NCBI RefSeq assembly: GCF_013778305.1
Contig: NZ_JACEIC010000002.1
Coordinates: 809,708 to 873,707, forward strand
DNA from: Nocardioides agri
Lineage (GTDB): Bacteria; Actinomycetota; Actinomycetes; Propionibacteriales; Nocardioidaceae
Direction of reading: 5' to 3'
DNA length: 64,000 nucleotides
The notes below the pieces were generated by a model that made no database searches, had not been told where the DNA came from, and saw only the letters and a program-made list of their open reading frames with translations. Shown here piece by piece: positions 1 through 64,000 of this stretch (positions are counted from its first letter, which is position 1; every line of letters starts with the position of its first letter). The translations under genes were made by a program, and so were the position numbers.

Positions 1-651
1 GGAGTCCGACTTCGCGTCGATCACGCACGGGAAGCCGTCGAGGCGGTCGCAGCGGATGCAGGCGCTCGTGCGGGTCGGGTGACCCTCCTCGTCTTCGTCG
101 AGGTTGACCCCGATCGGCAGGTGGAACGGGTGGAGTCCGAGCTTCTCCAGGTCGTCGCTCAGCTGCTGGATGCGTGGCTCGTGGGACACCGGCGGGTAGG
201 CGTACTGCTTGCTCGCGTGACCTTCGGTCGGGTCCTCTCCGTGGTGGCCGTGCACGAGGTAGAGGTGCTCGGCTTCGGTGTAGTACGGCTCGAGCTCGTC
301 GTAGGAGATGGGCCAGGCTGGGGAGATGCCGCCGTGGTGGCGCAGCTCGCCGAAGTCCTCCGGTCGCAGCCGGAACAGAGCGGCCCCGTAGAACTTGGTG
401 TTGCCGCCGACGTAGTAGTTGACCTCGGGCTGGAAGTCACGGCCGTGCGCGTCGTACCAGACCTCCGGTGCGAGGTACTTCCCACGGACGAAGACGGCCT
501 GGGTCGACCAGTTGTCGCGCTCTCTGGGCAGGAACGGCCCACGTTCGAGCCAGAGCACCTTCGCCCCACTCGTGGCGAGCCGGTGCCCGAGGGTCCCCCC
601 TCCCGCACCGGTCCCGACGATCACGACGTCGTAGTGCTGGTCATCTGCCAT
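1..651 (-). CDS. GMC-family oxidoreductase, 3' part cut by window edge
   Basis: The reading frame runs open for 217 codons from ATG at 651 to base 1 with no stop, so the C-terminal part lies outside the window. The N-terminus YDVVIVGTGAGGGTLGHRL is an FAD-binding Rossmann motif. Further on it has EVNYYVGGNTKFYGAALFRL and, near the edge, a cysteine-rich stretch CIRCDRLDGFPC, a pattern seen in actinobacterial GMC oxidoreductases. The family oxidises alcohols, sugars or sterols with FAD; the substrate cannot be told here. The start at 651 has GAGGG 9 nt upstream; an in-frame ATG at 660 sits too close to that site. It is divergent from the glucose-6-phosphate dehydrogenase gene. Confidence 0.85.
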   Translation of the reverse strand, partial: MADDQHYDVVIVGTGAGGGTLGHRLATSGAKVLWLERGPFLPRERDNWSTQAVFVRGKYLAPEVWYDAHGRDFQPEVNYYVGGNTKFYGAALFRLRPEDFGELRHHGGISPAWPISYDELEPYYTEAEHLYLVHGHHGEDPTEGHASKQYAYPPVSHEPRIQQLSDDLEKLGLHPFHLPIGVNLDEDEEGHPTRTSACIRCDRLDGFPCVIDAKSDS

Positions 652-767
652 GACGGACATCCCTCGTGTGACGGCAAACCCGAGGTTGCGGCCGCGAGGC
701 GCCGGGGCGAGTGGTCGCTCTCCGACCATCCCGCTCCGACGCGCCCGCGTCAATCACCCAAAACGGA

Positions 768-800
768 GGATGTTCGAGGTCGGCCGAAGTCGGAACATCC
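768..800. promoter_or_regulatory. Inverted repeat in the divergent zwf/oxidoreductase promoter region
   Basis: GGATGTTC (768-775) and GAACATCC (793-800) form perfect 8-bp arms with a 17-bp spacer between the two divergent genes. Spacing and position suit an operator for a dimeric repressor, but no regulator is linked to it here. Confidence 0.35.
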
Positions 801-924
801 GCAGGGAGGCAGCGCCACGAGCCCGGTGTTGCCTCCGATCAAGGCCGGGTCCTGACCGGTGCGGACGACGGGCCAGGCGCCGCCCTCGATGCCGCACGGA
901 CGACCACCCCTGAGGAGAGTGACC

Positions 925-2327
925 ATGTCACCGACCAAGAGCCTCGAGGAGCGTCCGGCCGACGTCCTCGTGGTCTTCGGGATCACTGGCGATCTGGCGA
1001 GAGTGATGACCTTCAGATCGTTGTACCGCCTAGAGGCCCGCGGCCTGTTGGACTGCCCGATCGTCGGCGTTGCCGTCGACGACTGGACGCAGGACCAGCT
1101 CGTCGAGCGCGCCCGCGAGTCGATCGAGGGGACGGGCGAGGTCATCGACCCCGGTGTCTTCACCCGGTTCACCGGCAGGCTGTCCTACGTGCACGGCGAC
1201 TTCACCGACCCAGAGACCTACCAGCGGGTCGCCAGCGCGATCAGAGGCGCCCAGTGCCCGGTGTTCTACCTCGAGATACCGCCGTTCCTCTTCGGTCGCG
1301 TCGTGCACGGCCTGTCCGAGGCTGACCTGACCGGATCTGCTCGCGTGGTGGTCGAGAAGCCGTTCGGACACGACCAGACCTCCGCTGACGAACTGGCGGC
1401 CGAGCTGCACCAGTACATCGACGAGTCCCAGCTGTTCCGCATCGACCACTACCTCGGAAAGATGGGGATCGACGAGATCCTTCACCTGCGGTTCGCGAAC
1501 ACCATCCTCGAGCCTGTCTGGAACCGCAACTACGTCTCGAGCGTGCAGATCAACATGTCCGAGGACTTCGGCGTAGAGGACCGAGGCCACTTCTACGACC
1601 CCGTCGGCGCGCTGCGCGACGTCGTGGTCAACCATCTGATGCAGGTCGTCTCAGCGGCCGCGATGGAGGCACCGTCTCGTGGCGACCTGAAGACGATCAA
1701 GGACGCCCAGGTGTCCCTGTTCAACGCCGTCGTCGAGGCCGACCCGGCTCACTACGTGCGCGGCCAGTACGCCGGCTATCTCGACATCGACGGGGTCGCA
1801 CCGGACTCCACCACCGAGACCTACGCCGCGATGCGACTCGAGATCGAGAACTGGCGCTGGTCGGGCGTCCCGTTCTTCATCCGGACCGGCAAGCGGCTCT
1901 CCGCGACGCAGACCGAGCTGCGACTCATCTTCAAACGCCCGCCCCCGTTGGGCTTCGGGGTCATGGGACCGCAGATCGAGACGAACCAGGTCGTCGTCAA
2001 GCTGGACCCGACGACGGGGATCAGGCTGATCCTGGACGCACGACGAACTGACATCTCGGCCATCGGGAGGATCGACCTGGACATGGAGTTCGCTGAGCAG
2101 GGCGGCGAGGGGGCCACGCCGTACGAGGTGCTCCTGCACGCTGCCCTCCGCGGCGACAGCACCCGGTTCACCCGGCAGGACGGGGTGGACGAGACCTGGC
2201 GGATCATGCAGCCACTGCTCGACGCGCCACCCCCGGTCCATCCCTACGACCCCGGCTCCTGGGGCCCAGCGGCAGCGGACCGGCTCACGGCAGAGCACGG
2301 CGGCTGGCACACCCCGTGGGTGGCGTC

Positions 2328-2331
<4 letters not shown>
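925..2331 (+). CDS. zwf: Glucose-6-phosphate 1-dehydrogenase
   Basis: 468 aa. Oxidises glucose 6-phosphate to 6-phosphogluconolactone with NAD(P)+, entering the oxidative pentose phosphate pathway in the cytoplasm. Visible motifs: nucleotide-binding GITGDLARV near residue 20 (a variant of the usual G-x-x-GDLA), EKPFGHD, and the active-site signature RIDHYLGK. Length is typical of the family. ATG at 925 is preceded by GAGGAG 7 nt upstream; an earlier in-frame ATG at 859 has no such site. The stop overlaps the start of the GH15 gene (ATGA), so the two are translationally coupled. This zwf-GH15 pairing points to joint processing of storage or osmolyte sugar. Confidence 0.95.
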
Positions 2332-4208
<1,877 letters not shown>

Positions 4209-4366
4209 CTCCCCCGGATGAGCTCACGCCTGCCCATTGCCGGCCGGGGTGACAGCCGACGTCGCCGCGATGGTCGTCCTCGTCCAGAGCACCTCGGTCA
4301 AGTCCGACCCGGCGTTCCGGCCCGAGCGTGCCGACCGTCACCTCGGATGTGAACGGAGACGAAGGA

Positions 4367-5320
4367 ATGCAGCTCCCACCTTCTGGTGAGCAGTACGGCA
4401 TCGCGCGCGGGGGCTCGCAGGCGTTCATCACCCAAGTGGGAGCGACCCTGCGCAGCTACACCGTCGGCGGGCAGGACGTGCTCGACGGGTTCGGAGTCGG
4501 TGAGCGCGCCACCGACGGCCGTGGGCAAGTGCTCGCGCCCTGGCCCAACAGGCTGACCGACGGGCGCTACCAGTACGGCGGCCGCGCCTGTCAGGCGCCG
4601 CTGAACGAGGTCAGCCGGCACGACGCCATTCACGGACTGGTGCGCTGGCTCGACTGGACACCGGTCGAGCGCGATCCCGCCACGATCACCCTGGCCTGCG
4701 CGTTGCGCCCGCAACCCGGTTACGAGTGGCACCTCGACCTTCGGGTCACCTACGCGCTGGAGGACCGCGGGCTGACGGTGACCTTCGAGGCCGTCAATCT
4801 CGATCGCGAGCCGGCGCCGTTCGGAGTCGGGTTCCATCCCTACCTCACACTCGGCACGCCCTCGATCGACGGGCTTGAACTGACCATTCCCGCCTCCCGT
4901 GTGCTCGCCCCAAACCATTCGCGCCGAGGGCCGACGCCGACCGCGACAGCTGGGACTCTCGGTGACTTCCGGCAACCCCGCACCATCGGATCGGTCGAGC
5001 TGGACGCGGCGTTCGGTGACCTCGCCGTAGGACCCGACGGACATGCTGTGGCCCGGCTGAGCGACCCTGACAGCGAGCGGTCGGTCGAACTGTGGGTGGA
5101 CAGCGCCTACCGCTACCTGATGGTCTACACCGGGGACCAGGTGGGTGAGCCCCGGCGACGGCGGACAGCCGTTGCCATCGAACCCATGACATGTCCACCC
5201 GACGCGTTCCGCACCGGCGTGGACCTCATCGAGCTGGAGCCGAGAAGCCCGTGGCAAGGCTCCTGGGGGCTGCGCTCGGTCGAGGCCGCGAAGCGCCAAC
5301 CGACCGGGAGATCCAGCTAG
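4367..5320 (+). CDS. Aldose 1-epimerase (galactose mutarotase-like)
   Basis: 317 aa. Mutarotase-like beta-sandwich protein; interconverts alpha and beta anomers of aldoses or binds related sugars. Seen: GATLRSYTVGGQDVLDGF at the N-terminus, WPNRLTDGRYQYGG, HDAIHGLVRW and GVGFHPYL, which carry the family's two histidines and surrounding residues. ATG at 4367 has GGAG at 4355-4358 with 8-nt spacing; the upstream in-frame start at 4328 lacks one. It follows the GH15 gene after a 158-bp gap and fits with it, since a mutarotase would handle the anomer the hydrolase releases. Confidence 0.85.
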   Translation: MQLPPSGEQYGIARGGSQAFITQVGATLRSYTVGGQDVLDGFGVGERATDGRGQVLAPWPNRLTDGRYQYGGRACQAPLNEVSRHDAIHGLVRWLDWTPVERDPATITLACALRPQPGYEWHLDLRVTYALEDRGLTVTFEAVNLDREPAPFGVGFHPYLTLGTPSIDGLELTIPASRVLAPNHSRRGPTPTATAGTLGDFRQPRTIGSVELDAAFGDLAVGPDGHAVARLSDPDSERSVELWVDSAYRYLMVYTGDQVGEPRRRRTAVAIEPMTCPPDAFRTGVDLIELEPRSPWQGSWGLRSVEAAKRQPTGRSS

Positions 5321-5396
5321 CTCACCGGGCTGGCGGCCAGACGGGTGGGCGCGCCAGCATGGGCTCCAATTGCGCATCGGGCAGGGGGTGGTTGGC

Positions 5397-6602
5397 GTGG
5401 ACCTGGAGACCGGACTGCGGGCTCTCTTGGTGGTCTCCGTCGTTTCCGCGGCGGCGCCGTTCGTGTGCGCGCTCCTCGCCAGATTTCGAGTCCCGCAGGT
5501 GGTCGTCCTCATCATCGGCGGCGTGCTCATCGGTCCGGAGGTCTTCGGGTTCGCGGAGCAGGACTCGATCGCGCTGGTAGCCAACGTCGGGTTGGGCTTC
5601 CTGTTCCTGCTCGCGGGTTACGAGCTCGAGCTCGAACACTTCCGGGAGCGGAGCGGGCGGCTCGCGACGGCTGGATGGCTGGTCAGCGCCGTCGTGTCGA
5701 TCGCGGTCACCGGGCTGCTGGCCGCCAGCGGCTTCGTGCACGCCTTCGTCCCGGTCGCGTTGGCCCTGACGACGACCGCGCTGGGAACCTTGCTCCCGAT
5801 CCTGCGCGACAACCACATGCTGGAGGGGCCACTCGGGCGCTTCATCATGCCCGCCGGCGCCGTCGGTGAGTTCTTCCCGATCGTCGGCATCGCCGTCTTC
5901 CTGGGGTCCAAGGGTCGCCTGTACGGCCTCCTGTCGCTCGTGGTGATGTGTGTCGTGGCGCTCGCACTCGCGTGGCTGCCGCGGCTCGCCCGACTCGACC
6001 GCGTCGGCGCGATCTCCCGGCAGCAGGAGCACGCGACGTCGCAGACCACGCTGCGGCTGACCGTCATGCTGCTGTTCGGACTGTTGGTGTTCGCCAGCGA
6101 CTTCGGGCTCGACGTGGTGCTCGGAGCGTTCCTCGCCGGGGTGGTCCTGCGCCGCTGGGCGCCTGGTGACGTCGAGGCGCTGGAGGGGAAGCTCGACGCG
6201 GTTGGCTACGGGTTCTTCATCCCGGTGTTCTTCGTCTCTTCCGGAATGGGCCTGGACCTGGGTTCGATCGCCGAGGCGCCGGCTCGGCTGGTCGTGTTCT
6301 TCCTCCTGCTGCTGGCGGTGCGTGGGCTCCCGGCGCTTGTCCTCTACCGCCGCGACCTCGCCGCGCGCGAGCGGGTGCAGATGACGCTGCTGACCGCCAC
6401 GTCTCTGCCCCTGCTGGTGGCGCTCTCGGAAGTGGGGTTGGCGAGTGGCGAGATGCTGCCCGAGAACGCTGCCGCCCTGGTCGGCGCGGGGGTTCTCTCG
6501 GTGATGGTCTTCCCCGGTCTCGCGGTCGCCCTCAACCGGCCCGCAGCCGCCCCGCGCCCGCCTGCGGCAAGCATCCTCCCCCCGCCCCAACCTGACCACT
6601 GA
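5397..6602 (+). CDS. CPA2-family cation:proton antiporter (membrane)
   Basis: About 401 aa with roughly 11-12 hydrophobic segments along the whole length. The N-terminal FRVPQVVVLIIGGVLIGPEV and LGFLFLLAGYELE, and the later FGLDVVLGAFLAGVVLRRWA, are typical of Na+(K+)/H+ exchangers of the KefB/NapA type. There is no C-terminal nucleotide-binding (TrkA-N) domain, so it would be an ungated exchanger. GTG at 5397 is chosen because GGGGG lies 8 nt upstream; TTG 5370 and GTG 5388 are in frame too. Same strand as the sugar genes but 76 bp away, so it may be separately transcribed. Confidence 0.85.
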   Translation: MDLETGLRALLVVSVVSAAAPFVCALLARFRVPQVVVLIIGGVLIGPEVFGFAEQDSIALVANVGLGFLFLLAGYELELEHFRERSGRLATAGWLVSAVVSIAVTGLLAASGFVHAFVPVALALTTTALGTLLPILRDNHMLEGPLGRFIMPAGAVGEFFPIVGIAVFLGSKGRLYGLLSLVVMCVVALALAWLPRLARLDRVGAISRQQEHATSQTTLRLTVMLLFGLLVFASDFGLDVVLGAFLAGVVLRRWAPGDVEALEGKLDAVGYGFFIPVFFVSSGMGLDLGSIAEAPARLVVFFLLLLAVRGLPALVLYRRDLAARERVQMTLLTATSLPLLVALSEVGLASGEMLPENAAALVGAGVLSVMVFPGLAVALNRPAAAPRPPAASILPPPQPDH

Positions 6603-6643
6603 GAGACCGCGCCGGTGCGACGTACTCGACCACGGGACGGGTC

Positions 6644-7129
6644 CTAGGAGTGATCCTCTTCGGCCGGCGTGTCGACCCGGTCGAGCATCTCCGTCAGGTG
6701 TTGGCGCAGTTGATGCCGGTGGTCGCTCTCAACGCGCTGAAGGTGAGCGATCTCTGCGTCCGCGCGGTTGCGAAGCGCCGTTGTCTCGTCCCGCACCCGG
6801 TCTGCCTGAACACGGGCGTCGTTCATCGTCTGTCCGGCCGCGGCCCGCGCTGCGCTGATCACGCGATCGGCCTCCACGCCAGCGGCCCGCACGACCTCGG
6901 CGGCCTCGATGCGCGCAGACGCCACGATCGCGGCCGCTTCGTCCTCCGCCTCCGCCCGCCACTTCTCCACCTCACCAGCAGTCATCTCCAGCAAACGAGC
7001 CGCCGCCGAACTCTCCAACGCGTCATCCACACCGCCCTGCGATGCCGGACGACGAGTGCCGTCGACGGCGGAGTCGCTGGCAGCTCCTGAATCAGTGTCG
7101 CCGAACCTGCCGTATGCGTTGACGCTCAT
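6644..7129 (-). CDS. DivIVA/Wag31-like coiled-coil protein, small
   Basis: 161 aa. After about 30 low-complexity residues the rest is one long alanine- and glutamate-rich heptad pattern (SSAAARLLEMTAGEVEKWRA, then AEAEDEAAAIVASARIEAAE) with no gaps, that is, an extended coiled coil. This composition is seen in C-terminal parts of actinobacterial DivIVA/cell-wall-synthesis proteins, but the N-terminal membrane-binding DivIVA motif is not visible. Start ATG 7129 has GGGAG 7 nt upstream; a GTG/ATG 10 codons earlier is less likely. Convergent with the antiporter. Role in polar growth or scaffolding is an inference only. Confidence 0.6.
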   Translation of the reverse strand: MSVNAYGRFGDTDSGAASDSAVDGTRRPASQGGVDDALESSAAARLLEMTAGEVEKWRAEAEDEAAAIVASARIEAAEVVRAAGVEADRVISAARAAAGQTMNDARVQADRVRDETTALRNRADAEIAHLQRVESDHRHQLRQHLTEMLDRVDTPAEEDHS

Positions 7130-7200
7130 GACCCACTCCCGAGGTTGGCACGTACGCAATCCGTCGTGCAGCGATATCCGGTCCCACCAACAATGCCCTA

Positions 7201-7239
7201 CTGCCGAACTGTCGGCAGTCCCCGGTCATCGACAGTTCG
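7201..7239. repeat. Two overlapping inverted repeats
   Basis: CTGCCGA at 7201-7207 pairs with TCGGCAG at 7212-7218 (4-nt loop). Overlapping it, CGAACTGTCG at 7205-7214 pairs with CGACAGTTCG at 7230-7239 (15-nt loop). The two structures exclude each other because they share bases 7205-7214. They lie in the 528-bp gap upstream of the coiled-coil gene. Confidence 0.6.
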
Positions 7240-7347
7240 ACTTCACGGCTACCGACGGTCCCCGAGCCGAGGCACTTACGCGGCAGTATGACGCGCCTTT
7301 GGATCGCACTCGCAGCGGCAGATCTGGATGTCTCGCCAGCCGTCCGT

Positions 7348-7397
7348 GGGACGTCATACGGACGGTGGAAGCGGACACACCGTCCGTATGACGTCCC
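7348..7397. repeat. Perfect 18-bp inverted repeat with 14-nt spacer
   Basis: GGGACGTCATACGGACGG at 7348-7365 is exactly the reverse complement of 7380-7397. A third partial copy, CGTCCGT, sits just before at 7341-7347. No T-run follows, so it is not a standard terminator. It lies in the 528-bp gap between the coiled-coil gene and the membrane-protein gene. It may be an operator, a REP-like unit or a decayed element end. Confidence 0.7.
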
Positions 7398-7657
7398 GCG
7401 GCTTGCCTCCGCATCGCGGCCGAGCCGCGAGCCCGATGAGCGGCGCAAATGACGCTGACGGTCTCTGCCCAGCGGGTTGCACAGAGACGGCCTGATCGCC
7501 CTTGTTTCGGGGCGCCTGGAATAGCCAAAGATGACCATTCGCGGGACCCCGCAGGGTCACGTGCTCCCGCCTGCCAGGGTGGTTGTGACCCGGGTCGGAG
7601 GGCGACATGCTCAAACCGGGCACGTGCTGATCGCGTCCCATTGCGGGGGACGAGACC

Positions 7658-8554
7658 ATGGCTACCAGTCGTTTCGACAAGGACATCGTCAAGGCAGTCC
7701 CGGTGCTCGTCGTCTTCTTCCTGCTGTTGAAGGCGTACGTCGTCGCGCGGTACTCGCTGACTACCGCCGGCGCGCTCGTGACTGCCGCGCCTTTGACGGT
7801 CGTCGTGGGGACGATCATGTCCTACCTGAACGTTGCGGTCCTGGTGCTCGCGGTCGCTTCCGGCGCCTGGTTGGTCCGATACGTGCGCGACGTCAGGCGG
7901 AAGGGGAGCCAGGCGGCCGATCCCACATCGGGTGAGGACATCGAGCCGCTGGCCGTCATCGTGCTGGCCACCTGTCTCCTGCTCCTCCCAGTGCCCTCCA
8001 CCACCAACTTCACCGGTGCGTTCCTCAGATTCGTGCTGTACCTCGGCGCCGTGCTGATCATGGTGCTCGGCGCGTGGCTCATCGTCAGGGGGTCCGCGCG
8101 CCGGAGGAGCTCCGGATTCCTCGGCCACCTCGCCAGCAAGACCAGCTGGTTCATCGCGGTCGCCGCGGTACTCGTTGTCGCCCCGACGCTGCGGACGCCG
8201 TGGGTCCCCGCCGAAGTGCTGGTGTTGCGCGACGAGATCGCGATCCAGGACTCCCATCTGCAGGGCGGGAAGCTCGAGACGACCAAGTACCCGGTCGTCT
8301 TCGTCCTGGATGAGAACGAGGAATGGACCACTGTCCTCGACGTCGAGTCTCGCATCCTGCTTCGGCTACCGACGTCGAGCGTGGCCCATCGTCAGGTCTG
8401 CCACTACCGGGGCCAGCCACCGGGGACGGTGCCTCTTGCGGCGTGGCTCTTGGGGCATCGGTACCAGTCGCCCAACGGGACGTGCTCCACCCTCGTGCGC
8501 AAACATGCCGCCCGCCTCGACCCTCTGGTGGTGTCAGACGAAGAGTCGAGATGA
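7658..8554 (+). CDS. Membrane protein of unknown function
   Basis: 298 aa. Four or five hydrophobic segments in the first 180 residues (for example PVLVVFFLLLKAYVVA, VVGTIMSYLNVAVLVLAVAS, FIAVAAVLVVAPTL), then a soluble C-terminal part of about 110 residues. That part is likely outside the membrane and contains FVLDENEEWTTVLDVESRIL and two cysteines (VCHYRG, NGTCSTL) that could form a disulfide. GGGGGA lies 8 nt before the ATG. I recognise no family. The neighbouring sequence on both sides is noncoding or decayed, so it stands alone. Confidence 0.65.
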   Translation: MATSRFDKDIVKAVPVLVVFFLLLKAYVVARYSLTTAGALVTAAPLTVVVGTIMSYLNVAVLVLAVASGAWLVRYVRDVRRKGSQAADPTSGEDIEPLAVIVLATCLLLLPVPSTTNFTGAFLRFVLYLGAVLIMVLGAWLIVRGSARRRSSGFLGHLASKTSWFIAVAAVLVVAPTLRTPWVPAEVLVLRDEIAIQDSHLQGGKLETTKYPVVFVLDENEEWTTVLDVESRILLRLPTSSVAHRQVCHYRGQPPGTVPLAAWLLGHRYQSPNGTCSTLVRKHAARLDPLVVSDEESR

Positions 8555-8781
8555 CGATGGCCTCGACCGCCGTCGATACCGAGATCGCGGTCCGGCTCGT
8601 GATTCTCTGCGTGTGACTGGCGATTCCGGTAGGACCGACGTCCGGCCAGACCCGGTCCAGGACCGCCAACAGCCTCCGCCCGGACGCCGGCGTGAGGTGG
8701 TTGTCGGGGCGCTCTCCTTACGGCTGCTCACTCGGGCTCGGGTGTGGCGGATTCGGCCATGTGATCCAGTCTCAAATGCTT

Positions 8782-8814
8782 TCAGGCTCGGAGGACCACA
8801 TCCTCCGAGCCTGA
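8782..8814 (+). terminator. Strong hairpin, possible terminator of the upstream membrane-protein gene
   Basis: TCAGGCTCGGAGGA (8782-8795), loop CCACA, then the exact reverse complement (8801-8814). AAA lies before it and ACTTTGG after it, which is weak as a T-tract. It is 228 bp past the membrane-protein stop, so it could end that transcript or be a free-standing repeat. Confidence 0.5.
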
Positions 8815-9039
8815 ACTTTGGGGCGGGGGGAGCCCGGTGATCTGCGCTCCCACAGTTGAATCTTGCCTCTCCCCTGCCCCACAACACGCATGCCAGGGCA
8901 GATGCCACCCGCTGCTCACGGCGGGATCGAAGCACATCGCACGGACAGCGCGGTGATCGACCGGATCTGCGGATGAGCGGTCGATCCGCAGGCCTGGGCA
9001 CGTTCTGTTCTAGGGCGGCATCAGGCGTCGTCGAGACGT

Positions 9040-9213
9040 GGCTTGGCGCGCTCCCGGCAGAGGCTGCGGCTGCACCGAGCCCGCCGCCGAGCAAGTCCTC
9101 GTCGACGCCTGAGGTGACCGACCAGTTAGCAAGTGGCTGAACTGCACGAGGCGGGAATCCTCACCGATGAGGAGCGCTCGGCCAAGAAGGCCGACCTCGG
9201 TGTAGGACGTTGC
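9040..9213 (+). pseudogene. Frameshifted remnant of a SHOCT-domain protein
   Basis: Two adjacent frames together spell a SHOCT domain. The first ends TPEVTDQLAS at about 9130. After a one-base shift the second reads VAELHEAGILTDEERSAKKA from 9133, matching the family pattern L-A-E-L-x-x-A-G-I-L-T-D-E-E-F-x-A-K-K. SHOCT is a short C-terminal oligomerisation motif of about 30 residues found on many actinobacterial proteins. The upstream host protein is no longer readable. The rest of 8555-9368 shows no gene. Confidence 0.6.
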
Positions 9214-9368
9214 CTTGACCTGCCGCGTCATTCCCGGTGCGGGGGCCGAGCGCCCGAGGGTCGAGCCACAGCCAGCGCCCTCGGTGAACATCGCCGCTTA
9301 GACCAAATCTCGTTGAGCGGCTGTGCCGCGCGTGCCGTTGGCCCCTGGTCAGAACCGCTCGTCGTGAA

Positions 9369-9968
9369 TCAGCAGGCGTCGGAAGTCGCGCCGAATGTGC
9401 GCAGGACGTGCTCAAGCGTCGTGGCAAGGACCTCCTGTGTTACCTCGCGTGTGGCCTCGCCTCGCAACCAGCGCCGCGTTGCGGCGCGGTTCAGGCCGGT
9501 CCAGCACTCCAGCGCGTATCGCAGGCGTGGCGAGTCCTGGGCGATGTCGGAGTGGAAGGCCACGACCAGTGCGACGGCCCGTCGCATCAGGTCGGTCACG
9601 AAGCGACTGACGTCGGGTTCGGAGATGTCCTCACCGGGGGCGATGGTGCCGAGATAGATCGACCGGTTCGCCTCGGTCCAGTCCAGCCAGCGTGACACCG
9701 TGTCCGCCACCCGCGCGCGTGCGCTGCGCCCCTCGGGCTGCCGCAACTGTTCCTCGCGGACGGCGCCGAGGCGCCCGAGCAAGGCGATGTAGACGTCCTT
9801 GCGTCCACCGAAGTAGTGGTGCACCAACCCACGCGTAACGCCGGCCGAACTCGCGATGTCCTCGATCCTGACCGCGTCGTAGCCACGCTCGGCGAACAGT
9901 GCATTGGCTGCGTCGAGGATCTGTTCGCGCCGCTCCGCGGCTTCCAAACGGTTGTATCTCGGTGTCAT
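9369..9968 (-). CDS. TetR/AcrR-family transcriptional regulator
   Basis: 199 aa. The N-terminal HTH is clear: RREQILDAANALFAERGYDA, IEDIASSAGVTRGLVHHYF, and then GRKDVYIALLGRLGA. The C-terminal ligand domain is of TetR type, with ECWTGLNRAATRRWLRGEA. ATG 9968 is preferred over the start three codons upstream. The upstream region 9969-10162 carries direct or inverted runs such as TTGTTGACACAATGC (minus strand), with TTGACA at 10020-10025 as a possible -35 of its own promoter. The divergent neighbour is the Ltp-repeat protein, so that gene may be a target; ligand unknown. Confidence 0.88.
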   Translation of the reverse strand: MTPRYNRLEAAERREQILDAANALFAERGYDAVRIEDIASSAGVTRGLVHHYFGGRKDVYIALLGRLGAVREEQLRQPEGRSARARVADTVSRWLDWTEANRSIYLGTIAPGEDISEPDVSRFVTDLMRRAVALVVAFHSDIAQDSPRLRYALECWTGLNRAATRRWLRGEATREVTQEVLATTLEHVLRTFGATSDAC

Positions 9969-10162
9969 GCACACCACACCACCAAGTTATTGGCAATCCG
10001 TCAAGAGGTTGTTAGCATTGTGTCAACAAGGGCGCCACGAACGAGACCACCGAGACCTTGTGACCCTTGACAATTACGCCGAGGGGCCACCACCACCCGT
10101 CGCGGGCTAGGCAGGGGTTGTCACAAATCCCCCACCAAACCGAGACATAGAAGGGAACCACC

Positions 10163-10798
10163 GTGAACGGCCAGACCACCCAGTACAAGCCCGGCGACAT
10201 CGCCAACGGCCACGTCCTCACCGAGGCAGGCCAGTGGCTCCCGGTGGCTGGGCCTACGGCCCCGGCCGAGCCAAAGGCCAAGAAGCCGATCTACAAGCGG
10301 TGGTGGGCGATCGCTCTCGCCGCGATCATCGTCATCGGCGGCATCAGCTCGGCGACGGGCGGCAGTGACGAGCCCACGAAGGCGAAGGACGACACCGTGG
10401 CCGCTGCCGTCGAACATCCTAAGGACGAGGCTCCGGCCGAGGGGAAGGCCGAAGCCGTGCCGGAGCCGAAGCCGGAGTCGGAGCCTGAGATGACCGCGTC
10501 GCAGGAGAACGCGATCAAGTCCGCCGAGTCTTACCTCGACATGAGCGGCTTCTCGCGCCAGGGCCTGATCGACCAACTGTCGTCGCAGTACGGCGACGAC
10601 TACCCGCGCGCGGATGCGATCTTCGCGGTGAACCACCTGGACGTGGACTGGAACGCCGAGGCCGTCGAGTCTGCCGAGTCCTACCTCGACATGAGCGGCT
10701 TCTCGCGCCAGGGCCTGATCGACCAACTGTCGTCGCAGTACGGGGACCAGTACACCGTCGCACAAGCCACCTACGCGGCCAACAAGGTCGGGCTCTAA
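10163..10798 (+). CDS. Ltp-repeat protein, membrane anchored
   Basis: 211 aa. A short cytoplasmic N-terminus (a GQWLPVAG motif) is followed by a transmembrane segment WWAIALAAIIVIGGISSA near residues 47-64, an acidic Pro/Glu/Lys linker, and two copies of an about 48-residue Ltp module (SAESYLDMSGFSRQGLIDQL). Ltp modules were first known from the surface lipoprotein of phage TP-J34, which blocks injection of phage DNA; bacterial copies are mostly uncharacterised. This copy has no lipobox and uses a transmembrane anchor. GTG 10163 has AAGGGA about 6 nt upstream. A good terminator follows at 10837. Confidence 0.82.
   Translation: MNGQTTQYKPGDIANGHVLTEAGQWLPVAGPTAPAEPKAKKPIYKRWWAIALAAIIVIGGISSATGGSDEPTKAKDDTVAAAVEHPKDEAPAEGKAEAVPEPKPESEPEMTASQENAIKSAESYLDMSGFSRQGLIDQLSSQYGDDYPRADAIFAVNHLDVDWNAEAVESAESYLDMSGFSRQGLIDQLSSQYGDQYTVAQATYAANKVGL
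10523..10747 (+). repeat. Near-identical 75-bp direct repeat inside the Ltp gene
   Basis: Bases 10523-10597 and 10673-10747 differ at only two positions, with a 150-bp period. The remaining half of each module differs freely, so the identity marks either a recent internal duplication or gene conversion. Confidence 0.9.
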
Positions 10799-10836
10799 CA
10801 CGACAGAACGAATCGCGGAGCTGACATCGCTCCCAG

Positions 10837-10869
10837 CAGCCCGTCCCGCTTCGGCGGGGCGGGCTGTTT
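10837..10869 (+). terminator. Rho-independent terminator after the Ltp gene
   Basis: CAGCCCGTCCCGC, loop TTCG, GCGGGGCGGGCTG, then TTT. The 13-bp stem has one T-G wobble. It starts 38 bp after the Ltp stop codon. Confidence 0.85.
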
Positions 10870-10986
10870 GCGATACCCCGCGCGAATGGGTGCCCGCCCT
10901 TCGGAGCGCGCGCACCTCAAGCGAAGCCGAGGGCAGCATTTCGCCCGGATCTGCCGCGATGAGCGCATAGATGGTTGCGCACATGC

Positions 10987-11021
10987 GAAGGGCCCTCACA
11001 GTCAGACTGTGAGGGCCCTTC
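10987..11021. repeat. Perfect 35-bp palindrome
   Basis: Arms GAAGGGCCCTCACAGTC (10987-11003) and its exact complement (11005-11021) flank one A. As RNA it would fold as a 14-bp stem with a 7-nt loop. No T-tract follows. It lies between the Ltp terminator and the IS110 element. Confidence 0.85.
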
Positions 11022-11030
11022 GGCTTCTGT

Positions 11031-11138
11031 AGCGGGGGGACCCGGGCGTGCACCGATCACGCCTTGGGGTGGCGGTCGTCCCCCGCGTGAATCCGGTGCT
11101 GCACCAGGTTGCTGCACCAGGTGCTGCACTCGATCTGG
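11031..11138. repeat. Dispersed repeat, copy A (partner at 34873-34980)
   Basis: 108 bp that align over the full length with 34873-34980 at roughly four-fifths identity by eye, same orientation. The shared core is GGGACCCGGGCGTGCACCGA at one end and GTGCTGCACTCGATCTGG at the other. No reading frame is clearly conserved. The two copies lie about 24 kb apart. Confidence 0.7.
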
Positions 11139-11284
11139 TATCGCTGCTGCTGCCATCAGGACACGAACTCTCGGCGGTTGCATTGGACTCAGGACCACCC
11201 TCCCCGAGGGTCGCACCTGTGCTTCGGACCGGCAAGAGTCGGCGAAACTTGAAGCCTGCGATCTACCGGATCTAATGGCTTTCC

Positions 11285-11505
11285 CGTTGCTGCTTCGGCA
11301 GTCTCGGGTCTGGTAGCGGCCGGCGGGTCAGCACTTACCGGATCGGCCCGTTGAGGTCTATCGGCAGACCGTGCGCCCGCTGGTCGTGAGGAGGCGAAAC
11401 CGCTACTGGGATGTCGTGCCCCCACCGTGGTGAGCACTCGACCATTAGATCGCCGGCTGTCTCCTCCATGCTGCTGACCAGAACCCGGTCGAAGCGGGAA
11501 GGAGA
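11285..11505 (+). ncRNA. Candidate bridge RNA of the IS110 element
   Basis: IS110-group elements encode a structured bridge RNA in the noncoding end next to the recombinase gene. Here that end holds a CTGC-TTCG-GCAG hairpin (11290-11301) and GGTCT-ATCGGC-AGACC (11353-11368). It also contains the 10-mer CTGGGATGTC, which recurs at the element's 3' end and could be a donor guide. Boundaries and folding are not verified. Confidence 0.35.
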
Positions 11506-11510
11506 GGCAA

Positions 11511-12749
11511 ATGTTGTTCGTCGGGGATGACTGGGCCGAAGACCACCACGACGTCGAGGTCGTCGACGACCAGGGCAGCGTGCTGGCCCGCCGACGACTG
11601 CCCGAAGGTTTCGATGGCATCGCGGCCCTGCACGCACTGATCGCCACCCACCTGCCCGAGGAGTGGGCTGACCTGGAGCCCGGACGGGCCCAAGCCCTGG
11701 TCAAGGTCGGCATCGAGACCGACCGCGGCCCGTGGGTCGCAGCCCTGGTCGCGGCCGGCTACGAGGTCTTCGCGATCAACCCGCTGTCGGTGGCCCGCTA
11801 CCGCGAGCGCCATTCCACTTCGGGCGCGAAGTCCGATGCCGCGGACGCGCACCTGCTGGCCGAGATCGTCCGGCTCGACCGGCACCACCACCGGCCGGTG
11901 GCAGGTGACTCCGAGGACGCCGAGGCGATCAAGCTGGTGGCCCGCACCCATCAGAGTCTCATCTGGGACCGCACCCGCCACCTGCTCCGGATGCGCGCGG
12001 CGCTGCGGGACTTCTTCCCCGCGGCCCTCGAGGCGTTCCCCGACCTGGACGCCCCCGACGTGCTCGAGCTGTTGGCCAAGGCAGCCGACCCGACCCGGGC
12101 CGCCCGGCTGACTCGCGGGCAGATCGCCGGAGCACTCAGACGCGCGCACCGGCGCGACGTCGAGGCCAAGGCCGACCGGATCCATCAGATTCTGCACGCC
12201 GAGCAGCTGCACCGCTCGGCCACCGTGGAGTCCGCCTACGCAGCGATCGTGACCGGACAGGTCGCGATCCTGCAGACACTCAACGCGCAGATCACCGAGC
12301 TGGGGGCGGTGGTGGCCGACCATTTTGGCCGGCACCCGGACGCTGAGATCTACGCCAGCCAACCCGGGCTCGGCGTCGTCCTCGGCGCCCGGGTCCTCGG
12401 CGAGTTCGGCGATGACCCGGACCGCTACGCCGACTCCAAAGCGCGGAAGAACTACGCCGGCACCTCCCCGATCACCAAGGCATCCGGCAACCGGAAGGTC
12501 GTGCTGGCCCGCTACGCCCGGAACCGACGGCTCGCCGACGCCCTGCAGCAATGGGCACTCGGCGCGATGCGAGGCTCACCTGGGGCACGCGCCTATTACC
12601 TGGCACTCCGCGACCGCGGCATCAACCATCACGCTGCCCTGCGCCAACTTGCCAACCGACTCGTCGGCATCCTCCACGGCTGCCTCAAGACCCGAACCAG
12701 CTACAACGAGCACACCGCCTGGGACCACCACATCCACACCGCTGCTTGA
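11511..12749 (+). CDS. IS110-family transposase/recombinase
   Basis: 412 aa, intact. The N-terminal RuvC-like DEDD domain has FVGDDWAEDHHDVEVVD (first Asp), VGIETDRGPWVAALVAAG and the SGAKSDAADAHLLAEIV motif with the last acidic pair. The middle is helical. The C-terminal Tnp_20 domain has SQPGLGVVLGARVLGEFGD, YAGTSPITKASGNRKVVLA and the serine region. This family moves through a circular intermediate without classic transposition chemistry. GGAAGGAGAGG lies just ahead of the ATG. No frameshift or stop is seen, so it may still be active. Confidence 0.93.
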   Translation: MLFVGDDWAEDHHDVEVVDDQGSVLARRRLPEGFDGIAALHALIATHLPEEWADLEPGRAQALVKVGIETDRGPWVAALVAAGYEVFAINPLSVARYRERHSTSGAKSDAADAHLLAEIVRLDRHHHRPVAGDSEDAEAIKLVARTHQSLIWDRTRHLLRMRAALRDFFPAALEAFPDLDAPDVLELLAKAADPTRAARLTRGQIAGALRRAHRRDVEAKADRIHQILHAEQLHRSATVESAYAAIVTGQVAILQTLNAQITELGAVVADHFGRHPDAEIYASQPGLGVVLGARVLGEFGDDPDRYADSKARKNYAGTSPITKASGNRKVVLARYARNRRLADALQQWALGAMRGSPGARAYYLALRDRGINHHAALRQLANRLVGILHGCLKTRTSYNEHTAWDHHIHTAA

Positions 12750-12890
12750 CACCCACAGAACCTGGGATGTCTGCCGCGATCAGTGCGCGGATCTGCCGAT
12801 GACAGTGCGATGGCTCCGCGATGAGTACTCACTCCGTGCGCCGGCCGCCGACCGATGCAGAGCGACTTTCGCGAGGTAAGGGTGGTTCAG

Positions 12891-13184
12891 TCAGATCACG
12901 GGCCGAGTGGCCTTGCCGTCAAGCCAGAGTGTCTGGGACTCGTCTCGGTGGCTGCTCGTCGAGCCGACGTGCTTGTCGCTGATGGTGGGGCCGTTCCTCA
13001 GAACGTGCCAGAACGCCATCGCGTGACCCCGCCCCAGCCCGTAATCCTCCTTCAGCCACGCGGCCACGTCGCCGGCCTTGGTGTTCGGGGCCTCAAACCC
13101 CTTGTCGCGGGCCTGTTCCAGCAACTGGCGTGGGGTCTGCCCGGTCTTGTCCTCGATGGTGTCGAGGTACGCCTGGAACGACAA
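12891..13184 (-). CDS. DUF4287-domain protein
   Basis: 97 aa. From the start, SFQAYLDTIEDKTGQTPRQL followed by KAGDVAAWLKEDYGLGRGHA matches the DUF4287 family, a short helical protein of unknown role often found near regulators and toxins. TTG at 13184 is taken as start because GGAG lies 5-6 nt upstream and the family begins M-S-F-Q. The C-terminal tail of about 25 residues past the domain is not typical and may be junk added by the nearby IS110 insertion. Divergent from the TetR gene at 13313. Confidence 0.8.
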   Translation of the reverse strand: MSFQAYLDTIEDKTGQTPRQLLEQARDKGFEAPNTKAGDVAAWLKEDYGLGRGHAMAFWHVLRNGPTISDKHVGSTSSHRDESQTLWLDGKATRPVI

Positions 13185-13312
13185 GGGGGACTCCTTCCGA
13201 AGGGTGTCGCCTAATGCCACACCGCGTTGCGATAAGCTTGGCAGCAATCACCGTCTACCGCAACCAGCTGTTGCTTTTAGGCGCCGCTGCACTCAAGCCG
13301 ACGGGGAACTCG

Positions 13313-13936
13313 ATGACGGACGAAGCGATCCAGCGCCCAGGCGGGCGGACCGCGCGCGTCCGCACCGCTGTTCTCGCGGCCACCCTGCAAGAACTCGGCG
13401 AGCGGGGCTACGCCGGGATGAGCCTGGAGGGCGTTGCCCAGCGAGCTGGCGTCCACAAGACCACCGTTTACCGGCGGTGGGCGACGAAGGCGAACCTGCT
13501 GCTCGATGCCATCGCCACCCTTGCCGAGAGTGAGATCCCGGTCCCTGACACGGGCGACTTCGTGGAGGACATGCGCGCTTTTGCCCGCACCATCGCCGCC
13601 ACGATCACCGGTCAGGACGGCGGCGCCGTAGTTCGCGGCCTGTTCCTCGGCGCCACCGAGTCCGCCGCAGTGCGTGACTTCCTCCACGGCTTCTGGGCCA
13701 CCCGGTTCGCCCAGGTCCGCCCCCTGGTGCAGCGCGCGGTCGAACGGGGGGAGCTACCAGCCGACACCGACGCCGACGAGGTCATCAAGCATCTCGGCGC
13801 ACCGCTGTACTACCGCCTGCTCGTCACCGCGGACGGCATCACCCTTGCGGACGCGGACCGTGCCGCCGACGCGGCCGTCGCGGCCGCCCGGGCCGGGGTG
13901 TTCGCCCGCCATCCACCGAGCCGGCCGAAGCGGTGA
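13313..13936 (+). CDS. TetR/AcrR-family transcriptional regulator
   Basis: 207 aa. HTH region: RTAVLAATLQELGERGYAG, SLEGVAQRAGVHKTTVYRRW, then TKANLLLDAIATLAE. The C-terminal part (FLHGFWATRFAQVRPLVQRA, then GAPLYYRLLVT) fits the TetR_C type seen on AcrR-like regulators. ATG 13313 is preceded by GGGGAA at 6 nt. It is divergent from the DUF4287 gene, 128 bp apart, and followed head-on by a transposase remnant. The target is likely local; no palindrome is obvious in 13185-13312. Confidence 0.87.
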   Translation: MTDEAIQRPGGRTARVRTAVLAATLQELGERGYAGMSLEGVAQRAGVHKTTVYRRWATKANLLLDAIATLAESEIPVPDTGDFVEDMRAFARTIAATITGQDGGAVVRGLFLGATESAAVRDFLHGFWATRFAQVRPLVQRAVERGELPADTDADEVIKHLGAPLYYRLLVTADGITLADADRAADAAVAAARAGVFARHPPSRPKR

Positions 13937-13949
13937 ACGATGCAGCGCC

Positions 13950-14400
13950 CGCATTGACGCCGGGGCCCACCAGGACGAGCTCGAGCCGCCAGGTCACGCC
14001 CTGTGCGGTGGGGAGTTCCAGCCTCAGGTCGCTCGCGCGGTTCTCGTGGGTTGACGCCAGCACGACCATCGCGCCGACGCGAAGCCCGGCCACGTCGACC
14101 GCGACGATGCGCTTGGCGCCCTTGGTACGGCCGTAGGGTCCGCCGCGGTCGTGGAAGGTGGCTCCGCCGTTGGACGACCCGCGGGCGAGGTGCGTCGATG
14201 ACCACCATTGAGGGGGTGGCGTCGGCGCGGCCGTCCGCATCGCGGGGCGCAGCGTGCAACACCGACGGCCCTCGCGCCCAGATGCCGTTGCGGGACCAGC
14301 GGCGAAACGGCGACCATACCCGGGTCCACGCTCCGAACGACTCGGGAAGGTGCAACGGTCTGGGTTGTCCACTCCGCGAGCGCCAGCTGACTAGGTGACC
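13950..14400 (-). pseudogene. Decayed IS5-type DDE transposase
   Basis: The minus strand gives, in two frames, first SRNGIWARGPSVLHA and ATPSMVVID, then after a shift near 14195 STHLARGSSNGGATFHDRGG and PYGRTKGAKRIVAVDVAGL plus ASTHENRASDLRLEL. This order is that of an IS5-type transposase catalytic core. Both the N-terminal HTH and the last catalytic Glu region are missing. It abuts the TetR stop at 13936, so an insertion or deletion boundary is near there. Confidence 0.75.
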
Positions 14401-14545
14401 GTCGGCCATGTGCGGATCCTCGGGTCGCGACATATGCGTAGAAGGCGGTTTGTGAGTGCGTCCCTAACTCCCGGGCACCCAGATCAATACACTCATCTGC
14501 CGCCGTCCGGTCGGAGCCCGACCATGCCGCAGTCGGGCTCGCTGA

Positions 14546-15355
14546 TCAGCGGAAGGCAACCGTCTCCAGCATCGTGTCGAATTCGGCGAACCGGTTCGCA
14601 CGATCAGGTGCATCGCCGTTGAGCGAGAGGTAGAACACCGTCGGCGGCAGTCCCTCCGCGCCCTGGTCCACGACGGCCATCCGGACCGCGCGACCCGCAA
14701 TAAGGGGCGCACAGCTTTCGGCCGGCAGTTCCGGGAACGCGCAGGAGACAGCCCCCGGTGCGTCACGCAGCACCTCGAACGCCATGACGGTGGCACGACG
14801 GCCGCCCACAGTGACGGTCGACCGGTCGTTGACCTCGGCGATGCCTGCGGGTCCCAGGGCGTCCAGGGCGGCCACATAGTCCGAGTACGACGGAAACTGA
14901 ACGACCGAGCGCTGGCCACCCGGATAGAAGTAGCGCAGCGTCAGAAGTCGGAATTTCAGGTCGCCATCGGCCGGACAAGGCGACGCGCCGTCAAAGCCCG
15001 CGCAGTCCTGCTCCTGGAAACTCGCTGCGTACCCCTCCTGATCCGTGAGCGCGTGCCCGGTCCACGAGGGCAGTACGACGTGGAGCGGTGGCTGAACGAA
15101 CGACGCCGCGTACCGGACACCGGAATCAGGCGTGTCGGGCTTGATCGGTCCTACTCCGTCGGTCCGTGACGCCTGCCGCGAGAACACGACGGCTGCCACC
15201 ACGACGAGCGCCGCCGTTGCGCACACCGCAACTATCTGGGCCAGACGCCGGCGCGGCGCCGCTCGGTGGAGCTCCCGAAGGGCCATGTCGGTGTCGAAGG
15301 GTGTCGTCTGTCGCAGGTCGTGCCCGGCGCGGCGTGCGAGCTCGTCGATGTTCAC
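14546..15355 (-). CDS. Membrane-anchored partner of the ECF sigma factor (possible anti-sigma)
   Basis: 269 aa. A cytoplasmic N-terminus of about 35 residues (MNIDELARRAGHDLRQT) is followed by a transmembrane helix (AQIVAVCATAALVVVAAVVF) and a 210-residue extracytoplasmic domain with several cysteines (EQDCAGFDGASPCPADG, SCAFPELPAESC). No zinc-binding HxxxCxxC anti-sigma motif is visible. Its start overlaps the sigma stop (ATGA), the usual layout of an ECF sigma with its membrane regulator, so the role is inferred from position. The external domain, with its likely disulfides, could sense the signal. Confidence 0.7.
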   Translation of the reverse strand: MNIDELARRAGHDLRQTTPFDTDMALRELHRAAPRRRLAQIVAVCATAALVVVAAVVFSRQASRTDGVGPIKPDTPDSGVRYAASFVQPPLHVVLPSWTGHALTDQEGYAASFQEQDCAGFDGASPCPADGDLKFRLLTLRYFYPGGQRSVVQFPSYSDYVAALDALGPAGIAEVNDRSTVTVGGRRATVMAFEVLRDAPGAVSCAFPELPAESCAPLIAGRAVRMAVVDQGAEGLPPTVFYLSLNGDAPDRANRFAEFDTMLETVAFR

Positions 15356-15924
15356 GACGGGTCCCCCTTTCCCACGTCCAGCGAGGCGGCGAGCGCGGTG
15401 CGGGCCCGGTGCAGGTGGACCTTCACCGTCCCTTCGGCACAGGAAAGGACCTCGGCGATCTCCGCGACGGGCATGTCAAGCGCGTAGTGGAGCGCGACCG
15501 TCTGGGCCTGCCGGCGCGGCAGCCTCCGCACTTCCTCCCAGAATCTGGCGCTGTCCTCGGGAAGGTCGTCTGCCGCGAGCTCCGTGCGGGGCAGAATCCT
15601 GCCCAGCAGCTGGCGCTCCAAGGTGCGGCGCCGCGCCATCGACGTGGCCTTGTGTAGGCAGATCCCCCGCACGTAGCCCGCCGGCGACCGCAGGTCGGCG
15701 ATGGTGTGCCAGCGGCGGTACGCGACCATCAACGCCTCCTGGGCGACGTCCTCGGCGAACGCTGACCCAACGAGGGCTCGGGCGAGCACGAGCAGACGGG
15801 GGAACTCGCGACGGTAGAAGGCGTCGAACGGCTCCGCGACGGGTCGCGGTGCAGGTCCGGCCCCGGTCCGGTCCGGTCCGTCGTCGAGGCCCGGCGACGT
15901 CGGTTCCGCCGGCGGCCTCACCAT
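15352..15924 (-). CDS. ECF-type RNA polymerase sigma factor
   Basis: 190 aa. Region 2: FDAFYRREFPRLLVLARAL, AEDVAQEALMVAYRRW. Region 4: LPRRQAQTVALHYALDMPVA followed by EIAEVLSCAEGTVKVHLHRA, a clear HTH. The N-terminal 30 residues are proline-rich and unconserved. It resembles SigE-family ECF factors of actinobacteria. Cotranscribed with the membrane partner downstream. A bipartite motif identical to one in front of the divergent gene at 16155 lies 38-65 bp upstream, which suggests that this factor reads its own promoter. Confidence 0.92.
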   Translation of the reverse strand: MVRPPAEPTSPGLDDGPDRTGAGPAPRPVAEPFDAFYRREFPRLLVLARALVGSAFAEDVAQEALMVAYRRWHTIADLRSPAGYVRGICLHKATSMARRRTLERQLLGRILPRTELAADDLPEDSARFWEEVRRLPRRQAQTVALHYALDMPVAEIAEVLSCAEGTVKVHLHRARTALAASLDVGKGDPS

Positions 15925-15961
15925 GGTCGACTCTTCACGGTCGCCTCTTCATATGGGGTAA

Positions 15962-15989
15962 TCGCTTCGCGGCCGCCGTCGGGTTTACC
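15962..15989 (-). promoter_or_regulatory. Predicted ECF promoter of the sigma gene
   Basis: On the minus strand GGTAAACCCGACGGC (15989-15975), 7 nt, then AAGCGA (15967-15962). The same two blocks with the same 7-nt gap occur on the plus strand at 16072-16099. Confidence 0.65.
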
Positions 15990-16071
15990 GGGCTGTCGTG
16001 GATCTGACAGTGGCGCCGGCTCGATCGGACCGTCAAGGGTCGCACCGCGGGCTCGAACCGTCTTCGCCTCA

Positions 16072-16099
16072 GGTAAACCCGACGGCATCACCCAAGCGA
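16072..16099 (+). promoter_or_regulatory. Predicted ECF promoter of the beta-propeller gene
   Basis: GGTAAACCCGACGGC (16072-16086), 7 nt, AAGCGA (16094-16099), 56 bp before the ATG at 16155. It is the mirror image of the sigma gene's own element. Confidence 0.65.
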
Positions 16100-16154
16100 C
16101 CACAGGTCGTCAAGCACGCGCGCGTCTCCAACCCGTCGACCTGTGGAGGTCTTC

Positions 16155-17285
16155 ATGACCAGCAGCACCCACTTCCCGTCCCGCTCGCGCCGACACGCGA
16201 CCAGGTCCGTCGGCGTCGCCGGCGCCGCCATCCTCGTGTCCAGCCTGTTGGTCGCCTCCCCTCCAGCGGAGGCAGCGCCCCCGACTCTCACCGGCATCAT
16301 CGTCTTCCAACGCGCAGACGAAGGCGATCAGTGGCAGTTGTGGGTCGCGAACGCCGACCTCAGCAACGAACGTCAGATCTCCGCTGGTCCCTACACGAGC
16401 GGCTTCGCCACCTGGAACTCCGACGGCAGCCGCATCGCGTTCGACTCCAACCGGTCCGACCCGGACCTCACTGACGACGTCAGCGTCAACGATGTCTTCA
16501 CGATGAACCCCGACGGCAGCGACGTCGTGCAGGTGACCGACTCCGGCAGTTTCGCGGGAGACCCTGGCTGGTCGCCCGACGGGAAGTGGCTCACCTTCGA
16601 GTCCGACTTCAACGACTACTTCGGCAAGGCCGGCATCTGGGTCTCCCGATCGGACGGCAGCCACCTGCGCCGCATCACCGCACCCGCAGACGTCCACGAC
16701 GGCTACTGGGACACCGCGCCCCAGTTCTCCCCCGACGGGAAGCGGCTCGTGTTCACGCGTGCGTTCTCCTTCGATGACGAGGGCAACATCGTCGACTCCG
16801 CGCTGTACGTGGTGAACGTCGACGGCACGCACGCGCGCGAGCTGACCGCGACCCGCGACCTGGTGCCCGGTGACGCCAACTGGTCACCCGACGGCAAGAC
16901 GCTCACGTTCGAGACGAGCGGCTTCCCGGCCACGATCCGCGCCGACGGGAGCCAACTACGAGACCTGACACCCGAGCTCGCGGAAGGTTACGCCGTCGGC
17001 GCCGACCCGGTGTACTCCCCCGACGGCCGGCAGATCATGCTCCTCCACGCCGAGTTCACCAGCCCTACCGACGTCATCTCCAGCGGCCTGTCGGTCATGG
17101 GGAAGAACGGCAACAGGCTGCGCTACCTTCCCGGCGACCTGACGCAGGCAACCGAGGAGCACCAACCGGACTGGGTGCTCGCGCCAAGACTCGTCCCAGC
17201 CACCTCGAAGTCGGCGACGACCCGTTCCGCGTCGCCGCCAGCCCCGGCCCAAGAACACGCCGCGATCTACGCGCGGCGCCGATGA
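16155..17285 (+). CDS. Secreted PD40/TolB-like beta-propeller protein
   Basis: 376 aa. Signal peptide: basic N-terminus, hydrophobic VAGAAILVSSLLVASPP and an A-E-A-A cleavage region near residue 41. Six or so PD40 repeats follow, each with the core W-S/N-P/S-D-G-K/S (WNSDGSRIAFDSN, WSPDGKWLTFES, FSPDGKRLVFTR, WSPDGKTLTFET, YSPDGRQIMLLH). These fold into a TolB-type propeller that usually binds proteins outside the membrane. ATG 16155 has GGAGG 6 nt upstream. The shared ECF-type promoter makes it the likely direct output of the sigma factor. Confidence 0.85.
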   Translation: MTSSTHFPSRSRRHATRSVGVAGAAILVSSLLVASPPAEAAPPTLTGIIVFQRADEGDQWQLWVANADLSNERQISAGPYTSGFATWNSDGSRIAFDSNRSDPDLTDDVSVNDVFTMNPDGSDVVQVTDSGSFAGDPGWSPDGKWLTFESDFNDYFGKAGIWVSRSDGSHLRRITAPADVHDGYWDTAPQFSPDGKRLVFTRAFSFDDEGNIVDSALYVVNVDGTHARELTATRDLVPGDANWSPDGKTLTFETSGFPATIRADGSQLRDLTPELAEGYAVGADPVYSPDGRQIMLLHAEFTSPTDVISSGLSVMGKNGNRLRYLPGDLTQATEEHQPDWVLAPRLVPATSKSATTRSASPPAPAQEHAAIYARRR

Positions 17286-17402
17286 CCGGCCCCAGCCGAG
17301 ACCGTGCGCGAAGTTCCCGGACCTCTGCGACCGCACCCCGACGCCGTAGAGGTTCCCTCCCCAAAACCCAGGTGGGCACCGCGGCTCCCGGGCGTCGGCA
17401 CA

Positions 17403-17418
17403 CAGGTGCCTTCACCTG
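17403..17418 (+). terminator. Small hairpin after the propeller gene
   Basis: CAGGTG-CCTT-CACCTG. The stem is only 6 bp and no T-run follows, so it is weak evidence for termination of the gene ending at 17285. Confidence 0.3.
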
Positions 17419-17574
17419 GGGTCAGGTGCGCGGGTGCGCCCGATCTCCTGTGGCAGCGGCACGCGCTCCCGTGCATCGGCCGCGGCCCGGGTAGCAGCCG
17501 GACCGCCGCAGTGCCCTGATCGGCGCGCAGCGCGCCCTCCGCCGCACGCCACCGGCAGTAGGCCGCGTCATGCG

Positions 17575-18079
17575 GCCGATCGACCTCGCCCACGCAGCCG
17601 CCGCTGCCACCCACGGTGCCAGCTCAGGTGCGACCTCCGATGGACAGCGGTTGAGTACCGCGGCCTTGATCGCGATCGGTAGCGACCGGAAGACCGCGAG
17701 CAGGAAGGGAGCAGCAGGGCGATCATGGCCAGCAGGAAGTACGGCAGTGGGTCGGAGATGCTCTGCGTCTGGTCTGCGTTTATCGAGGAGGGCTTCACGG
17801 CACGTTCGTGCTGGTCGCCGACCGTGCGACGACGGCGCGCTCGCCGCGGTCTCCGGTCTCCGGTCTCCAGGGCACGCTCGTCGCCGTCTCCTGGGGTGGC
17901 CACCGCCTCGGCGCCCTTGGCGACCACGGACGGCGACGCCGCGGGTCATCGCGCTGACCCCGACGACCAGCCCGCGGAAGACGTGACCGGCGACCTGCTG
18001 GAGCGACTCCGCTCCGACGTGATCCCGGAGGCGCTCGACGGGACGTCCGTGCACGTCGTCGTCGGCGGTATCACCGCCG
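17575..18079. pseudogene. Rearranged remnant of an MMPL-family transporter
   Basis: Two pieces of one MMPL protein lie on opposite strands. Plus strand 17890-18079 reads VIALTPTTSP then, after a shift, VTGDLLERLRSDVIPEALDG and TSVHVVVGGITA. The next part of such a protein is on the minus strand at about 17780-17575: INADQTQSISDPLPYFLLAM, then after a shift PFLLAVFRSLPIAIKAAVLN and, after another, LSIGG. The pieces are consecutive in an intact MMPL but are inverted relative to each other here. At least three frameshifts are present. MMPL proteins export lipids across the membrane. Confidence 0.72.
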
Positions 18080-19424
18080 CCGGACCACGAGCGCGGCCAC
18101 CGGCCGCACTCCTGGTCCGTGTCAGACGACGACCTCCTCGAGACCGGTGCTGGCCCGAGGAGCCCGGGCCGTGGACGGCGACTCGACCTGCACTCCCCGG
18201 CCGTGCCCAGCGGCGGGTCACCAGCAGCAGGGCGCCGACCCATGCGGCAGCGACCAGCCAGGCTGCCAGCACGTCGGTGGCCCAGTGGTAGCCGAGGTAC
18301 ACCCGGCTGCCCCCCACGAGGAACGCCGCCACGGCTGCGCCGGCGACGGTCGCGAACCGGACACCGCGGCCGTTCAAGTGCGGCCACAGCAACCAGACCC
18401 CCAGCGAAAGGAACGCAGCCGTCATCAACGTGTGACCGGACGGGAAGGACGGCGTGGCTTCGGCCGCGCCGAGCCGGAACGCGGCTCCCGGCCGAGCACG
18501 GTCGACGATGCGCTTCACCCCCACGACGAGAGCTCCGGCACCGGCCATTCCGGCCGCGAGCACGACTGCCTCCCGGTACCAGCGACGTCCGGCCAGGACC
18601 ACGAGCACCCCGGTCGTCAGGACCGCGACGCTCCCTTCGCTTCCGGCGAACGAGGCTGCGTTGGCGGCGTGGCTGAGGAACGACGTCCGGTGGCTGACCA
18701 CGCCGGAGGTGATTGTCGGGTCGTAGGACGTCACGCTGTCGGCTTCGAGCACCGCATCGGAGAGTAGAACCACGCCGAGTGTCGCGATGGCGCACGCCGC
18801 TGCCGCCAGCCAGGGGCCGACCCGCACCTGGTGCGCTCGCAGCAACGAGACGATCGCTGGCAACAACGACAGGGCGACGATCCCGATCGTGATGACCTCG
18901 ATGTGGTCGCGCAGCAAGGGGATCCCGCCGAGCAGATAGCCGGCCAGCAGCATCGTGGTGCACCACAGCGCCCCGCCTGCGATGTTATAGGCCAGGTAGG
19001 TCCGGTAGGGCATCTTGCCGGCGCCGGCAGCGACCGGCGTGAACGTGCGTGCGACCGGGACGAAGCGGGCGAGGACAACAGCTCGTGGGCCGTGGCGGTC
19101 GAAGAAGCTGCTCGCGCGATCGAGGTGCGCCGGGTTGAGCAGGCGTGATCGGGGCCGTGTCAGGACTCGGGGGCCGTACCGGCGCCCCACGGCGTACCCG
19201 ACCTGGTCTCCGATGACGGCAGCGGCGCACACCAACGGGACCACCGCCCAGATCGGAACTCCGATGGTGCCGTGCGCGACCAGGAGCCCAGCGGTGAACA
19301 GGAGCGAGTCGCCTGGGAGGATGAACCCGGCCATGAGCCCGGTCTCGATGAACACGACAGCCATCACCAGCAGGACGGCCAAGGGGCCCAGCGAGGTGAG
19401 GAGGGCGTCGAGCGTGCCCGTCAT
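17946..19424 (-). CDS. DedA (VTT) - PAP2 phosphatase fusion, C-terminus read through a pseudogene
   Basis: 492 aa. Residues 1-200 are a DedA/SNARE-associated domain (ETGLMAGFILPGDSLLFTAG, FFDRHGPRAVVLARFVPVAR, YNIAGGALWC), a family now known to move polyprenyl phosphates or lipids across the membrane. Residues 215-400 are a PAP2 domain with KRIVDRARPG, PSFPSGHT and SRVYLGYHWATDV, the three phosphatase motifs. The pairing suits recycling of polyprenyl pyrophosphate. The last 80-90 residues are basic and read antisense to the MMPL remnant, so the original stop codon has probably been lost. Start overlaps the GT2 stop (ATGA). Confidence 0.85.
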   Translation of the reverse strand: MTGTLDALLTSLGPLAVLLVMAVVFIETGLMAGFILPGDSLLFTAGLLVAHGTIGVPIWAVVPLVCAAAVIGDQVGYAVGRRYGPRVLTRPRSRLLNPAHLDRASSFFDRHGPRAVVLARFVPVARTFTPVAAGAGKMPYRTYLAYNIAGGALWCTTMLLAGYLLGGIPLLRDHIEVITIGIVALSLLPAIVSLLRAHQVRVGPWLAAAACAIATLGVVLLSDAVLEADSVTSYDPTITSGVVSHRTSFLSHAANAASFAGSEGSVAVLTTGVLVVLAGRRWYREAVVLAAGMAGAGALVVGVKRIVDRARPGAAFRLGAAEATPSFPSGHTLMTAAFLSLGVWLLWPHLNGRGVRFATVAGAAVAAFLVGGSRVYLGYHWATDVLAAWLVAAAWVGALLLVTRRWARPGSAGRVAVHGPGSSGQHRSRGGRRLTRTRSAAGGRARGPAAVIPPTTTCTDVPSSASGITSERSRSSRSPVTSSAGWSSGSAR

Positions 19425-20161
19425 GCGGGCTGCTCCTGCATGCGGCGGCTGGAGGCTCGGCCGTCGCGGACCCGCCACATCACGACGCGCCACAGCGCCT
19501 CGGCGGCGATGGCGGTGGACATCTTCGAGTGGCCGGCGCGGCGCTCCACGAAGGTGATGGGAACCTCGACGACGCGCATGTCTCGGCGTGCGGCCAGCCA
19601 CGTCGTCTCGATCTGGAACGAGTAGCCGTCGGCGTGAGTGCCCTCCTCGACGAGCAGGGCGAGCGCTTCGCGTCGGTACGCTCGGAATCCGGCGGTGCAG
19701 TCGCGGACCGGAAGTCCGAGGACCAGGCGGACGTAGAGGTTCCCGCCACTCGAGATCATGCGGCGATGCCATGGCCAGTCGACGGTCCGGCCGCCGCGGA
19801 CGTATCGGGAGCCGACGACGAGGTCTGCCCCCTGGAGCGCCGCGACCAAGCGTGGCACGGCGTCGGCGGGATGTGACCCGTCGGCGTCCATCTGTACGAC
19901 GACGTCGTAGCCGTGTGTGCGGGCCCAGTTGAACCCGGCGCGGTAGGCCGCGCCGAGACCAGCCTTGCCCGGTCGGTTCAGCAGGTGCACTCGCGTGCCG
20001 AACTCCGGGTGCGCGCCGACGATCGTGGCGGTGCCGTCTGGGCTGGCGTCGTCGACCACAAGCACGTGGAAGTCGGTGAGCGACGTTTGAGCGAGGAGCC
20101 CGCGGAGGAGGTCGCTGATGGTGAGCGCCTCTTCGTAGGTGGGGACGACGATCAGGTTCAC
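19421..20161 (-). CDS. Polyprenol monophosphomannose synthase-like GT2 glycosyltransferase
   Basis: 246 aa. Dolichol-phosphate mannosyltransferase fold: NLIVVPTYEEALTISDLLRG, VVDDASPDGT, VVVQMDADGSHP with the metal-binding DxD, GSRYVRGG, and RDCTAGFRAYRREAL. It would transfer mannose or another sugar from a nucleotide sugar to a polyprenyl phosphate at the inner membrane face. There is no C-terminal transmembrane domain. GTG 20161 is chosen since it lies at the point predicted for transcription start by the direct-repeat promoter at 20185-20201. A longer form from ATG 20239 is possible on transcripts from the upstream promoter. Coupled to the DedA-PAP2 gene. Confidence 0.87.
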   Translation of the reverse strand: MNLIVVPTYEEALTISDLLRGLLAQTSLTDFHVLVVDDASPDGTATIVGAHPEFGTRVHLLNRPGKAGLGAAYRAGFNWARTHGYDVVVQMDADGSHPADAVPRLVAALQGADLVVGSRYVRGGRTVDWPWHRRMISSGGNLYVRLVLGLPVRDCTAGFRAYRREALALLVEEGTHADGYSFQIETTWLAARRDMRVVEVPITFVERRAGHSKMSTAIAAEALWRVVMWRVRDGRASSRRMQEQPA

Positions 20162-20167
20162 GCGGGC

Positions 20168-20201
20168 AACCGTCCCTCGCGGCGCCTGCACCCAACCTGA
20201 A
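20168..20201 (-). promoter_or_regulatory. Direct-repeat promoter S1 (GT2 operon)
   Basis: Minus strand: TTCAGG (20201-20196), TTGGG, TGCAGG (20190-20185), 10 nt, -10 element GACGGT, 7 nt, GTG at 20161. Spacing is one base longer than in the other seven sites. No Shine-Dalgarno lies in the right place, which fits a leaderless message. Confidence 0.7.
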
Positions 20202-20219
20202 CGCCGAAGGAGCCGCGAG

Positions 20220-20336
20220 CTACCGGTGAACGAGTTCACGCGCCGCGTCGTGCCCGGCTCCGGAGCATCCGGGGACGATCGCGACCCGCCTACGACGATG
20301 ATCGCGGTCGAGCAACGGCTCTGGCGACGGCGTCAT
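20220..20336 (-). CDS. Leaderless mini-ORF L1, 38 codons, ahead of the GT2 gene
   Basis: ATG 20336 lies exactly 22 nt past the direct-repeat element at 20359-20375 and 6 nt after its -10 (CAGGGT). It encodes a basic peptide starting MTPSPEPLLDRDHRRRR and stops at 20220, just in front of promoter S1. No family is recognised. It may be a regulatory upstream ORF, or only a start codon at the transcription start. Confidence 0.4.
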   Translation of the reverse strand: MTPSPEPLLDRDHRRRRVAIVPGCSGAGHDAARELVHR

Positions 20337-20342
20337 GTGGCC

Positions 20343-20375
20343 ACCCTGGAGCGAGGACTCTCCAGCGAACCTGAA
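20343..20375 (-). promoter_or_regulatory. Direct-repeat promoter S6 (mini-ORF L1)
   Basis: Minus strand: TTCAGG (20375-20370), TTCGC, TGGAGA (20364-20359), 10 nt, CAGGGT as -10, 6 nt, ATG at 20336. The second half-site is the most divergent of the set. Confidence 0.5.
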
Positions 20376-20433
20376 TGCAGCGGCGTGCAGGCGTCTGGGG
20401 GATCCGACCCGGCACTGGCTAGGTTCCACCGGT

Positions 20434-21198
20434 GTGAGTGGAAACGTGCTCTCCCTGGGATGGCCGCTGGCCGTCCTGCTCTCTGTCTTCACGATCGCCG
20501 CCGCCGCGGTTGTGAGATCCGCCGGTCTTGGGGACTGGCGCGCCCCGATCACCGCCGCGGCCCGCTGTGTCGTCCAGCTCGCGGCGGTCAGCCTGGTGAT
20601 CGGGTACGTGCTGCGCTCGATGTGGTGGACCGTCGCGTTCGTCGGGTTCATGGTCCTGGTCGCCGCGGGCACGTCCGGGCGCCGCATCACCGGCTCTTTG
20701 GGCTGGAGGTCGACCTGGATGGTCCTTCCGATCCTGCTCGCCGTGTCGCCACCGATCGCGCTCGCCCTGATCGCCGGTGTGGTTCCGGTTGAGCCGATCG
20801 CGGTCCTTCCGACATCCGGGATCCTCGTCGGAGGCGCCATGACCGCGGCGACCCTGGCCGGGCGCCGGGTGATCGACGAGCTCGAGGCACATCGGGGAAG
20901 CTACGACGCCGCGCTGGCGCTCGGGTTCACCCGCCGACAGTCCGTCGGGATCGTCGCCCGCGGGCCGGCGGCTCTCGCGCTCGTACCGGGACAGGACCAG
21001 ACCCGGACGGTCGGACTGGTCACGCTCCCCGGAGCGTTCGTCGGAGTGCTGCTCGCCGGGGCAAGCCCGGTCGAGGCGGGTGCCGCACAGGCGTTCATCC
21101 TCATCGCGCTCCTGATGGTCCAAGCAGTGGCGGCGGCCGTCACGATCGAGCTCATCGCCGCGGCGCAGGTCCGAGGGAAGTCCGCGCTGCCGGCCTGA
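20434..21198 (+). CDS. FetB/YbbM-family ABC transporter permease, solitary
   Basis: 254 aa with about seven hydrophobic segments. The order VRSAGLGDWRAPITAAARCV, RRITGSLGWRSTW, TLAGRRVIDELEAHRGSYDA, and GLVTLPGAFVGVLLAGASPV is that of the FetB family, the membrane half of a putative iron exporter (FetAB). The ATPase partner FetA is not next to it. GTG 20434 has no clear ribosome site; TAGGTT at 20420-20425 would suit a -10 of a leaderless promoter. It lies inside the envelope island but without the shared direct repeat in front. Confidence 0.8.
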   Translation: MSGNVLSLGWPLAVLLSVFTIAAAAVVRSAGLGDWRAPITAAARCVVQLAAVSLVIGYVLRSMWWTVAFVGFMVLVAAGTSGRRITGSLGWRSTWMVLPILLAVSPPIALALIAGVVPVEPIAVLPTSGILVGGAMTAATLAGRRVIDELEAHRGSYDAALALGFTRRQSVGIVARGPAALALVPGQDQTRTVGLVTLPGAFVGVLLAGASPVEAGAAQAFILIALLMVQAVAAAVTIELIAAAQVRGKSALPA

Positions 21199-21219
21199 GA
21201 CAGGCGCGCTGGTCAGGAG

Positions 21220-21231
21220 ACGCCTAGGCGT
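21220..21231. repeat. Short palindrome ACGCCTAGGCGT
   Basis: A perfect 12-bp palindrome between the FetB stop and promoter S2. It could be a small operator; nothing else supports a function. Confidence 0.25.
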
Positions 21232-21260
21232 GATGTCGAGGGACGTTGTTGCGTGGTGCG

Positions 21261-21293
21261 TTCAGGTTGGTTGCAGGCAGGCCACGACATCGT
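21261..21293 (+). promoter_or_regulatory. Direct-repeat promoter S2 (COG4705 gene)
   Basis: TTCAGG (21261-21266), TTGGT, TGCAGG (21272-21277), 10 nt, CATCGT as -10, 6 nt, ATG at 21300. One of the closest matches to the consensus. Confidence 0.75.
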
Positions 21294-21299
21294 GCCGCC

Positions 21300-22562
21300 A
21301 TGACCCAGCAAGCAGCCACCGCCCGCATCGACGCACGGCAGATGCTCAACAAGGTCCCCGAGGTCACCATCTGGTTCTGGGTGATCAAGATCCTGTGCAC
21401 GACTGTCGGAGAGAGCTTCGCCGACTGGATCAACATGACGCTCGGCGTCGGCCTCGTGAACACCGCAGTGCTGTTCACGGTGGTGTTCGGCGCCGTCCTC
21501 ACAGTTCAGATGACCCTGCGGCAGTACGTCCCGGTCGCGTACTGGCTCACGGTGGTCGTCGTCAGCGTCACCGGCACCCTGTACACCGACATCCTCACCG
21601 ACCAGCTGGGCGTGCCCCTGTGGATCAGCACCACGGTGTTCTCGCTGTTGCTGGCTGCGGTGTTCGCGATCTGGTACGCCCGCGAGCGCACCCTGTCGAT
21701 CCACACGATCGTCACGGTTCCGCGCGAGGCGTTCTACTGGCTGGCCGTCCTTGTCACGTTCGCGCTCGGCACGGCTGCCGGCGACTGGACGCTCGAGCTG
21801 ACCGGCTGGGGACCTGGGAAGTCTGTGCTTCTCCCGCTGGGCCTGATCGGCATCGTCACGATCGTGTGGCGCCTCGGCGCCAACGAGGTGCTCACCTTCT
21901 GGCTGGCGTACATCCTGACCAGGCCGCTCGGCGCGAACATCGGTGACTGGTTCGCCACGCCGAGCAGCGAGAAGGGCCTCGGGATCGGCACGTTCGTCAC
22001 CAGCATCATCTTCCTGGGCGCCATCTTGGTGACCGTCGTGTACCTGTCGATCTCGAGGACCGACGTCATCGAGAACCGCGAGGCACGACCGACCGGGCAG
22101 TTCGTCCGGCCAGAGCGTCAGCGGGCACTGACCGCCGTGCTCGTGACCGTCGCACTCGGAACCGTCGGCCTGCTCGCGTGGGCAAACCAGCAGCCACACA
22201 CCAGCTCGCTCGAGGCCGAGGGACCCGCGCCGAGCTGCTCCGGGTCGCCCGTCAACCAGGACCAGGCAACCCAGCGGGTCGCCTCGACGTTCCCTGCCGA
22301 CTCGGTGCACAACTACCGCACCATCACCCAGGACACGCTCCAGCTGATCGACTCCGGCGACCAGTCCGGTGCCGCCAGCCGGGTCACCGACCTCGAGACC
22401 GCATGGGACGACGACCAGGCCTCGCTGCAGCAGATGGACTGCCAGACCTGGACCTACGTCGACCAGCAGATCGACCCCGTCCTGTCTGCAGTACGCGCCT
22501 CGAACCCGGACAAGGCGCACGAGGAGGCGGCGCTGAACGCGCTGCTGGCGACCCTCGGCTGA
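21300..22562 (+). CDS. COG4705-type membrane-anchored protein of unknown function
   Basis: 420 aa. The N-terminal 260 residues have about eight hydrophobic segments, beginning LNKVPEVTIWFWVIKILCTT and VGESFADWINMTLG, a pattern typical of COG4705 membrane proteins. The family is sometimes called membrane-anchored but has no assigned role. A further transmembrane segment (ALTAVLVTVALGTVGLLAWA) is followed by a C-terminal extracytoplasmic helical domain of about 120 residues with two cysteines, which is an addition to the usual family. The start codon coincides with the predicted transcription start of promoter S2, and no ribosome site precedes it. Confidence 0.78.
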   Translation: MTQQAATARIDARQMLNKVPEVTIWFWVIKILCTTVGESFADWINMTLGVGLVNTAVLFTVVFGAVLTVQMTLRQYVPVAYWLTVVVVSVTGTLYTDILTDQLGVPLWISTTVFSLLLAAVFAIWYARERTLSIHTIVTVPREAFYWLAVLVTFALGTAAGDWTLELTGWGPGKSVLLPLGLIGIVTIVWRLGANEVLTFWLAYILTRPLGANIGDWFATPSSEKGLGIGTFVTSIIFLGAILVTVVYLSISRTDVIENREARPTGQFVRPERQRALTAVLVTVALGTVGLLAWANQQPHTSSLEAEGPAPSCSGSPVNQDQATQRVASTFPADSVHNYRTITQDTLQLIDSGDQSGAASRVTDLETAWDDDQASLQQMDCQTWTYVDQQIDPVLSAVRASNPDKAHEEAALNALLATLG

Positions 22563-22582
22563 CGGGTGGCCGCCGAGAGACA

Positions 22583-22615
22583 TTCAGGCTGCGTGCAGGT
22601 GCCTTCGGCGAAGGT
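22583..22615 (+). promoter_or_regulatory. Direct-repeat promoter S3 (mini-ORF L3 and GT2)
   Basis: TTCAGG (22583-22588), CTGCG, TGCAGG (22594-22599), 10 nt, GAAGGT as -10, 6 nt, GTG at 22622. It begins 21 bp after the stop of the COG4705 gene. Confidence 0.72.
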
Positions 22616-22621
22616 AGGACA

Positions 22622-22723
22622 GTGACGGCACAACGACCGCCCGTGGCCTGCCACCGGGCAGACGACCGCACCGGTCGAGCGATCCGTCCTCCGCTCGACC
22701 GGTGCGGTCCGGTCGGAGCCTGA
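22622..22723 (+). CDS. Leaderless mini-ORF L3, 33 codons, ahead of the GtrB-like gene
   Basis: GTG 22622 sits exactly at the predicted start point of promoter S3. The peptide begins MTAQRPPVACHRADDRTGRA and ends one base before the ATG of the glycosyltransferase gene at 22725 (TGA-G-ATG), so termination and re-initiation are tightly placed. The frame contains an 18-bp stem-loop (22664-22709). No family is recognised; a regulatory upstream ORF is the likeliest role. Confidence 0.5.
   Translation: MTAQRPPVACHRADDRTGRAIRPPLDRCGPVGA
22664..22709 (+). promoter_or_regulatory. 18-bp stem-loop within the leader of the GtrB-like gene
   Basis: GACCGCACCGGTCGAGCG (22664-22681), a 10-nt loop, and its exact complement (22692-22709). 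It ends 4 nt before the GGAG ribosome site (22714) of the gene at 22725 and lies inside mini-ORF L3, so a ribosome on L3 must melt it. Confidence 0.65.
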
Positions 22724-22724
22724 G

Positions 22725-23747
22725 ATGGAGCCGCGCCTGGTCGCCTACGTGTTGCCGGTCTTCAACGAGTCGGCCGGCATCGTCGCGTTCCACCACGAGC
22801 TGGTCGACGCGACGCGGTCGAGACCCGACCTCCGGTTCGAGTTCGTGTACGTCGACGACGGGAGCAGCGACACCTCCCTGTCCGAGCTGATCGGTCTCCG
22901 CCGGGCCGACGATCGGGTCACGGTCGTGTCTCTGTCTCGCAATCACGGCCATCAGGTCGCCGTCAGCGCCGGACTCGACCTGTGTGGCGCCGCGGACGCG
23001 GTCGTCGTCATGGACACCGATCTGCAAGACCCGCCAGCGGTGAGTCTCCGGATGCTCGTGACCTGGGAAGCCGGCGCCGACGTCGTGTACGCGCAGCGTC
23101 GAACCAGGCAGGACACCTGGTTCAAGCGGACGTCCGCATCGTCGTTCTACTGGCTGCTCGACCAGGTTTCCGAGGTCGAAATCCCGCGCCACGTCGGCGA
23201 CTTCCGGCTCATGGACAGGCGGGTCGTGGCAGAGGTTGCCCGCTACCGCGAGCACGACAGGTTCCTGCGCGGAATCGTCGCCCAGGTCGGATTCCGTCAG
23301 GAGGCGATCCTGTACGACCGCGCCGCTCGCACCACCGGAACGTCCGGATACCCGATCCGCTCGATGCTGAAGCTCGCCGCCAGCGGATTGCTCGGCTTCT
23401 CCACGACGCCGCTGCGGCTGATCAGCCGCACGGGGATCGCGATCTCCCTGGTCAGTGTCGGACTCGCTGCGTACGTGTTCGGTGTTCGCGTCTTCGACCC
23501 CGACCAGGCTGTTCCGGGATGGGCGTTCCTCGGCGTCGGCATGTTCCTGCTCGGCGGGCTCCAGCTGGTGATGATGGGTGTGATCGGCAGCTATCTCGGT
23601 CGCGTCTACGTCGAGGCCCAGGACCGGCCCCTGTACGCGATCGCGTCGTGTGCGCGCGGCCGCGGCGGCCGCGGGGACAGCGCAGGGTCTCGGGTCGACG
23701 AGCTCAGCCTTCAGCCGCCAGGACGTCAGGACCCGTCAATTTCGTAG
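22725..23747 (+). CDS. GtrB/ArnC/YkcC-like GT2 glycosyltransferase
   Basis: 340 aa. The catalytic domain has VAYVLPVFNESAGIVAFHHE, VYVDDGSSDTSLSELI, VVVMDTDLQDPP (DxD) and HVGDFRLMDRRVV. Two C-terminal transmembrane helices follow (GIAISLVSVGLAAYVFG, FLGVGMFLLGGLQLVMMGVI). This is the layout of enzymes that charge polyprenyl phosphate with a sugar for a GT-C partner, such as ArnC with ArnT, GtrB or YkcC with YkcB. GGAG lies 7 nt before the ATG. The tail, rich in Gly/Arg/Ser after residue 305, overlaps the end of the convergent GT39 gene by 44 bp. Confidence 0.9.
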   Translation: MEPRLVAYVLPVFNESAGIVAFHHELVDATRSRPDLRFEFVYVDDGSSDTSLSELIGLRRADDRVTVVSLSRNHGHQVAVSAGLDLCGAADAVVVMDTDLQDPPAVSLRMLVTWEAGADVVYAQRRTRQDTWFKRTSASSFYWLLDQVSEVEIPRHVGDFRLMDRRVVAEVARYREHDRFLRGIVAQVGFRQEAILYDRAARTTGTSGYPIRSMLKLAASGLLGFSTTPLRLISRTGIAISLVSVGLAAYVFGVRVFDPDQAVPGWAFLGVGMFLLGGLQLVMMGVIGSYLGRVYVEAQDRPLYAIASCARGRGGRGDSAGSRVDELSLQPPGRQDPSIS

Positions 23748-25548
23748 GGCCCGTCGCCGGGGCGGCTCCCTGGCTCAGGTCGTACATGACGTGCCCTCCG
23801 ATCATGGTCGGCTCGAACTCGGACTGCACCCAGGCCTCGATCTGGGTGCCTGCGGGCCCGTACGTTCCGCCCGGGATGAACCAGTGCACCTGTCGGTCGC
23901 GGACCATGGCGCTGAACTGTTGGAGCGTCGGCGCTGGGTCGGTTCCCTTGTAGCCGCCGATGGCCAGCACGGGAGCGCCCGCCTTCAGCTGGTACGCGGC
24001 TGCGCCCTTGGCGCCCAGGGTCGCGGCTGCCCAGCGGTAGTCGTGCGAACCGGTCGCAAGAGCGGTAACGACCTCGTCCGAGATCGGTGCATATGCGCCG
24101 AAGATTCCGCCGTACGCGCTGGGCGCGACCAACTCCGTCGTGGTGGCGGCTCGGCCGGGTCCGGCCATCGGACCGGACCCGACATGGGGAGACCGGACCG
24201 TGGCCACCGAGAACAGGACCGGTCCGAGCAGCGTCGCGACTAGTGCGACGACAGCCAACGGCGCCGCGATGGGCCGCTCGGAGGTGCTTCGACCGACGAC
24301 GAACGCTGCGCCGAGGCCGGCGGCGAGCACGACCGGGAACCACCATCGGAGCTCGTATCCGACGGCTGCGACGGTCGCGCCCGAGACAAGAGTCGTGAGC
24401 ACGATGGTGGCGACGAGCAGTCGGCGCACGCGAACCTTGTCGCGGCGCTCCCACGCCAGCCACGACCCGACCGCGACGAGAGCAGAGATGGGGGGCGCGA
24501 GGATCACCGTGTAGTAGGAGTGGAAGATCCCTGCCATCAGCGCGAACGTCACGGAGACCACGCCGAGCCAGGTCGTCCACATGAACACGGCCGAGCGGAT
24601 GGCGCCACCGTTCTCTCGGGGACGGCTCAGTCGCCACGCAGCGACGGCAAGGACGATGGCGGCGGGGAGGAGCCAGGTGATCTCCGCGCCGAGATCGACG
24701 CGACCGATGCGGGCGATGTTGGTCGCCCCGAGTCCTCCGGATGCTGAGGTGCTGCCGGTGCTCCCGGTGAGTCGGCCGAGGCCGTTGTAGCCGAGCGCGA
24801 GCTGGCGGACCGAGTTTGCCGGGGATCCGCCGATGAACGGCCGCGTGCCGATCGGCCACGCCTCGACGATCGCGACCCACCATCCGGCTGCTGCCAGCAG
24901 GGCGATGGCGCTCAGCGCGAGCCGGCCGACACGACGGGGGAAGGCTCCGCGCCCGTAGACGAAGTAGGTGAGCCACAGCGCCGGAAGCACCAGCCACGCC
25001 TCGAACATCTTGGTCAAGAACCCGAGGCCGGCGAGCGTCCCGGCAAGCACGAGCCACCCGCTGTCGTGGTGACCTTCGAGAGCGCGGATGGTGGCGTAGG
25101 CGGCACCGAGCAGGAGCATGGTCAGCATCGCGTCCGGGATGTTGTACCTGAACACCAGCACCGAGACCGGTGTGATCGCGAACAGCCCGCCGGCGAGCAC
25201 AGCTACCGACGTCTGCCCTGTTGTCCGTCGGACCGTGGCGTAGAGCAGCCCCACGGACGCCACGCCCTCGACCGCCTGCGGCAGCAGAATGCTCCAGGGC
25301 GAGAGTCCGAACGCCCTTACCGACAGTCCCATCGGCCACAGCGCCAGCGGAGGCTTGTCGACCGTCAACCCGTTGGCCGCGTCGAGGGAGCCGAAGAACA
25401 GCGCCTTCCACGACACCGATCCCGCCTGCGCGGCAGCCGAGTAATAGACGTTCGCAAACCCGGACTCGTCGAGCTGCCAGGTGAACAGGAGTGCCGAGCC
25501 TGCCAGGAGCAGCATCAGCGGAGCCCGCTGTCGAAGACCATCAGGCAT
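23704..25548 (-). CDS. GT39-type (ArnT/YkcB-like) membrane glycosyltransferase
   Basis: 614 aa. About eleven hydrophobic segments, then a C-terminal extracytoplasmic domain. The first loop has ESGFANVYYSAAAQAGSVSW and then LTVDKPPLALW, the catalytic-loop pattern of GT39/PMT_2 enzymes that use polyprenyl-phosphate sugars on the outer face. The C-terminal domain with GTDPAPTLQQFSAMVRDRQV resembles actinobacterial YkcB-type proteins. ATG 25548 overlaps the PIG-L stop by 8 nt; ATG 25587 is an alternative. The GT2 gene convergent with it is a plausible sugar-charging partner. Confidence 0.85.
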   Translation of the reverse strand: MPDGLRQRAPLMLLLAGSALLFTWQLDESGFANVYYSAAAQAGSVSWKALFFGSLDAANGLTVDKPPLALWPMGLSVRAFGLSPWSILLPQAVEGVASVGLLYATVRRTTGQTSVAVLAGGLFAITPVSVLVFRYNIPDAMLTMLLLGAAYATIRALEGHHDSGWLVLAGTLAGLGFLTKMFEAWLVLPALWLTYFVYGRGAFPRRVGRLALSAIALLAAAGWWVAIVEAWPIGTRPFIGGSPANSVRQLALGYNGLGRLTGSTGSTSASGGLGATNIARIGRVDLGAEITWLLPAAIVLAVAAWRLSRPRENGGAIRSAVFMWTTWLGVVSVTFALMAGIFHSYYTVILAPPISALVAVGSWLAWERRDKVRVRRLLVATIVLTTLVSGATVAAVGYELRWWFPVVLAAGLGAAFVVGRSTSERPIAAPLAVVALVATLLGPVLFSVATVRSPHVGSGPMAGPGRAATTTELVAPSAYGGIFGAYAPISDEVVTALATGSHDYRWAAATLGAKGAAAYQLKAGAPVLAIGGYKGTDPAPTLQQFSAMVRDRQVHWFIPGGTYGPAGTQIEAWVQSEFEPTMIGGHVMYDLSQGAAPATGPTKLTGPDVLAAEG

Positions 25549-26428
25549 GGCCACACTCAGGCCTGGGTCGGAGAGAGGCGAAGACATCGTCGAGGAGGTC
25601 GCCTCCGACTTGACGCCCCCTCTCGCGGAACCACTCGCGCCCGATCACCCGGCGACGAACGGGCCGCGGGAGCCGGAGGATGAGTGCCAGCGTTCGGGCG
25701 CCGTCGTCACGTGCTCGGGTGGACTGGCTGGCGTGGGCTCGCAGTGACTCGCTCTTGTCAGACACGTAGTCCCGGACGTCCACGCGATGGGTGAGGTCGC
25801 CGCGGGCGGTGTAGGCGGTGCTGAGGTCGGGCAGTACGGGCATCGGGAGAACCCACGCGAGCGCTCGCAACACGTTGACTGCTCTCCAGATCAAGGCACG
25901 GTCGATGGTCGCCTCGAGCACGACCGGAGTGCCGGCGATCTCGGCCGCCATCGCGCCGACGCGGTGCACCTGGACGTGGTCGGGGTGGCCGTATCCGCCG
26001 TTCTCGTCGTAGGTGGTCAAGACGTCGGCACCCTCCTCGACCAGGAGCGCCGCGAGGTCGGCGGCCAGGGGTTCGGCGTCGAGCTGGCTGAACGGCACCG
26101 GTCCCCCAGGGTCGGCGGGGCCGCTGATCCCTTCACCGGAGGTCGGTACGGGCCAGCCGGTGTCGGGGTACCCCAGGACCTCGACGCGGGCGGCGCCGAT
26201 CGCGGCCGCCGAGGCTTCGAGCTCGCGGATCCGACGGTCGCCAAGGTGGTCTCCGGTCCAGTCTGCTCGGGCGGCTCCCGCCTCTCCGGCTGTGGCGACG
26301 ACGACGACGACGCGGTGCCCTTCGGCTGCTGCGCGGGCGAGCGTTCCGGCGGTCAGGAGGGCTTCGTCGTCGGGGTGAGCATGGAAGGACACGAGGGTGT
26401 ACCGCGCCGGGCCGGGCTGGCTGGTCAT
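25541..26428 (-). CDS. PIG-L/LmbE-family deacetylase
   Basis: 295 aa. The zinc site HAHPDDEALLTAGTLARAAA near residue 17 and the partner GYGHPDHVQVHRV near residue 165 are both present, so the active site is complete. The family removes acetyl from N-acetylglucosamine residues on lipids or small molecules (PIG-L, MshB, mycothiol-conjugate amidase). With glycosyltransferases on both sides of the operon, a lipid-linked or surface-glycan N-acetyl sugar is the likely substrate, but this is inference. Start overlaps the stop of the small membrane gene (ATGA), and the stop overlaps the GT39 start. Confidence 0.88.
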   Translation of the reverse strand: MTSQPGPARYTLVSFHAHPDDEALLTAGTLARAAAEGHRVVVVVATAGEAGAARADWTGDHLGDRRIRELEASAAAIGAARVEVLGYPDTGWPVPTSGEGISGPADPGGPVPFSQLDAEPLAADLAALLVEEGADVLTTYDENGGYGHPDHVQVHRVGAMAAEIAGTPVVLEATIDRALIWRAVNVLRALAWVLPMPVLPDLSTAYTARGDLTHRVDVRDYVSDKSESLRAHASQSTRARDDGARTLALILRLPRPVRRRVIGREWFRERGRQVGGDLLDDVFASLRPRPECGHA

Positions 26429-26697
26429 TGCACTCGCTCCCGCCGCAGCAGCAGTAGTGCGAGGAGGAGGGCGCCGGCGAGCAGCCCGATCGGCCCCAGC
26501 TGCCCGATCCCGACCAGGACGAGCACGGTCAGCCCCCCGAGCAGGGGGTAGCGAGTGATGCCACGAGGGTCGCCGCTGTCGGCGGCGACGATGAACCCGG
26601 CCGCGACCCCCATCAGCGTCAGCAGCGTCAGAGGCAGCAGGTGGGATCGCAACACTGCGGCCAGCGCGAGCGTCGCTGCGAGGAGCATGGCACTCAC
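26425..26697 (-). CDS. Small three-helix membrane protein
   Basis: 90 aa. Almost wholly hydrophobic: MLLAATLALAAVLRSHLL, LLTLMGVAAGFIVAA, LLGGLTVLVLVGIGQLGPIG, then LLAGALLLALLLLRRERVQ. GTG 26697 overlaps the stop of the PAP2_3 gene (GTGA), and its own stop overlaps the PIG-L start (ATGA), so it is embedded in the operon and surely translated. I recognise no family. Size and placement suggest an accessory subunit of one of the membrane enzymes beside it. Confidence 0.72.
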   Translation of the reverse strand: MSAMLLAATLALAAVLRSHLLPLTLLTLMGVAAGFIVAADSGDPRGITRYPLLGGLTVLVLVGIGQLGPIGLLAGALLLALLLLRRERVQ

Positions 26698-27692
26698 TCG
26701 ACGCACACAGCGTCCCGAGACCGGACCAGGACCGGGTAGATGGTGAGCTTGCCCAGGGCGACAGCGCCCGCGCCGATGGCGAGGCCGGCGATGTCGTCGA
26801 GCGCGAAGTGCCACCCCAGGTAGACAGTGGCGACGACGGTGCCGGCCAGATAGATCGAGAGCACGATCGTGGTCCGGCGCAGTCCGTAGTGGGCCGCCAT
26901 CAGGGTCAGGACGGTCGTGATGGCGACGTGCAGGCTTGCGAACGCCGATACCTGCGCGAACGCGTCGTGCGCGGCGGGGTCTGCCAGCAGGTGGGCGCGC
27001 TGCGCGAGGTACCTCGCCTGGGTCTCGGTGACGATGCTCGTGGGCAGCCCGGCGAAGTCCTGCGGCCGATCCTCGAACGGGCCGAGCGACGGTATCGCGT
27101 AGTAGGAGGCGGTGCCGAGCACCCAGGCCCAGCACATCGCCGCCACTAGGACTGCGCCGTCACGAATCTCGTCCGCGAGTGCGACCGCCGCGACGAAAGA
27201 GACGGTCACGAGTGTCGGGAACGACTCGTAGATGACGATCAGGACCCAGGCGGCCAGGTTCTCGCCGAGCAGGTCGTGCAGGAGCACGGCCGGGGTGTGC
27301 CCGAAGAACAACCATCGGTCGATCGCCGTGAGGGTCGCATCGCGGGGTGCGTTGAGGACGTCCCAGCTCTTGAGGTTGTGGTAGCAGAAGTAGACCAGGT
27401 GGTAGCAGAGCAGCGCCGCTCCGGCCAGGGCCAGCCGACGTGCGTCCCACCGCCGGCGCACCGTGTCGAGCAGCGTGCGTGTGTTCCAGGTACGCCTCGG
27501 CGTCCGCGCGCCCGCGTCGACGATCACCAGCACCGAAAACACCACTGCGCTGATCACGATCTTCCCGGCCAGGTACTGGCCGCCTGGATCGCGGAGCGCG
27601 ATGCCTACCTCGTAGGACCGCCACACGGTCACCGCGGCGAACCCGAGCACCAGCGCGATCAGGCGCAGCAACCATGGGGGCGTCGAGGTCAC
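26694..27692 (-). CDS. PAP2_3-family membrane protein (inositol phosphorylceramide synthase-like)
   Basis: 332 aa with about seven transmembrane segments. The two histidine motifs SAFASLHVAITTVL and VYLGWHFALDDIAGLA, with YYAIPSLGP before them, are those of the PAP2_3/Aur1-like group, which move phospho-head groups between lipids or hydrolyse lipid phosphates. In mycobacteria and relatives such proteins act in phosphoinositol-lipid biology; the substrate here is unknown. GTG 27692 is at the predicted start of promoter S4-minus; the frame is open from 27710. First gene of a four-gene overlapping operon: PAP2_3, small membrane protein, PIG-L, GT39. Confidence 0.82.
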   Translation of the reverse strand: MTSTPPWLLRLIALVLGFAAVTVWRSYEVGIALRDPGGQYLAGKIVISAVVFSVLVIVDAGARTPRRTWNTRTLLDTVRRRWDARRLALAGAALLCYHLVYFCYHNLKSWDVLNAPRDATLTAIDRWLFFGHTPAVLLHDLLGENLAAWVLIVIYESFPTLVTVSFVAAVALADEIRDGAVLVAAMCWAWVLGTASYYAIPSLGPFEDRPQDFAGLPTSIVTETQARYLAQRAHLLADPAAHDAFAQVSAFASLHVAITTVLTLMAAHYGLRRTTIVLSIYLAGTVVATVYLGWHFALDDIAGLAIGAGAVALGKLTIYPVLVRSRDAVCVE

Positions 27693-27698
27693 TGCCTG

Positions 27699-27731
27699 AG
27701 CGTGACCCACCCAACCTGAACGCGACCTGAC
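27699..27731 (-). promoter_or_regulatory. Direct-repeat promoter S4-minus (PAP2_3 operon)
   Basis: Minus strand: GTCAGG (27731-27726), TCGCG, TTCAGG (27720-27715), 10 nt, CACGCT as -10, 6 nt, GTG at 27692. It shares the intergenic space with S4-plus, 26 bp away. Confidence 0.72.
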
Positions 27732-27757
27732 TCCCCTGATGCTGACCGCCGGCGGGA

Positions 27758-27790
27758 GTCAGGTTGGGTTCAGGTTCGGTGCGTGAACCT
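27758..27790 (+). promoter_or_regulatory. Direct-repeat promoter S4-plus (flippase-like/GT4 operon)
   Basis: GTCAGG (27758-27763), TTGGG, TTCAGG (27769-27774), 10 nt, GAACCT as -10, 6 nt, GTG at 27797. Back to back with S4-minus. Confidence 0.75.
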
Positions 27791-27796
27791 GCGCAC

Positions 27797-28903
27797 GTGA
27801 CCGCTCTTCGCATCGACGACGCGCCAGGATCCGGGCTGGTCTCGTCTGCGGCGGACGTGGTCGTTCGCCGTGCGCCTCGGCCCGGGCGACGTTGGCCGGC
27901 TCGTCTGCGGTTCGCGGCGGGACTCGTGGCAGGCGCGGCGCTCACGTGCGTGGCGCTTCCCTCGGTGACCGGGGTCGCGTGGAATGACGTCGCGCCGGCC
28001 GCCACCGAGGTCCCGCCGGTGTGGCTGATAGCCCTCACCGCGCTGTGGTTCACGGGTCTTCTCGCGCACACGATCACTCTCACCGGCGCCCTGCCCGGGC
28101 TCACCCTCCGACGTGCGCTCGCCCTCAGCCTCACCGGCAGCGCCGTCGCGAACGTCCTCCCGTTGGGCGGCGCGGCCGGCATCGCGTTGAACTACCGGAT
28201 GGCGCGCACGTGGGGACATTCGCCGGCGGCGATCGGCGCGTACACCGTGGTCACCAACATCTGGGACGTCGGCGTGAAGGTCCTGCTCCCGATCCTCGCA
28301 CTGCCCGCCTTGCTGGTCGCCGCGTCGACCGTCGGTGCCACCGTTGCGAACGCCGTGATCGCCGGGGTCCTGGGTCTGGGTGTGCTCACCGCTCTCGGGG
28401 TCGCCACGCTGTCGTCGGCCGCGGCTGCACGACGGACGGGCAATCTCGTGGATCGCGTCTTCGGCAGGTGGCTTCGTGGCCGTTCGTGCCGGGCTGCGCT
28501 CCTTCGACTGCGGGAGGTCACCCACGCCGTCATCCGGACGCGGTGGCGACGTTTGAGTACCGGGATCGTGCTGTACACCGCGTTGCTGTTCGCGCTGCTG
28601 CTCGGCTGTCTGACGGCGTCCGGCGCCGGATCGAGCTTCACGGCGGTCCTCGCTGGTTTCACCGTCGAGCGGATCCTGACCCTGGCTGGCCTGACGCCCG
28701 GTGGCGCCGGGGTCGTGGAGGTCGGGTTGGCGACGACTCTCCTGGCCTTTCCTGGCGCTCCGGTCGGTATCGCTCTGGGTGTCCTTCTGTACCGGGCGCT
28801 CACGTTCGGCCTCGAGATCCCCGTCGGCGGTGTCGCGCTCGCGGCGTGGTTCTGGGCAGCCCGTGTCCGCGTGAAGAACCTGCCCAGTGGATCGGTTGCC
28901 TGA
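27797..28903 (+). CDS. LPG-synthase transmembrane/flippase-like protein (UPF0104)
   Basis: 368 aa with eight or so transmembrane segments and no C-terminal aminoacyltransferase domain. Motifs of the lysylphosphatidylglycerol synthase TM family: SLTGSAVANVLPLGGAAGIA, TNIWDVGVKVLLPILALPA, and FTVERILTLAGLTPGGAGVV with the usual TPGGxGxxE. The TM half acts as a lipid flippase in MprF; stand-alone copies are thought to move lipids or lipid-linked sugars. GTG 27797 fits promoter S4-plus; the frame is open upstream from 27764 but the motif lies inside that stretch. Stop overlaps the GT4 start (TGATG). Confidence 0.85.
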   Translation: MTALRIDDAPGSGLVSSAADVVVRRAPRPGRRWPARLRFAAGLVAGAALTCVALPSVTGVAWNDVAPAATEVPPVWLIALTALWFTGLLAHTITLTGALPGLTLRRALALSLTGSAVANVLPLGGAAGIALNYRMARTWGHSPAAIGAYTVVTNIWDVGVKVLLPILALPALLVAASTVGATVANAVIAGVLGLGVLTALGVATLSSAAAARRTGNLVDRVFGRWLRGRSCRAALLRLREVTHAVIRTRWRRLSTGIVLYTALLFALLLGCLTASGAGSSFTAVLAGFTVERILTLAGLTPGGAGVVEVGLATTLLAFPGAPVGIALGVLLYRALTFGLEIPVGGVALAAWFWAARVRVKNLPSGSVA

Positions 28904-30063
28904 TGCGAGTCCTCCATGTCACCGACTGCTACCGGCCTCGGGTCGGCGGCATCGAGATCCACGTCGGTGACCTGGTCGCACAGCAGCGCGCGTCGGGCGT
29001 CGATGCCCGGGTCATCACCCTGACCCCATCCGGAGGAAGCCCAGATCCGAGCTGGGTGTATCGCGCTGGGCGGCGATCCGGCCGACCGCCGTCCTCCCCG
29101 AGCCGCTCGCCGCTGGCCGCAGACGCAGAGCTCCGCCGCCTGCTCGAGTGGTGGCAGCCCGAGCAGGTGCACGTCCACGTGTCGGTGTTCTCACCGTTCG
29201 GGACCCTGGCCGCGCGAAGTGCCACGGGCGTCGGACTGCCGACTCTGCTCACGGTCCACTCGATGTGGAACGGTCTCGGACCGCTGCCCGCCGCGGCGCA
29301 GGTGATCCTCCAGCTGCGGCGCTGGCCGCTCCAGTGGTCGGCGGTGAGCGACGCCGCCGCGCGACCGCTGCGCAAGATGCTCGGGCCTGACGTCGAGGTC
29401 GCGGTCCTTCCGAACGCCGTCGACCCCGCGCTGTGGCAGCCCAGCGAGCGAGATCTGCCAGGCACGGACGTGAATGTGCCGACGCTGGTGTCGGTCATGC
29501 GGTTCACCCGCACGAAGCGAGCTGTTCCGCTGGCTCGGATGCTGCTCGCGCTGCGCGGTTCGGTTCCTGCTGGGGACGCGTTCCGGGCGGTCGTCATCGG
29601 TGACGGGCCTCAGCGCGAGGCGTTTGCGCGGTTCGTGGGTCACCACCGCATGGATGACTGGGTGGATCTACCTGGTCGCCTCGACCGTTCCGTGGTGCGT
29701 GAACACCTCGAGCGCTCGGACTGCTTCGTCGCACCGGGCGAGCTCGAGTCGTTCGGCCTCGCCGCGCTGGAAGCGCGGGCCGTCGGCCTCCCCGTCGTGG
29801 CGTCCGAACGATCCGGGGTGAGCGAGTTCATCGGCCACGGACGAGAAGGTCTGCTCGCGCGCGATGACCGTGCCATGGTTGCGGCGCTGGGCCGGATGGT
29901 CACCGACCGGCCCCTGCGTGAGGCGATCCGGGCGCACAACCGGCAGACGCCGATCTCGCACGACTGGCCGACAGCGCTGCGGCGGACCCAGATGCTCTAC
30001 TCACGCTCCGCTGACCTCGCCGTCACGACTCGCCCGGTGCGCCCGACGAGCGCGACTGCCTAG
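28903..30063 (+). CDS. GT4-family glycosyltransferase
   Basis: 386 aa. GT-B fold: N-terminal MRVLHVTDCYRPRVGGIEIH, then AVLPNAVDPALW, VSVMRFTRTKRAV, GDGPQREAFARF and the donor-site ELESFGLAALEARAVGLPVV with E-x7-E. The family builds mannosides and other surface glycans from nucleotide sugars on the cytoplasmic face. It starts inside the stop of the flippase-like gene, so the pair is a coupled unit: one makes a lipid glycoside, the other may move it. Confidence 0.9.
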   Translation: MRVLHVTDCYRPRVGGIEIHVGDLVAQQRASGVDARVITLTPSGGSPDPSWVYRAGRRSGRPPSSPSRSPLAADAELRRLLEWWQPEQVHVHVSVFSPFGTLAARSATGVGLPTLLTVHSMWNGLGPLPAAAQVILQLRRWPLQWSAVSDAAARPLRKMLGPDVEVAVLPNAVDPALWQPSERDLPGTDVNVPTLVSVMRFTRTKRAVPLARMLLALRGSVPAGDAFRAVVIGDGPQREAFARFVGHHRMDDWVDLPGRLDRSVVREHLERSDCFVAPGELESFGLAALEARAVGLPVVASERSGVSEFIGHGREGLLARDDRAMVAALGRMVTDRPLREAIRAHNRQTPISHDWPTALRRTQMLYSRSADLAVTTRPVRPTSATA

Positions 30064-30098
30064 CTCCGAGTCCGACGCGTCCCCGGGCGCCCTGTGGG

Positions 30099-31424
30099 CT
30101 ATGCGCGTGGCAGGCGAACGATGAAGGCCGCCCCGGAATCGGGCTTCCCCACGATGATCTCGCCGCCGAGCGAGCGGGCCACCCGTTGGGCAATACCGAG
30201 GCCGAGGCCGGTGCCGCCGGTACTGGAGGTCCCGACCTCGAAGATCTGCTCACGAAGGTCGTTGGCGACACCCGGGCCGTCATCGTCGATAGCGATCTCG
30301 ATGGCGTGCGGTAGGTCGGCGGCGCGCACGACGACACGAGAGCTGGCGTGCGCGACCGCGTTGTCGAGCACCGGCGCAACCGCGCGCAGAACCAGGTTCG
30401 GCGGGCCTCCGATCCGCGCCGTCGACGCGGCAGTGTCGTCGACGAGATCGAGCCGTGCCGGCACCGACTGACGAAGGGTCTCGACCAGGTCTGAGACCCG
30501 GCAGCTCGCGGATGCTCCCGCAGCCGCGGGATCGCGGGCGACGTCGACCAGGGTCGTGATCACCTCGGCCATCGCGCGTGCGGCCCGCGAGATCTCGACG
30601 AGCTCTGCGTGGGTCTGGTCGTCGGGCACACCTCGCATCAGCGCGAGGTCGGCCGATCCCTGGATTGCCGACAGCGGCGTACGCAGCTCGTGTGCCAGTT
30701 CGGAGGTGAGGCGTTGCTCGGAGCGGATCGCCATCGCGACCCGGTCGAGGAGGTGATCGAGCGTCTCGCCGAGCTGAGCGAGCTCGTCGCCGGCTGGGTC
30801 GAGGTCGAAACGCTGCGCCAGGTCGTGCTCGCTCCAGTCTGCGGCTCGCTCCGCCATCTGCGTGACCGGGGCGAGTGCCTGGGTGGTGACGCGTCGTGCG
30901 ATGACGGCGGCGAGTCCGATCACGAGGAGCCCGATTGCGATGGTGGCGACCAGGGCGTACGTCTCCGACCGTTCGTACGGCGTCGTGTCCTGGCTGACCA
31001 CGACCACACCTTGTTGACCTGCGGTGCTGGTGAACGGAAGTGCTCGTAGCCGGAGCTCCTCGTGGGCGGTGGCGTTCGTCGGCGACGTCACCGTCGCCAG
31101 GTCGTCCGCGGCGTCGCGTGCATCCTTTTCGATGGACCCGGCGACGAGGCGACCCTCCTCGTCGTAGACCCGGACGCCGGGATCGAGAGCATCGGCGGGC
31201 ACCGTCACATGTGGCGATTTGGCGTCGGTGTTGGCATCGACGACCCGGACCACGGCAGCTCCCCGGTCGGTGAGCACGCGGTCGATGTCGCGCTGAGCGG
31301 TGTAGGCGAGAACGATCTGGACGCCGACGATGGCGATGAGCATGGCGGCCGTCACCAGCGCGACGGTCGAGGCCACGATCCGGCCACGGAAGGTGCTGGG
31401 GAGGAGTCGACGCAGGAAGTTCAC
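30099..31424 (-). CDS. Sensor histidine kinase of the envelope two-component system
   Basis: 441 aa. TM1 near residues 17-41, a periplasmic sensor of about 115 residues (with DPGVRVYDEEGRLVAG), TM2 near 156-176, HAMP region to about 235, then HisKA with the phospho-acceptor His245 in SELAHELRTPLSAIQGS. The ATPase domain has N (VLDNAVAHA), G1 (IDDDGPGV) and G2 (GGTGLGLGIAQRV) boxes. Everything needed for phosphotransfer is there. Start overlaps the response-regulator stop (ATGA). Confidence 0.93.
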   Translation of the reverse strand: MNFLRRLLPSTFRGRIVASTVALVTAAMLIAIVGVQIVLAYTAQRDIDRVLTDRGAAVVRVVDANTDAKSPHVTVPADALDPGVRVYDEEGRLVAGSIEKDARDAADDLATVTSPTNATAHEELRLRALPFTSTAGQQGVVVVSQDTTPYERSETYALVATIAIGLLVIGLAAVIARRVTTQALAPVTQMAERAADWSEHDLAQRFDLDPAGDELAQLGETLDHLLDRVAMAIRSEQRLTSELAHELRTPLSAIQGSADLALMRGVPDDQTHAELVEISRAARAMAEVITTLVDVARDPAAAGASASCRVSDLVETLRQSVPARLDLVDDTAASTARIGGPPNLVLRAVAPVLDNAVAHASSRVVVRAADLPHAIEIAIDDDGPGVANDLREQIFEVGTSSTGGTGLGLGIAQRVARSLGGEIIVGKPDSGAAFIVRLPRA

Positions 31425-32086
31425 CGAAGTGTCAGCCCTACTCCTCGGACCGTGCGAAGTTGCAGAGGAGAGCCGACCTCGGTGAGCTTGACGCGGATCC
31501 GGCGCACGTAGGAGTCGACGGTGTTCTCGCTGACCATGGCGCCGTCGGGCCAGGCGGCGGCAACGATTGCGCGGCGGCGCACGACCTCGCCCGGGCGGGA
31601 GGTGATGGCTGCGAGCATGCGGAACTCGGTCGGGGTCAACAGGACCTCTTTGTCATTGCAGACCAGGGCGTGCCGAGCTGGATCGAGCAGCAGGTCGGTC
31701 GATGCGTTGCCGGTGACGATGCGGCCGCGCTTGGCCAGCGCTTCGACCCGTGCGATGAGTTCCTTGACGTCGAACGGCTTGGGAAGGTAGTCGTCGGCCC
31801 CGGCGCTGAACCCCGCGAGTCGGTCGTGGACCGCGCCGAGCGCGGTGAGGAACAGCACCGGTGCGGGCTGTCCCGCCGACCGCAGGGCCTGGCAGACGTC
31901 TCGCCCGTCGGCGTCGGGCAGTCCGATGTCGAGAACGATGACATCGAGGCTGTCATCGGTCGTGAACAACTGGAGCGCCTCGCGACCGTCGTGTGCAGGG
32001 ACGCCTACGTGGCCGGCGTGGTCGAGCGCGGCCAGGACGATGCGGCGGATCGCCGGGTCGTCTTCACACAGCCCGATGCGAGCCAT
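31421..32086 (-). CDS. OmpR/PhoB-family response regulator
   Basis: 221 aa. Receiver: acidic pocket CEDDPA (Asp9/Asp10), phospho-acceptor Asp53 in VIVLDIGLPDADG, Thr81, Lys103 in LPKPFD. C-terminal winged helix: LTPTEFRMLAAITSRPGEVV, VSENTVDSYVRRIRVKL, and VRGVGLTLR. Such regulators bind direct repeats about 11 bp apart; eight such repeats lie in this island, one in front of this gene. ATG 32086 has GAGGGGG upstream and, in contrast to the other targets, a 15-nt 5' leader. Target assignment is by position and architecture. Confidence 0.93.
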   Translation of the reverse strand: MARIGLCEDDPAIRRIVLAALDHAGHVGVPAHDGREALQLFTTDDSLDVIVLDIGLPDADGRDVCQALRSAGQPAPVLFLTALGAVHDRLAGFSAGADDYLPKPFDVKELIARVEALAKRGRIVTGNASTDLLLDPARHALVCNDKEVLLTPTEFRMLAAITSRPGEVVRRRAIVAAAWPDGAMVSENTVDSYVRRIRVKLTEVGSPLQLRTVRGVGLTLR

Positions 32087-32107
32087 TTCTGACCCCCTCT
32101 CGTGTCG

Positions 32108-32140
32108 AGGGTGCGCCGACAAACCTGCAAGGTACCTGAC
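32108..32140 (-). promoter_or_regulatory. Direct-repeat promoter S7 (response regulator/kinase operon)
   Basis: Minus strand: GTCAGG (32140-32135), TACCT, TGCAGG (32129-32124), 10 nt, CACCCT as -10, start point near 32101. It is the only one of the eight without a start codon at that point; the regulator's ribosome site and ATG follow within 15 nt. Implies autoregulation. Confidence 0.7.
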
Positions 32141-32160
32141 TGCTCAGCGCGCGTCGGGCG

Positions 32161-32193
32161 TTCAGGTCCGCTGCAGGTGGGTCGACGCACGGT
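32161..32193 (+). promoter_or_regulatory. Direct-repeat promoter S5 (mini-ORF L5 and GT-C gene)
   Basis: TTCAGG (32161-32166), TCCGC, TGCAGG (32172-32177), 10 nt, CACGGT as -10, 6 nt, ATG at 32200. Divergent from S7, with 20 bp between them. Confidence 0.75.
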
Positions 32194-32199
32194 GTGTCC

Positions 32200-32256
32200 A
32201 TGACACCGCCGCTCGAGGTCGCTGACGTACGCCGGGCAGCGGTGCGCCGGTCATGA
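32200..32256 (+). CDS. Leaderless mini-ORF L5, 18 codons, ahead of the GT-C gene
   Basis: ATG 32200 is exactly at the predicted start of promoter S5. Peptide MTPPLEVADVRRAAVRRS, whose TGA overlaps the ATG of the next gene at 32253 (ATGA). That overlap is the classic sign of translational coupling, so this short frame may be what lets a leaderless message reach the GT-C gene. Confidence 0.5.
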   Translation: MTPPLEVADVRRAAVRRS

Positions 32257-33689
32257 GCACGATCGAGCGGGTCCGGGCCGCCACAGCGTCGCCGGCGCCG
32301 GTTGCGGTCGGGATGACCGGCGCGGTGGTGGCTGCCGTGCTGGCGATAGCGGCGCGGCTCCCGTTCCTGACTGATCCGCTGGGGCCCGACGAGGGCGGGT
32401 TCCTCCTCGTGGCGTCCCAGTGGTCGCCCGGACGGTCGTTGTACGGGGACTATTTCGTGGACCGACCACCGGGGCTGATTGCCATCTACGACGTCGCGGG
32501 CCAGCTCGGCGGCGCGGTCCCGCTCCGCGTGCTGGGGGCTGGTGCGGTCGTTGTCGCCGTCCTGCTCGCGGGACGTCTCGGTCGAACGCCGCCTGCTGCC
32601 CTGTGTGCAGCCCTGCTCTCGACCCCACTGTTCGGCAGCATGGAGATCAACGGCGAGCTGCTCGCGGTCCCGTTCGTCCTTGCCTCGGCCGCCCTGGTTC
32701 TTCGTGCCTTCGGCAGCGGCAGTGGCACCGACCGGCACGCGGCCGCAGCAGGTGCGGGCGCGGCAGCGGCATCGGCGGCGGCGGCGCTGGTGAAGCAGAA
32801 CATGATCGACGGCGTGGTGGTGGCCGTCGTCGTCCTGGTCGCCATGGCGATCGAGCGTCCGCTGAGGGAGGCGGCGCTCTGCGCAGCGGCGCTCGTGGCC
32901 GGCGCCGTCGCCGCGAGCGGTATCGCGCTGGCGTCCGCCGAGTCCCGCGGTACCAGCCCCCGGGCGCTGTGGGACGCGCTCGTCACGTTCCGGGCGCAGG
33001 CGGCCGCGGTCATCCATGCGTCGGCGCCCGCGACCACGTCCGAGCGACTCCACACGATGCTGTTGGCAGGCCTTGCCGCCGGCGTCCCTGCCGTCCTGGT
33101 GGCCGCGGCGTGCGGGCGACGGCGCCAGGGTGCGGATGGCGTTGTGCTCTGGGCTGCGATCGCAGCCTTGGCATGGGAGTCGGCGAGCGCATTGCTCGGC
33201 GGCAGCTACTGGCTGCACTACCTGATCGTGTTCGTCCCCGGACTGGTGCTGCTGGTGACAGCTGTCGAGGGACGGTGGGTGGCATACGCACTGCGATACG
33301 TCGCGTTCTCCGCAGCGGTCGCGGTCGTCGGCGCACTGCTACATCCGATCCACATGGATGCGGACGCCGCTGTTTCGGCGTACATCCGAGGTGCGTCCCG
33401 GCCGGGCGACACCATGGTCGTCGCCTTCGGCCACCCCAACATCGTGGCGGATGCTGGGCTGCAGAGTCCCTACGATAACCCGTGGAGCCTTCCGGTCCGC
33501 GTGAGGGACCCGCACCTCGACGGACTCGCAGCCGTCCTGCGGGGTTCGGCGGCGCCGCGGTGGGTCGTGGTCGACGGGAGGTCTCTGGCAACGTGGGGAG
33601 TCGATCCGGCTGCGGCTCAACACGTTCTCGACACCGAGTACCGGCTGGTGGATTCTGCCGGTGGCTGGCACGTGTTCGAGCACGAATGA
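32253..33689 (+). CDS. GT-C (PMT_2-like) membrane glycosyltransferase
   Basis: 478 aa. About ten hydrophobic segments and an Asp-Glu loop near the N-terminus (LGPDEGGFLLVASQW, then LYGDYFVDRPPGLI), the GT-C catalytic-loop pattern with DE and the RPPG motif. The C-terminal 110 residues are outside the membrane (MVVAFGHPNIVADAGLQSPY). It would take a sugar from a polyprenyl-phosphate donor made by the GT2 enzymes of the island. Its ATG overlaps the L5 stop. The next gene is a surface phosphoesterase lipoprotein on the same strand. Confidence 0.8.
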   Translation: MSTIERVRAATASPAPVAVGMTGAVVAAVLAIAARLPFLTDPLGPDEGGFLLVASQWSPGRSLYGDYFVDRPPGLIAIYDVAGQLGGAVPLRVLGAGAVVVAVLLAGRLGRTPPAALCAALLSTPLFGSMEINGELLAVPFVLASAALVLRAFGSGSGTDRHAAAAGAGAAAASAAAALVKQNMIDGVVVAVVVLVAMAIERPLREAALCAAALVAGAVAASGIALASAESRGTSPRALWDALVTFRAQAAAVIHASAPATTSERLHTMLLAGLAAGVPAVLVAAACGRRRQGADGVVLWAAIAALAWESASALLGGSYWLHYLIVFVPGLVLLVTAVEGRWVAYALRYVAFSAAVAVVGALLHPIHMDADAAVSAYIRGASRPGDTMVVAFGHPNIVADAGLQSPYDNPWSLPVRVRDPHLDGLAAVLRGSAAPRWVVVDGRSLATWGVDPAAAQHVLDTEYRLVDSAGGWHVFEHE

Positions 33690-33740
33690 CCGCGGACTGG
33701 CCGTTCCCGCGGGGCTGTCCCCCACCACGAGGAGTGCAGG

Positions 33741-34631
33741 ATGTCTCGCCCCTACCGTGTCGCTGCGGTTGCGGTCACGATCGCGACGACGGTGGCGCTG
33801 TCCAGCGGCTGTTCCTCGGCAAGGATTCCAGAGGGCAACCAGGGCGCCTCGCCACAGCCAGCGCGGGTGACAAAGCTGCTGGTGTTCGTCGTCGAGAATC
33901 ACTCGCTCCGGCAGATGCGGTACGGAATGCCATGGCTCAGTCGACTGGCGACCAGGTACGGGTACGCGACCGGGTATCGCGCGATCACTCACCCCTCCCT
34001 GCCCAACTACCTGGGGATCGCGGGCGGGGATACTTTCGGTGTCACCGATGATGCGCCACCGTCGGCACACCCGATCAACGCGCCGAGTGTGTTCGGGTCT
34101 GCGGTGCGAGCCGGTCGCACCGCGACGATCTACGCGGAGGGGATGGACACGCGCTGCCAACGGGTCAACGGCGGGCGGTACGCGGTGCGTCACAACCCGT
34201 GGACGTACTTCCGCTCGGAGCGTCGGATGTGCCGGCGCCACGACATGCCGCTCACTGCGCTCAGCGGTGACGTCACTGCGGGCGACCTCCCGCAAGTCGG
34301 CATGGTCATCCCCGACGTCTGCAACGACGCCCACGACTGCTCGCTTGCTCGCGCCGACGAGTGGCTTCGGGATCAGGTGGGGAAGGCGTTGCGTGGACCG
34401 GACTTCACCTCGCGACACCTGGCCATAGTCGTCACGGCAGACGAGGACGACGGGTACCACGGGAACCGGGTTCTGACCGTGGTCGCTCATCCGCAGCTGC
34501 ACCACGTGACTGTCCGCCGCCCGCTCAGCCACTACTCACTGTCGCGTTCGTATGCGGAGGTTGCGAACATCGAGCCACTGGCCCATGCGGCGGGCTCCCG
34601 GTCGCTACTGCGGGCGTTCGGCCTGCACTGA
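33741..34631 (+). CDS. Lipoprotein phosphoesterase (acid phosphatase/phospholipase C-like)
   Basis: 296 aa. Signal peptide with lipobox LSSGC (Cys near residue 24), so it is anchored outside. Catalytic-core motifs of the phosphoesterase family: KLLVFVVENHSLRQMRY, ITHPSLPNYLGIAGGDTFGV, NDAHDCSLARADEWLRD, and VTADEDDGYHGNRVLTVVAH. The family hydrolyses phosphate esters, from small sugars to phospholipids. GAGGAG is 8 nt before the ATG. It follows the GT-C gene by 51 bp and probably shares its S5 transcript. Confidence 0.82.
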   Translation: MSRPYRVAAVAVTIATTVALSSGCSSARIPEGNQGASPQPARVTKLLVFVVENHSLRQMRYGMPWLSRLATRYGYATGYRAITHPSLPNYLGIAGGDTFGVTDDAPPSAHPINAPSVFGSAVRAGRTATIYAEGMDTRCQRVNGGRYAVRHNPWTYFRSERRMCRRHDMPLTALSGDVTAGDLPQVGMVIPDVCNDAHDCSLARADEWLRDQVGKALRGPDFTSRHLAIVVTADEDDGYHGNRVLTVVAHPQLHHVTVRRPLSHYSLSRSYAEVANIEPLAHAAGSRSLLRAFGLH

Positions 34632-35264
34632 CCGGCGGCCCCGGACCTACCTGGGCCCCGTCGCTGGATTGTGGAGGTGTGGGTTCACGGTGGTGAACGC
34701 TGCATCACTAGCCGCCGCCCGACCTGCGCCATCCCGGGCGACCTCCGCAGCATCGGACGGACAGGAAGCCCGGAAGGCTGCGGACGACCACGGACATCCG
34801 CGAGGTCAATCGGGGCAGCGAATACGGGCAATCGTGGCGGCAAGCTGAGCTGCTGGCCCGAATTGCAGCGTGAGCAGCGGGGACCCGGGCGTGCACCGAT
34901 CGCGTCGTCTGGAGGTGGTCGTCCGCCGCGTGACTCCTGTCCCGCACCGGGTGCCGCACCGGGTGCTGCACTCGATCTGGACTGGACGTGGCTGCTGCCA
35001 TAAAGACACAAACCCTGCGGGGTTTCGATGGGCTGAGAACTCCCTCTGACGCTCGCACCGATTGCTCTGCCCCGGCAGGTACGCGTTTCCCTTGCGGACA
35101 CGGGCAAGTCAGCGGATGCCGACGCAACCGGGCCGGCATGCCACGGGCCATCGGCTGGGTCGTGTGCAGTCTGCCGGCCGCTCGACTGACGTTGCGCTCG
35201 GTGAGCAGGGCGTCACTCGACGGCGGCCGGCGATCGCCGTCGCCGTGGGACGCCCAGCCGATGC
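34632..35264. other. 633-bp gap holding repeat copy B
   Basis: No convincing gene on either strand. It contains the dispersed repeat (34873-34980) and a small AAACCC-TGCG-GGGTTT hairpin at 35010-35025. The rest shows no feature I can name. Confidence 0.6.
34873..34980. repeat. Dispersed repeat, copy B (partner at 11031-11138)
   Basis: Same length (108 bp) and orientation as copy A, roughly four-fifths identical by eye, beginning AGC then GGGGACCCGGGCGTGCACCG and ending GTGCTGCACTCGATCTGG. Similarity stops soon after, though both continue with a GCTGCTGCCAT block about 10-15 bp on. Confidence 0.7.
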
Positions 35265-35768
35265 TCAGACAGCGTCGGCGGCGGAGAAACCGTAGGTGCG
35301 GGATCGTCCAGTCTCGACGGATGTCGACGTGACGATTGGAGGGCCGGGCGGGTAGGCGGGACCGCCTGGGTGGGCATCGTTCCACGCCTTCTTGATGGCG
35401 GCGATGCGCTCAAGCTCGTCGACGACGACTCCGACGTCCTCGTACCGGCTGAGAACGAACCCGAGCTGCGCCTCCGCGCCGCGAGCGTTGGCGATGGCGC
35501 CCGTGCCGAGGACGTGCTCGAACAGCCAGACGCGGTAAGGGTCGTCGATCCCATCGCCATCCCAGTCCACGTCGAACTCCAGGTCACTGCCAACCTCCTC
35601 GGGCGAGAGGTTGCCCGACAGCCGAGCGATGGCGTCGCAGCACGCGTCGAACACGACCTCAGCGAGGTCGAGCGTGCTCAAGCTGAGCCGCGCAACGTGG
35701 CGGCTCAGGTCTGCGAGGTCGGTGTCGCGGATCTGGACGGTTCGGCCGTCCGGGGTCATGACGTTCAT
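35265..35768 (-). CDS. Hypothetical protein
   Basis: 167 aa, soluble, no signal or membrane segment. Contains an acidic stretch GSDLEFDVDWDGDGIDDPYR that resembles a calcium-type D-x-D-x-D-G loop (DWDGDGIDD), and a helical second half ending in a Pro/Gly-rich tail. I recognise no family. ATG 35768 has GGAG about 13 nt upstream, and a second ATG three codons later (35759) is possible. Confidence 0.55.
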   Translation of the reverse strand: MNVMTPDGRTVQIRDTDLADLSRHVARLSLSTLDLAEVVFDACCDAIARLSGNLSPEEVGSDLEFDVDWDGDGIDDPYRVWLFEHVLGTGAIANARGAEAQLGFVLSRYEDVGVVVDELERIAAIKKAWNDAHPGGPAYPPGPPIVTSTSVETGRSRTYGFSAADAV

Positions 35769-36549
35769 GGGTGGCTTTGTCTCCTTCGAGCGGTTGGGTC
35801 GACGCCGGTCGCCGGCTGCCGTTGCCGGGCTTGTGATGCGAATGGTCCGGCCGGGGACCGGAGTGCAATACCGACCGCGACGGGAGGAGAGCACTGACGA
35901 CGGCCGTGCGCTACGGCGGCGTGACGGCCGGCACGAGTCTCGAGGGCAGCGAGCGAGGGTTCGCCACATCCGGGGCCGATGATTCAGCTACGCGATCACT
36001 CCGTGAGGTAGTCGACGCGCCGTCGGGGCAATCGGATCCGAACCGGGCTGGTCGGTGGGTTGGGTCTCACTCGACCCGCCAGCCCACTCGCCGGCATGCG
36101 CCGAGTGCACACGTTCAGGGGCCAAGGAGTTGATGGCGTCGATCGTGTTCGGGGTCGGCATGGTTGCGGCAGTTCTTCGGAAGGTGCCGCTACCGGAGTG
36201 AAGCGTGGCGAGTAGGTGTGGTGTGCAGGAAGGACGGTCCTGAGTTCCGAGGTCGCCGCGACCTCGACCGTAGCGATCTCGATCGCACGCTCGAGGCGTT
36301 GCGAGGTCGCCGCCATCGATCGACCCCTTCCCCCCGTCTCCGACCTCCCTGCGCTCCCCGCCAGGCGTCCGAGCCGCCCCCGGGCACGAGCGGCTACGCC
36401 ACAGCAAGAGCTGCATCCTGACCACGGCTGCGGTTGTGACTGCGCGCCACTTGCTACTGGGCACGGTCGGTTCAGAGACCACGGCAGATCCGCCGGGGGA
36501 CCGTCAAGCACACGGCGCGAGACGAGTCGCGCGAGAGGAGACCACCACC
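35769..36549. other. 781-bp gap, no recognisable gene
   Basis: Frames here look like shadows with irregular composition. No repeat or terminator stood out. It separates two divergent small hypothetical genes. Confidence 0.5.
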
Positions 36550-36963
36550 ATGTCCGAGCACAGCAACGAGTTCGAGAACCACTACCCGATCACCGAGGAC
36601 GGCGCCACATTCGAGTACGACGCCACCTACTTCGAGAGCGACTGGGACGCCACCCAGGCGACCGACGAGCTCGTGGAGATCGCCCGCAACCACGGACTTG
36701 GTCCGCAGCACTTCGCCGCTGAGGTCGAGCACGGCTGCCGCACGATGGCAGAGTCCGTCGCAGCCAACACGTTCGACGGCGAAACCGCCGAGGAGCTCGC
36801 CGAGTACTGGGTCCTGGTTCGCGCAGACGCGTCCAGTCTTGCGGAGCAGATCAACAGCTACGGGCTGTCCGAGCAGTTCGCCTTCCTGTCGATCTACGCC
36901 AGAGCTGAGCTGGAGGACCTCGTTGGCTACTTCGTCAAGGAGGCTGAGAAGCGCGCGGCCTGA
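36550..36963 (+). CDS. Small acidic hypothetical protein
   Basis: 137 aa, strongly acidic (ENHYPITEDGATFEYDATYF, then ESDWDATQATDELVEIARNH), helical in the second half, without membrane segments. GAGAGGAG lies 11 nt before the ATG, which supports translation. No family recognised. Confidence 0.6.
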   Translation: MSEHSNEFENHYPITEDGATFEYDATYFESDWDATQATDELVEIARNHGLGPQHFAAEVEHGCRTMAESVAANTFDGETAEELAEYWVLVRADASSLAEQINSYGLSEQFAFLSIYARAELEDLVGYFVKEAEKRAA

Positions 36964-37079
36964 AGGCCGTCAGTCGGCCCGTCGTCGGGGAGCTGGCCTA
37001 ACCGGCCAGGCCCCGGCAGGGCCGCGCCCGTTGCCGCAGCCGAGTGTTCGCTGCCGGGCTGTTCGACGCCTGGTTGTCA

Positions 37080-37619
37080 TCACTCCCAGACCCTCAGTCG
37101 GTCCGTGTGCTCGCGGGTCAGGCCGACGCCCGGGTCGCACTGCAGGAGCAGCACGTCGTCGAGCGGCTCGATGGTCAACCAGCCCCGGTTGGATTGCCAG
37201 CCGTTGCTGAGCGCGTCGGTGTCGGACTCGCTGATCTCGTCGTCCAGCCACGCCAACCGTCGTATCCCATGCTCGCGGGCCCACTCGGCCACCATCGGCG
37301 TCTTCCGGCATAGACCGAACGGCACATCGAGCCACTGGGACGGGAACCACACCTGGCGCAGGTCACCGGGCAGGCCGAGCAGCGGCGCGATCACGTCGTT
37401 GGCGTTGCGCCAGGTCGTGCACCACACGATCTCGAAGCTCTCAGCGAGCTCCGCAATCAGGCCAGGGGTCTCGGGCGCGACGTGCAGACGGTAGGTGTAG
37501 CCGTCGTGCGATGTGGCGTCGTACGCGGCGAAGCCCCGGTCCCGGAGCTCGTCGACGCCCGCGCCGAACACGTTGACCACCCCGTCGACGTCGAGCAACA
37601 GGGGCACACGGTTGGTCAT
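37080..37619 (-). CDS. HAD-like protein (Swiss-army-knife RNA repair type)
   Basis: 179 aa. Begins NRVPLLLDVDGVVNVFGAGV with the HAD motif DxDxV, then VWCTTWRNANDVIAPLLGLP with the motif-II Thr, and LAWLDDEIS as motif IV. This compact set is that of HAD domains annotated from multi-domain RNA-repair proteins; here the domain stands alone. GGGAGGGA lies 8 nt ahead of the ATG. Substrate unknown; a small phosphatase is likely. Confidence 0.78.
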   Translation of the reverse strand: MTNRVPLLLDVDGVVNVFGAGVDELRDRGFAAYDATSHDGYTYRLHVAPETPGLIAELAESFEIVWCTTWRNANDVIAPLLGLPGDLRQVWFPSQWLDVPFGLCRKTPMVAEWAREHGIRRLAWLDDEISESDTDALSNGWQSNRGWLTIEPLDDVLLLQCDPGVGLTREHTDRLRVWE

Positions 37620-37690
37620 CACGGCATCCCTCCCGCATCCTCGGTCGCTGGAATGCTCATGATCCAGGAGGCCGCCGACAGCGGGATGGG

Positions 37691-38053
37691 TCACTCGAGC
37701 AGGTTCACCAGCGCAGTGAACGCTCCGAGGAGGTGGCGGTTGAAGCCGATCGGGCTGTTCAACCCATGCCCGCACGTGCAGAAGTAGCCGCCATGCCACT
37801 GATGGTCTTCGGCGACTTGCTCGGCTGCGGCGCGTACCAGCTCAGCGCCAGGACCAGCCGCCGTCGGTCGCGACTCCGCACGGGACGAGAAGCCGAGCCA
37901 CTGAGGTCCCGCTCCCTGCGGATAGTGCCTCACAAGTCGACGGGCCCGCTCGCGCGTCGCGGATGGGACGCGCTTCTCCGCTCCGCTTGAGAGGTCAAGC
38001 AGGAACTGGAAGCCCTCCTCGAGACTTCGCGCCTCTTCATCCGGGGTGCTCAT
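37691..38053 (-). CDS. BPSL0761-like small protein with C-terminal Cys motif
   Basis: 120 aa. The N-terminal 50 residues (LEEGFQFLLDLSSGAEKRVP, ATRERARRLVRHYPQ) resemble the BPSL0761 family, whose role is unknown. The C-terminal half carries HWHGGYFCTCGHGLNSPIGF-type sequence with a CxC-x-H cluster that could bind a metal. ATG 38053 is chosen from family resemblance. Confidence in the family is moderate. Confidence 0.55.
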   Translation of the reverse strand: MSTPDEEARSLEEGFQFLLDLSSGAEKRVPSATRERARRLVRHYPQGAGPQWLGFSSRAESRPTAAGPGAELVRAAAEQVAEDHQWHGGYFCTCGHGLNSPIGFNRHLLGAFTALVNLLE

Positions 38054-38081
38054 CGGATCCGCTCCGGGAGACCGTTCTCTT

Positions 38082-38384
38082 TCAGGCCCCGGCGTCCGGC
38101 GCCTGGCCGGCCGAGCCGGCTCCCAGTCCGCAGCAGCCGTCACAGCCGTGGACTCCGAACCACGCGTCCCCCTGCCGTTCCGCGAAGGCGCGGGCGTCAG
38201 GATCTGGGTGGCCCACGCCGTGAGCACAGATCCGCTCCATGACCTTGGTGTCGTCGCGCCAGTTCATCGGCCAGGTCCGCATGAGGTGGTCGGACGGGTT
38301 GTGGATGCAGCACGTCTGGCCAGCGCATCGGCCGCGGGGGTGCACGGCGAGGACATGTGGTCCCGGCTCCTGTACCCCAGCCAT
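38082..38384 (-). CDS. Cysteine-rich hypothetical protein, possibly frameshifted at the N-terminus
   Basis: 100 aa. Carries CAGQTCCIHNPSDHLMRTWP and ICAHGVGHPDPDARAFAERQ, ending VHGCDGCCGLG: seven cysteines plus histidines in a pattern that looks like a metal site. An overlapping frame starting at ATG 38458, with a GGAAG ribosome site, encodes MDEDETSRSDRGDYELASLD and runs into the same region one frame off. The original start may therefore be there, with a frameshift near 38370. No family recognised. Confidence 0.5.
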   Translation of the reverse strand: MAGVQEPGPHVLAVHPRGRCAGQTCCIHNPSDHLMRTWPMNWRDDTKVMERICAHGVGHPDPDARAFAERQGDAWFGVHGCDGCCGLGAGSAGQAPDAGA

Positions 38385-38458
38385 CCAGTCGCCGCGTGGT
38401 CCAGCGAGGCCAGCTCGTAGTCGCCGCGGTCCGACCGCGAGGTCTCATCCTCATCCAT

Positions 38459-38765
38459 GTCTGCTTCCTTTCTCTGGGACGGTTGGCGTGAGCTCGTGCC
38501 GTCCCTCGTTGCCGTGTCGGAGGTCCCCGTTCCCGCCCTCGTCGGCGAGTCGATCAGCACCTGGGTGTGCGGTGTCTACGGTGAGTGCGCATGCGCGTGA
38601 GGTGTCTCGTTGCTGGGCTGATCGATGCGAAGGGTGTTGAACCCCTGGCTGCCCCGCGCCTACCGGAGGTAGTGGTGACCGGATCGCCCGCCGGCCTCGG
38701 GTTGGTGCTCGCTTCGGCTCGTCGACTACCCGCTCCGACCCTGCTCCCTTCGTTCACCCAGACAG
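38459..38765. other. 307-bp gap, no recognisable gene
   Basis: Short frames on both strands have no plausible product or ribosome site. Confidence 0.45.
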
Positions 38766-39254
38766 TCACCCCGCATCCGGTTCGTCGATCAGCTCGGTCG
38801 TCCAGTTCGCTTCCTGGATCCGGGTCTCAAGTCCGCGGCGATCTCTGGCCAGCCGGTCTGCCTCGGCCCGCAGGTCGCCGACCTCAAGGTCGGTGATCCA
38901 GCGCAGCTCGGAACGCAACTGCCGCCCACTCATCCCGTACCGGCTGCGACCCTGGGCCGCGTCCGCGACCGCAGCGACCGCGGCACGCTCCGCGGCCAGC
39001 GCCTCCCGGTGGGCGAGCGCGTCGGTGATGGTGAACCCCGGGTCGAGCTCAGTTGCCGCGTTCGTGCGGTTCACCGCCCGCACGAAACGCTCGATCTCCC
39101 CCGCAACCGAGCGCGCCTGGGCCAGCAGCTCACCTGCATTTTCGGCTGGCTCCTCGCCCTCCTGATAGCGCGCACTCGACGTCGCACGCTCCTTGAGCTG
39201 CTCCAGCCGCTTCTGGGCATCCGCCCGCAGCGCCAATGCCTCGGCAAGCTTCAT
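38766..39254 (-). CDS. DIP1984-family protein
   Basis: 162 aa, nearly all helical: MKLAEALALRADAQKRLEQL at the start, then a middle NRTNAATELDPGFTITDALA and REALAAERAAVAAVADAAQG, and YGMSGRQLRSELRWITDLEV. This matches the DIP1984 family (sometimes labelled septicolysin-like), of unknown role. GAGAGGAG lies 9 nt before ATG 39254; an ATG three codons earlier is too near it. Confidence 0.85.
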   Translation of the reverse strand: MKLAEALALRADAQKRLEQLKERATSSARYQEGEEPAENAGELLAQARSVAGEIERFVRAVNRTNAATELDPGFTITDALAHREALAAERAAVAAVADAAQGRSRYGMSGRQLRSELRWITDLEVGDLRAEADRLARDRRGLETRIQEANWTTELIDEPDAG

Positions 39255-39463
39255 CGTTCTCATCTCCTCTCGCGGGCGGACGGCCACGGCCGCCCGACAC
39301 CCTTTGGCTGGGGCCGCTTCGCCACACCCACGTCGGCCGCCGGTGGACGAAGGAGCCGTCGCGAGTTGTCGGCGGGTGTCGCTGCGCCCGATGAGCCCAG
39401 CCGACATCGGGAAGGCCAAGGGCAGTCGCTGACCTCCGGACCGGTCGCCCTTGGCTACCCCCA

Positions 39464-40219
39464 TCACGACTCACGATCGATCGACGTGCCGGCACTCGCT
39501 CCGGACGCTTCGGCCCGGTCCAGCAACGTGGGCCGCAACCGTGGATGTGCAAGCGCGTTCACCGGAGTCATCTGGAGGACCGGGTCGACGGTCGTCCACC
39601 ACCGCGCTACGCCCCAGGGTCGGCTCCGGCCGCGGAGCAACAGGTTGGCGTGAACGACGGTCGGGTGCAGCTCCGCGCCCAGGAACTGGAACGCAGGTAC
39701 ATCCCGACTGTGGTTCGCTGCCACCGCGATGACCAGGCCAGCGTCGATGAGCGTGGTCAATGCCGTCTTGTCGCCGGTAGTGCCGGTCAGGATGCGCTGG
39801 GCCTCGGCTTCGGAGAGCATGGGTAGCTCCCGCACACGATCCCGGGCACCCTTCCGAAGAACGTCAGATCTCGACGACCACCGGTCGGACAGGGGCGCCT
39901 CGCTGACTGGGACGATTCCTTCCCGTCCGAGGCTGAAGATCCGCACCATCTCCCGCGCAAGCGAGGTTTCCTGGTCGCTCGGCTCCCGGACTGGGTCCGA
40001 CGGACTTCGTTGCTTGAGGCCGGTCCAGAGCATGTGCACACCTGTAGAGCCATTGGGGGCGAGGACGACAATCGGTCGGCGCGGGCGCTGCGAAAGCAGA
40101 GGCACGACCAGGAGCGCCAGCTGATGCGGCCCACGGACTTCGGTCGCGAGCACGTGACCGAGGGTGGAGCGCTTCCGGTGGTCCCCGCCGTTCCACTCCT
40201 CGAGGGTCATGACGATCAT
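39464..40219 (-). CDS. Hypothetical protein with DUF2384-like C-terminus
   Basis: 251 aa. The N-terminal part is hydrophobic in patches but has no clear membrane helix (LALLVVPLLSQRPRRPIVVL). The middle has ELPMLSEAEAQRILTGTTGD, HTH-like. The C-terminus VVHANLLLRGRSRPWGVARW, then WTTVDPVLQMTPVNALAH, resembles the MbcA/ParS (DUF2384) toxin-binding domain. If so it would be an antitoxin-like protein, but no RES/MbcT-type toxin lies beside it. Start is uncertain between 40219 and 40210. Confidence 0.45.
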   Translation of the reverse strand: MIVMTLEEWNGGDHRKRSTLGHVLATEVRGPHQLALLVVPLLSQRPRRPIVVLAPNGSTGVHMLWTGLKQRSPSDPVREPSDQETSLAREMVRIFSLGREGIVPVSEAPLSDRWSSRSDVLRKGARDRVRELPMLSEAEAQRILTGTTGDKTALTTLIDAGLVIAVAANHSRDVPAFQFLGAELHPTVVHANLLLRGRSRPWGVARWWTTVDPVLQMTPVNALAHPRLRPTLLDRAEASGASAGTSIDRES

Positions 40220-40844
40220 GTCCTTGACCGTGCCGATGCCGCGATCGCTGACAGTCGCGACCACTGGCCGGCGTTCGTGGTTGGGCGGGCAGGCACAAGC
40301 GAATATTCCCCGCGCGCGGGTTGCCCGCGGCAATACGTTCCCCGAGATTTCTGGCGCCCGAACCAGTTAGCGCCGCTAACCACGATTTAGTAGCCCAGGC
40401 GGTCAACCACGCTTGACAGCGCAAAGGCAACCACTGCGCGAGCTCATGAGCACCAGGCACTGCGCAGATCCCAAACAGGTCGCCTGCGCTCTGTCCGCCC
40501 ATGCCGATTGGTTCCTTGATCGGACACGCCTCACCCCTGCCCCAGATGACACCTCAGGTGCGTGCGCCCAGCTACGCGAAGTGTCGAACGGCCGAAGCCA
40601 GGACCCGATCCATGCGCCGGCAAGTGCCAGTCGCCAGTGCACGGCCGACTGTTCAAGCATCCAACCTGTCGAGCGCTGGGAGTCGTCTAACGGTGCGACA
40701 TCGCGCCGATCGGGCGAGGGTCAGTCCGCCCAGACTGACGCAGTCACATTGCGGGGTGGGTGCACGAGGCAGGACGTGCGACGGGATACCGTCGCGTGCC
40801 AGGCTTCCCGATTTGTGCTCCCGGGTTCTACCGAGGACGGGCGG
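40220..40844. other. 625-bp gap, no recognisable gene
   Basis: Includes an AT-richer patch at 40340-40400 (TTAGCGCCGCTAACCACGATT). No promoter, repeat or terminator is convincing, though AGTTAGCGCCGCTAACC is a near-palindrome. Confidence 0.45.
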
Positions 40845-41606
40845 TCATCGAGGCTTCTCGGCGACCAGCAGAAAGCGTCGCGTCATCAGGTCCGTGCTGT
40901 CTCTCATGTCGCGGAGCGCGGCTCGCAGAACCGAGGTCGGCATGCCTGCCTCTGCTGCCGCCTCGTCGGCGTGCTCGAGCAGGAAGTCGGCGAAGACCTG
41001 GCATCGCCGGAGCCAATCGTCCGTCTCGTCGTAACGGAGGACCGTCAGGCCGGCTTCTTCGGCCAGGGGCCGATGGTCGGGCACCTGCGGTGGCCTGTTC
41101 CTCGGTTGACCGTCGTAGTCCCACGACGTCATCGCCAGGCGCCCGCCTGGGCGCAGCACGCGGGCGAGCTCCGTGAACCCAGCCCGCTTGTCCGGTGTGA
41201 AGAGGAACGCGTCCACCGTCATCACGACATCGGCCGTCGCATCTCTCAACGGCGGGCTCTCGAAGCTGCCGACGGTGAATGCGGCCTGGACACCCAGCCG
41301 ATCGGCCAGCCGGCGCGCGTGCGCCAGGGCCGGTTGAGCAAGGTCGACGCCGACCAACTTGGCGCCGGCCGTGCCTGCGACCCACAGGCCCGGACCGCCG
41401 CGGCCACAACCGAGGTCGATCAGTGTGTCGCCCGCCGCGACCTGCGCGGCGAACTCACGCAACTCGGTCCTGGAGACGAAGCTGTAGGTGTCCAAGCCCG
41501 CGGGGTACTCGTCGCCCAACGCCTCCATCGCGGCTTGCTGCTCCACCGACGACGGTGGGCGGCCGTACTCGCGCTCGAAGATCTGCTTCAGGTCAGGCAA
41601 TGGCAT
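40845..41606 (-). CDS. SAM-dependent methyltransferase
   Basis: 253 aa. Motif I is TLIDLGCGRGGPGLWVAG, followed by KLVGVDLAQPALAHARRLAD (acidic motif II), DVVMTVDAFLFTPDK and RVLRPGGRLAMTSWDY. Class I fold of the Methyltransf_11/25 type, with a helical N-terminal part (QQAAMEALGDEYPAGLDTYS). Substrate unknown, probably a small molecule. AGGAGAG lies 6 nt before ATG 41606. Stands alone between two gaps. Confidence 0.85.
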   Translation of the reverse strand: MPLPDLKQIFEREYGRPPSSVEQQAAMEALGDEYPAGLDTYSFVSRTELREFAAQVAAGDTLIDLGCGRGGPGLWVAGTAGAKLVGVDLAQPALAHARRLADRLGVQAAFTVGSFESPPLRDATADVVMTVDAFLFTPDKRAGFTELARVLRPGGRLAMTSWDYDGQPRNRPPQVPDHRPLAEEAGLTVLRYDETDDWLRRCQVFADFLLEHADEAAAEAGMPTSVLRAALRDMRDSTDLMTRRFLLVAEKPR

Positions 41607-42180
41607 CTCACTCTCCTCTGCCGGCTTGACCGCCCGGCATGTCAGCACCCGACGCGCCCCGACGTCCACAGGCGGAGTCGACATCCCGAAACATCCCACT
41701 CGGAGGAGCGAGCGTCTATCCGCCGCCTGACGGCGCCGATGACGACGTTGACCAGCCTGAAGCATGCAGAACCGCGTCTACCTCTGACAGCCGTGAGTGT
41801 CGCCAATCGCACAGAGGGCGGTGTCTTTTGTCCGGACCACGCCTCCCCGATGTGAGCGTGGACGTATTGATCAACGGGCCAAGGGCGACTGTCAGCGACC
41901 GGCTGCACCGAGCGTGGCCAGATGAACCCATGAACTGCGGCCTTGACCGCGTATCCAATCCCCGGCTGCTGACCTGCAGAATCGCCACCGTGCCTTCGCG
42001 GATGCGCCCGGCGACCGCAGCTTCGGGAATCTCGCGCGGCACGTCAGGGTGTCGCCTGATCGTGCAGCAGACCCCAGGAACGGCGGGCTTCCTCCAACCT
42101 CCCGATCGCAGTGGCGGGGTGGCACACAGACCCCTAAGGAAGGCGATACGAAGAACGGCGTTCCTCGCTAACGTCGAGGA
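41607..42180. other. 574-bp gap, no recognisable gene
   Basis: Divergent upstream regions of the methyltransferase and of the gene at 42181. No clear element was seen. Confidence 0.45.
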
Positions 42181-43290
42181 ATGAGCAAGCGTGCGCTGTT
42201 CAGCCTCTCCGCCGCGAACGACACCCTCGTGGTCGACACCGAGGGCGGTAAGTCCTCTGAGCTCACTAAGCTCGACTACCACAAGGACCCCGACTGGCTG
42301 ATCATCCACCGCCTGGACGCCGACGACTGGATGAAGGTCTCCTTCCCGACCTCGAGCCCGAGTGACGACGCCCACGTCCGCGGCCAGTTTGACTCCCTCC
42401 GAGTCCCTCCCGGCCACTCGTACCAGGCCTGTATCGTCCCTTCGGACTTCGACGTGGACTCCAAGACGCCTCCGCACGAGTGGTATGTCAACTACGACGA
42501 GGGCGAGGCGCCGCCGGAGCTAGTCACCGTCATCGCGCTCCGCAAGCGGCCCGAGGAGAGGGACCTCTACCACGAGGGCGACTCCAACACCTATGGCACG
42601 TACCACGAGCGCGTGGCCACGACACACAAGCCCGTTCTCGCGCACCTCTCCATCGGGCCATGGAAGCCACGGGATATCGGCGACGCTCGCCGAGCGCTTC
42701 CGACTCCAGTCGTGACCCAGGCACGAGGTCCACAGACCGGATTCTCGTTCACGCTCGAGGGACTCCTACCTGGAACCGACTATTACACGCTCCTGCTGTT
42801 GGTCGACGAGTTCGGCAACTGGCAATACGTCGAGGACTCTGTGACGACGCTTTCGCGGAAGGTCGAAGCCACCGTGGATGCCCTGTTCGTCCTCGACGAC
42901 GGTGACCTGCTGTCGAAAGGCGAGGCGTCCTGGGACTTCTATCTGCACACCGCGGGTGGACCGAGCACCAATAACCTCTCCTACAAGAACAGCAACATCG
43001 ACTCCGGGCACTTCGCGCGGCCAGACCCGGCCGGAACCGTCACGCTAGGCCCGTACACACCGCTACCGGAGAAGCCGCGCGTCTTCTTCGGGGTCACCGG
43101 CTGGCAGTACAACTCCGGGTCGTTCCCGTCCTACGGCGACGACCTCGCCATTGGCGAGCGAGAGATTCCGTGCCCGACGGGCAAGCACGAGAAAGTACAG
43201 AACCGGAAGGCGCAGGTTCAGGTGCGCGATACCGTCGGCGGGTCCTATGAGTTCCGCGTGGACTACACGTACTCGATCAAGTACCAGTAG
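42181..43290 (+). CDS. Hypothetical beta-rich protein
   Basis: 369 aa, no signal peptide. Alternates short hydrophobic strands and loops. Residues 130-220 (HKPVLAHLSIGPWKPRDIGD, GFSFTLEGLLPGTDYYTLLL, VDEFGNWQYVEDSVTTLSRK) look like a fibronectin type III module, with the L-x-P-x-T-x-Y hallmark LLPGTDYYTLLL. The last third (YTPLPEKPRVFFGVTGWQYN) is unrecognised. No relative known to me. A phage or secreted-effector origin is possible since the next gene is also an orphan. Confidence 0.55.
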   Translation: MSKRALFSLSAANDTLVVDTEGGKSSELTKLDYHKDPDWLIIHRLDADDWMKVSFPTSSPSDDAHVRGQFDSLRVPPGHSYQACIVPSDFDVDSKTPPHEWYVNYDEGEAPPELVTVIALRKRPEERDLYHEGDSNTYGTYHERVATTHKPVLAHLSIGPWKPRDIGDARRALPTPVVTQARGPQTGFSFTLEGLLPGTDYYTLLLLVDEFGNWQYVEDSVTTLSRKVEATVDALFVLDDGDLLSKGEASWDFYLHTAGGPSTNNLSYKNSNIDSGHFARPDPAGTVTLGPYTPLPEKPRVFFGVTGWQYNSGSFPSYGDDLAIGEREIPCPTGKHEKVQNRKAQVQVRDTVGGSYEFRVDYTYSIKYQ

Positions 43291-43505
43291 CACGGTGACC
43301 CGCCCGTCCCGGCCGGGGCGCGACGAACTCGCTCTCAGGTCAGGTAGCGGGAAGCGCCCTGGGTGTGCCAACTCGGACCGACGCGGTTCACCACAGTGCG
43401 GGATGCGAAGCGCTCCGACGCGGTGGTTGGCTGCCGGTATGGCTCGGACGGCCGCTCGGACTTCTGTCCGACGGCTGTCACTTTTCAAAAAAGGAAGAAC
43501 AACTC

Positions 43506-44105
43506 ATGTTGGTGTCGACCTTCCAAATAGGCAAGCAGTATCCAGGCCACCGGTTGCGCACCTACGAGTTGATGGTCGTCAACCTCGAACTTGTGCCCAT
43601 CGAATTCGCGGTCATCGCCCGCGCAAACGTGCAGACGTTGATCACGGATCGACCGCCGCTCGTCCTCCTGAACTGGCTGCACCCCACTGGGACTCTGTAT
43701 CCCGCAGAAGCGAAGGACGGGGAGGTGGTCGCCATCTCGACAGAAAGATTGGAACCCGGCGCAGCGAACATCGCACAACTGGAGTCAGTTGGGGACGTGT
43801 GGCACAGCGAACCGATCATCGGCTACGTCGAATTGCATGTCTTGCCCAGCCAAACCGGAGACGACCAATACCATCCGCCCCAAGTGGATCACGATGTGCG
43901 AGTACTCCTCAATGCCACAGAGCGGACCTACACAGCTCAATTGCCCTCGCCAGTCCCCGAGGAACAAGACCCGAAGCCGGACCTAACGATCGCCAGCGTC
44001 CCGCTGGCGGCGGGCCAGGCACTTCAGCAAATCCGACCCTGGTCGTCAAGCACCACGCGCGATCTGTTTCTGAAGAAGCTGCAGGACGACAGCGGCGACC
44101 GGTGA
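43506..44105 (+). CDS. Hypothetical protein of lower GC
   Basis: 199 aa. Mainly beta: LVSTFQIGKQYPGHRLRTYE, LMVVNLELVPIEFAVIARAN, GYVELHVLPSQTG. GGAAGAA lies 8 nt before the ATG, after AAAAAA. Codon choice (CAA, CCA, ATA, AAA) is visibly less GC-biased than in neighbours, which suggests recent gain. No family recognised. Confidence 0.55.
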   Translation: MLVSTFQIGKQYPGHRLRTYELMVVNLELVPIEFAVIARANVQTLITDRPPLVLLNWLHPTGTLYPAEAKDGEVVAISTERLEPGAANIAQLESVGDVWHSEPIIGYVELHVLPSQTGDDQYHPPQVDHDVRVLLNATERTYTAQLPSPVPEEQDPKPDLTIASVPLAAGQALQQIRPWSSSTTRDLFLKKLQDDSGDR

Positions 44106-44262
44106 TCAGTTGAACCGCCTCGGACCGGCTGGACGGACGCGAGAAGCCATGACACAGCCAAGCCGTCCCCCGCTAGCCTGCGTTCTGGAAGGTGCGTCTA
44201 TCCGCCGCGAATGGGGCGACCAGCAGTACCAGGGAAAGCGCGGCATGCTCAGCGGATCGGTA

Positions 44263-45417
44263 CTACCGGACGCCGAGGACGTCTCGGGCCACGATCTGCT
44301 TCATGATCTCGGTGGTGCCGCCGTAGATCGTCGTGACCCGGGTGTCCAGGTAGGCCCGGGCGATCGGGTACTCGAGCATGTAGCCGTAGCCCCCGAAGAG
44401 CTGCACGCACCGGTCGACGACGGTCTTGTGCATCTCGGTGGCCCACCACTTCGCCTGCGCTGCCTCGACCGCGGTCAGCTCACGGGCGTTGAGTCGCAGC
44501 ACCGCTTGGTCGACGTACGCCTGCGTGACGTCGAGCGCCGTCACCATCTCGGCGATCGCGAACTGGGTGTGCTGGAAGTCCGCCACCGTGCGGCCGAACG
44601 CCGCTCGCTCGCGCACGTAGTCGACCGTCCACGCGAGCGCCGCGCGGGCGCCGGCGCAGGCGGTAACCGCGATGCCGATCCGCTCCAGCGGGAGGTGCAC
44701 CATCAGCTGCCGCATGCCGTCGCCGACCTCGCTGAGCAGGTGGTCGTCGGTGAGCACGACGTCCGAGAAGGTGAGCTCCGCGGTGTCCTGCGCCTTGAGC
44801 CCGACCTTGTCGAGGTTGCGGCCGCGCTCGAAGCCCGGCATCCCGCGCTCGACCACGAAGAGGCTGAACGCCCGGCTGCCCGCCTCGGGTGACGGGTCCG
44901 TGCGAGCCACCACGACGACGAGGTCGCTGTTGATGCCGTTGGTGATGAACGTCTTCGCACCGTTGAGGATCCAGGCGTCGCCGTCTCGCCGGGCGGAGGT
45001 CCGGATGCCGCGCAGGTCCGATCCGGTGCCGGGCTCTGTCATCGCGATCGCGCCGATCAGCTCACCCGAGGTCAGCCCGGGCACCCACCGCGCCTCCTGC
45101 TCGGGGCCGGCCATGTCCACGACGTACGGCAGGGCGATGTCGGCGTGCACCGTCAGGCCCGAGGAGTACGACGTGGCGCCGACGCGTGCGCACTCCTCGA
45201 TGACCACGCACCGGAAGGCGTAGTCGTCCTCGAGCCCGAGCCCCAGGAGGCCGGCCTCCCCCGCCGCCAGCCACGGGTCCCGCGGGATGATCCCGGCGGC
45301 GTCCCACTCCTCGCCGTACGGCACGACCGCACGGGCGAGAAGGCCCCGGACAGTGGCACGGAGGTCCTCGTGGTCGTCGTCGAAGAACGGGCGCCGGGCC
45401 CACAGGTCCCTGGTCAT
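44263..45417 (-). CDS. Acyl-CoA dehydrogenase
   Basis: 384 aa. FAD flavoprotein that introduces a 2,3 double bond in acyl-CoA. Motifs: AIAMTEPGTGSDLRGIRTSA, WILNGAKTFITNGINSDLVV, ERAAFGRTVADFQHTQFAIA, and QLFGGYGYMLEYPIARAYLD with YGGTTEIMKQIVARDVLG; the last holds the region near the catalytic Glu in many members. ATG 45417, 6 bp after the thiolase stop. Its electron acceptor (ETF) is not in the window. Confidence 0.92.
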   Translation of the reverse strand: MTRDLWARRPFFDDDHEDLRATVRGLLARAVVPYGEEWDAAGIIPRDPWLAAGEAGLLGLGLEDDYAFRCVVIEECARVGATSYSSGLTVHADIALPYVVDMAGPEQEARWVPGLTSGELIGAIAMTEPGTGSDLRGIRTSARRDGDAWILNGAKTFITNGINSDLVVVVARTDPSPEAGSRAFSLFVVERGMPGFERGRNLDKVGLKAQDTAELTFSDVVLTDDHLLSEVGDGMRQLMVHLPLERIGIAVTACAGARAALAWTVDYVRERAAFGRTVADFQHTQFAIAEMVTALDVTQAYVDQAVLRLNARELTAVEAAQAKWWATEMHKTVVDRCVQLFGGYGYMLEYPIARAYLDTRVTTIYGGTTEIMKQIVARDVLGVR

Positions 45418-45422
45418 CGCCG

Positions 45423-46589
45423 TCAGACCCGCTCGACCAGGAGCGCGTTGGCGAGACCGCCCGCCTCGCACATCGTCTGCAGCCCGTAGCGGCCCCCGGT
45501 CGCCTCGAGGTGGTTGACCAACGTGGTGAGCAACCGGGTGCCGGAGGCGCCGAGCGGGTGGCCGAGCGCGATCGCGCCGCCACGTGGGTTGAGGCGCTCG
45601 GGGTCGGCGCGCAGCTCGGCGGCCCAGGCGAGGGGGACGCTGGCAAAGGCCTCGTTGACCTCGTAGGCGTCGACGTCGTCGATGGCGAGACCCGCGCGGT
45701 CGAGCACCTTGAGGGTCGCGGGGATCGGCGCGGTGAGCATCAGCCCCGGGTCGTCACCGGCGACGGAGAACGCGACCAGCCGGGCGCGCGGGCGGAGGCC
45801 GAGCCGCTCCGCGACCTCCTCCGCCATGACCAGGGCCGCCGAAGCGCCGTCGGTCAGCGGCGAGGAGTTGCCCGGCGTGATCCGCCAGTCCATCGCGGGG
45901 AAGCGCTCCTGCATCTCCGGCGTCGCGAATGCGGGCCGCAGCCCGGCGAGGCCCTCGACGGTCGTACCGGCCCGGACGGTCTCGTCGGCCGTCACCCCGC
46001 CGACCGACACGAGCTCGCCCGCGAACCCACCCGCCTCCGCCGTGGCCGCCGCGAGGCGGTGTGAGCGGGCGGCGTACGTGTCCAGGTCGTCGCGGGTCAA
46101 GCCCCATTTGTCGGCGACCAGCTCGGCGCACACGCCCTGGTGGAGCAGGCCCTCGGGGAAGCGGCGGGCGATCGCCGGTCCGTAGGGGTCCTCGCCCTGC
46201 ACGGCCGCGAACATCGGCACCCGGCTCATCGACTCCACGCCGGCCGCCACTGCCACGTCGTACGCACCGGCGATCACGCCCTGGGCGGCGAAGTGCACGG
46301 CCTGCTGGCTGGAGCCGCACTGCCGGTCGACGGTCGTGGCGGGCACAGTGTCCGGCCAGCCCGCGGCGAGCACGCCCTGGCGGCCGATGTTGAGGGCCTG
46401 CTGGCCGACCTGGCCGACGCAGCCGACGATCACGTCGTCGACGAGGGCGGGGTCCAGGTCCTGACGCTCGACCAGTGCGGAGAGCGTGATGGCGAGCAGG
46501 TCGACCGGGTGCCGGTCGGCGAGGGCGCCACCGGGCTTGCCCTTCCCGGACGGGGTGCGGACCAGGTCGACGACGACGGCGTTGCGCAT
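45423..46589 (-). CDS. Acetyl-CoA acyltransferase (thiolase)
   Basis: 388 aa. Cleaves 3-ketoacyl-CoA with CoA, or condenses. Nucleophile Cys in TTVDRQCGSSQQAVHFAAQG, then VNEAFASVPLAWAAE and GGAIALGHPLGASGTRLLTT with the histidine. The C-terminal site reads TMCEAGGLANALLVE where CxGGGQG is usual, a small but clear departure. First gene of a two-gene minus unit with the acyl-CoA dehydrogenase. The TTAGCGATCGCTAA palindrome lies 34 bp upstream. Confidence 0.92.
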   Translation of the reverse strand: MRNAVVVDLVRTPSGKGKPGGALADRHPVDLLAITLSALVERQDLDPALVDDVIVGCVGQVGQQALNIGRQGVLAAGWPDTVPATTVDRQCGSSQQAVHFAAQGVIAGAYDVAVAAGVESMSRVPMFAAVQGEDPYGPAIARRFPEGLLHQGVCAELVADKWGLTRDDLDTYAARSHRLAAATAEAGGFAGELVSVGGVTADETVRAGTTVEGLAGLRPAFATPEMQERFPAMDWRITPGNSSPLTDGASAALVMAEEVAERLGLRPRARLVAFSVAGDDPGLMLTAPIPATLKVLDRAGLAIDDVDAYEVNEAFASVPLAWAAELRADPERLNPRGGAIALGHPLGASGTRLLTTLVNHLEATGGRYGLQTMCEAGGLANALLVERV

Positions 46590-46622
46590 GAAATCTCCTC
46601 CCAGGGTGTTGCGCCACCCTAG

Positions 46623-46636
46623 TTAGCGATCGCTAA
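46623..46636. promoter_or_regulatory. Operator palindrome TTAGCGATCGCTAA (site 1)
   Basis: A perfect 14-bp palindrome between divergent thiolase and SDR genes. The same design, TTAGCGTTCGCTAA, lies at 56791-56804 near the XRE-TetR regulator gene. Confidence 0.7.
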
Positions 46637-46645
46637 ACTGTCCAC

Positions 46646-47416
46646 GTGAGCACTCCCACCGTCCTGGACTCCTTCCGGCTCGACGAACGCGTCGTCGTGA
46701 TCACCGGCGCCAGCTCCGGCCTCGGCGTCGGCTTCGCGCACGCCGTCGCCTCCGTGGGTGGGACGCTGGTGCTCGGCGCGCGGCGCGCCGAGCGCCTCGA
46801 GGAGGTGGCCGAGAAGCTCCGGGTGACCGGCGCGACCGTGCACGCCCGCGTCACCGACGTGACCGACCCCGCCGACTGCGACGCGCTCGCTGCGCTCGCG
46901 GTCGCCGAGCACGGCCGGGTCGACGTCCTGGTCAACAACGCGGGCGTCGGCGCCTCGGCGCCCGCACTGCGCGAGAGCACCGAGGACTTCCGCTCGGTCG
47001 TCGACGTCAACCTCAACGGCGCCTACTCGATGGCCCGCGCCTGCGCGCCGCACATGCCGCACGGCTCGTCGATCGTCAACATCGCCAGCGTCCACGGGCT
47101 CGTGGCGTCACGCTTCCCGCAGGCGCCGTACGCCGCCAGCAAGGCAGGCGTCATCGGGCTCACCCGCGACCTCGCCCAGCAGTGGTCGGGCCGCAAGGGC
47201 ATCCGCGTCAACGCGCTGTGCCCGGGCTACTTCGCCAGCGAGATGACGGCGTACGGCGAGGACGCGCTGCGGGCGATGGTCGCCGAGCACAGCCTGCTCG
47301 GCCGCTTCGGCGAGCAGGCCGAGCTGGACTCCGCCCTGCTCTTCCTGGCCAGCCCCGCCTCGTCGTACGTCACCGGCACCACGCTGGTCGTCGACGGCGG
47401 GATGACCGCGATCTGA
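46646..47416 (+). CDS. SDR-family oxidoreductase (FabG-like)
   Basis: 256 aa. NAD(P)-binding TGASSGLGVGFAHAVA, DVLVNNAGVGAS, catalytic Ser in SSIVNIASVHGLV and YxxxK in PYAASKAGVIGLT, and a classic C-terminus VTGTTLVVDGGMTAI. Probably oxidises a 3-hydroxyacyl-CoA or related alcohol in the acyl-CoA pathway. GTG 46646 lies 9 bp from the operator palindrome, so repression by blocking the start region is likely. Confidence 0.92.
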   Translation: MSTPTVLDSFRLDERVVVITGASSGLGVGFAHAVASVGGTLVLGARRAERLEEVAEKLRVTGATVHARVTDVTDPADCDALAALAVAEHGRVDVLVNNAGVGASAPALRESTEDFRSVVDVNLNGAYSMARACAPHMPHGSSIVNIASVHGLVASRFPQAPYAASKAGVIGLTRDLAQQWSGRKGIRVNALCPGYFASEMTAYGEDALRAMVAEHSLLGRFGEQAELDSALLFLASPASSYVTGTTLVVDGGMTAI

Positions 47417-47423
47417 CCGGGGC

Positions 47424-48638
47424 TCAGTCGGCCTGGAGCACCACGCCGTTGGCGGCCAGCTTGGCCCACTCGTCGTCGCCGACCCCGGCGAGCGTCGTCA
47501 GGACCTGGCGGGTGTCCCCGCCGAGCAGGGGGCCGGGCAGCGGTGCGCCCGGGTGGGTCCGGGAGAACTTCGGCACGATGCCGGTCGCGGGCACGGCGGT
47601 GCCGAACCGGTTGACCAGCTCGACGACCATGTCGCGCGCGGCGTACTGCGGGTCGGCGAGCATGTCAGCCGCGGTGTAGATCCGGCCTGCGGGCACCCCG
47701 TGCTCCTCCATCGCGGCCAGCAGCTCGTCGGCCGCCAGCGTGCGGGTCCAGTCGGCGATCATCCCGTCGATCTCGGCCATGTTGGCGCCGCGGGGCGCGT
47801 GCTCGGCGAAGCGCGGGTCGTCGGCCAGGTCGGGCCGGCCCATGGCGTCGCAGAGGCGACGGAAGACGGTGTCGGCGTTGGCCGCGATCAGCACCTCGGC
47901 GCCGTCGGAGGTCGGGTAGACGTTGGACGGTGAGACGCCCGGCAGCACCGACCCGGTGCGCCCGCGGGTGACACCCGCGATCGCGTGGTCGGCCATCGTC
48001 GACTCCATCAGGGCGGCGACGGCCTCGTAGATCGCGACGTCGACCTCCTGGCCGCGGCCGCTGGCGTGCCGCTCGTTGACCGCCGCGAGGGTGCCGATGA
48101 CCGCGAACATCGCGGCGAGAGAGTCGCCGAGGCTGATGCCCGACCGCGTCGGCGGCAGCTCGGGGTTGCCGGTCGTGTGCCGGATCCCACCCATCGCCTC
48201 GCCGATGCTGCCGAACCCCGCGTCGTTGGCGCGCGGTCCGGTCTGCCCGAAGCCGGAGACGTGCACCATGATCAGCCGCGGGTTGAGCGCGCTGAGGGTC
48301 GCGTAGTCGAGGCCCCACGTGACGAGCGTGCCGGGCCGGAAGTTCTCGAGCACCACGTCCACCTCGGTCGCCAGGCGCCGGATCAGGTCGCGGCCCTCCT
48401 CCTGGCGCAGGTCGATCGCGACCGAGCGCTTGTTGCGCGCGATCGACGGCCACCACAGGCTCTCGCCGTCGACGTTGACGCCCCAGCGGCGCATCGGGTC
48501 GCCCGAGGTCGTGGTCTCCACCTTGAGCACCTCGGCGCCGTAGTCACCGAGCAGCTGACCGGCGAAGGGGCCGGCGATGAAGCTGCCGAGCTCGAGCACG
48601 CGCAGCCCGCCGAGCGGGCCGGTGGGGGTCGTGGTCAC
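47424..48638 (-). CDS. CaiB/BaiF family III CoA-transferase
   Basis: 404 aa. Transfers CoA between carboxylic acids through a covalent Asp. N-terminal LGGLRVLELGSFIAGPFAGQ, LLGDYGAEVLKVE, SIARNKRSVAIDLRQEEGRD, and the active-site region GRGQEVDVAIYEAVAALMES with the Asp. Downstream VYPTSDGAEVLIAANADTVF. GTG 48638 is 6 bp from a GntR-type palindrome. Convergent with the SDR gene at a distance of 7 bp. Likely activates the incoming acid of this pathway. Confidence 0.9.
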   Translation of the reverse strand: MTTTPTGPLGGLRVLELGSFIAGPFAGQLLGDYGAEVLKVETTTSGDPMRRWGVNVDGESLWWPSIARNKRSVAIDLRQEEGRDLIRRLATEVDVVLENFRPGTLVTWGLDYATLSALNPRLIMVHVSGFGQTGPRANDAGFGSIGEAMGGIRHTTGNPELPPTRSGISLGDSLAAMFAVIGTLAAVNERHASGRGQEVDVAIYEAVAALMESTMADHAIAGVTRGRTGSVLPGVSPSNVYPTSDGAEVLIAANADTVFRRLCDAMGRPDLADDPRFAEHAPRGANMAEIDGMIADWTRTLAADELLAAMEEHGVPAGRIYTAADMLADPQYAARDMVVELVNRFGTAVPATGIVPKFSRTHPGAPLPGPLLGGDTRQVLTTLAGVGDDEWAKLAANGVVLQAD

Positions 48639-48643
48639 GCCGG

Positions 48644-48657
48644 AATTGTACACAATC
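48644..48657. promoter_or_regulatory. GntR operator candidate 1
   Basis: AATTGTACACAATC, arms ATTGT and ACAAT with AC in the centre. Immediately upstream of the CoA-transferase start. Confidence 0.62.
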
Positions 48658-48707
48658 TGGCGTGGACGTCGATCGATCTCACCGGCGCCGGTCGATCGTG
48701 CACCTAA

Positions 48708-48720
48708 GATGCACACAATC
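48708..48720. promoter_or_regulatory. GntR operator candidate 2
   Basis: GATGCACACAATC, one base shorter than the consensus in the first half-site. 32 bp before the GntR start; suggests autoregulation. Confidence 0.5.
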
Positions 48721-48752
48721 GACCGGCACCGAGACCGAAACGGAGCAGAGCC

Positions 48753-49460
48753 GTGGCCACCCGCAGAGGCACCACGCAGTCGGCGTACCAGCAGATCCGG
48801 CGGGCGATCGTCGAGGGCCGCTACAAGCCCGGGCAGCGCCTGGTGGAGCAGCGCATCGGGGAGGAGTTCGAGCTCTCCCGCACGCCGGTACGCGAGGCCC
48901 TGCGCCAGCTCGAGGCCGAGGGACTCGTCCACCACGAGGCCAACCGCGGCGCCGTCGTCCGCGGCGTCACGGTCGAGGAGGTCGCCGACCTCTACGACCT
49001 GCGGGCCCGGCTGGAGGGGTACGCCGCGGAGCTCGCTGCCCTGCGGATCGAGCCACCAGAGCTCGACCGACTCGATGCCGGCATCGTCGCCTTCGGCGCC
49101 GCTCTCGCCGCCACGTGGGACGACGAGCTCGAGCAGCTGCGCGCGATCGACGCCGCCAACCGCGAGGTGCACGGCGCGATCCTGACCGGGGCTCACCACG
49201 AGCGCCTCGCCCGGCTGCTGGAGCGCACGGTCGACGTGCCGCTGGTCTTCCAGGCGTTCCGGCAGTTCGACCGCGCGCAGACCGAGCGGTCACACCTCTT
49301 CCACCAGCTCATCCGCGACTCGATCGCCGCCGGCGACGGGCAGCGAGCCTCCTCGCTGATGTTCGAGCACATCATGCTCGGCCGCGATGTGCTGCTCGAC
49401 CACCTGGCCAGGATCGACGCCGGGGTCGACGACCTCTTCTCGACCGGTCAGGCGGAGTAG
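48753..49460 (+). CDS. GntR-family regulator (FadR-type, FCD domain)
   Basis: 235 aa. Winged HTH: SAYQQIRRAIVEGRYKPGQR, LVEQRIGEEFELSRTPVREA, LRQLEAEGLVHHEANRGAVV. C-terminal FCD domain with YDLRARLEGYAAELAALR, DAANREVHGAILTGAHHERL (metal His pattern) and HQLIRDSIAAGDGQRASSLM. FCD proteins bind small acids or acyl-CoA; such a ligand would fit this gene cluster. GTG 48753 is preceded by GGAG. Five similar palindromes lie in intergenic regions between 48.6 and 53.7 kb. Confidence 0.9.
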   Translation: MATRRGTTQSAYQQIRRAIVEGRYKPGQRLVEQRIGEEFELSRTPVREALRQLEAEGLVHHEANRGAVVRGVTVEEVADLYDLRARLEGYAAELAALRIEPPELDRLDAGIVAFGAALAATWDDELEQLRAIDAANREVHGAILTGAHHERLARLLERTVDVPLVFQAFRQFDRAQTERSHLFHQLIRDSIAAGDGQRASSLMFEHIMLGRDVLLDHLARIDAGVDDLFSTGQAE

Positions 49461-50341
49461 GCCGGGAAGCCACCCGCCCGCGCCAGCTGCCCGGGCACGG
49501 TCTCGCCCAGCACGCCGCTCAACCACCGGGCGGTGCCGATCAACCGCTCGAGGTCGACGCCGGTCCCGACGCCACTGCGGTCGAGCAGGTAGACGAGGTC
49601 CTCGGTCGCGATGTTGCCGGTCGCGTCGGGCGCGAACGGGCAGCCGCCGATGCCACCGGTCGACGCGTCGAGCACGGTGACGCCGGCGTCGAGCGCGGCG
49701 ACGGCGTTGGCGTAGCCGGTGTTCCGGGTGTTGTGGAAGTGGCAGCGCAGCACGGCGCCGGGCGCCGCGGCCGCGACGCCCCCGGCCAGCCGGGACACCT
49801 GGGCCGGAACGCCGACCCCGATCGTGTCGGCCAGCGCGATCTCGTCGACCCCGAAGGCGTGCACCTGGCGGGCCAGCTCGACCACGGTCGTCTCCGGCAC
49901 CTCGCCCTCGAACGGGCAGCCGAAGGCGGTGGCCAGGGTGACCGACAGGCCGAGCCCGGCGGCCCGGGACTCCTCGGCCAGGTCCCCGACCACCTGCACG
50001 GAGTCGGCCACCGACATCCCCTGGTTGCGCCGGCTGAAGGTCTCCGAGGCGACGACGACGCAGTTGACCTCGTCGACCCCGGCCGCCAGGGCGCGGTCGA
50101 ACCCGCGCCGGTTGAGCACCAGGCCGATGTAGGACACGTCGGCACGGCGCGGGACGCCGGCCATCACGGCCTCGGCGTCCGCCATCTGCGGCACCCGCTG
50201 CGGGTGCACGAAGCTGGTCGCCTCGATGCGCCGGAGGCCGGCGTCGATGCTCCGCGAGATCAGCTCGATCTTGTCCTCGGTGGACACGAGCACCTGCTCG
50301 TTCTGGAGCCCGTCGCGGGGCCCCACCTCGATGATCTCCAC
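49448..50341 (-). CDS. Hydroxymethylglutaryl-CoA lyase-like enzyme
   Basis: 297 aa. TIM-barrel HMGL family: EIIEVGPRDGLQNEQVLVST, IEATSFVHPQRVPQMADAEA, VSVTLATAFGCPFEG-like LSVTLATAFGCPFEGEVPET, ADTIGVGVPAQV, CHFHNTRNTGYANAVAALDA, and GIGGCPFAPDATGNIATEDL with the catalytic Cys. It cleaves 3-hydroxy-3-methyl-type acyl-CoA to acetyl-CoA or pyruvate plus a keto compound. GTG 50341 has AGGAGG 5 nt upstream. No carboxylase is nearby, so leucine itself is unlikely to be the substrate. Confidence 0.9.
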   Translation of the reverse strand: MEIIEVGPRDGLQNEQVLVSTEDKIELISRSIDAGLRRIEATSFVHPQRVPQMADAEAVMAGVPRRADVSYIGLVLNRRGFDRALAAGVDEVNCVVVASETFSRRNQGMSVADSVQVVGDLAEESRAAGLGLSVTLATAFGCPFEGEVPETTVVELARQVHAFGVDEIALADTIGVGVPAQVSRLAGGVAAAAPGAVLRCHFHNTRNTGYANAVAALDAGVTVLDASTGGIGGCPFAPDATGNIATEDLVYLLDRSGVGTGVDLERLIGTARWLSGVLGETVPGQLARAGGFPAYSA

Positions 50342-50379
50342 GGCTACCTCCTGGACTGTGGTGGCACCATCGTACGCAC

Positions 50380-50391
50380 ATTGCATACAAT
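50380..50391. promoter_or_regulatory. GntR operator candidate 3
   Basis: ATTGCATACAAT between the divergent HMG-CoA-lyase-like and APH genes; 7 bp from the APH start. Confidence 0.62.
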
Positions 50392-50398
50392 CTGATTC

Positions 50399-51364
50399 GT
50401 GTCGTCCACACTCGAGTCGCGGTTGCGCGACCTGCTCGCCTCCCGACTCGCCGACCCGACGCTGCGGATCGAGGACCTCAAGCGCGTCCCGGCCGGCGCG
50501 TCGCGGCACACGTGGTCGTTGACGATCGACGGCGACCGCGCGACCCGCCGCGACCTGATCCTGCGGATGGACGCGCCCGGCAGCATGTCCGACGCCATGG
50601 ACCGCGAGACCGCGCTCATGGTCGCGGCCCGAGCGGCGGGCGTGCCCTCCCCCGAGGTGCTCACAGGGAGCATCGACGGCGCGGACCTCGGCGCGGCGTA
50701 CGTCGTGATGAGCCTGGTCGAGGGCGAGACGATCCCACGCAGGATCCTGCGTGACCCGGCGTACGCCGAGGTGCGGCCGGTGCTCGCCGCGCAGTGCGGC
50801 CGCGCGCTGGCGCGGATCCACAGCATCGACCCCTCGGCCGTGCCCGGCCTGGAGGTCAGCGACGAGCTGGCCGCGTGGCGGGACGTGCTGGACGAGCACG
50901 GCCAGCCGCACCCGGCGTTCGAGCTCGCGATCCGCTGGCTCGAGGAGCACCGGCCGGAGCCGGTGACCCCGCGCGTGGTGCACGGCGACTTCCGCAACGG
51001 CAACCTCATCGTCGGCCCGGACGGCATCCGCGCGGTGCTCGACTGGGAGCTCGCCCACCTCGGCGACCCGTTGGAGGACCTGGGCTGGCTGTGCGTGCGG
51101 GCCTGGCGGTTCGGCGCGGAGCCGGTCGTCGGCGGCTTCGGCACGGTCGACGACCTGGTCGCGGCCTACGAGGCCGAGCGCGGCACGACCGTCGACCGCG
51201 AGGCGCTGCACTGGTGGCAGGTCCTCGGCACGCTCAAGTGGGGGATCATCTGCATCCACCAGGCCGACCGGCACCGCTCGGGCCAGACGCGCTCGGTCGA
51301 GCTGGCGACGATCGGCCGCCGGGTCGCGGAGAACGAGTGGGAGCTGCTTCAGCTGCTGCCCTGA
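50399..51364 (+). CDS. APH-family phosphotransferase (acyl-CoA catabolism type)
   Basis: 321 aa. Kinase-like fold: GASRHTWSLTIDG, DLILRMDAPGSMSDAMDRET, Brenner-type VVHGDFRNGNLIVGPDGIRA and LDWELAHLGDPLEDLGWLCV as the metal motif. In actinobacteria such genes commonly pair with acyl-CoA dehydrogenase and DUF6285 genes, as here; some are thought to phosphorylate a hydroxyacyl-CoA before elimination, as in the ACAD10/11 type. Not an aminoglycoside resistance gene by context. GTG 50399. Confidence 0.86.
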   Translation: MSSTLESRLRDLLASRLADPTLRIEDLKRVPAGASRHTWSLTIDGDRATRRDLILRMDAPGSMSDAMDRETALMVAARAAGVPSPEVLTGSIDGADLGAAYVVMSLVEGETIPRRILRDPAYAEVRPVLAAQCGRALARIHSIDPSAVPGLEVSDELAAWRDVLDEHGQPHPAFELAIRWLEEHRPEPVTPRVVHGDFRNGNLIVGPDGIRAVLDWELAHLGDPLEDLGWLCVRAWRFGAEPVVGGFGTVDDLVAAYEAERGTTVDREALHWWQVLGTLKWGIICIHQADRHRSGQTRSVELATIGRRVAENEWELLQLLP

Positions 51365-51376
51365 CCCGCCGCCCCG

Positions 51377-52573
51377 TCAGCGGAGCCCGAACTCCCAGCT
51401 GCCGCCGCGGCGGTACTCGCCGAGGATCCGCTTGCCGACGCTCTGGATGTGCACCTCGTCGGCGCCGTCGTAGAGCCGCGCGAAGCGGGCGGAGCGGTAC
51501 ATGTGGCTCAGCGGAGTGTCCTCGGTGACGCCGGCGGCCCCGTAGACCTGCACGGCTCGGTCGATCACGTTGTGCAGCATCTGAGCGCCGTAGACCTTGA
51601 TCGCGCCGATCTCCACCCGGGCCTGGTCGCCGCGGTCGATCTGCTCGGCAGCCGCCAGGGTGAGCAGCCGGCTCGCTTGGATCTCGGTGTAGGAGTCGAA
51701 GACGTGCTTCTGCATCAGCTGCTTCTCGGCGAGCGGCTCGCCGAACGCGACCCGCTCGTTGAGCCGGGTGCACATCAGGTCGAAGGCGCGCTGCGCCTGG
51801 CCGAGCCACCGCATCGCGTGGAAGATCCGGCCGGGGCCTAGCCGCTCCTGCGCGATCAGGAAGCCCTTGCCCCGCTCGCCGAGCAGGTTCTCGGCGGGCA
51901 CCCGCACGTCGTCGTACGCCACCTCGTAGTGGCCACCGTGGCCGCCGGACGGCAGGCCGAGCAGGGGCGTCTCGCGCACGAGCCGGTAGCCGGGGGTGTC
52001 GGTCGGGACGATGATCATGCTGAACGACGCGTGCGGGGCCGCGTCGGTCTCGGTGCGGCACATGACGGTCGTGTACGCCGCGCCCGCGGCGCCGGTCGTG
52101 AACCACTTCCGGCCGGTGATCACCCACTCGTCGCCGTCGAGCCGCGCGGTCGTCTGCAGGCCGGTCGGGTCGGAGCCGGCGACGTCGGGCTCGGTCATCG
52201 CGAAGCTCGGCGAGATCTCGCCGGCGACCAGCGGCCGCAGGTAGGCCTCGCGCCAGTGCGGGCTGGCGTGCCGGTCGAGCATGATGGAGTCCTGGAGCGT
52301 CCAGGTGCCCAGCGCCAGCTGGCCGAACTCGCTGCGCCCCTGCACCTCGTTGACGTAGACGTAGTCGAGGAAGGGCAGCCCGCCACCGCCGAGCTCGGCG
52401 GGGTGGCCGAGCGCCCACAGTCCCTCGGCCTTGGCGTCGCGCTGCAGCTCGGCGAGGAGGGCCGCGCCGTCGGGGCCGCGCAGCGTCTCCTCGTGCGGCT
52501 CGACGCGCTCGGTCATGAAGCGGTGGACCCGGTCGCGCAGCGGCCGGACGTGGTCGGGGACCTGGAACGTCAC
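51377..52573 (-). CDS. Acyl-CoA dehydrogenase (ACAD10/11-like)
   Basis: 398 aa. FAD motifs SFAMTEPDVAGSDPTGLQTT, WVITGRKWFTTGAAGA, GRIFHAMRWLGQAQRAFDLM, RVAFGEPLAEKQLMQKHVFD, and VYGAAGVTEDTPLSHMYRSA with YDGADEVHIQSVGKRIL. The long RVEPHE-type N-terminus and YDGADEVH end resemble the ACAD10/11 group that works with an APH-type kinase on 4-hydroxyacyl-CoA. The kinase gene is next door, convergent. Start overlaps the DUF6285 stop (ATGA). Confidence 0.9.
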   Translation of the reverse strand: MTFQVPDHVRPLRDRVHRFMTERVEPHEETLRGPDGAALLAELQRDAKAEGLWALGHPAELGGGGLPFLDYVYVNEVQGRSEFGQLALGTWTLQDSIMLDRHASPHWREAYLRPLVAGEISPSFAMTEPDVAGSDPTGLQTTARLDGDEWVITGRKWFTTGAAGAAYTTVMCRTETDAAPHASFSMIIVPTDTPGYRLVRETPLLGLPSGGHGGHYEVAYDDVRVPAENLLGERGKGFLIAQERLGPGRIFHAMRWLGQAQRAFDLMCTRLNERVAFGEPLAEKQLMQKHVFDSYTEIQASRLLTLAAAEQIDRGDQARVEIGAIKVYGAQMLHNVIDRAVQVYGAAGVTEDTPLSHMYRSARFARLYDGADEVHIQSVGKRILGEYRRGGSWEFGLR

Positions 52574-52929
52574 GACGTCTCCTCGAGGTGGCGGGGGTTG
52601 TCGACGCGGAGCTTGGCACGCACGCTCTCGGTGACCGCGTCCTTGATCTCGGTGTAGCGAGTGTCCTCGGCGCCGGACCGGATGACGGCGGCGAGCGCGG
52701 CGTCGTCGGCGTACCCGAGCTCGGCGAGCCGGGCGCGGTGCGCCGCGACGTCGGTGCCGCCGTGCTCGAGCTCGCGCTGCACGATGCGCAGCGCGTTGAC
52801 GGCGACGCGGGTGTGGAAGCGGGTGCTGCCCTCGACCGCCTCGAGTACCTGGGTCTCCAGGAACTCGCAGACGGCGTCGAGCAGCTCCCCCGCCGCCGGT
52901 ACGTCGTAGAGGTCGCCGCCGGTGCTCAT
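52570..52929 (-). CDS. DUF6285-domain protein
   Basis: 119 aa, all helical: DVPAAGELLDAVCEFLETQV, RFHTRVAVNALRIVQRELEH, ELGYADDAALAAVIRSGAED. This domain is known mainly from genes next to APH kinases and acyl-CoA dehydrogenases, which is exactly its place here; its biochemical role is not established. Overlaps both neighbours (TGATG with the upstream gene, ATGA downstream), so the three are one operon. Confidence 0.85.
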   Translation of the reverse strand: MSTGGDLYDVPAAGELLDAVCEFLETQVLEAVEGSTRFHTRVAVNALRIVQRELEHGGTDVAAHRARLAELGYADDAALAAVIRSGAEDTRYTEIKDAVTESVRAKLRVDNPRHLEETS

Positions 52930-53579
52930 CACCGCTCCGGGATGCTGATCGCCCGGCCGAGGTCGAGCGCGACCCGCTGACCGTCCGGGCCGTCGACCTC
53001 GACGATCTCCTCGGGGCGGTCGTCGAACTCCAGGCGCAGCGCCCGGCAGATCACGGCGTGCATGTCGTAGAGCGTGGTGACGTAGGTGAGCTCGAGGATC
53101 TCCTCGTCACTGAGGTGCTGGTGCAGCACCTCGAAGGTGCCGTCGTCGACACGACCTCCGCCGGTCACCAGGCTGTCGGTGTAGGACAGGACCGCCCGCT
53201 CGAGCGGGGAGAACAGGTCGGACGCTCCCCACGACGGCACGGCCGCGATCCGCTCCTCACTGACCTCGAGGGCGCGAAGAGCCTTGCAGTGCTGGGAGAA
53301 CACGAACTGGCTGCCACGCAGCCAGCCCGCCCGCGTCTGGCCGAGCTCACGGAGCAGCGGGTCGAGCTTGCGGTCGGGGCTGCGGTAGAGGCCGAAGCCG
53401 CGCACGGCGTGCTCGAAGATGTCCGGCACGAGGGCGAAGACCGTCCACCAGTCGCCGGGTGTGCCGGTCGCCGTGCCGGGCTCGGCGACCGGGTCCCGGT
53501 CGCCGAAGAGCCGGTCGTACATCGAGAGGACGACCTCGGACTCGACCTCGTTGCGGGGGACCTGACGGAGACGGGGCAT
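52929..53579 (-). CDS. Carboxymuconolactone decarboxylase/AhpD-like protein
   Basis: 216 aa. The helical CMD fold with RAGWLRGSQFVFSQHCKALR (Cys of the family motif), ALEVSEERIAAVP, LFSPLERAVLSYTDSLVTGG and LHQHLSDEEILELTYVTTLY. The family covers decarboxylases and peroxide-related thiol proteins; with a single Cys-His, the role is open. First gene of the operon CMD, DUF6285, acyl-CoA dehydrogenase. A GntR palindrome is 38 bp upstream. Confidence 0.83.
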   Translation of the reverse strand: MPRLRQVPRNEVESEVVLSMYDRLFGDRDPVAEPGTATGTPGDWWTVFALVPDIFEHAVRGFGLYRSPDRKLDPLLRELGQTRAGWLRGSQFVFSQHCKALRALEVSEERIAAVPSWGASDLFSPLERAVLSYTDSLVTGGGRVDDGTFEVLHQHLSDEEILELTYVTTLYDMHAVICRALRLEFDDRPEEIVEVDGPDGQRVALDLGRAISIPER

Positions 53580-53617
53580 CGATTCTTCCTTCCCGGCGGC
53601 TGACGACGATGGTGGCA

Positions 53618-53631
53618 GATTACATGCAATC
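53618..53631. promoter_or_regulatory. GntR operator candidate 4
   Basis: GATTACATGCAATC, 38 bp before the carboxymuconolactone-type gene on the minus strand. Confidence 0.62.
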
Positions 53632-53691
53632 TCTGGAGCGGCGGCCTCTGGTTCGGGGGTGGGACGTTGCCTGCGGGCTCAAGAGTGATTA

Positions 53692-53705
53692 GATTGCACA
53701 CAATC
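53692..53705. promoter_or_regulatory. GntR operator candidate 5
   Basis: GATTGCACACAATC, 41 bp before the SMP-30 gene on the plus strand. Best match to the consensus. Confidence 0.65.
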
Positions 53706-53746
53706 CAGTTCGCCGGGTGGCCCGGCCGCACCTGCAGGGAGTACCC

Positions 53747-54691
53747 GTGTCGTTCCGTGTCGTGACCACCGGCCTGAAGTTCAGCGAGGGGCCGGTCGCG
53801 CTCCCGAACGGCGACGTCCTCGTCGTCGAGATCCACCGCGGCACCCTGACGCGGGTCTCCCCCGACGGCACCCACACCATCGTCGCCGACGTCGGCGGCG
53901 GTCCGAACGGTGCGGCGATCGGCCCCGACGGCCGCGCCTACATCGCCAACTGCGGCGGCATGTACGCCTTCGAGGTCGCGGGCTATACGTTCGCCGGCGG
54001 CATCCCGGAGACCTACCAGGGCGGCTCGATCCAGGCGGTCGACCTCGAGACCGGCGAGGTCGAGACGCTCTACACCGAGTGCGACGGCCTGCAGCTGCGC
54101 GGGCCGAACGACATCGTGTTCGACGCCCACGGCGGCTTCTACTTCACCGACCATGGCAAGAGCGACGGCATCAGTGCCGACCGTGGCCGGATCTTCTACG
54201 GCAAGGCCGATGGCTCCTCGATCAGCCTGGTCGCCGCTGACATGAACCAGCCGAACGGCATCGGACTCTCACCCGACGGGTCCCGCCTCTACGTGAGCGA
54301 GACCTACACCGCCCGTGTCTGGTGGTGGAGCGTCACCGCTCCGGGCGAGATCGTCGGCGGCCAGACCCTGGCCGGCTCCGGTGGCGGCAACTTCCTCTAC
54401 GCGTCCCCCCACATGCGCTACTTCGACTCCCTGGGGGTCGAGGCCAACGGCAACATCTGCGTCGCATCGATGGTGAACCCCGGGATCCTGGTGCTCTCGC
54501 CCGAGGGCGAGCTCGTCGAGTTCGTCAGCATCGACACCGACGCCGACCCGGGCATCACCAACATCTGCTGGGGCGGCCCGGACCTGAAGACGGCGTACGT
54601 CACGGCCGCGAGCACGGGCAAGCTGCTCGCGCTCGACTGGCCGCGCCCCGGCCTGAAGCTGGCGAACCAGGCGGTCGAGGTCAACGCCTGA
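53747..54691 (+). CDS. SMP-30/gluconolactonase-family hydrolase
   Basis: 314 aa. Six-bladed propeller with metal-binding residues: FSEGPVALPNGDVLVVEIHR (Glu), NGAAIGPDGRAYIANCGGMY, GPNDIVFDAHGGFYFTDHGK (Asn-Asp), NQPNGIGLSPDGSRLYVSET, TNICWGGPDLKTAYVTAAST. Hydrolyses lactones; in this pathway it would open a lactone product. GTG 53747 has CAGGGA upstream, 6-7 nt away. The end overlaps the convergent reductase gene by 11 bp. Confidence 0.9.
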   Translation: MSFRVVTTGLKFSEGPVALPNGDVLVVEIHRGTLTRVSPDGTHTIVADVGGGPNGAAIGPDGRAYIANCGGMYAFEVAGYTFAGGIPETYQGGSIQAVDLETGEVETLYTECDGLQLRGPNDIVFDAHGGFYFTDHGKSDGISADRGRIFYGKADGSSISLVAADMNQPNGIGLSPDGSRLYVSETYTARVWWWSVTAPGEIVGGQTLAGSGGGNFLYASPHMRYFDSLGVEANGNICVASMVNPGILVLSPEGELVEFVSIDTDADPGITNICWGGPDLKTAYVTAASTGKLLALDWPRPGLKLANQAVEVNA

Positions 54692-55601
54692 CGCGCGCCT
54701 CGCGGGCGCGCACGAGAGCGGTGAGCGTGGCGTTGACCGGAGCGGTGCGGCCGAACTTGGCGGCCTCGCGGGGCACGGCGCCGTTGATCACCCCGATCTC
54801 GCTGACCCGGCCGGCCTCGAGGTCGAGCAGTGCGGACGGCTTGGCCGCGGGCATCTGGGCGCCGAAGGCGCGCACGTGCTCGACGGGGTCGGGCACGTCG
54901 ATGCGGATGCCCAGCGCCTGCGCGGTCTCCCACGCCTCGACGGCGGCGGCCCGGCTGACCGGGCCGACCTCCCGGTCGTCCATGACCTCGCCGACGGTGA
55001 GGCCGGTGAGGGCGCAGGGCGCGCTGTAGGCGACGTTGCAGATCAGCTTCTCCCACTGCATCGCGGCGATGTCGCAGACCGCGGCGGCGTCGAAGCCGCC
55101 GGCCCGCCACGCCTCCGCGACGGCCTCGACGGCCGCCGGGTCGAGCCCGTCGTACGACCCGAAGCGCAGCGCCTTCATCGCGTTGTGGTGGGCCTGGCCG
55201 GGTCCGCGGAGCGAGGCGCCGAAGCCGCTCGCGATGCCGACGGCCAGCCGGTCGCGACCGAGCTCGTCGGCGACGCCGTCAGCGGAGCCGAGGCCGTTCT
55301 GGATCGTGACCACCGTGGTGGTGTCGCCCACGAGCGGACGCGCCTGGGCGGCGGCGCCCCGGGCGTCTGAGGCCTTGACCGCCAGCACCACCAGGTCGAC
55401 CGGTTCCTCAGGCGCCGACGTGAAAGCGCGCACCGACGCCCGGTGGTCGCCGTCGGGACCGGCGAGGCGCAGGCCGTCGGCGTTGATCGCGGCGACGTGG
55501 TCGCCCCAGGTGTCGGTCACGAGCACGTCGTGGCCGCCGAGCGCGAGGCGAGCGGCGTACACCGAGCCCATCGCGCCGCAGCCGACCACCGCGATGCGCA
55601 T
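54681..55601 (-). CDS. Ketopantoate reductase-like oxidoreductase
   Basis: 306 aa. N-terminal RIAVVGCGAMGSVYAARLAL (Rossmann), LVVLAVKASDARGAAAQ, TIQNGLGSADGVADELG, catalytic Lys in WEKLICNVAYSAPCALTG and C-terminal PSALLDLEAGRVSEIGVING, all of ApbA/PanE type. Since it sits in a catabolic cluster, it more likely reduces or oxidises another 2-keto/2-hydroxy acid than serves pantothenate synthesis. Overlaps the enolase-superfamily stop (TGATG). Confidence 0.85.
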   Translation of the reverse strand: MRIAVVGCGAMGSVYAARLALGGHDVLVTDTWGDHVAAINADGLRLAGPDGDHRASVRAFTSAPEEPVDLVVLAVKASDARGAAAQARPLVGDTTTVVTIQNGLGSADGVADELGRDRLAVGIASGFGASLRGPGQAHHNAMKALRFGSYDGLDPAAVEAVAEAWRAGGFDAAAVCDIAAMQWEKLICNVAYSAPCALTGLTVGEVMDDREVGPVSRAAAVEAWETAQALGIRIDVPDPVEHVRAFGAQMPAAKPSALLDLEAGRVSEIGVINGAVPREAAKFGRTAPVNATLTALVRAREARVRR

Positions 55602-56764
55602 CAGGCCACCAGCCCGGCGATCTCGTCGGCGAGGCCTGGCTTGGCCTCGAGGCCGAAGCCGGGCGCCTGGCTCGGGTGGATGAGCCCGCCCTCGAGCTTG
55701 CAGTCCGGGCTGTAGCCGCCGAACGGCTCGAACACCCCGGGGTACGCCTCACAGCCACCGAGACCGAGGCCGGTGACGATGTGCAGGTTGATGAGGTGGC
55801 CGCCGTGCGGGTACGCCGCGGCTCGACCGACGCCGTGCTCCTCCATCAGCGCGATCATCCGCGCGTACTCGGTGAGGCCGTAGCTGAGGCCGGCGTCCAT
55901 CTGGAAGACGTCGCGGTCGGGGCGAACGCCGCCGAAGAGCAGCAGGTTGCGCACGTCCTGCGTCGAGAAGAGGTTCTCGCCGGTGGCGATCGGGCCGGCG
56001 TAGGCCTCGGCGAGCCGGCGGTTGAGGTCGTAGTCGAGCGGGTCGCCCGCCTCCTCGTACCAGCGCAGGTCGAGCCCGTCCATGGCGCGCGCGTAGGCGA
56101 GCGCCTCGTCGCGGTCGAAGCGGCCGTTGGCGTCGACGGCGACGCCCGCGCCGCCGCCCATGACCTCGACGGCGGCCTCGAGCCGGGCCAGGTCATCGGC
56201 GAGCGGGAGGCCGCCGATCTTGATCTTGGTCGCGGCGTAGCCGATGTCGCGGTAGCCGGCGAGCTCGTCGCGCAGCTCGGCGATGCCCTTGCCGGGCGCG
56301 TAGTAGCCGCCGGCGGCGTACACGGGCACGCCGTCGTACGCCGGGGTGCGGCCGTGCGCCCGCGCGATCGTGACGTGGGCGGGCTCGTCGTGGTGCTTCG
56401 CGAGCAGGTCCCAGCAGGCGAGCTCGACGGCGCTCGCGGCGGCGGCGCGGTCGCCGTGGCCGCCGGGCTTCTCGCCCTGCATCATGCGGGCGAGCACGAG
56501 CGCCGGGTCGAGCAGGCCGTCGGCGCCGAGGAGCGAGTCGGGGTCGGCGTCGAGCACGCGCGGCACCATCCGGTCGCGGAGGATGCCGCTCTGCGCGTGC
56601 CGGCCGATCGAGTTGAACGCGATGCCGACGAGCGGGCGGCCGTCGCGCACGACGTCGGTCACGACCGCGACGAGGGAGACAGTGTGGCCCGCGAAGCTCA
56701 CCACGGCGTTGGCGACGTCGCCGCTCAGCGGTACGGCGACCTCTCGGATCTCGACGATGCGCAT
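55601..56764 (-). CDS. Mandelate racemase/muconate lactonizing-type enzyme
   Basis: 387 aa from ATG 56764 (389 from 56770). Enolase-superfamily barrel: ATKIKIGGLPLADDL with KxK, AVDANGRFDRDEALAY (first metal Asp), EEAGDPLDYDLN, ATGENLFS (metal Glu) and YPHGGHLINLHIVTGLGLGG with the His. The N-terminal capping domain has FAGHTVSLVAVVTDVVR and IGRHAQSGILR. Substrate is a sugar acid or related 2-hydroxy acid by family. Coupled to the reductase downstream; the TTAGCGTTCGCTAA palindrome is 27 bp upstream. Confidence 0.88.
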   Translation of the reverse strand: MRIVEIREVAVPLSGDVANAVVSFAGHTVSLVAVVTDVVRDGRPLVGIAFNSIGRHAQSGILRDRMVPRVLDADPDSLLGADGLLDPALVLARMMQGEKPGGHGDRAAAASAVELACWDLLAKHHDEPAHVTIARAHGRTPAYDGVPVYAAGGYYAPGKGIAELRDELAGYRDIGYAATKIKIGGLPLADDLARLEAAVEVMGGGAGVAVDANGRFDRDEALAYARAMDGLDLRWYEEAGDPLDYDLNRRLAEAYAGPIATGENLFSTQDVRNLLLFGGVRPDRDVFQMDAGLSYGLTEYARMIALMEEHGVGRAAAYPHGGHLINLHIVTGLGLGGCEAYPGVFEPFGGYSPDCKLEGGLIHPSQAPGFGLEAKPGLADEIAGLVA

Positions 56765-56790
56765 GGCCACCCTTTTCGGCGTCTCCCGAC

Positions 56791-56804
56791 TTAGCGTTCG
56801 CTAA
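56791..56804. promoter_or_regulatory. Operator palindrome TTAGCGTTCGCTAA (site 2)
   Basis: 12 of 14 bases symmetric, same arms as site 1 at 46623. It overlaps the stop codon of the XRE-TetR gene and lies ahead of the enolase-superfamily gene. Confidence 0.68.
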
Positions 56805-57622
56805 GGGTAGACCATGTCTTCCGCGAGCGCGACGTACTGGGCGGCCAGCACCTCGGGGTCGGGCCGGCCGCCGTCGGCGTACCAGTCGGGGATCGAGATC
56901 GTCATCGTGACGATCGCCCGCGCGGTGACCCGGTCCGGGACCAGGTCGGGGTGGCCGGCCCCGCCGCGGCACTCGACCACCGCGTCCTCGAACATCTGTC
57001 GCACCCGGCGCCGCTCCTCGAGCATTTCCCCCGCGGCCGGCTCCTCGAGCGCGCGCGGCTCGTTGGTCGCCAGGTAGGCCCACGGCATCCGGCGGACGTG
57101 GAAGAGCACCAGGCTCGAGACCAGGTTGGTCAGGCGCTCCTGCGGCGTGGCGCCCTCGGCGTCGGCGGCCGCGCAGCGGGCCACCATCTCCCCCATCGCC
57201 AGCCGCATCAGCTTGACCAGCAGGTCCTGCTTGCTCGGCACGTGGTGGTAGAGGCCGGCCACGGTCATGCCGCAGCGTTCGGCGATCATCCGCATCGTCG
57301 AGCCGTGGTAGCCGCGCTCGACGAACAGCTCGAGGCCGGCGAGCGACACCTGGTCGACGGCGAGCTCGTCGTACTCGCGCCAGTGCGCGAAGTCCGGTAC
57401 GGCGAACGCAGCGGGCTCCTGCTCGACCGTCACCTCCAGGGCCGCCGAGAGAGCGGCGATCCGCTCCGCCCCCGGCCGGCTCTTGCCGTGCTCGAACTCG
57501 CTCAGCGAGGACGGGCTCATGCCCACCTGCAGTGCGAGCTCGCGCAGGCCGAGCCCGCGCTCGACCCGGGCGGCCCGCATCCGGGACCCGAGAGGTGCGC
57601 TCTGCGCGCGTCGTCCTGTCAC
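56801..57622 (-). CDS. XRE-TetR hybrid transcriptional regulator
   Basis: About 273 aa. Residues 10-70 form an XRE-type HTH: GSRMRAARVERGLGLRELAL, QVGMSPSSLSEFEHGKSRPG. Then a TetR HTH: GLELFVERGYHGSTMRMIAE, RCGMTVAGLYHHVPSKQDLL. The rest is a TetR ligand domain (LVLFHVRRMPWAYLATNEPR). Two DNA-binding modules in one chain is unusual but recurs in actinobacteria. GTG 57622 is preferred; a start three codons upstream (57631) is possible. Probable ligand of the TTAGCGNNCGCTAA sites. Confidence 0.85.
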   Translation of the reverse strand: MTGRRAQSAPLGSRMRAARVERGLGLRELALQVGMSPSSLSEFEHGKSRPGAERIAALSAALEVTVEQEPAAFAVPDFAHWREYDELAVDQVSLAGLELFVERGYHGSTMRMIAERCGMTVAGLYHHVPSKQDLLVKLMRLAMGEMVARCAAADAEGATPQERLTNLVSSLVLFHVRRMPWAYLATNEPRALEEPAAGEMLEERRRVRQMFEDAVVECRGGAGHPDLVPDRVTARAIVTMTISIPDWYADGGRPDPEVLAAQYVALAEDMVYP

Positions 57623-57778
57623 GGCGCACACGCTAACCCGGTCGAGCCGCGCGTGGGCGCCGCACGCCGCTCGATGTTCGGTGAGAACTTAGCGTGCGTT
57701 CGCTCTTGACCGAACGAACAGGCGTGACTACCGTCACGTCAGGCGACGACGCCGATGAACCTGAAAGGCGGCAGCACA

Positions 57779-58339
57779 ATGGCGAACACCGAGTTCGAGA
57801 TCCGCGGACTGTGCCACCTCGCGCTGGTGTGCGAGGACATGGAGCGCACCGTCGACTTCTACACGAACGTCTTGGGCATGGAGCTGAAGAAGACCATCGC
57901 CATGCCGGGTGGCGGACAGCACTTCTTCTTCGACATGGGCAACGACTCCTACCTCGCGTTCTTCTGGTTCCCCAACGCCCCGAAGAAGGCGCCGGGCATC
58001 GCGTCCGCCGAGTCGCTCCCCGGCCTCGGCGACATCGCCACCGCTCACGGATCGATGAACCACGTGGCGTTCACCGTGCCGCTCGAGAAGTTCGACGAGT
58101 ACAAGGCACGCCTGGACGCCAAGGGTGTGCAGACCGGACCGGTCCTCAACCACGATGACAGCGAGCGCGGCGTCGCCGCCGAGATGCACGACGGCGTGTT
58201 CGTCCGCTCGATGTACTTCTTCGACCCGGACGGCGTGCTGCTCGAGTTCGCAGCCTGGACCCGCGAGCTCAACGAGGACGACGTCAACCTGGCCCCGGTC
58301 AATGCTGAGGGCGTGCCGTCGACCGCCGTCGGAGCGTGA
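57779..58339 (+). CDS. VOC-superfamily (glyoxalase/dioxygenase) protein
   Basis: 186 aa. Two beta-alpha-beta-beta-beta modules: IRGLCHLALVCEDMERTVDF, YTNVLGMELKKTIAMPGG, then SMNHVAFTVPLEKFDEYKAR and SMYFFDPDGVLLEFAAW. His and Glu positions (GLCHLAL, NHVAF, LLEFAAW) give a metal site. Substrate not determined. ATG 57779 has GAAAGG 10-15 nt upstream. Divergent from the XRE-TetR gene. Confidence 0.85.
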   Translation: MANTEFEIRGLCHLALVCEDMERTVDFYTNVLGMELKKTIAMPGGGQHFFFDMGNDSYLAFFWFPNAPKKAPGIASAESLPGLGDIATAHGSMNHVAFTVPLEKFDEYKARLDAKGVQTGPVLNHDDSERGVAAEMHDGVFVRSMYFFDPDGVLLEFAAWTRELNEDDVNLAPVNAEGVPSTAVGA

Positions 58340-58341
58340 CG

Positions 58342-58710
58342 ATGAGCGACGTCCTCGTCTTCGCCGAGGAGTTCTTCGACGCCGTCTCCCGCGGTGACAT
58401 CGACGCGGTCAGCGCCTGCTACCGCGACGACGTGACCGTCTGGCACAACTACGACGACGTCGACCAGACCAAGGCCGAGAACCTCGCCACCCTGGGCAGC
58501 ATCCCCGACCGCTACGACGAGTTCGGCTACACCGACGCCCGCACGGTCGGCCTCGACGACGGCTTCCTGCGCCAGCACGTCATCGTCGCCACCCGCGACG
58601 GCAAGACCGCCCACGTCCCCGCGATCCTGCGGGTCTACGTGGAGGACCGCGCGATCCACCGGATCGAGGAGTACTTCGACCGCGGTTCGCTCCTCGCCCA
58701 GCTCTCCTGA
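58342..58710 (+). CDS. SnoaL-like/NTF2-fold protein
   Basis: 122 aa. AEEFFDAVSRGDIDAVSACY followed by RDDVTVWHNYDDVDQTKAEN, the alpha+beta barrel start of the SnoaL/NTF2 group, and a C-terminal half ILRVYVEDRAIHRIEEYFDR. Such proteins act as isomerases, dehydratases or lactone-handling enzymes. Starts 2 bp after the VOC stop, so the two form an operon; a terminator follows at 58736. Confidence 0.83.
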   Translation: MSDVLVFAEEFFDAVSRGDIDAVSACYRDDVTVWHNYDDVDQTKAENLATLGSIPDRYDEFGYTDARTVGLDDGFLRQHVIVATRDGKTAHVPAILRVYVEDRAIHRIEEYFDRGSLLAQLS

Positions 58711-58735
58711 CTCGGACCTCCGACTCACAGCATCC

Positions 58736-58770
58736 CGAGCCCGCCGACTACCCGTTTGTCGGCGGGCTCG
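58736..58770 (+). terminator. Strong hairpin terminator after the SnoaL-like gene
   Basis: CGAGCCCGCCGAC (58736-58748), 9-nt loop, and its exact complement (58758-58770); a 13-bp GC-rich stem, then GCGCATTTCGG. Ends the VOC/SnoaL unit. Confidence 0.82.
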
Positions 58771-58804
58771 GCGCATTTCGGCGTACCCACGGAATACTCC
58801 AGTC

Positions 58805-59494
58805 ATGAACGCGCCGACGTCCGTCGACGGCGTCCTCTCGCGGCTGCGGGAGATCGACGCTGCACTGCCTGCCCACGACGGGGTCGCGGTGTTCAACCGC
58901 ATGTACCTCACTGTCACCGAGCGGATCGCCCTCCTCATCGCCGACCCGGACCCGGACCAGAGGTGGTTCCGGGACGCGGAGACGATGGCCGCACTGGATG
59001 TCGGCTTCGCCAACCACTGGTTGGCGGCGCACGACGCGGACGCGGCGGGGCGCCGTGTCACTTCGGCGTGGAGGCCGCTGTTCGACGCACGTCGCGGCGG
59101 ACGACTCCCCGTGCAGTACGCCGTGGCCGGCATGAACACGCACATCGAGCACGACCTGCCGATCGCCGTCGTCGACGTCTGCCGCACGCGCGGGCTCGAG
59201 CCTGACGACGTCCACGCCGACTACGAGGGTGTCAACAGGATCCTCGCCCAGGTCGAGTCCTCGATCCGGCGGTCTTTCCTGGATGCGGTCGGACGACACG
59301 TGGACGACCACGTCGGCCCGGTCGTCCACCTGATCAGCACCTGGAACATCGACAAGGCACGCGACCTCGCCTGGATCACCGCCGAGACGATCTGGGCGCT
59401 GCGCCGCACGCGGTTCCTGCGCGGTCGCTTCCTCGACGGCCTGGGGCACACCGTCGGCATGACCTCGCGGGCGCTGCTCATCCCCACCGACTGA
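58805..59494 (+). CDS. DUF5995-family protein
   Basis: 229 aa, helical. VFNRMYLTVTERIALLIADP, FRDAETMAALDVGFANHW, VQYAVAGMNTHIEHDLPIAV and WNIDKARDLAWITAETIWAL are the family pattern of DUF5995, with conserved His and Asp (NTHIEHD) that hint at a metal site. Role unknown. Convergent with the IclR gene. Confidence 0.8.
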   Translation: MNAPTSVDGVLSRLREIDAALPAHDGVAVFNRMYLTVTERIALLIADPDPDQRWFRDAETMAALDVGFANHWLAAHDADAAGRRVTSAWRPLFDARRGGRLPVQYAVAGMNTHIEHDLPIAVVDVCRTRGLEPDDVHADYEGVNRILAQVESSIRRSFLDAVGRHVDDHVGPVVHLISTWNIDKARDLAWITAETIWALRRTRFLRGRFLDGLGHTVGMTSRALLIPTD

Positions 59495-59686
59495 CTGGGT
59501 CGCCCAGGGCCCGAGACATCCGCGGGCAACTCGGGATCATGCTGACCAGCAGCACTACGCCCACTGGCGCGACCAGCGGTCGCCGCGTCCCTCCAGCGCC
59601 GAAAGGCGGCGCCGAGCTCGACGATGTGTGTACGTCGTCTGCACGCGACCGGCGACTGCAAGCAGCTGCGGACAGCACGCCCCGGC

Positions 59687-60460
59687 TCACGGGAAGTAGG
59701 AGTGCACCTCGTCGGCGACGGCGGCCAGGGCGGCGGCGATCTCGGCCCGGGTGGCGTCGTTCATCCGGTCCTGCGGCGAGGCGACGTTGAGCGCGTAGCG
59801 AGCGCCGCCGTACTCGCCGAGGGGGACGGAGACGGAGGCGACGCCGTCCTCGCTCTCGGCCTCGCTCGTGGCGTAGCCGCGCTGGCGGGCGTCGGCGACC
59901 TGCTTGAGCAGGACGGAGCGCTTGGTGACGGTGTTCGCGGTGACGCGGGCGAGCTTCTCGTCCGGGTAGAGGCGGCGGATCGCGTCGTCGTCGAGCATCG
60001 TCAGCAGCGCCTTGCCGGACGACGTGGAGTGGGCGGGCATCGACATGCCGAGGCGGGAGCCGACGCGGACGGCGCGCGGGCTCTCGACGGCGTCGACGAA
60101 GGAGACCGTGCTGCCGTCGAGGCGGCTGAGGTGGACGGTCTCGCCGAGGCCGGAGGAGAGGCGCTCGAGGTAGGGGTGGAGCCGGGCGCGGACGTCGACC
60201 TGGCGAAGCACCGAGAACGCGATCGTGGTCAGCGACGGTCCGGGCTCGTAGGCGCGAGAGCCCTCGGGCTGACGGACGAAGCCGCGGTAGAGCAGCATCG
60301 CCATCAGGCGGTGGGCGGTGGAGGTCGCGACGCCGAGGTACTCGCTGACGTCGGTCAGCCGGATGCTGCGCCGCTCCCCCAGGAGCAGCAGGATCCGCAG
60401 CGCGTTGTCGACCGACTCGATGGGGTACTGCGGCCGGTTCGCGTCATCCCCCGTGGTCAC
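59687..60460 (-). CDS. IclR-family transcriptional regulator
   Basis: 257 aa. HTH: ESVDNALRILLLLGERRSIR, LTDVSEYLGVATSTAHRLMA, LLYRGFVRQPEGSRAYEPGP. C-terminal effector domain: LHPYLERLSSGLGETVHLSR, PAHSTSSGKALLTMLDDDAI, RGYATSEAESEDGVASVSVP. Probably controls the operon at its 5' side: its ATG overlaps the stop of the amidohydrolase (ATGA), so it is the last gene of the same transcript. Confidence 0.9.
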   Translation of the reverse strand: MTTGDDANRPQYPIESVDNALRILLLLGERRSIRLTDVSEYLGVATSTAHRLMAMLLYRGFVRQPEGSRAYEPGPSLTTIAFSVLRQVDVRARLHPYLERLSSGLGETVHLSRLDGSTVSFVDAVESPRAVRVGSRLGMSMPAHSTSSGKALLTMLDDDAIRRLYPDEKLARVTANTVTKRSVLLKQVADARQRGYATSEAESEDGVASVSVPLGEYGGARYALNVASPQDRMNDATRAEIAAALAAVADEVHSYFP

Positions 60461-61698
60461 CGGGGAACTCTAGCGTCGAGATCGCCCAGCAAGTGGTCGA
60501 CGGCGACGTGCGCGTGCACCCGCACGTTGTCGAGCAGCGACGCGTCGTCGGCGTAGAACGCCGGGTGGTGGTTGGGCGCGAGCCCGCGACCACCCTCGAC
60601 CGGCAGCACCCGGTCACCGTCCATCCGCGTGTCCTGCACGCCATAGGTCAGGTAGAGCCCGCCGTAGGCGCTGACGAGCTCGGCCATGTCGTCGGAGCCC
60701 ATCACCGGCTCGACGGGGACGACGCGCTCCGCGCCTACCGCCCGCTCGAGCGTCGGGCGGGCGGCGTCGAACCAGGCCTGCTCGTTGCGCACCGCCGGGA
60801 TCTCGAAGTGGTAGTCCAGCTCCGCCGTGCAGCCGTACGCCGCCGCAGAGTGCTCGGCCAGCCGTTCGAACCCGGCCTTGAGCGCCGGCATGTCCTCCTG
60901 GCGGCTGCTGCGCATCGTTCCACTGAGGGTCACGCTCGCGCCGATGATGTTGCAGCGGCCGACGTCCTCGACGTGCCCGATCGAGACGGCCACCGGGCTG
61001 GCGGCCGGCACCTGCCGGTAGAGCTGGCTCGCACCGAGGATGACCTGCGCGGCCGCTGGCATCGGGTCGACGCCCAGCCACGGCGCAGCGCCATGCGTCT
61101 GCACGCCGCGGATGGTGACGTCGACGGCGCACGCCGCGGCGAACTGGTTGCCGACGTGGTAGCCGATCACGCCCTTGGGCAGGTAGACGACGTGCATCGC
61201 GAAGACCATCGTCGGCTCGACGCCGTCGAGCGCGCCCGCGTCGAGCATCGCCTTGGCGCCCGCGATCTCGCCGATCGGCGCGCCCTCCTCGGCGGGCTGG
61301 AAGAAGAACACGACCGTGCCCGGCAGCTTGTCCCGCACTCCCGCGAGCACCCGCGCTGTGGTGAGCACGGTCGCGACGTGGCAGTCGTGGCCGCAGGCGT
61401 GCGAGACCGGCCCCACGCCGTCCGCACCCTCCACCGGCAGGGCGTCCATGTCCGCGCGGAGCGCGATCACCCGCTCCCCCGGCAGCCCGCCCCGAAGCAC
61501 CCCGACGACGCCGTGGCCGGAGATCCCGGTGCGCACCTCGTCGAGGCCGAGCTCACGCAGCTGTGCGGCGACGTACGCCGCCGTCTGCTCCTCGCGGTTG
61601 CTCAACTCCGGGTGTGCGTGCAGCCAGGCGCGGCTGGCGATCAGCCACTCCTCGTGCTCGGCGCACGCCTCGTCGACGAGCCGATGCAGCTCGCTCAT
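60457..61698 (-). CDS. M20-family amidohydrolase
   Basis: 413 aa. Zinc-dependent deacylase: LHAHPELSNREEQTAAYVAA, VIALRADMDALPVEG, HACGHDCHVATVLTTARVLA, FFFQPAEEGAPIGEIAGAKA, and NHHPAFYADDASLLDNVRVH at the end. The dimerisation domain is intact. Relatives cut N-acyl amino acids, including hippurate-type compounds. Overlaps the CoA ligase stop by 4 nt and the IclR start by 4 nt. Confidence 0.9.
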   Translation of the reverse strand: MSELHRLVDEACAEHEEWLIASRAWLHAHPELSNREEQTAAYVAAQLRELGLDEVRTGISGHGVVGVLRGGLPGERVIALRADMDALPVEGADGVGPVSHACGHDCHVATVLTTARVLAGVRDKLPGTVVFFFQPAEEGAPIGEIAGAKAMLDAGALDGVEPTMVFAMHVVYLPKGVIGYHVGNQFAAACAVDVTIRGVQTHGAAPWLGVDPMPAAAQVILGASQLYRQVPAASPVAVSIGHVEDVGRCNIIGASVTLSGTMRSSRQEDMPALKAGFERLAEHSAAAYGCTAELDYHFEIPAVRNEQAWFDAARPTLERAVGAERVVPVEPVMGSDDMAELVSAYGGLYLTYGVQDTRMDGDRVLPVEGGRGLAPNHHPAFYADDASLLDNVRVHAHVAVDHLLGDLDARVPR

Positions 61699-63248
61699 GA
61701 CGCCGCCCCGTACCACTCGCGCAGCGCGCCCTTGGTGACCTTGCCCGACGCGTTGCGGGGCAGCTCGGTGACGACCTCGAGCACCGTCGGCAGCTTGTAG
61801 CGGGCCAGGTGACCGGACGCCCACTCCCGCACGCCGTCCAGCTCCAGCTCCGCCCCGTCGCGGGGCACGACGACGGCGACAGGCGTCTCGCCCCAGCGTT
61901 CGTGCGGCCGGCCGATGACGCTGACCTCGGCGATGCCGGGGTGCCCGGCGAGGACGTTCTCGACCTCGGCACAGTAGATGTTCTCCCCGCCCGAGATGAT
62001 CATGTCCTTCGCCCGGTCGACCACGTAGACGAAGCCCTCGTCGTCGACGCGCACCAGGTCCCCGGAGTGGAACCAGCCGCCGGCGAACGCCTCGGCCGTC
62101 GCCCCCGGGTTGCGCCAGTAGCCGAGCATCGTGCCGGGCCCGCGGTAGACGATCTCGCCGACCTCGCCGGCGGCGACGTCGACCATGTCGGGGCCGACGA
62201 CGCGGGCCTGCACGGCGGGAACGGGCTTGCCGACCGACCCGAGCTTGCGCAGCGCGTCCTTGCCCTCGAGCACGCAGGTCACCGGGGACATCTCGGTCTG
62301 CCCGAAGAGCGCGACGTTCGACGAGCCGACGAACACCTCGGCCATCGTGCGCAGCAGCGTGTCCGTTGCCGGAGCAGCGCCCCAGCCGGTCACCCGCAGG
62401 TCGGCGAGGTCGCGCGGCGACCGCTCCTGCTCGTCGCAGAGCGCCTGCCACTGCGTCGGCACGAGGAAGACCGACGTCACGCGCTCGCGCGCCATCAGGT
62501 CGAGCACCTCGGCGGCGTCGAACGCACCGGTCGGGAGCACCGCGATCGTGGCGCCGACCATCAGCGCCGGCGCGACGCTGCCGATCGCGCCGATGTGGAA
62601 GAGCGGCGACGCGCAGAGGTTGACCTCGCCGTCGAGGCGGAACCCGAACGCCATCAGCAGGGTCGCGCTCTGCGACGCCAGGTTGCGGTGCGTGAGCACG
62701 GCACCCTTCGGCCGTCCGGTCGTGCCGGAGGTGTACATGATCAGCGCCGGCGAGTCCTCCGCAACGTCGACGTCGGGAGCCGGCTCGCCCACCTCCAGGA
62801 GCAGGCCGTCGTACGCCGGCCCGTCGAGGACAGTCACCGGGAGCGACGACTGCGCCGCCGCCTCGACGGCGACCTGCGCGGTGCCCTCGTCGACGAAGAG
62901 CAGTGCGGCACCGCAGTCCTCGAGCACGTAGGCGACCTCACCGGCGCTGAGCCGGAAGTTCAGCGGCACCGCGATCGCGTCGAGGCGGTTGACCGCCACC
63001 AGCAGCTCGACGTACTCCGGCCGGTTGCCCATCAGGATCGCGACCCGGTCGCCGGCGCCGACGCCCCGGCGCGCGAGCGCACCCGAGAGCGCGACGACGC
63101 GAGCCTGGAGCTCCGCCCAGGTCGTGGGCGCGCCGCGGAACGTCAGCGCAACCAGGTCGCCCCGCTCGACCGCATGCCGAGCGACCTGGTTGACCCAGTG
63201 CTGCCGGCGGGCCAGTGCGATCTGGTCGAGCGGGTCGGCCACGGTCAC
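61695..63248 (-). CDS. AMP-binding acyl-CoA synthetase (ligase)
   Basis: 517 aa. Motifs ALIMYTSGTTGRPKGAVLTH, GQTEMSPVTCVLEGKDALRK, GGWFHSGDLVRVDDEGFVYV, VDRAKDMIISGGENIYCAEV and LPRNASGKVTKGALREWYGA with the C-terminal Lys. Makes an acyl-CoA from an acid, ATP and CoA. GTG 63248 overlaps the hydrolase stop (GTGA). With the amidohydrolase it would release an acid from its amide and then activate it. Confidence 0.93.
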   Translation of the reverse strand: MTVADPLDQIALARRQHWVNQVARHAVERGDLVALTFRGAPTTWAELQARVVALSGALARRGVGAGDRVAILMGNRPEYVELLVAVNRLDAIAVPLNFRLSAGEVAYVLEDCGAALLFVDEGTAQVAVEAAAQSSLPVTVLDGPAYDGLLLEVGEPAPDVDVAEDSPALIMYTSGTTGRPKGAVLTHRNLASQSATLLMAFGFRLDGEVNLCASPLFHIGAIGSVAPALMVGATIAVLPTGAFDAAEVLDLMARERVTSVFLVPTQWQALCDEQERSPRDLADLRVTGWGAAPATDTLLRTMAEVFVGSSNVALFGQTEMSPVTCVLEGKDALRKLGSVGKPVPAVQARVVGPDMVDVAAGEVGEIVYRGPGTMLGYWRNPGATAEAFAGGWFHSGDLVRVDDEGFVYVVDRAKDMIISGGENIYCAEVENVLAGHPGIAEVSVIGRPHERWGETPVAVVVPRDGAELELDGVREWASGHLARYKLPTVLEVVTELPRNASGKVTKGALREWYGAAS

Positions 63249-64000
63249 TCGCCGACGCCCGGGAACCGCGACGAGACCCATGCCGCGATCTCGTCGGCCA
63301 CCTTGTCGCGCGCGCCGGCGGGCTCCAGGAAGTAGTGGTCGCCCGGCAGGTCGATGCGGGTCTTGTCGGTGCTCGCGATCGCGTCGTGGATCCGGTTCGC
63401 GTCGCTGGGGAAGACACCGGTGTCGCCGTCCGGGTTCACCACCAAGGCCGGCACTGTGACGTTGCCCAGGTGCGCCTCGCCACGGCACGGCGAGTCCTCG
63501 AGGCTCCACATGTTCAGCCAGTTGCGCAGCGTGGTCTGGCCACCGATGCCGTGCCCGCCCTTGTTCGCCGCCTCGGTCGGGCCGCGGTAGCACTGTCCTG
63601 CCGGCCGGTCGGTGGGCTCGATCGTCGGGTCGACCATCCGCGGGTCGGCCCACGTGCGCAGCACGCTGAAGGGCTGGTCGGCGTACCCGAGCGCGGTGAT
63701 GCGCTCGAGCTCGGCGCGCGCCCAGCGGGTGATCCGGTGGTTCCGCTCGACCTGGGCGGCGCGGTAGCGCTCGAGGAACTCAGGTGAGTACGGCGGGCCG
63801 TTCTCCGGGTTGAAGAGGTCGAGGGAGGGGTCGGTCGAGGTGATGTCGTGCTCGTCGATCACCGAGGCGTCCAGCCAGTCGGTGAGCACGTCGGGCCGGC
63901 CCAGGTGCGCCGCCAGCGAGACGTAGCCGTCCGCGGGGACGAGGTCGAGGTCCGAGTCGACGGCGTGCGACTGGTAGAGCGCCATCAGCGAGCCGCCGCC
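63245..64000 (-). CDS. Alpha/beta hydrolase, 5' end cut by window edge
   Basis: At least 251 residues in the window; the frame continues past base 64000. The window ends within GGGSLMALYQSHAV, the region just after a nucleophile elbow, so the catalytic Ser lies just outside. Later parts have PALVVNPDGDTGVFPSDANR (Asp) and LPGDHYFLEPAGA (His), completing a triad. First visible gene of the hydrolase-ligase-amidohydrolase-IclR operon. Confidence 0.85.
   Translation of the reverse strand, partial: GGGSLMALYQSHAVDSDLDLVPADGYVSLAAHLGRPDVLTDWLDASVIDEHDITSTDPSLDLFNPENGPPYSPEFLERYRAAQVERNHRITRWARAELERITALGYADQPFSVLRTWADPRMVDPTIEPTDRPAGQCYRGPTEAANKGGHGIGGQTTLRNWLNMWSLEDSPCRGEAHLGNVTVPALVVNPDGDTGVFPSDANRIHDAIASTDKTRIDLPGDHYFLEPAGARDKVADEIAAWVSSRFPGVGE

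Follow-up and report, generated by a model that had tools for sequence, protein, structure and literature searches.

Around an operon for an OmpR/PhoB-family response regulator and a sensor histidine kinase in Nocardioides agri (GCF_013778305.1, NZ_JACEIC010000002.1, positions 809,708-873,707), the same direct repeat stands upstream of gene after gene, which raises the question of whether these repeats are operators of one regulon and, if so, whether the adjacent regulator runs it and what it is for. We analysed the whole stretch of 64,000 nt, here called the window, together with related genomes.

Operator sites in the window

The first-pass annotation had described eight equal sites, and all eight motif coordinates proved correct (Table 1). 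Seven of them match KTCAGG-N5-TKCAGG exactly, whereas 20359-20375 has decayed (matrix score 15.2 vs. 21.9-31.4 for the other seven, with a matrix trained partly on the window itself). The 4.79-Mb genome contains no further exact match, and the pattern read backwards matches once, which bears out the view that the arrangement is not due to chance. The motif is followed by 10 nt and then NANNNT at 8/8 sites, as had been stated. The claim that a start codon comes 6-7 nt later holds for an ATG or GTG at seven of the eight sites, the exception being the regulator gene, but three of the seven (at 20359, 22583 and 32161) open merely short ORFs. The ORF at operator 2 displays a short similarity to MGDG-synthase-type proteins, and this ORF and its operator are likely the relic of a lost target; the other seven sites look functional.

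We consider it probable (about 0.8) that these sites are the operators of one regulon run by the OmpR-family regulator encoded at 31421-32086. Such a regulator, belonging to the adjacent operon and acting over the -35 position, had been postulated in the annotation and is supported in silico by the recurrence of the sites and their co-occurrence with the regulator; one site (operator 7) indeed precedes the regulator/kinase operon itself.

Table 1. Operators, regulatory genes and target genes in the window (positions of the window)
Feature	Position	Strand	Motif	-10	Remarks
Operator 1	20185..20201	-	TTCAGGTTGGGTGCAGG	GACGGT	GTG of GT2a 23 nt past motif
Operator 2, decayed	20359..20375	-	TTCAGGTTCGCTGGAGA	CAGGGT	poor second half; 38-codon ORF
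Operator 3	21261..21277	+	TTCAGGTTGGTTGCAGG	CATCGT	DUF347 ATG at 21300
Operator 4	22583..22599	+	TTCAGGCTGCGTGCAGG	GAAGGT	33-codon ORF, its end adjoining the GT2b start
Operator 5	27715..27731	-	GTCAGGTCGCGTTCAGG	CACGCT	PAP2_3 GTG at 27692
Operator 6	27758..27774	+	GTCAGGTTGGGTTCAGG	GAACCT	LPG_synthase_TM GTG at 27797
Operator 7	32124..32140	-	GTCAGGTACCTTGCAGG	CACCCT	leadered; ATG of the regulator/kinase operon 37 nt past motif
Operator 8	32161..32177	+	TTCAGGTCCGCTGCAGG	CACGGT	18-codon ORF overlapping the start of the 478-aa gene
Response regulator, OmpR/PhoB family, 221 aa	31421..32086	-			Response_reg and Trans_reg_C
Sensor histidine kinase, 441 aa	30099..31424	-			HAMP, HisKA, HATPase_c
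DedA (VTT domain)-PAP2 fusion	17946..19424	-			3' of GT2a; longer frame scanned
GT2a, DPMS-like glycosyltransferase	19421..20161	-			profile match; behind operator 1
DUF347 membrane protein (PF03988, COG4705)	21300..22562	+			Pfam; commonest target among relatives
GT2b, PgfS-like glycosyltransferase	22725..23747	+			PgfS score under NCBIfam cut-off
PMT_2/YkcB-type glycosyltransferase	23704..25587	-			likely in operon with PAP2_3
PIG-L deacetylase family	25541..26428	-			likely in operon with PAP2_3
PAP2_3 phosphatase	26694..27692	-			Pfam; first gene behind operator 5
LPG_synthase_TM (flippase-like)	27797..28903	+			scanned from 27764; behind operator 6
GT4 glycosyltransferase	28900..30063	+			likely in operon with LPG_synthase_TM; start approximate; longer frame scanned
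478-aa protein	32253..33689	+			no Pfam match
Phosphoesterase family protein	33741..34631	+			likely in operon with the 478-aa gene

The regulator, its targets and their possible function

The response regulator comprises a receiver (PF00072, 81.3 bits) and a winged-helix Trans_reg_C domain (PF00486, 64.3 bits), and D53, located in VLDIGLP and aligned by eye with the phospho-acceptor segment of 1kgs, is the predicted phospho-acceptor aspartate. Identity with well-described regulators was rejected, because its scores fell below the NCBIfam cut-offs for PhoP (enterobacterial equivalog; 107.9 vs. 336), MtrA (135.8 vs. 300), CseB (125.7 vs. 350) and the heavy-metal CusR/CopR family (144.6 vs. 279.2). 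The PmrA/BasR regulon of enterobacteria comprises envelope-modification genes, among them polyprenyl-phosphate glycosyltransferases and a PMT-type transferase, and thus resembles the gene set found here, but its box differs from the present operator and our regulator stays far under the cut-off of the enterobacterial PmrA equivalog (128.8 vs. 330), for which reason this identity was rejected as well. An AlphaFold model of the kinase (mean pLDDT 73) matched, among the best 50 matches listed, the cytoplasmic domains of kinases such as CpxA, and its extracytoplasmic part, modelled as a helix, two strands, a helix and three strands, is tentatively taken as PDC-like. The kinase may sense a condition of the envelope.

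The targets named in the annotation were largely recovered (GT2, PAP2_3, DedA-PAP2, PIG-L, GT4 and flippase-like genes); however, the DUF347 gene behind 21261-21277 had gone unnamed, and the supposed GT-C protein is the 478-aa product listed above. The combination of PAP2, DedA, DPMS-like and PgfS-like GT2, a PMT-type glycosyltransferase, a flippase-like protein and DUF347, to which UppP and GtrA are added in relatives, suggests lipid-carrier or glycolipid remodelling and, going by the family names, the regulon might renew or remodel the membrane polyprenyl-phosphate carrier and the glycans linked to it.

It is possible, though we doubt it, that the same regulator and operator serve instead the export and surface precipitation of a metal, e.g., lead or another divalent cation. 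UppP-DUF347 operons, in which DUF347 is expressed with an undecaprenyl-pyrophosphatase, are induced by lead and DUF347 was proposed as a metal transporter in the available part of a report (PMC4531530), which shares DUF347 with the present locus and in that part describes no operator or regulator; furthermore, a cation-efflux gene lies behind one hairpin site (L039), and Streptomyces plumbidurans is one of the genomes with both orthologue and site. Against a metal response, the targets in the window are mostly glycosyltransferases, PAP2/DedA and flippase-like genes, and the invariant residues in the extracytoplasmic part of the kinase show, by eye, no conspicuous metal-binding motif.

Returning to remodelling of the lipid carrier, a more speculative extension, rather unlikely as a whole, would see an ancient actinobacterial stress regulon that serves the undecaprenyl-phosphate carrier and has moved from gene to gene as a portable ~45-bp cassette, in which the operator, a -35-less promoter and a leaderless start codon are fused, with DUF347/COG4705 as a new player in the transport or recycling of carrier lipids. 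DUF347/COG4705, a large family without an assigned function, would stand at the core of this regulon. Its AlphaFold model (mean pLDDT 76) had no PDB structure match at E <= 0.001, nor did any PDB sequence match in a profile search at E <= 1. The link to carrier-lipid phosphatases, DedA and polyprenyl-phosphate-type glycosyltransferases provides a testable role for this family.

Recurrence of the sites and co-occurrence with the regulator

Extending the motif search to related genomes, as the first-pass annotation had suggested, yielded 202 sites in 66/66 stretches at or adjoining orthologues of the regulator (41 of the 66 being training data of the matrix) and none in the reversed sequences. 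An in-frame target start lies at +21 to +24 of 115 of the 202 sites, behind 25 sites (in 23 stretches) the regulator comes first among the assigned genes, and 33 sites lack an assigned gene. Each of the 20 stretches not used for training contained a site scoring at least 11, 13 of them coming from genomes already known to carry the motif, and no reversed control reached 10; in short orthologue loci, 7/27 had no site at score 11. With 20 loci picked by the orthologue alone plus the window, [GT]TCAGGT-N6-CAGG gave 43 matches vs. 0 reversed, and a start codon followed 22-23 nt past the motif in 29 of these 43 by our own count (p ~6e-27). At the 37 sites outside the window, in held-out loci, +12 is A in 34 cases and +16 is T in 34 cases, and in a wider set the leaderless-type placement of the start codon was seen at 147/223 sites. 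The layout was found again in further actinobacterial families, and sites beside orthologues precede DUF347 in two Streptomyces and one Sphaerisporangium.

The short pattern without the -10 had at least one match in 51/58 relatives, often at control level, and failed to tell regulator-bearing genomes from the others; therefore we used the longer pattern including the -10, which is specific across genomes. Among 215 genomes of the genus, 71 have both motif and regulator, 14 the motif only, 8 the regulator only and 122 neither (p = 4.4e-33, kinship ignored); the regulator is present in 39/39 genomes with at least three sites, and the eight regulator-only genomes carry near-consensus sites. Outside the genus (374 genomes), 36 have the regulator, 41 the motif and 21 both (p = 5e-14, kinship ignored), the strict pattern being missing in 15/36 regulator genomes and the regulator in 20/41 motif genomes; sites on the same contig lie within 5 kb of the regulator in 20/21.

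An unlikely alternative is that the main binder is a different OmpR-family regulator that recognises a similar sequence, the linked operon being merely one of its targets. The 14 motif-only genomes of the genus hold 16 sites, those of G100, G129 and G161 looking real; several loci have a second regulator/kinase pair near the orthologue, and a sister motif, TTCAGG-N5-TTCAGC, stands 5' of PepSY genes, so that paralogues may read similar DNA. Co-occurrence and proximity, however, point to the linked orthologue, and the pattern had 0 matches in the 1.23 Mb that surround 73 non-orthologous regulators, although these loci belong mostly to other phyla.

Promoter architecture and comparison with known systems

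With the linked orthologue as binder, the phosphorylated response regulator would bind KTCAGGT-N4-TKCAGG head-to-tail, take the place of the -35 element and guide RNA polymerase to NANNNT, a weak -10 situated 10 bp 3' of the operator. This corresponds to a class II layout, in which the operator, two direct-repeat half-sites one helical turn (~11 bp) apart, covers the -35 position with a constant 10 nt to the -10 at 8/8 window sites. From operator to start codon, the whole rigid signal measures ~45 bases. Most target mRNAs are predicted to start at the start codon or ~2 bases from it and would thus be leaderless, a reading that was not stated in the annotation, and the regulator's own leadered operon would be subject to positive autoregulation.

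A motif over the -35 position could also be the site of a repressor that blocks RNA polymerase there, the genes being on by default. We regard this as quite improbable: there is no own -35 and the -10 has T at its first position in only 17/115 sites, so that the promoter would be weak without an activator. An alternative (ECF-type) sigma factor, for which a conserved 5' element with constant spacing to the -10 is also typical, is a very improbable explanation, since two direct-repeat half-sites one helical turn apart, the second of which stops 10 nt short of the -10, suit an OmpR-type dimer and the site accompanies a response regulator across genomes. That the sites are copies of one recently duplicated repeat without a common regulator, as seven copies inside 12 kb of one genome might suggest, has a negligible chance, because spacers and flanks vary (no flanking identity beyond the motif was seen among the eight window sites) while half-sites, -10 and start stay, and other families show the layout as well.

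Architecture I of Salmonella PhoP, according to the available sections of PMC3335776, likewise places the direct-repeat box of an OmpR-family regulator, which runs in direct orientation, across the -35 with constant spacing to the -10, but the box sequence differs, this spacing is 12 nt there vs. 10 nt here, and PhoP uses several architectures whereas one dominates here. PolR of Microlunatus phosphovorus and Streptomyces PhoP are actinobacterial OmpR-type regulators which, in the accessible text of PMC6754071, also recognise a 17-bp direct repeat with an 11-bp period, but of another sequence (GTTCACnnnnnGTTCaC) and at phosphate/polyphosphate genes, unlike the targets here. MtrA, CutR and Corynebacterium MprA are actinobacterial response regulators too, and for some of them direct repeats and targets in the envelope are described; the motifs in the published portions compared differ (CutR TAWATAAA; MprA TKTTAAGAAM), the mycobacterial MprA box lying outside this comparison. 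The annotation had recognised neither the consensus nor the regulon and, in agreement with this, a search of the literature with few terms, which left subscription journals mostly uncovered, found among the papers listed no response regulator with a KTCAGG direct repeat.

With activator site, -10 and start codon on one ruler, these promoters offer a natural system for studying activation without a -35 as well as leaderless translation. In genomes of several actinobacterial families, regulon members and their translation starts can be predicted from sequence by means of the operator, and an uncharacterised envelope response thereby becomes readable and testable. At the operator sites, Rfam matched no known RNA family, and a tRNA scan of the window found none; elsewhere in the window Rfam had one match (Ms_AS-4 at 12359-12440), and in the loci of eight relatives it matched one tRNA.

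Operator layout and the proposed mode of activation

The eight sites of the window (starting at 20185, 20359, 21261, 22583, 27715, 27758, 32124 and 32161) are correctly placed in the first-pass annotation, and all eight are followed, as it claimed, by 10 nt and a hexamer NANNNT, with a start codon 6-7 nt further on in seven. The claimed repeat, KTCAGG-N5-TKCAGG, holds at seven sites and is damaged in its second half at operator 2 (20359-20375). Throughout the 4.79-Mb genome, the repeat returned exactly seven matches, all of them window sites (backwards pattern: one); the 33-base pattern that the annotation had proposed for such a search, with the -10 included (KTCAGG-N5-TKCAGG-N10-NANNNT), with one mismatch permitted, gave seven in the window and three elsewhere (backwards: one). 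A matrix trained on 115 sites, taken from the window, 20 loci selected for the regulator and 20 further stretches, scored operator 2 at 15.2, versus 21.9-31.4 for the other window sites. The 38-codon ORF past operator 2 includes VAIVPGCSGAGHDAARE, which resembles the start of MGDG-synthase-type proteins encoded after sites in relatives (53-69% identity over 16-17 residues; BLASTP E 7e-5 to 3e-4 against three sequences only, tblastn about 0.02), and it is likely, judging from this similarity, to be the relic of a lost target gene.

The layout was tested in the window and 20 loci of about 20 kb, selected solely for an orthologue of the regulator, with the pattern [GT]TCAGGT-N6-CAGG, which places no condition on the -10. 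It matched 43 times, and never when the sequences were reversed. Among the 37 sites outside the window, A stands at +12 in 34 and T at +16 in 34, and ATG or GTG follows 22 or 23 nt past the motif in 24 (five of six in the window, by hand count); for the 29 of 43 sites taken together p is about 6e-27, chance for both positions being 0.054. Counted from the start codon as +1, the motif spans roughly -39 to -23, the place of a -35. The -10 is weak: among 115 sites its first base is most often C (59), then G (32), T (17) and A (7).

The regulator (31421-32086, minus strand) comprises a receiver and a winged helix, with D53 in the acceptor position by our own reading of the alignment, and the kinase (30099-31424, minus strand) has the invariant H245 within a HELRTPL motif. 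The recognition-helix region around NT-[VIL]-D-[STQ]-[YF] is common to the orthologues, with few exceptions, and unlike that of paralogues in the same loci. No match to the operator was found among the motifs as given in excerpts of the reports on PolR (GTTCACnnnnnGTTCaC; PMC6754071), CutR (TAWATAAA), Corynebacterium MprA (TKTTAAGAAM) and the MtrA and PhoR types, the MprA comparison covering the Corynebacterium motif. A phosphorylated regulator dimer would bind the repeat, take over the -35 contact and activate, a likeness to PhoP, which is described as activating at promoters with a box 12 nt from the -10 (PMC3335776). The window's regulator gene retains a leader, and therefore translation control may differ between the regulator and its targets. 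Propionibacterium acnes belongs to the same order. Leaderless mRNAs are described as prevalent in that species (PMC3848588).

Co-occurrence of operator and regulator

The search of related genomes that had been proposed, run with the 33-base pattern on 215 genomes of Nocardioides, returned 253 sites in 85 genomes versus 4 backwards. An orthologue (E <= 1e-50) was present in 79 genomes; 71 had both motif and regulator, 14 the motif only, 8 the regulator only and 122 neither (Fisher p = 4.4e-33, kinship ignored), and the regulator was present in every one of the 39 genomes that have at least three sites. The regulator-only genomes (G012, G027, G103, G105, G118, G128, G147, G206) hold near-consensus sites, the weakest scoring 13.3 and 14.6. 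The fourteen motif-only genomes carry 16 sites; in 11 the closest regulators found are 36-42% identical, and in the other three no regulator reached E 1e-33. Several of these sites resemble chance matches, but the ones in G100 (upstream of an UppP-like gene), G129 (upstream of a hairpin) and G161 (a pair on the same contig) look genuine. The short pattern, which omits the -10, was matched in 51 of the 58 relatives searched, often no more frequently than in the control.

Outside the genus, in a class-wide sample of 394 genomes minus 20 of the genus (regulator at E <= 1e-45), the motif was found in 41 genomes, the regulator in 36 and both in 21 (p = 5e-14, kinship ignored); the strict pattern is absent from 15 of the 36 regulator genomes and the regulator from 20 of the 41 motif genomes. 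Of 49 sites, 27 are in regulator genomes, 21 share a contig with the regulator and 20 lie within 5 kb of it. Sites scoring at least 11 occur in 20 of 27 short orthologue loci of this sample (five being of the genus or family), and six of the seven named orthologue loci (L153-L158, L189) have sites, the exception being a 4.6-kb Conexibacter MAG contig. A site precedes DUF347 beside the orthologue in Streptomyces plumbidurans, in Sphaerisporangium album and, with one mismatch within the repeat, in Streptomyces sp. LaPpAH-108. Around 73 non-orthologous regulators (1.23 Mb) the pattern had 0 matches, a weak control because most come from other phyla.

Target genes and proposed function of the regulon

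At a matrix score of at least 13, all 66 stretches that contain or adjoin an orthologue (1.30 Mb; 41 of them had served in matrix training) yielded sites, 202 in total, and their reversed sequences yielded none. Each of 20 stretches outside training has a site scoring at least 11, and their reversed sequences have none at 10 or above in 371 kb. An in-frame start of the assigned target falls at +21 to +24 for 115 of the 202 sites (71 at +22, 40 at +23, two each at +21 and +24). The first assigned gene is DUF347 at 37 sites, a second DUF347 type at 13, the regulator at 25, DUF2231 at 25, DedA(-PAP2) at 11, LPG_synthase_TM at 10, the 478-aa type at 10, PAP2_3 at 9, GT2a at 7, a ferric-reductase type at 5, an ABC ATPase at 4, BacA/UppP at 2 and others at 11, with none assigned at 33. 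UppP-type genes are also preceded by distant sites in L135 (Pfam-confirmed) and L136-L138 (by matching N-termini).

In the window, where operons were assigned by inference from gene spacing, the targets are GT2a with DedA-PAP2, DUF347, GT2b, PAP2_3 with PIG-L and PMT_2, LPG_synthase_TM with GT4, the regulator pair, and the 478-aa protein with a phosphoesterase; relatives add UppP/BacA, GtrA, an MGDG-synthase type, ABC ATPases, DUF2231 and ferric-reductase-type genes. We read the regulon as renewing the polyprenyl-phosphate carrier and carrier-linked glycans. A metal response is the chief alternative; in its favour, lead-induced UppP-DUF347 operons have been reported and DUF347 proposed as a metal transporter (PMC4531530).

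Related repeats, hairpins and short ORFs

A related repeat, TTCAGG-N5-TTCAG[CG], has the same spacing to the -10 at four loci (see table). Its TTCAGC form stands before PepSY genes in the own genome and in relatives, and therefore similar DNA may be read by paralogues; the repeat may be an operator recognised by a paralogous two-component system. Several loci (e.g., L040, L113, L117, L122, L153, L154) encode, no more than about 10 kb from the orthologue, a second response regulator with about 36-38% identity, and in L122 and L052 a site is upstream of a regulator of this second type.

Coordinates of related repeats, hairpin-type sites and window features
Feature	Locus	Position	Strand	Remark
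TTCAGG-N5-TTCAG[CG]	L239 (own genome)	C2:1144022-1144054	-	PepSY gene after repeat
TTCAGG-N5-TTCAG[CG]	L113	11922	-	PepSY gene after repeat
TTCAGG-N5-TTCAG[CG]	L050	1614	-	PepSY gene after repeat
TTCAGG-N5-TTCAG[CG]	L125	15086	+	
Site and hairpin	L039	8275	-	
Site and hairpin	L040	8267	-	
Site and hairpin	L121	11116	+	
Site and hairpin	L122	11372	+	
Site and hairpin	L123	8623	-	
Site and hairpin	L140	3020	-	
Similar site and hairpin	L251	10272	-	
Similar site and hairpin	L254	5715	+	
Variant site and hairpin	L117	12636	+	
38-codon ORF	window	20222-20337	-	past operator 2
33-codon ORF	window	22622-22723	+	start codon at leaderless position
18-bp inverted repeat	window	22664-22709	+	between operator 4 and GT2b
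18-codon ORF	window	32200-32256	+	start codon at leaderless position
Ms_AS-4 (RF02464)	window	12359-12440	-	Rfam match

At some sites, mostly without an immediate target ORF, a hairpin with a C-rich loop and a stem of ~12 bp comes after operator and -10, placed at the predicted +1 or no more than a few bases from it. These could possibly be regulated small RNAs or 5' hairpins; Rfam gave no match to them at the gathering threshold. The perfect 18-bp inverted repeat of the window (10-nt loop, predicted fold z-score -5.6) falls within the 33-codon ORF and is a candidate attenuator, terminator or small RNA. The 18- and 33-codon ORFs overlap the start of the main gene or end beside it, and translational coupling to the main genes is possible. 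The window also contains a match to the actinobacterial sRNA Ms_AS-4 (81.4 bits), which is unrelated to the regulon.
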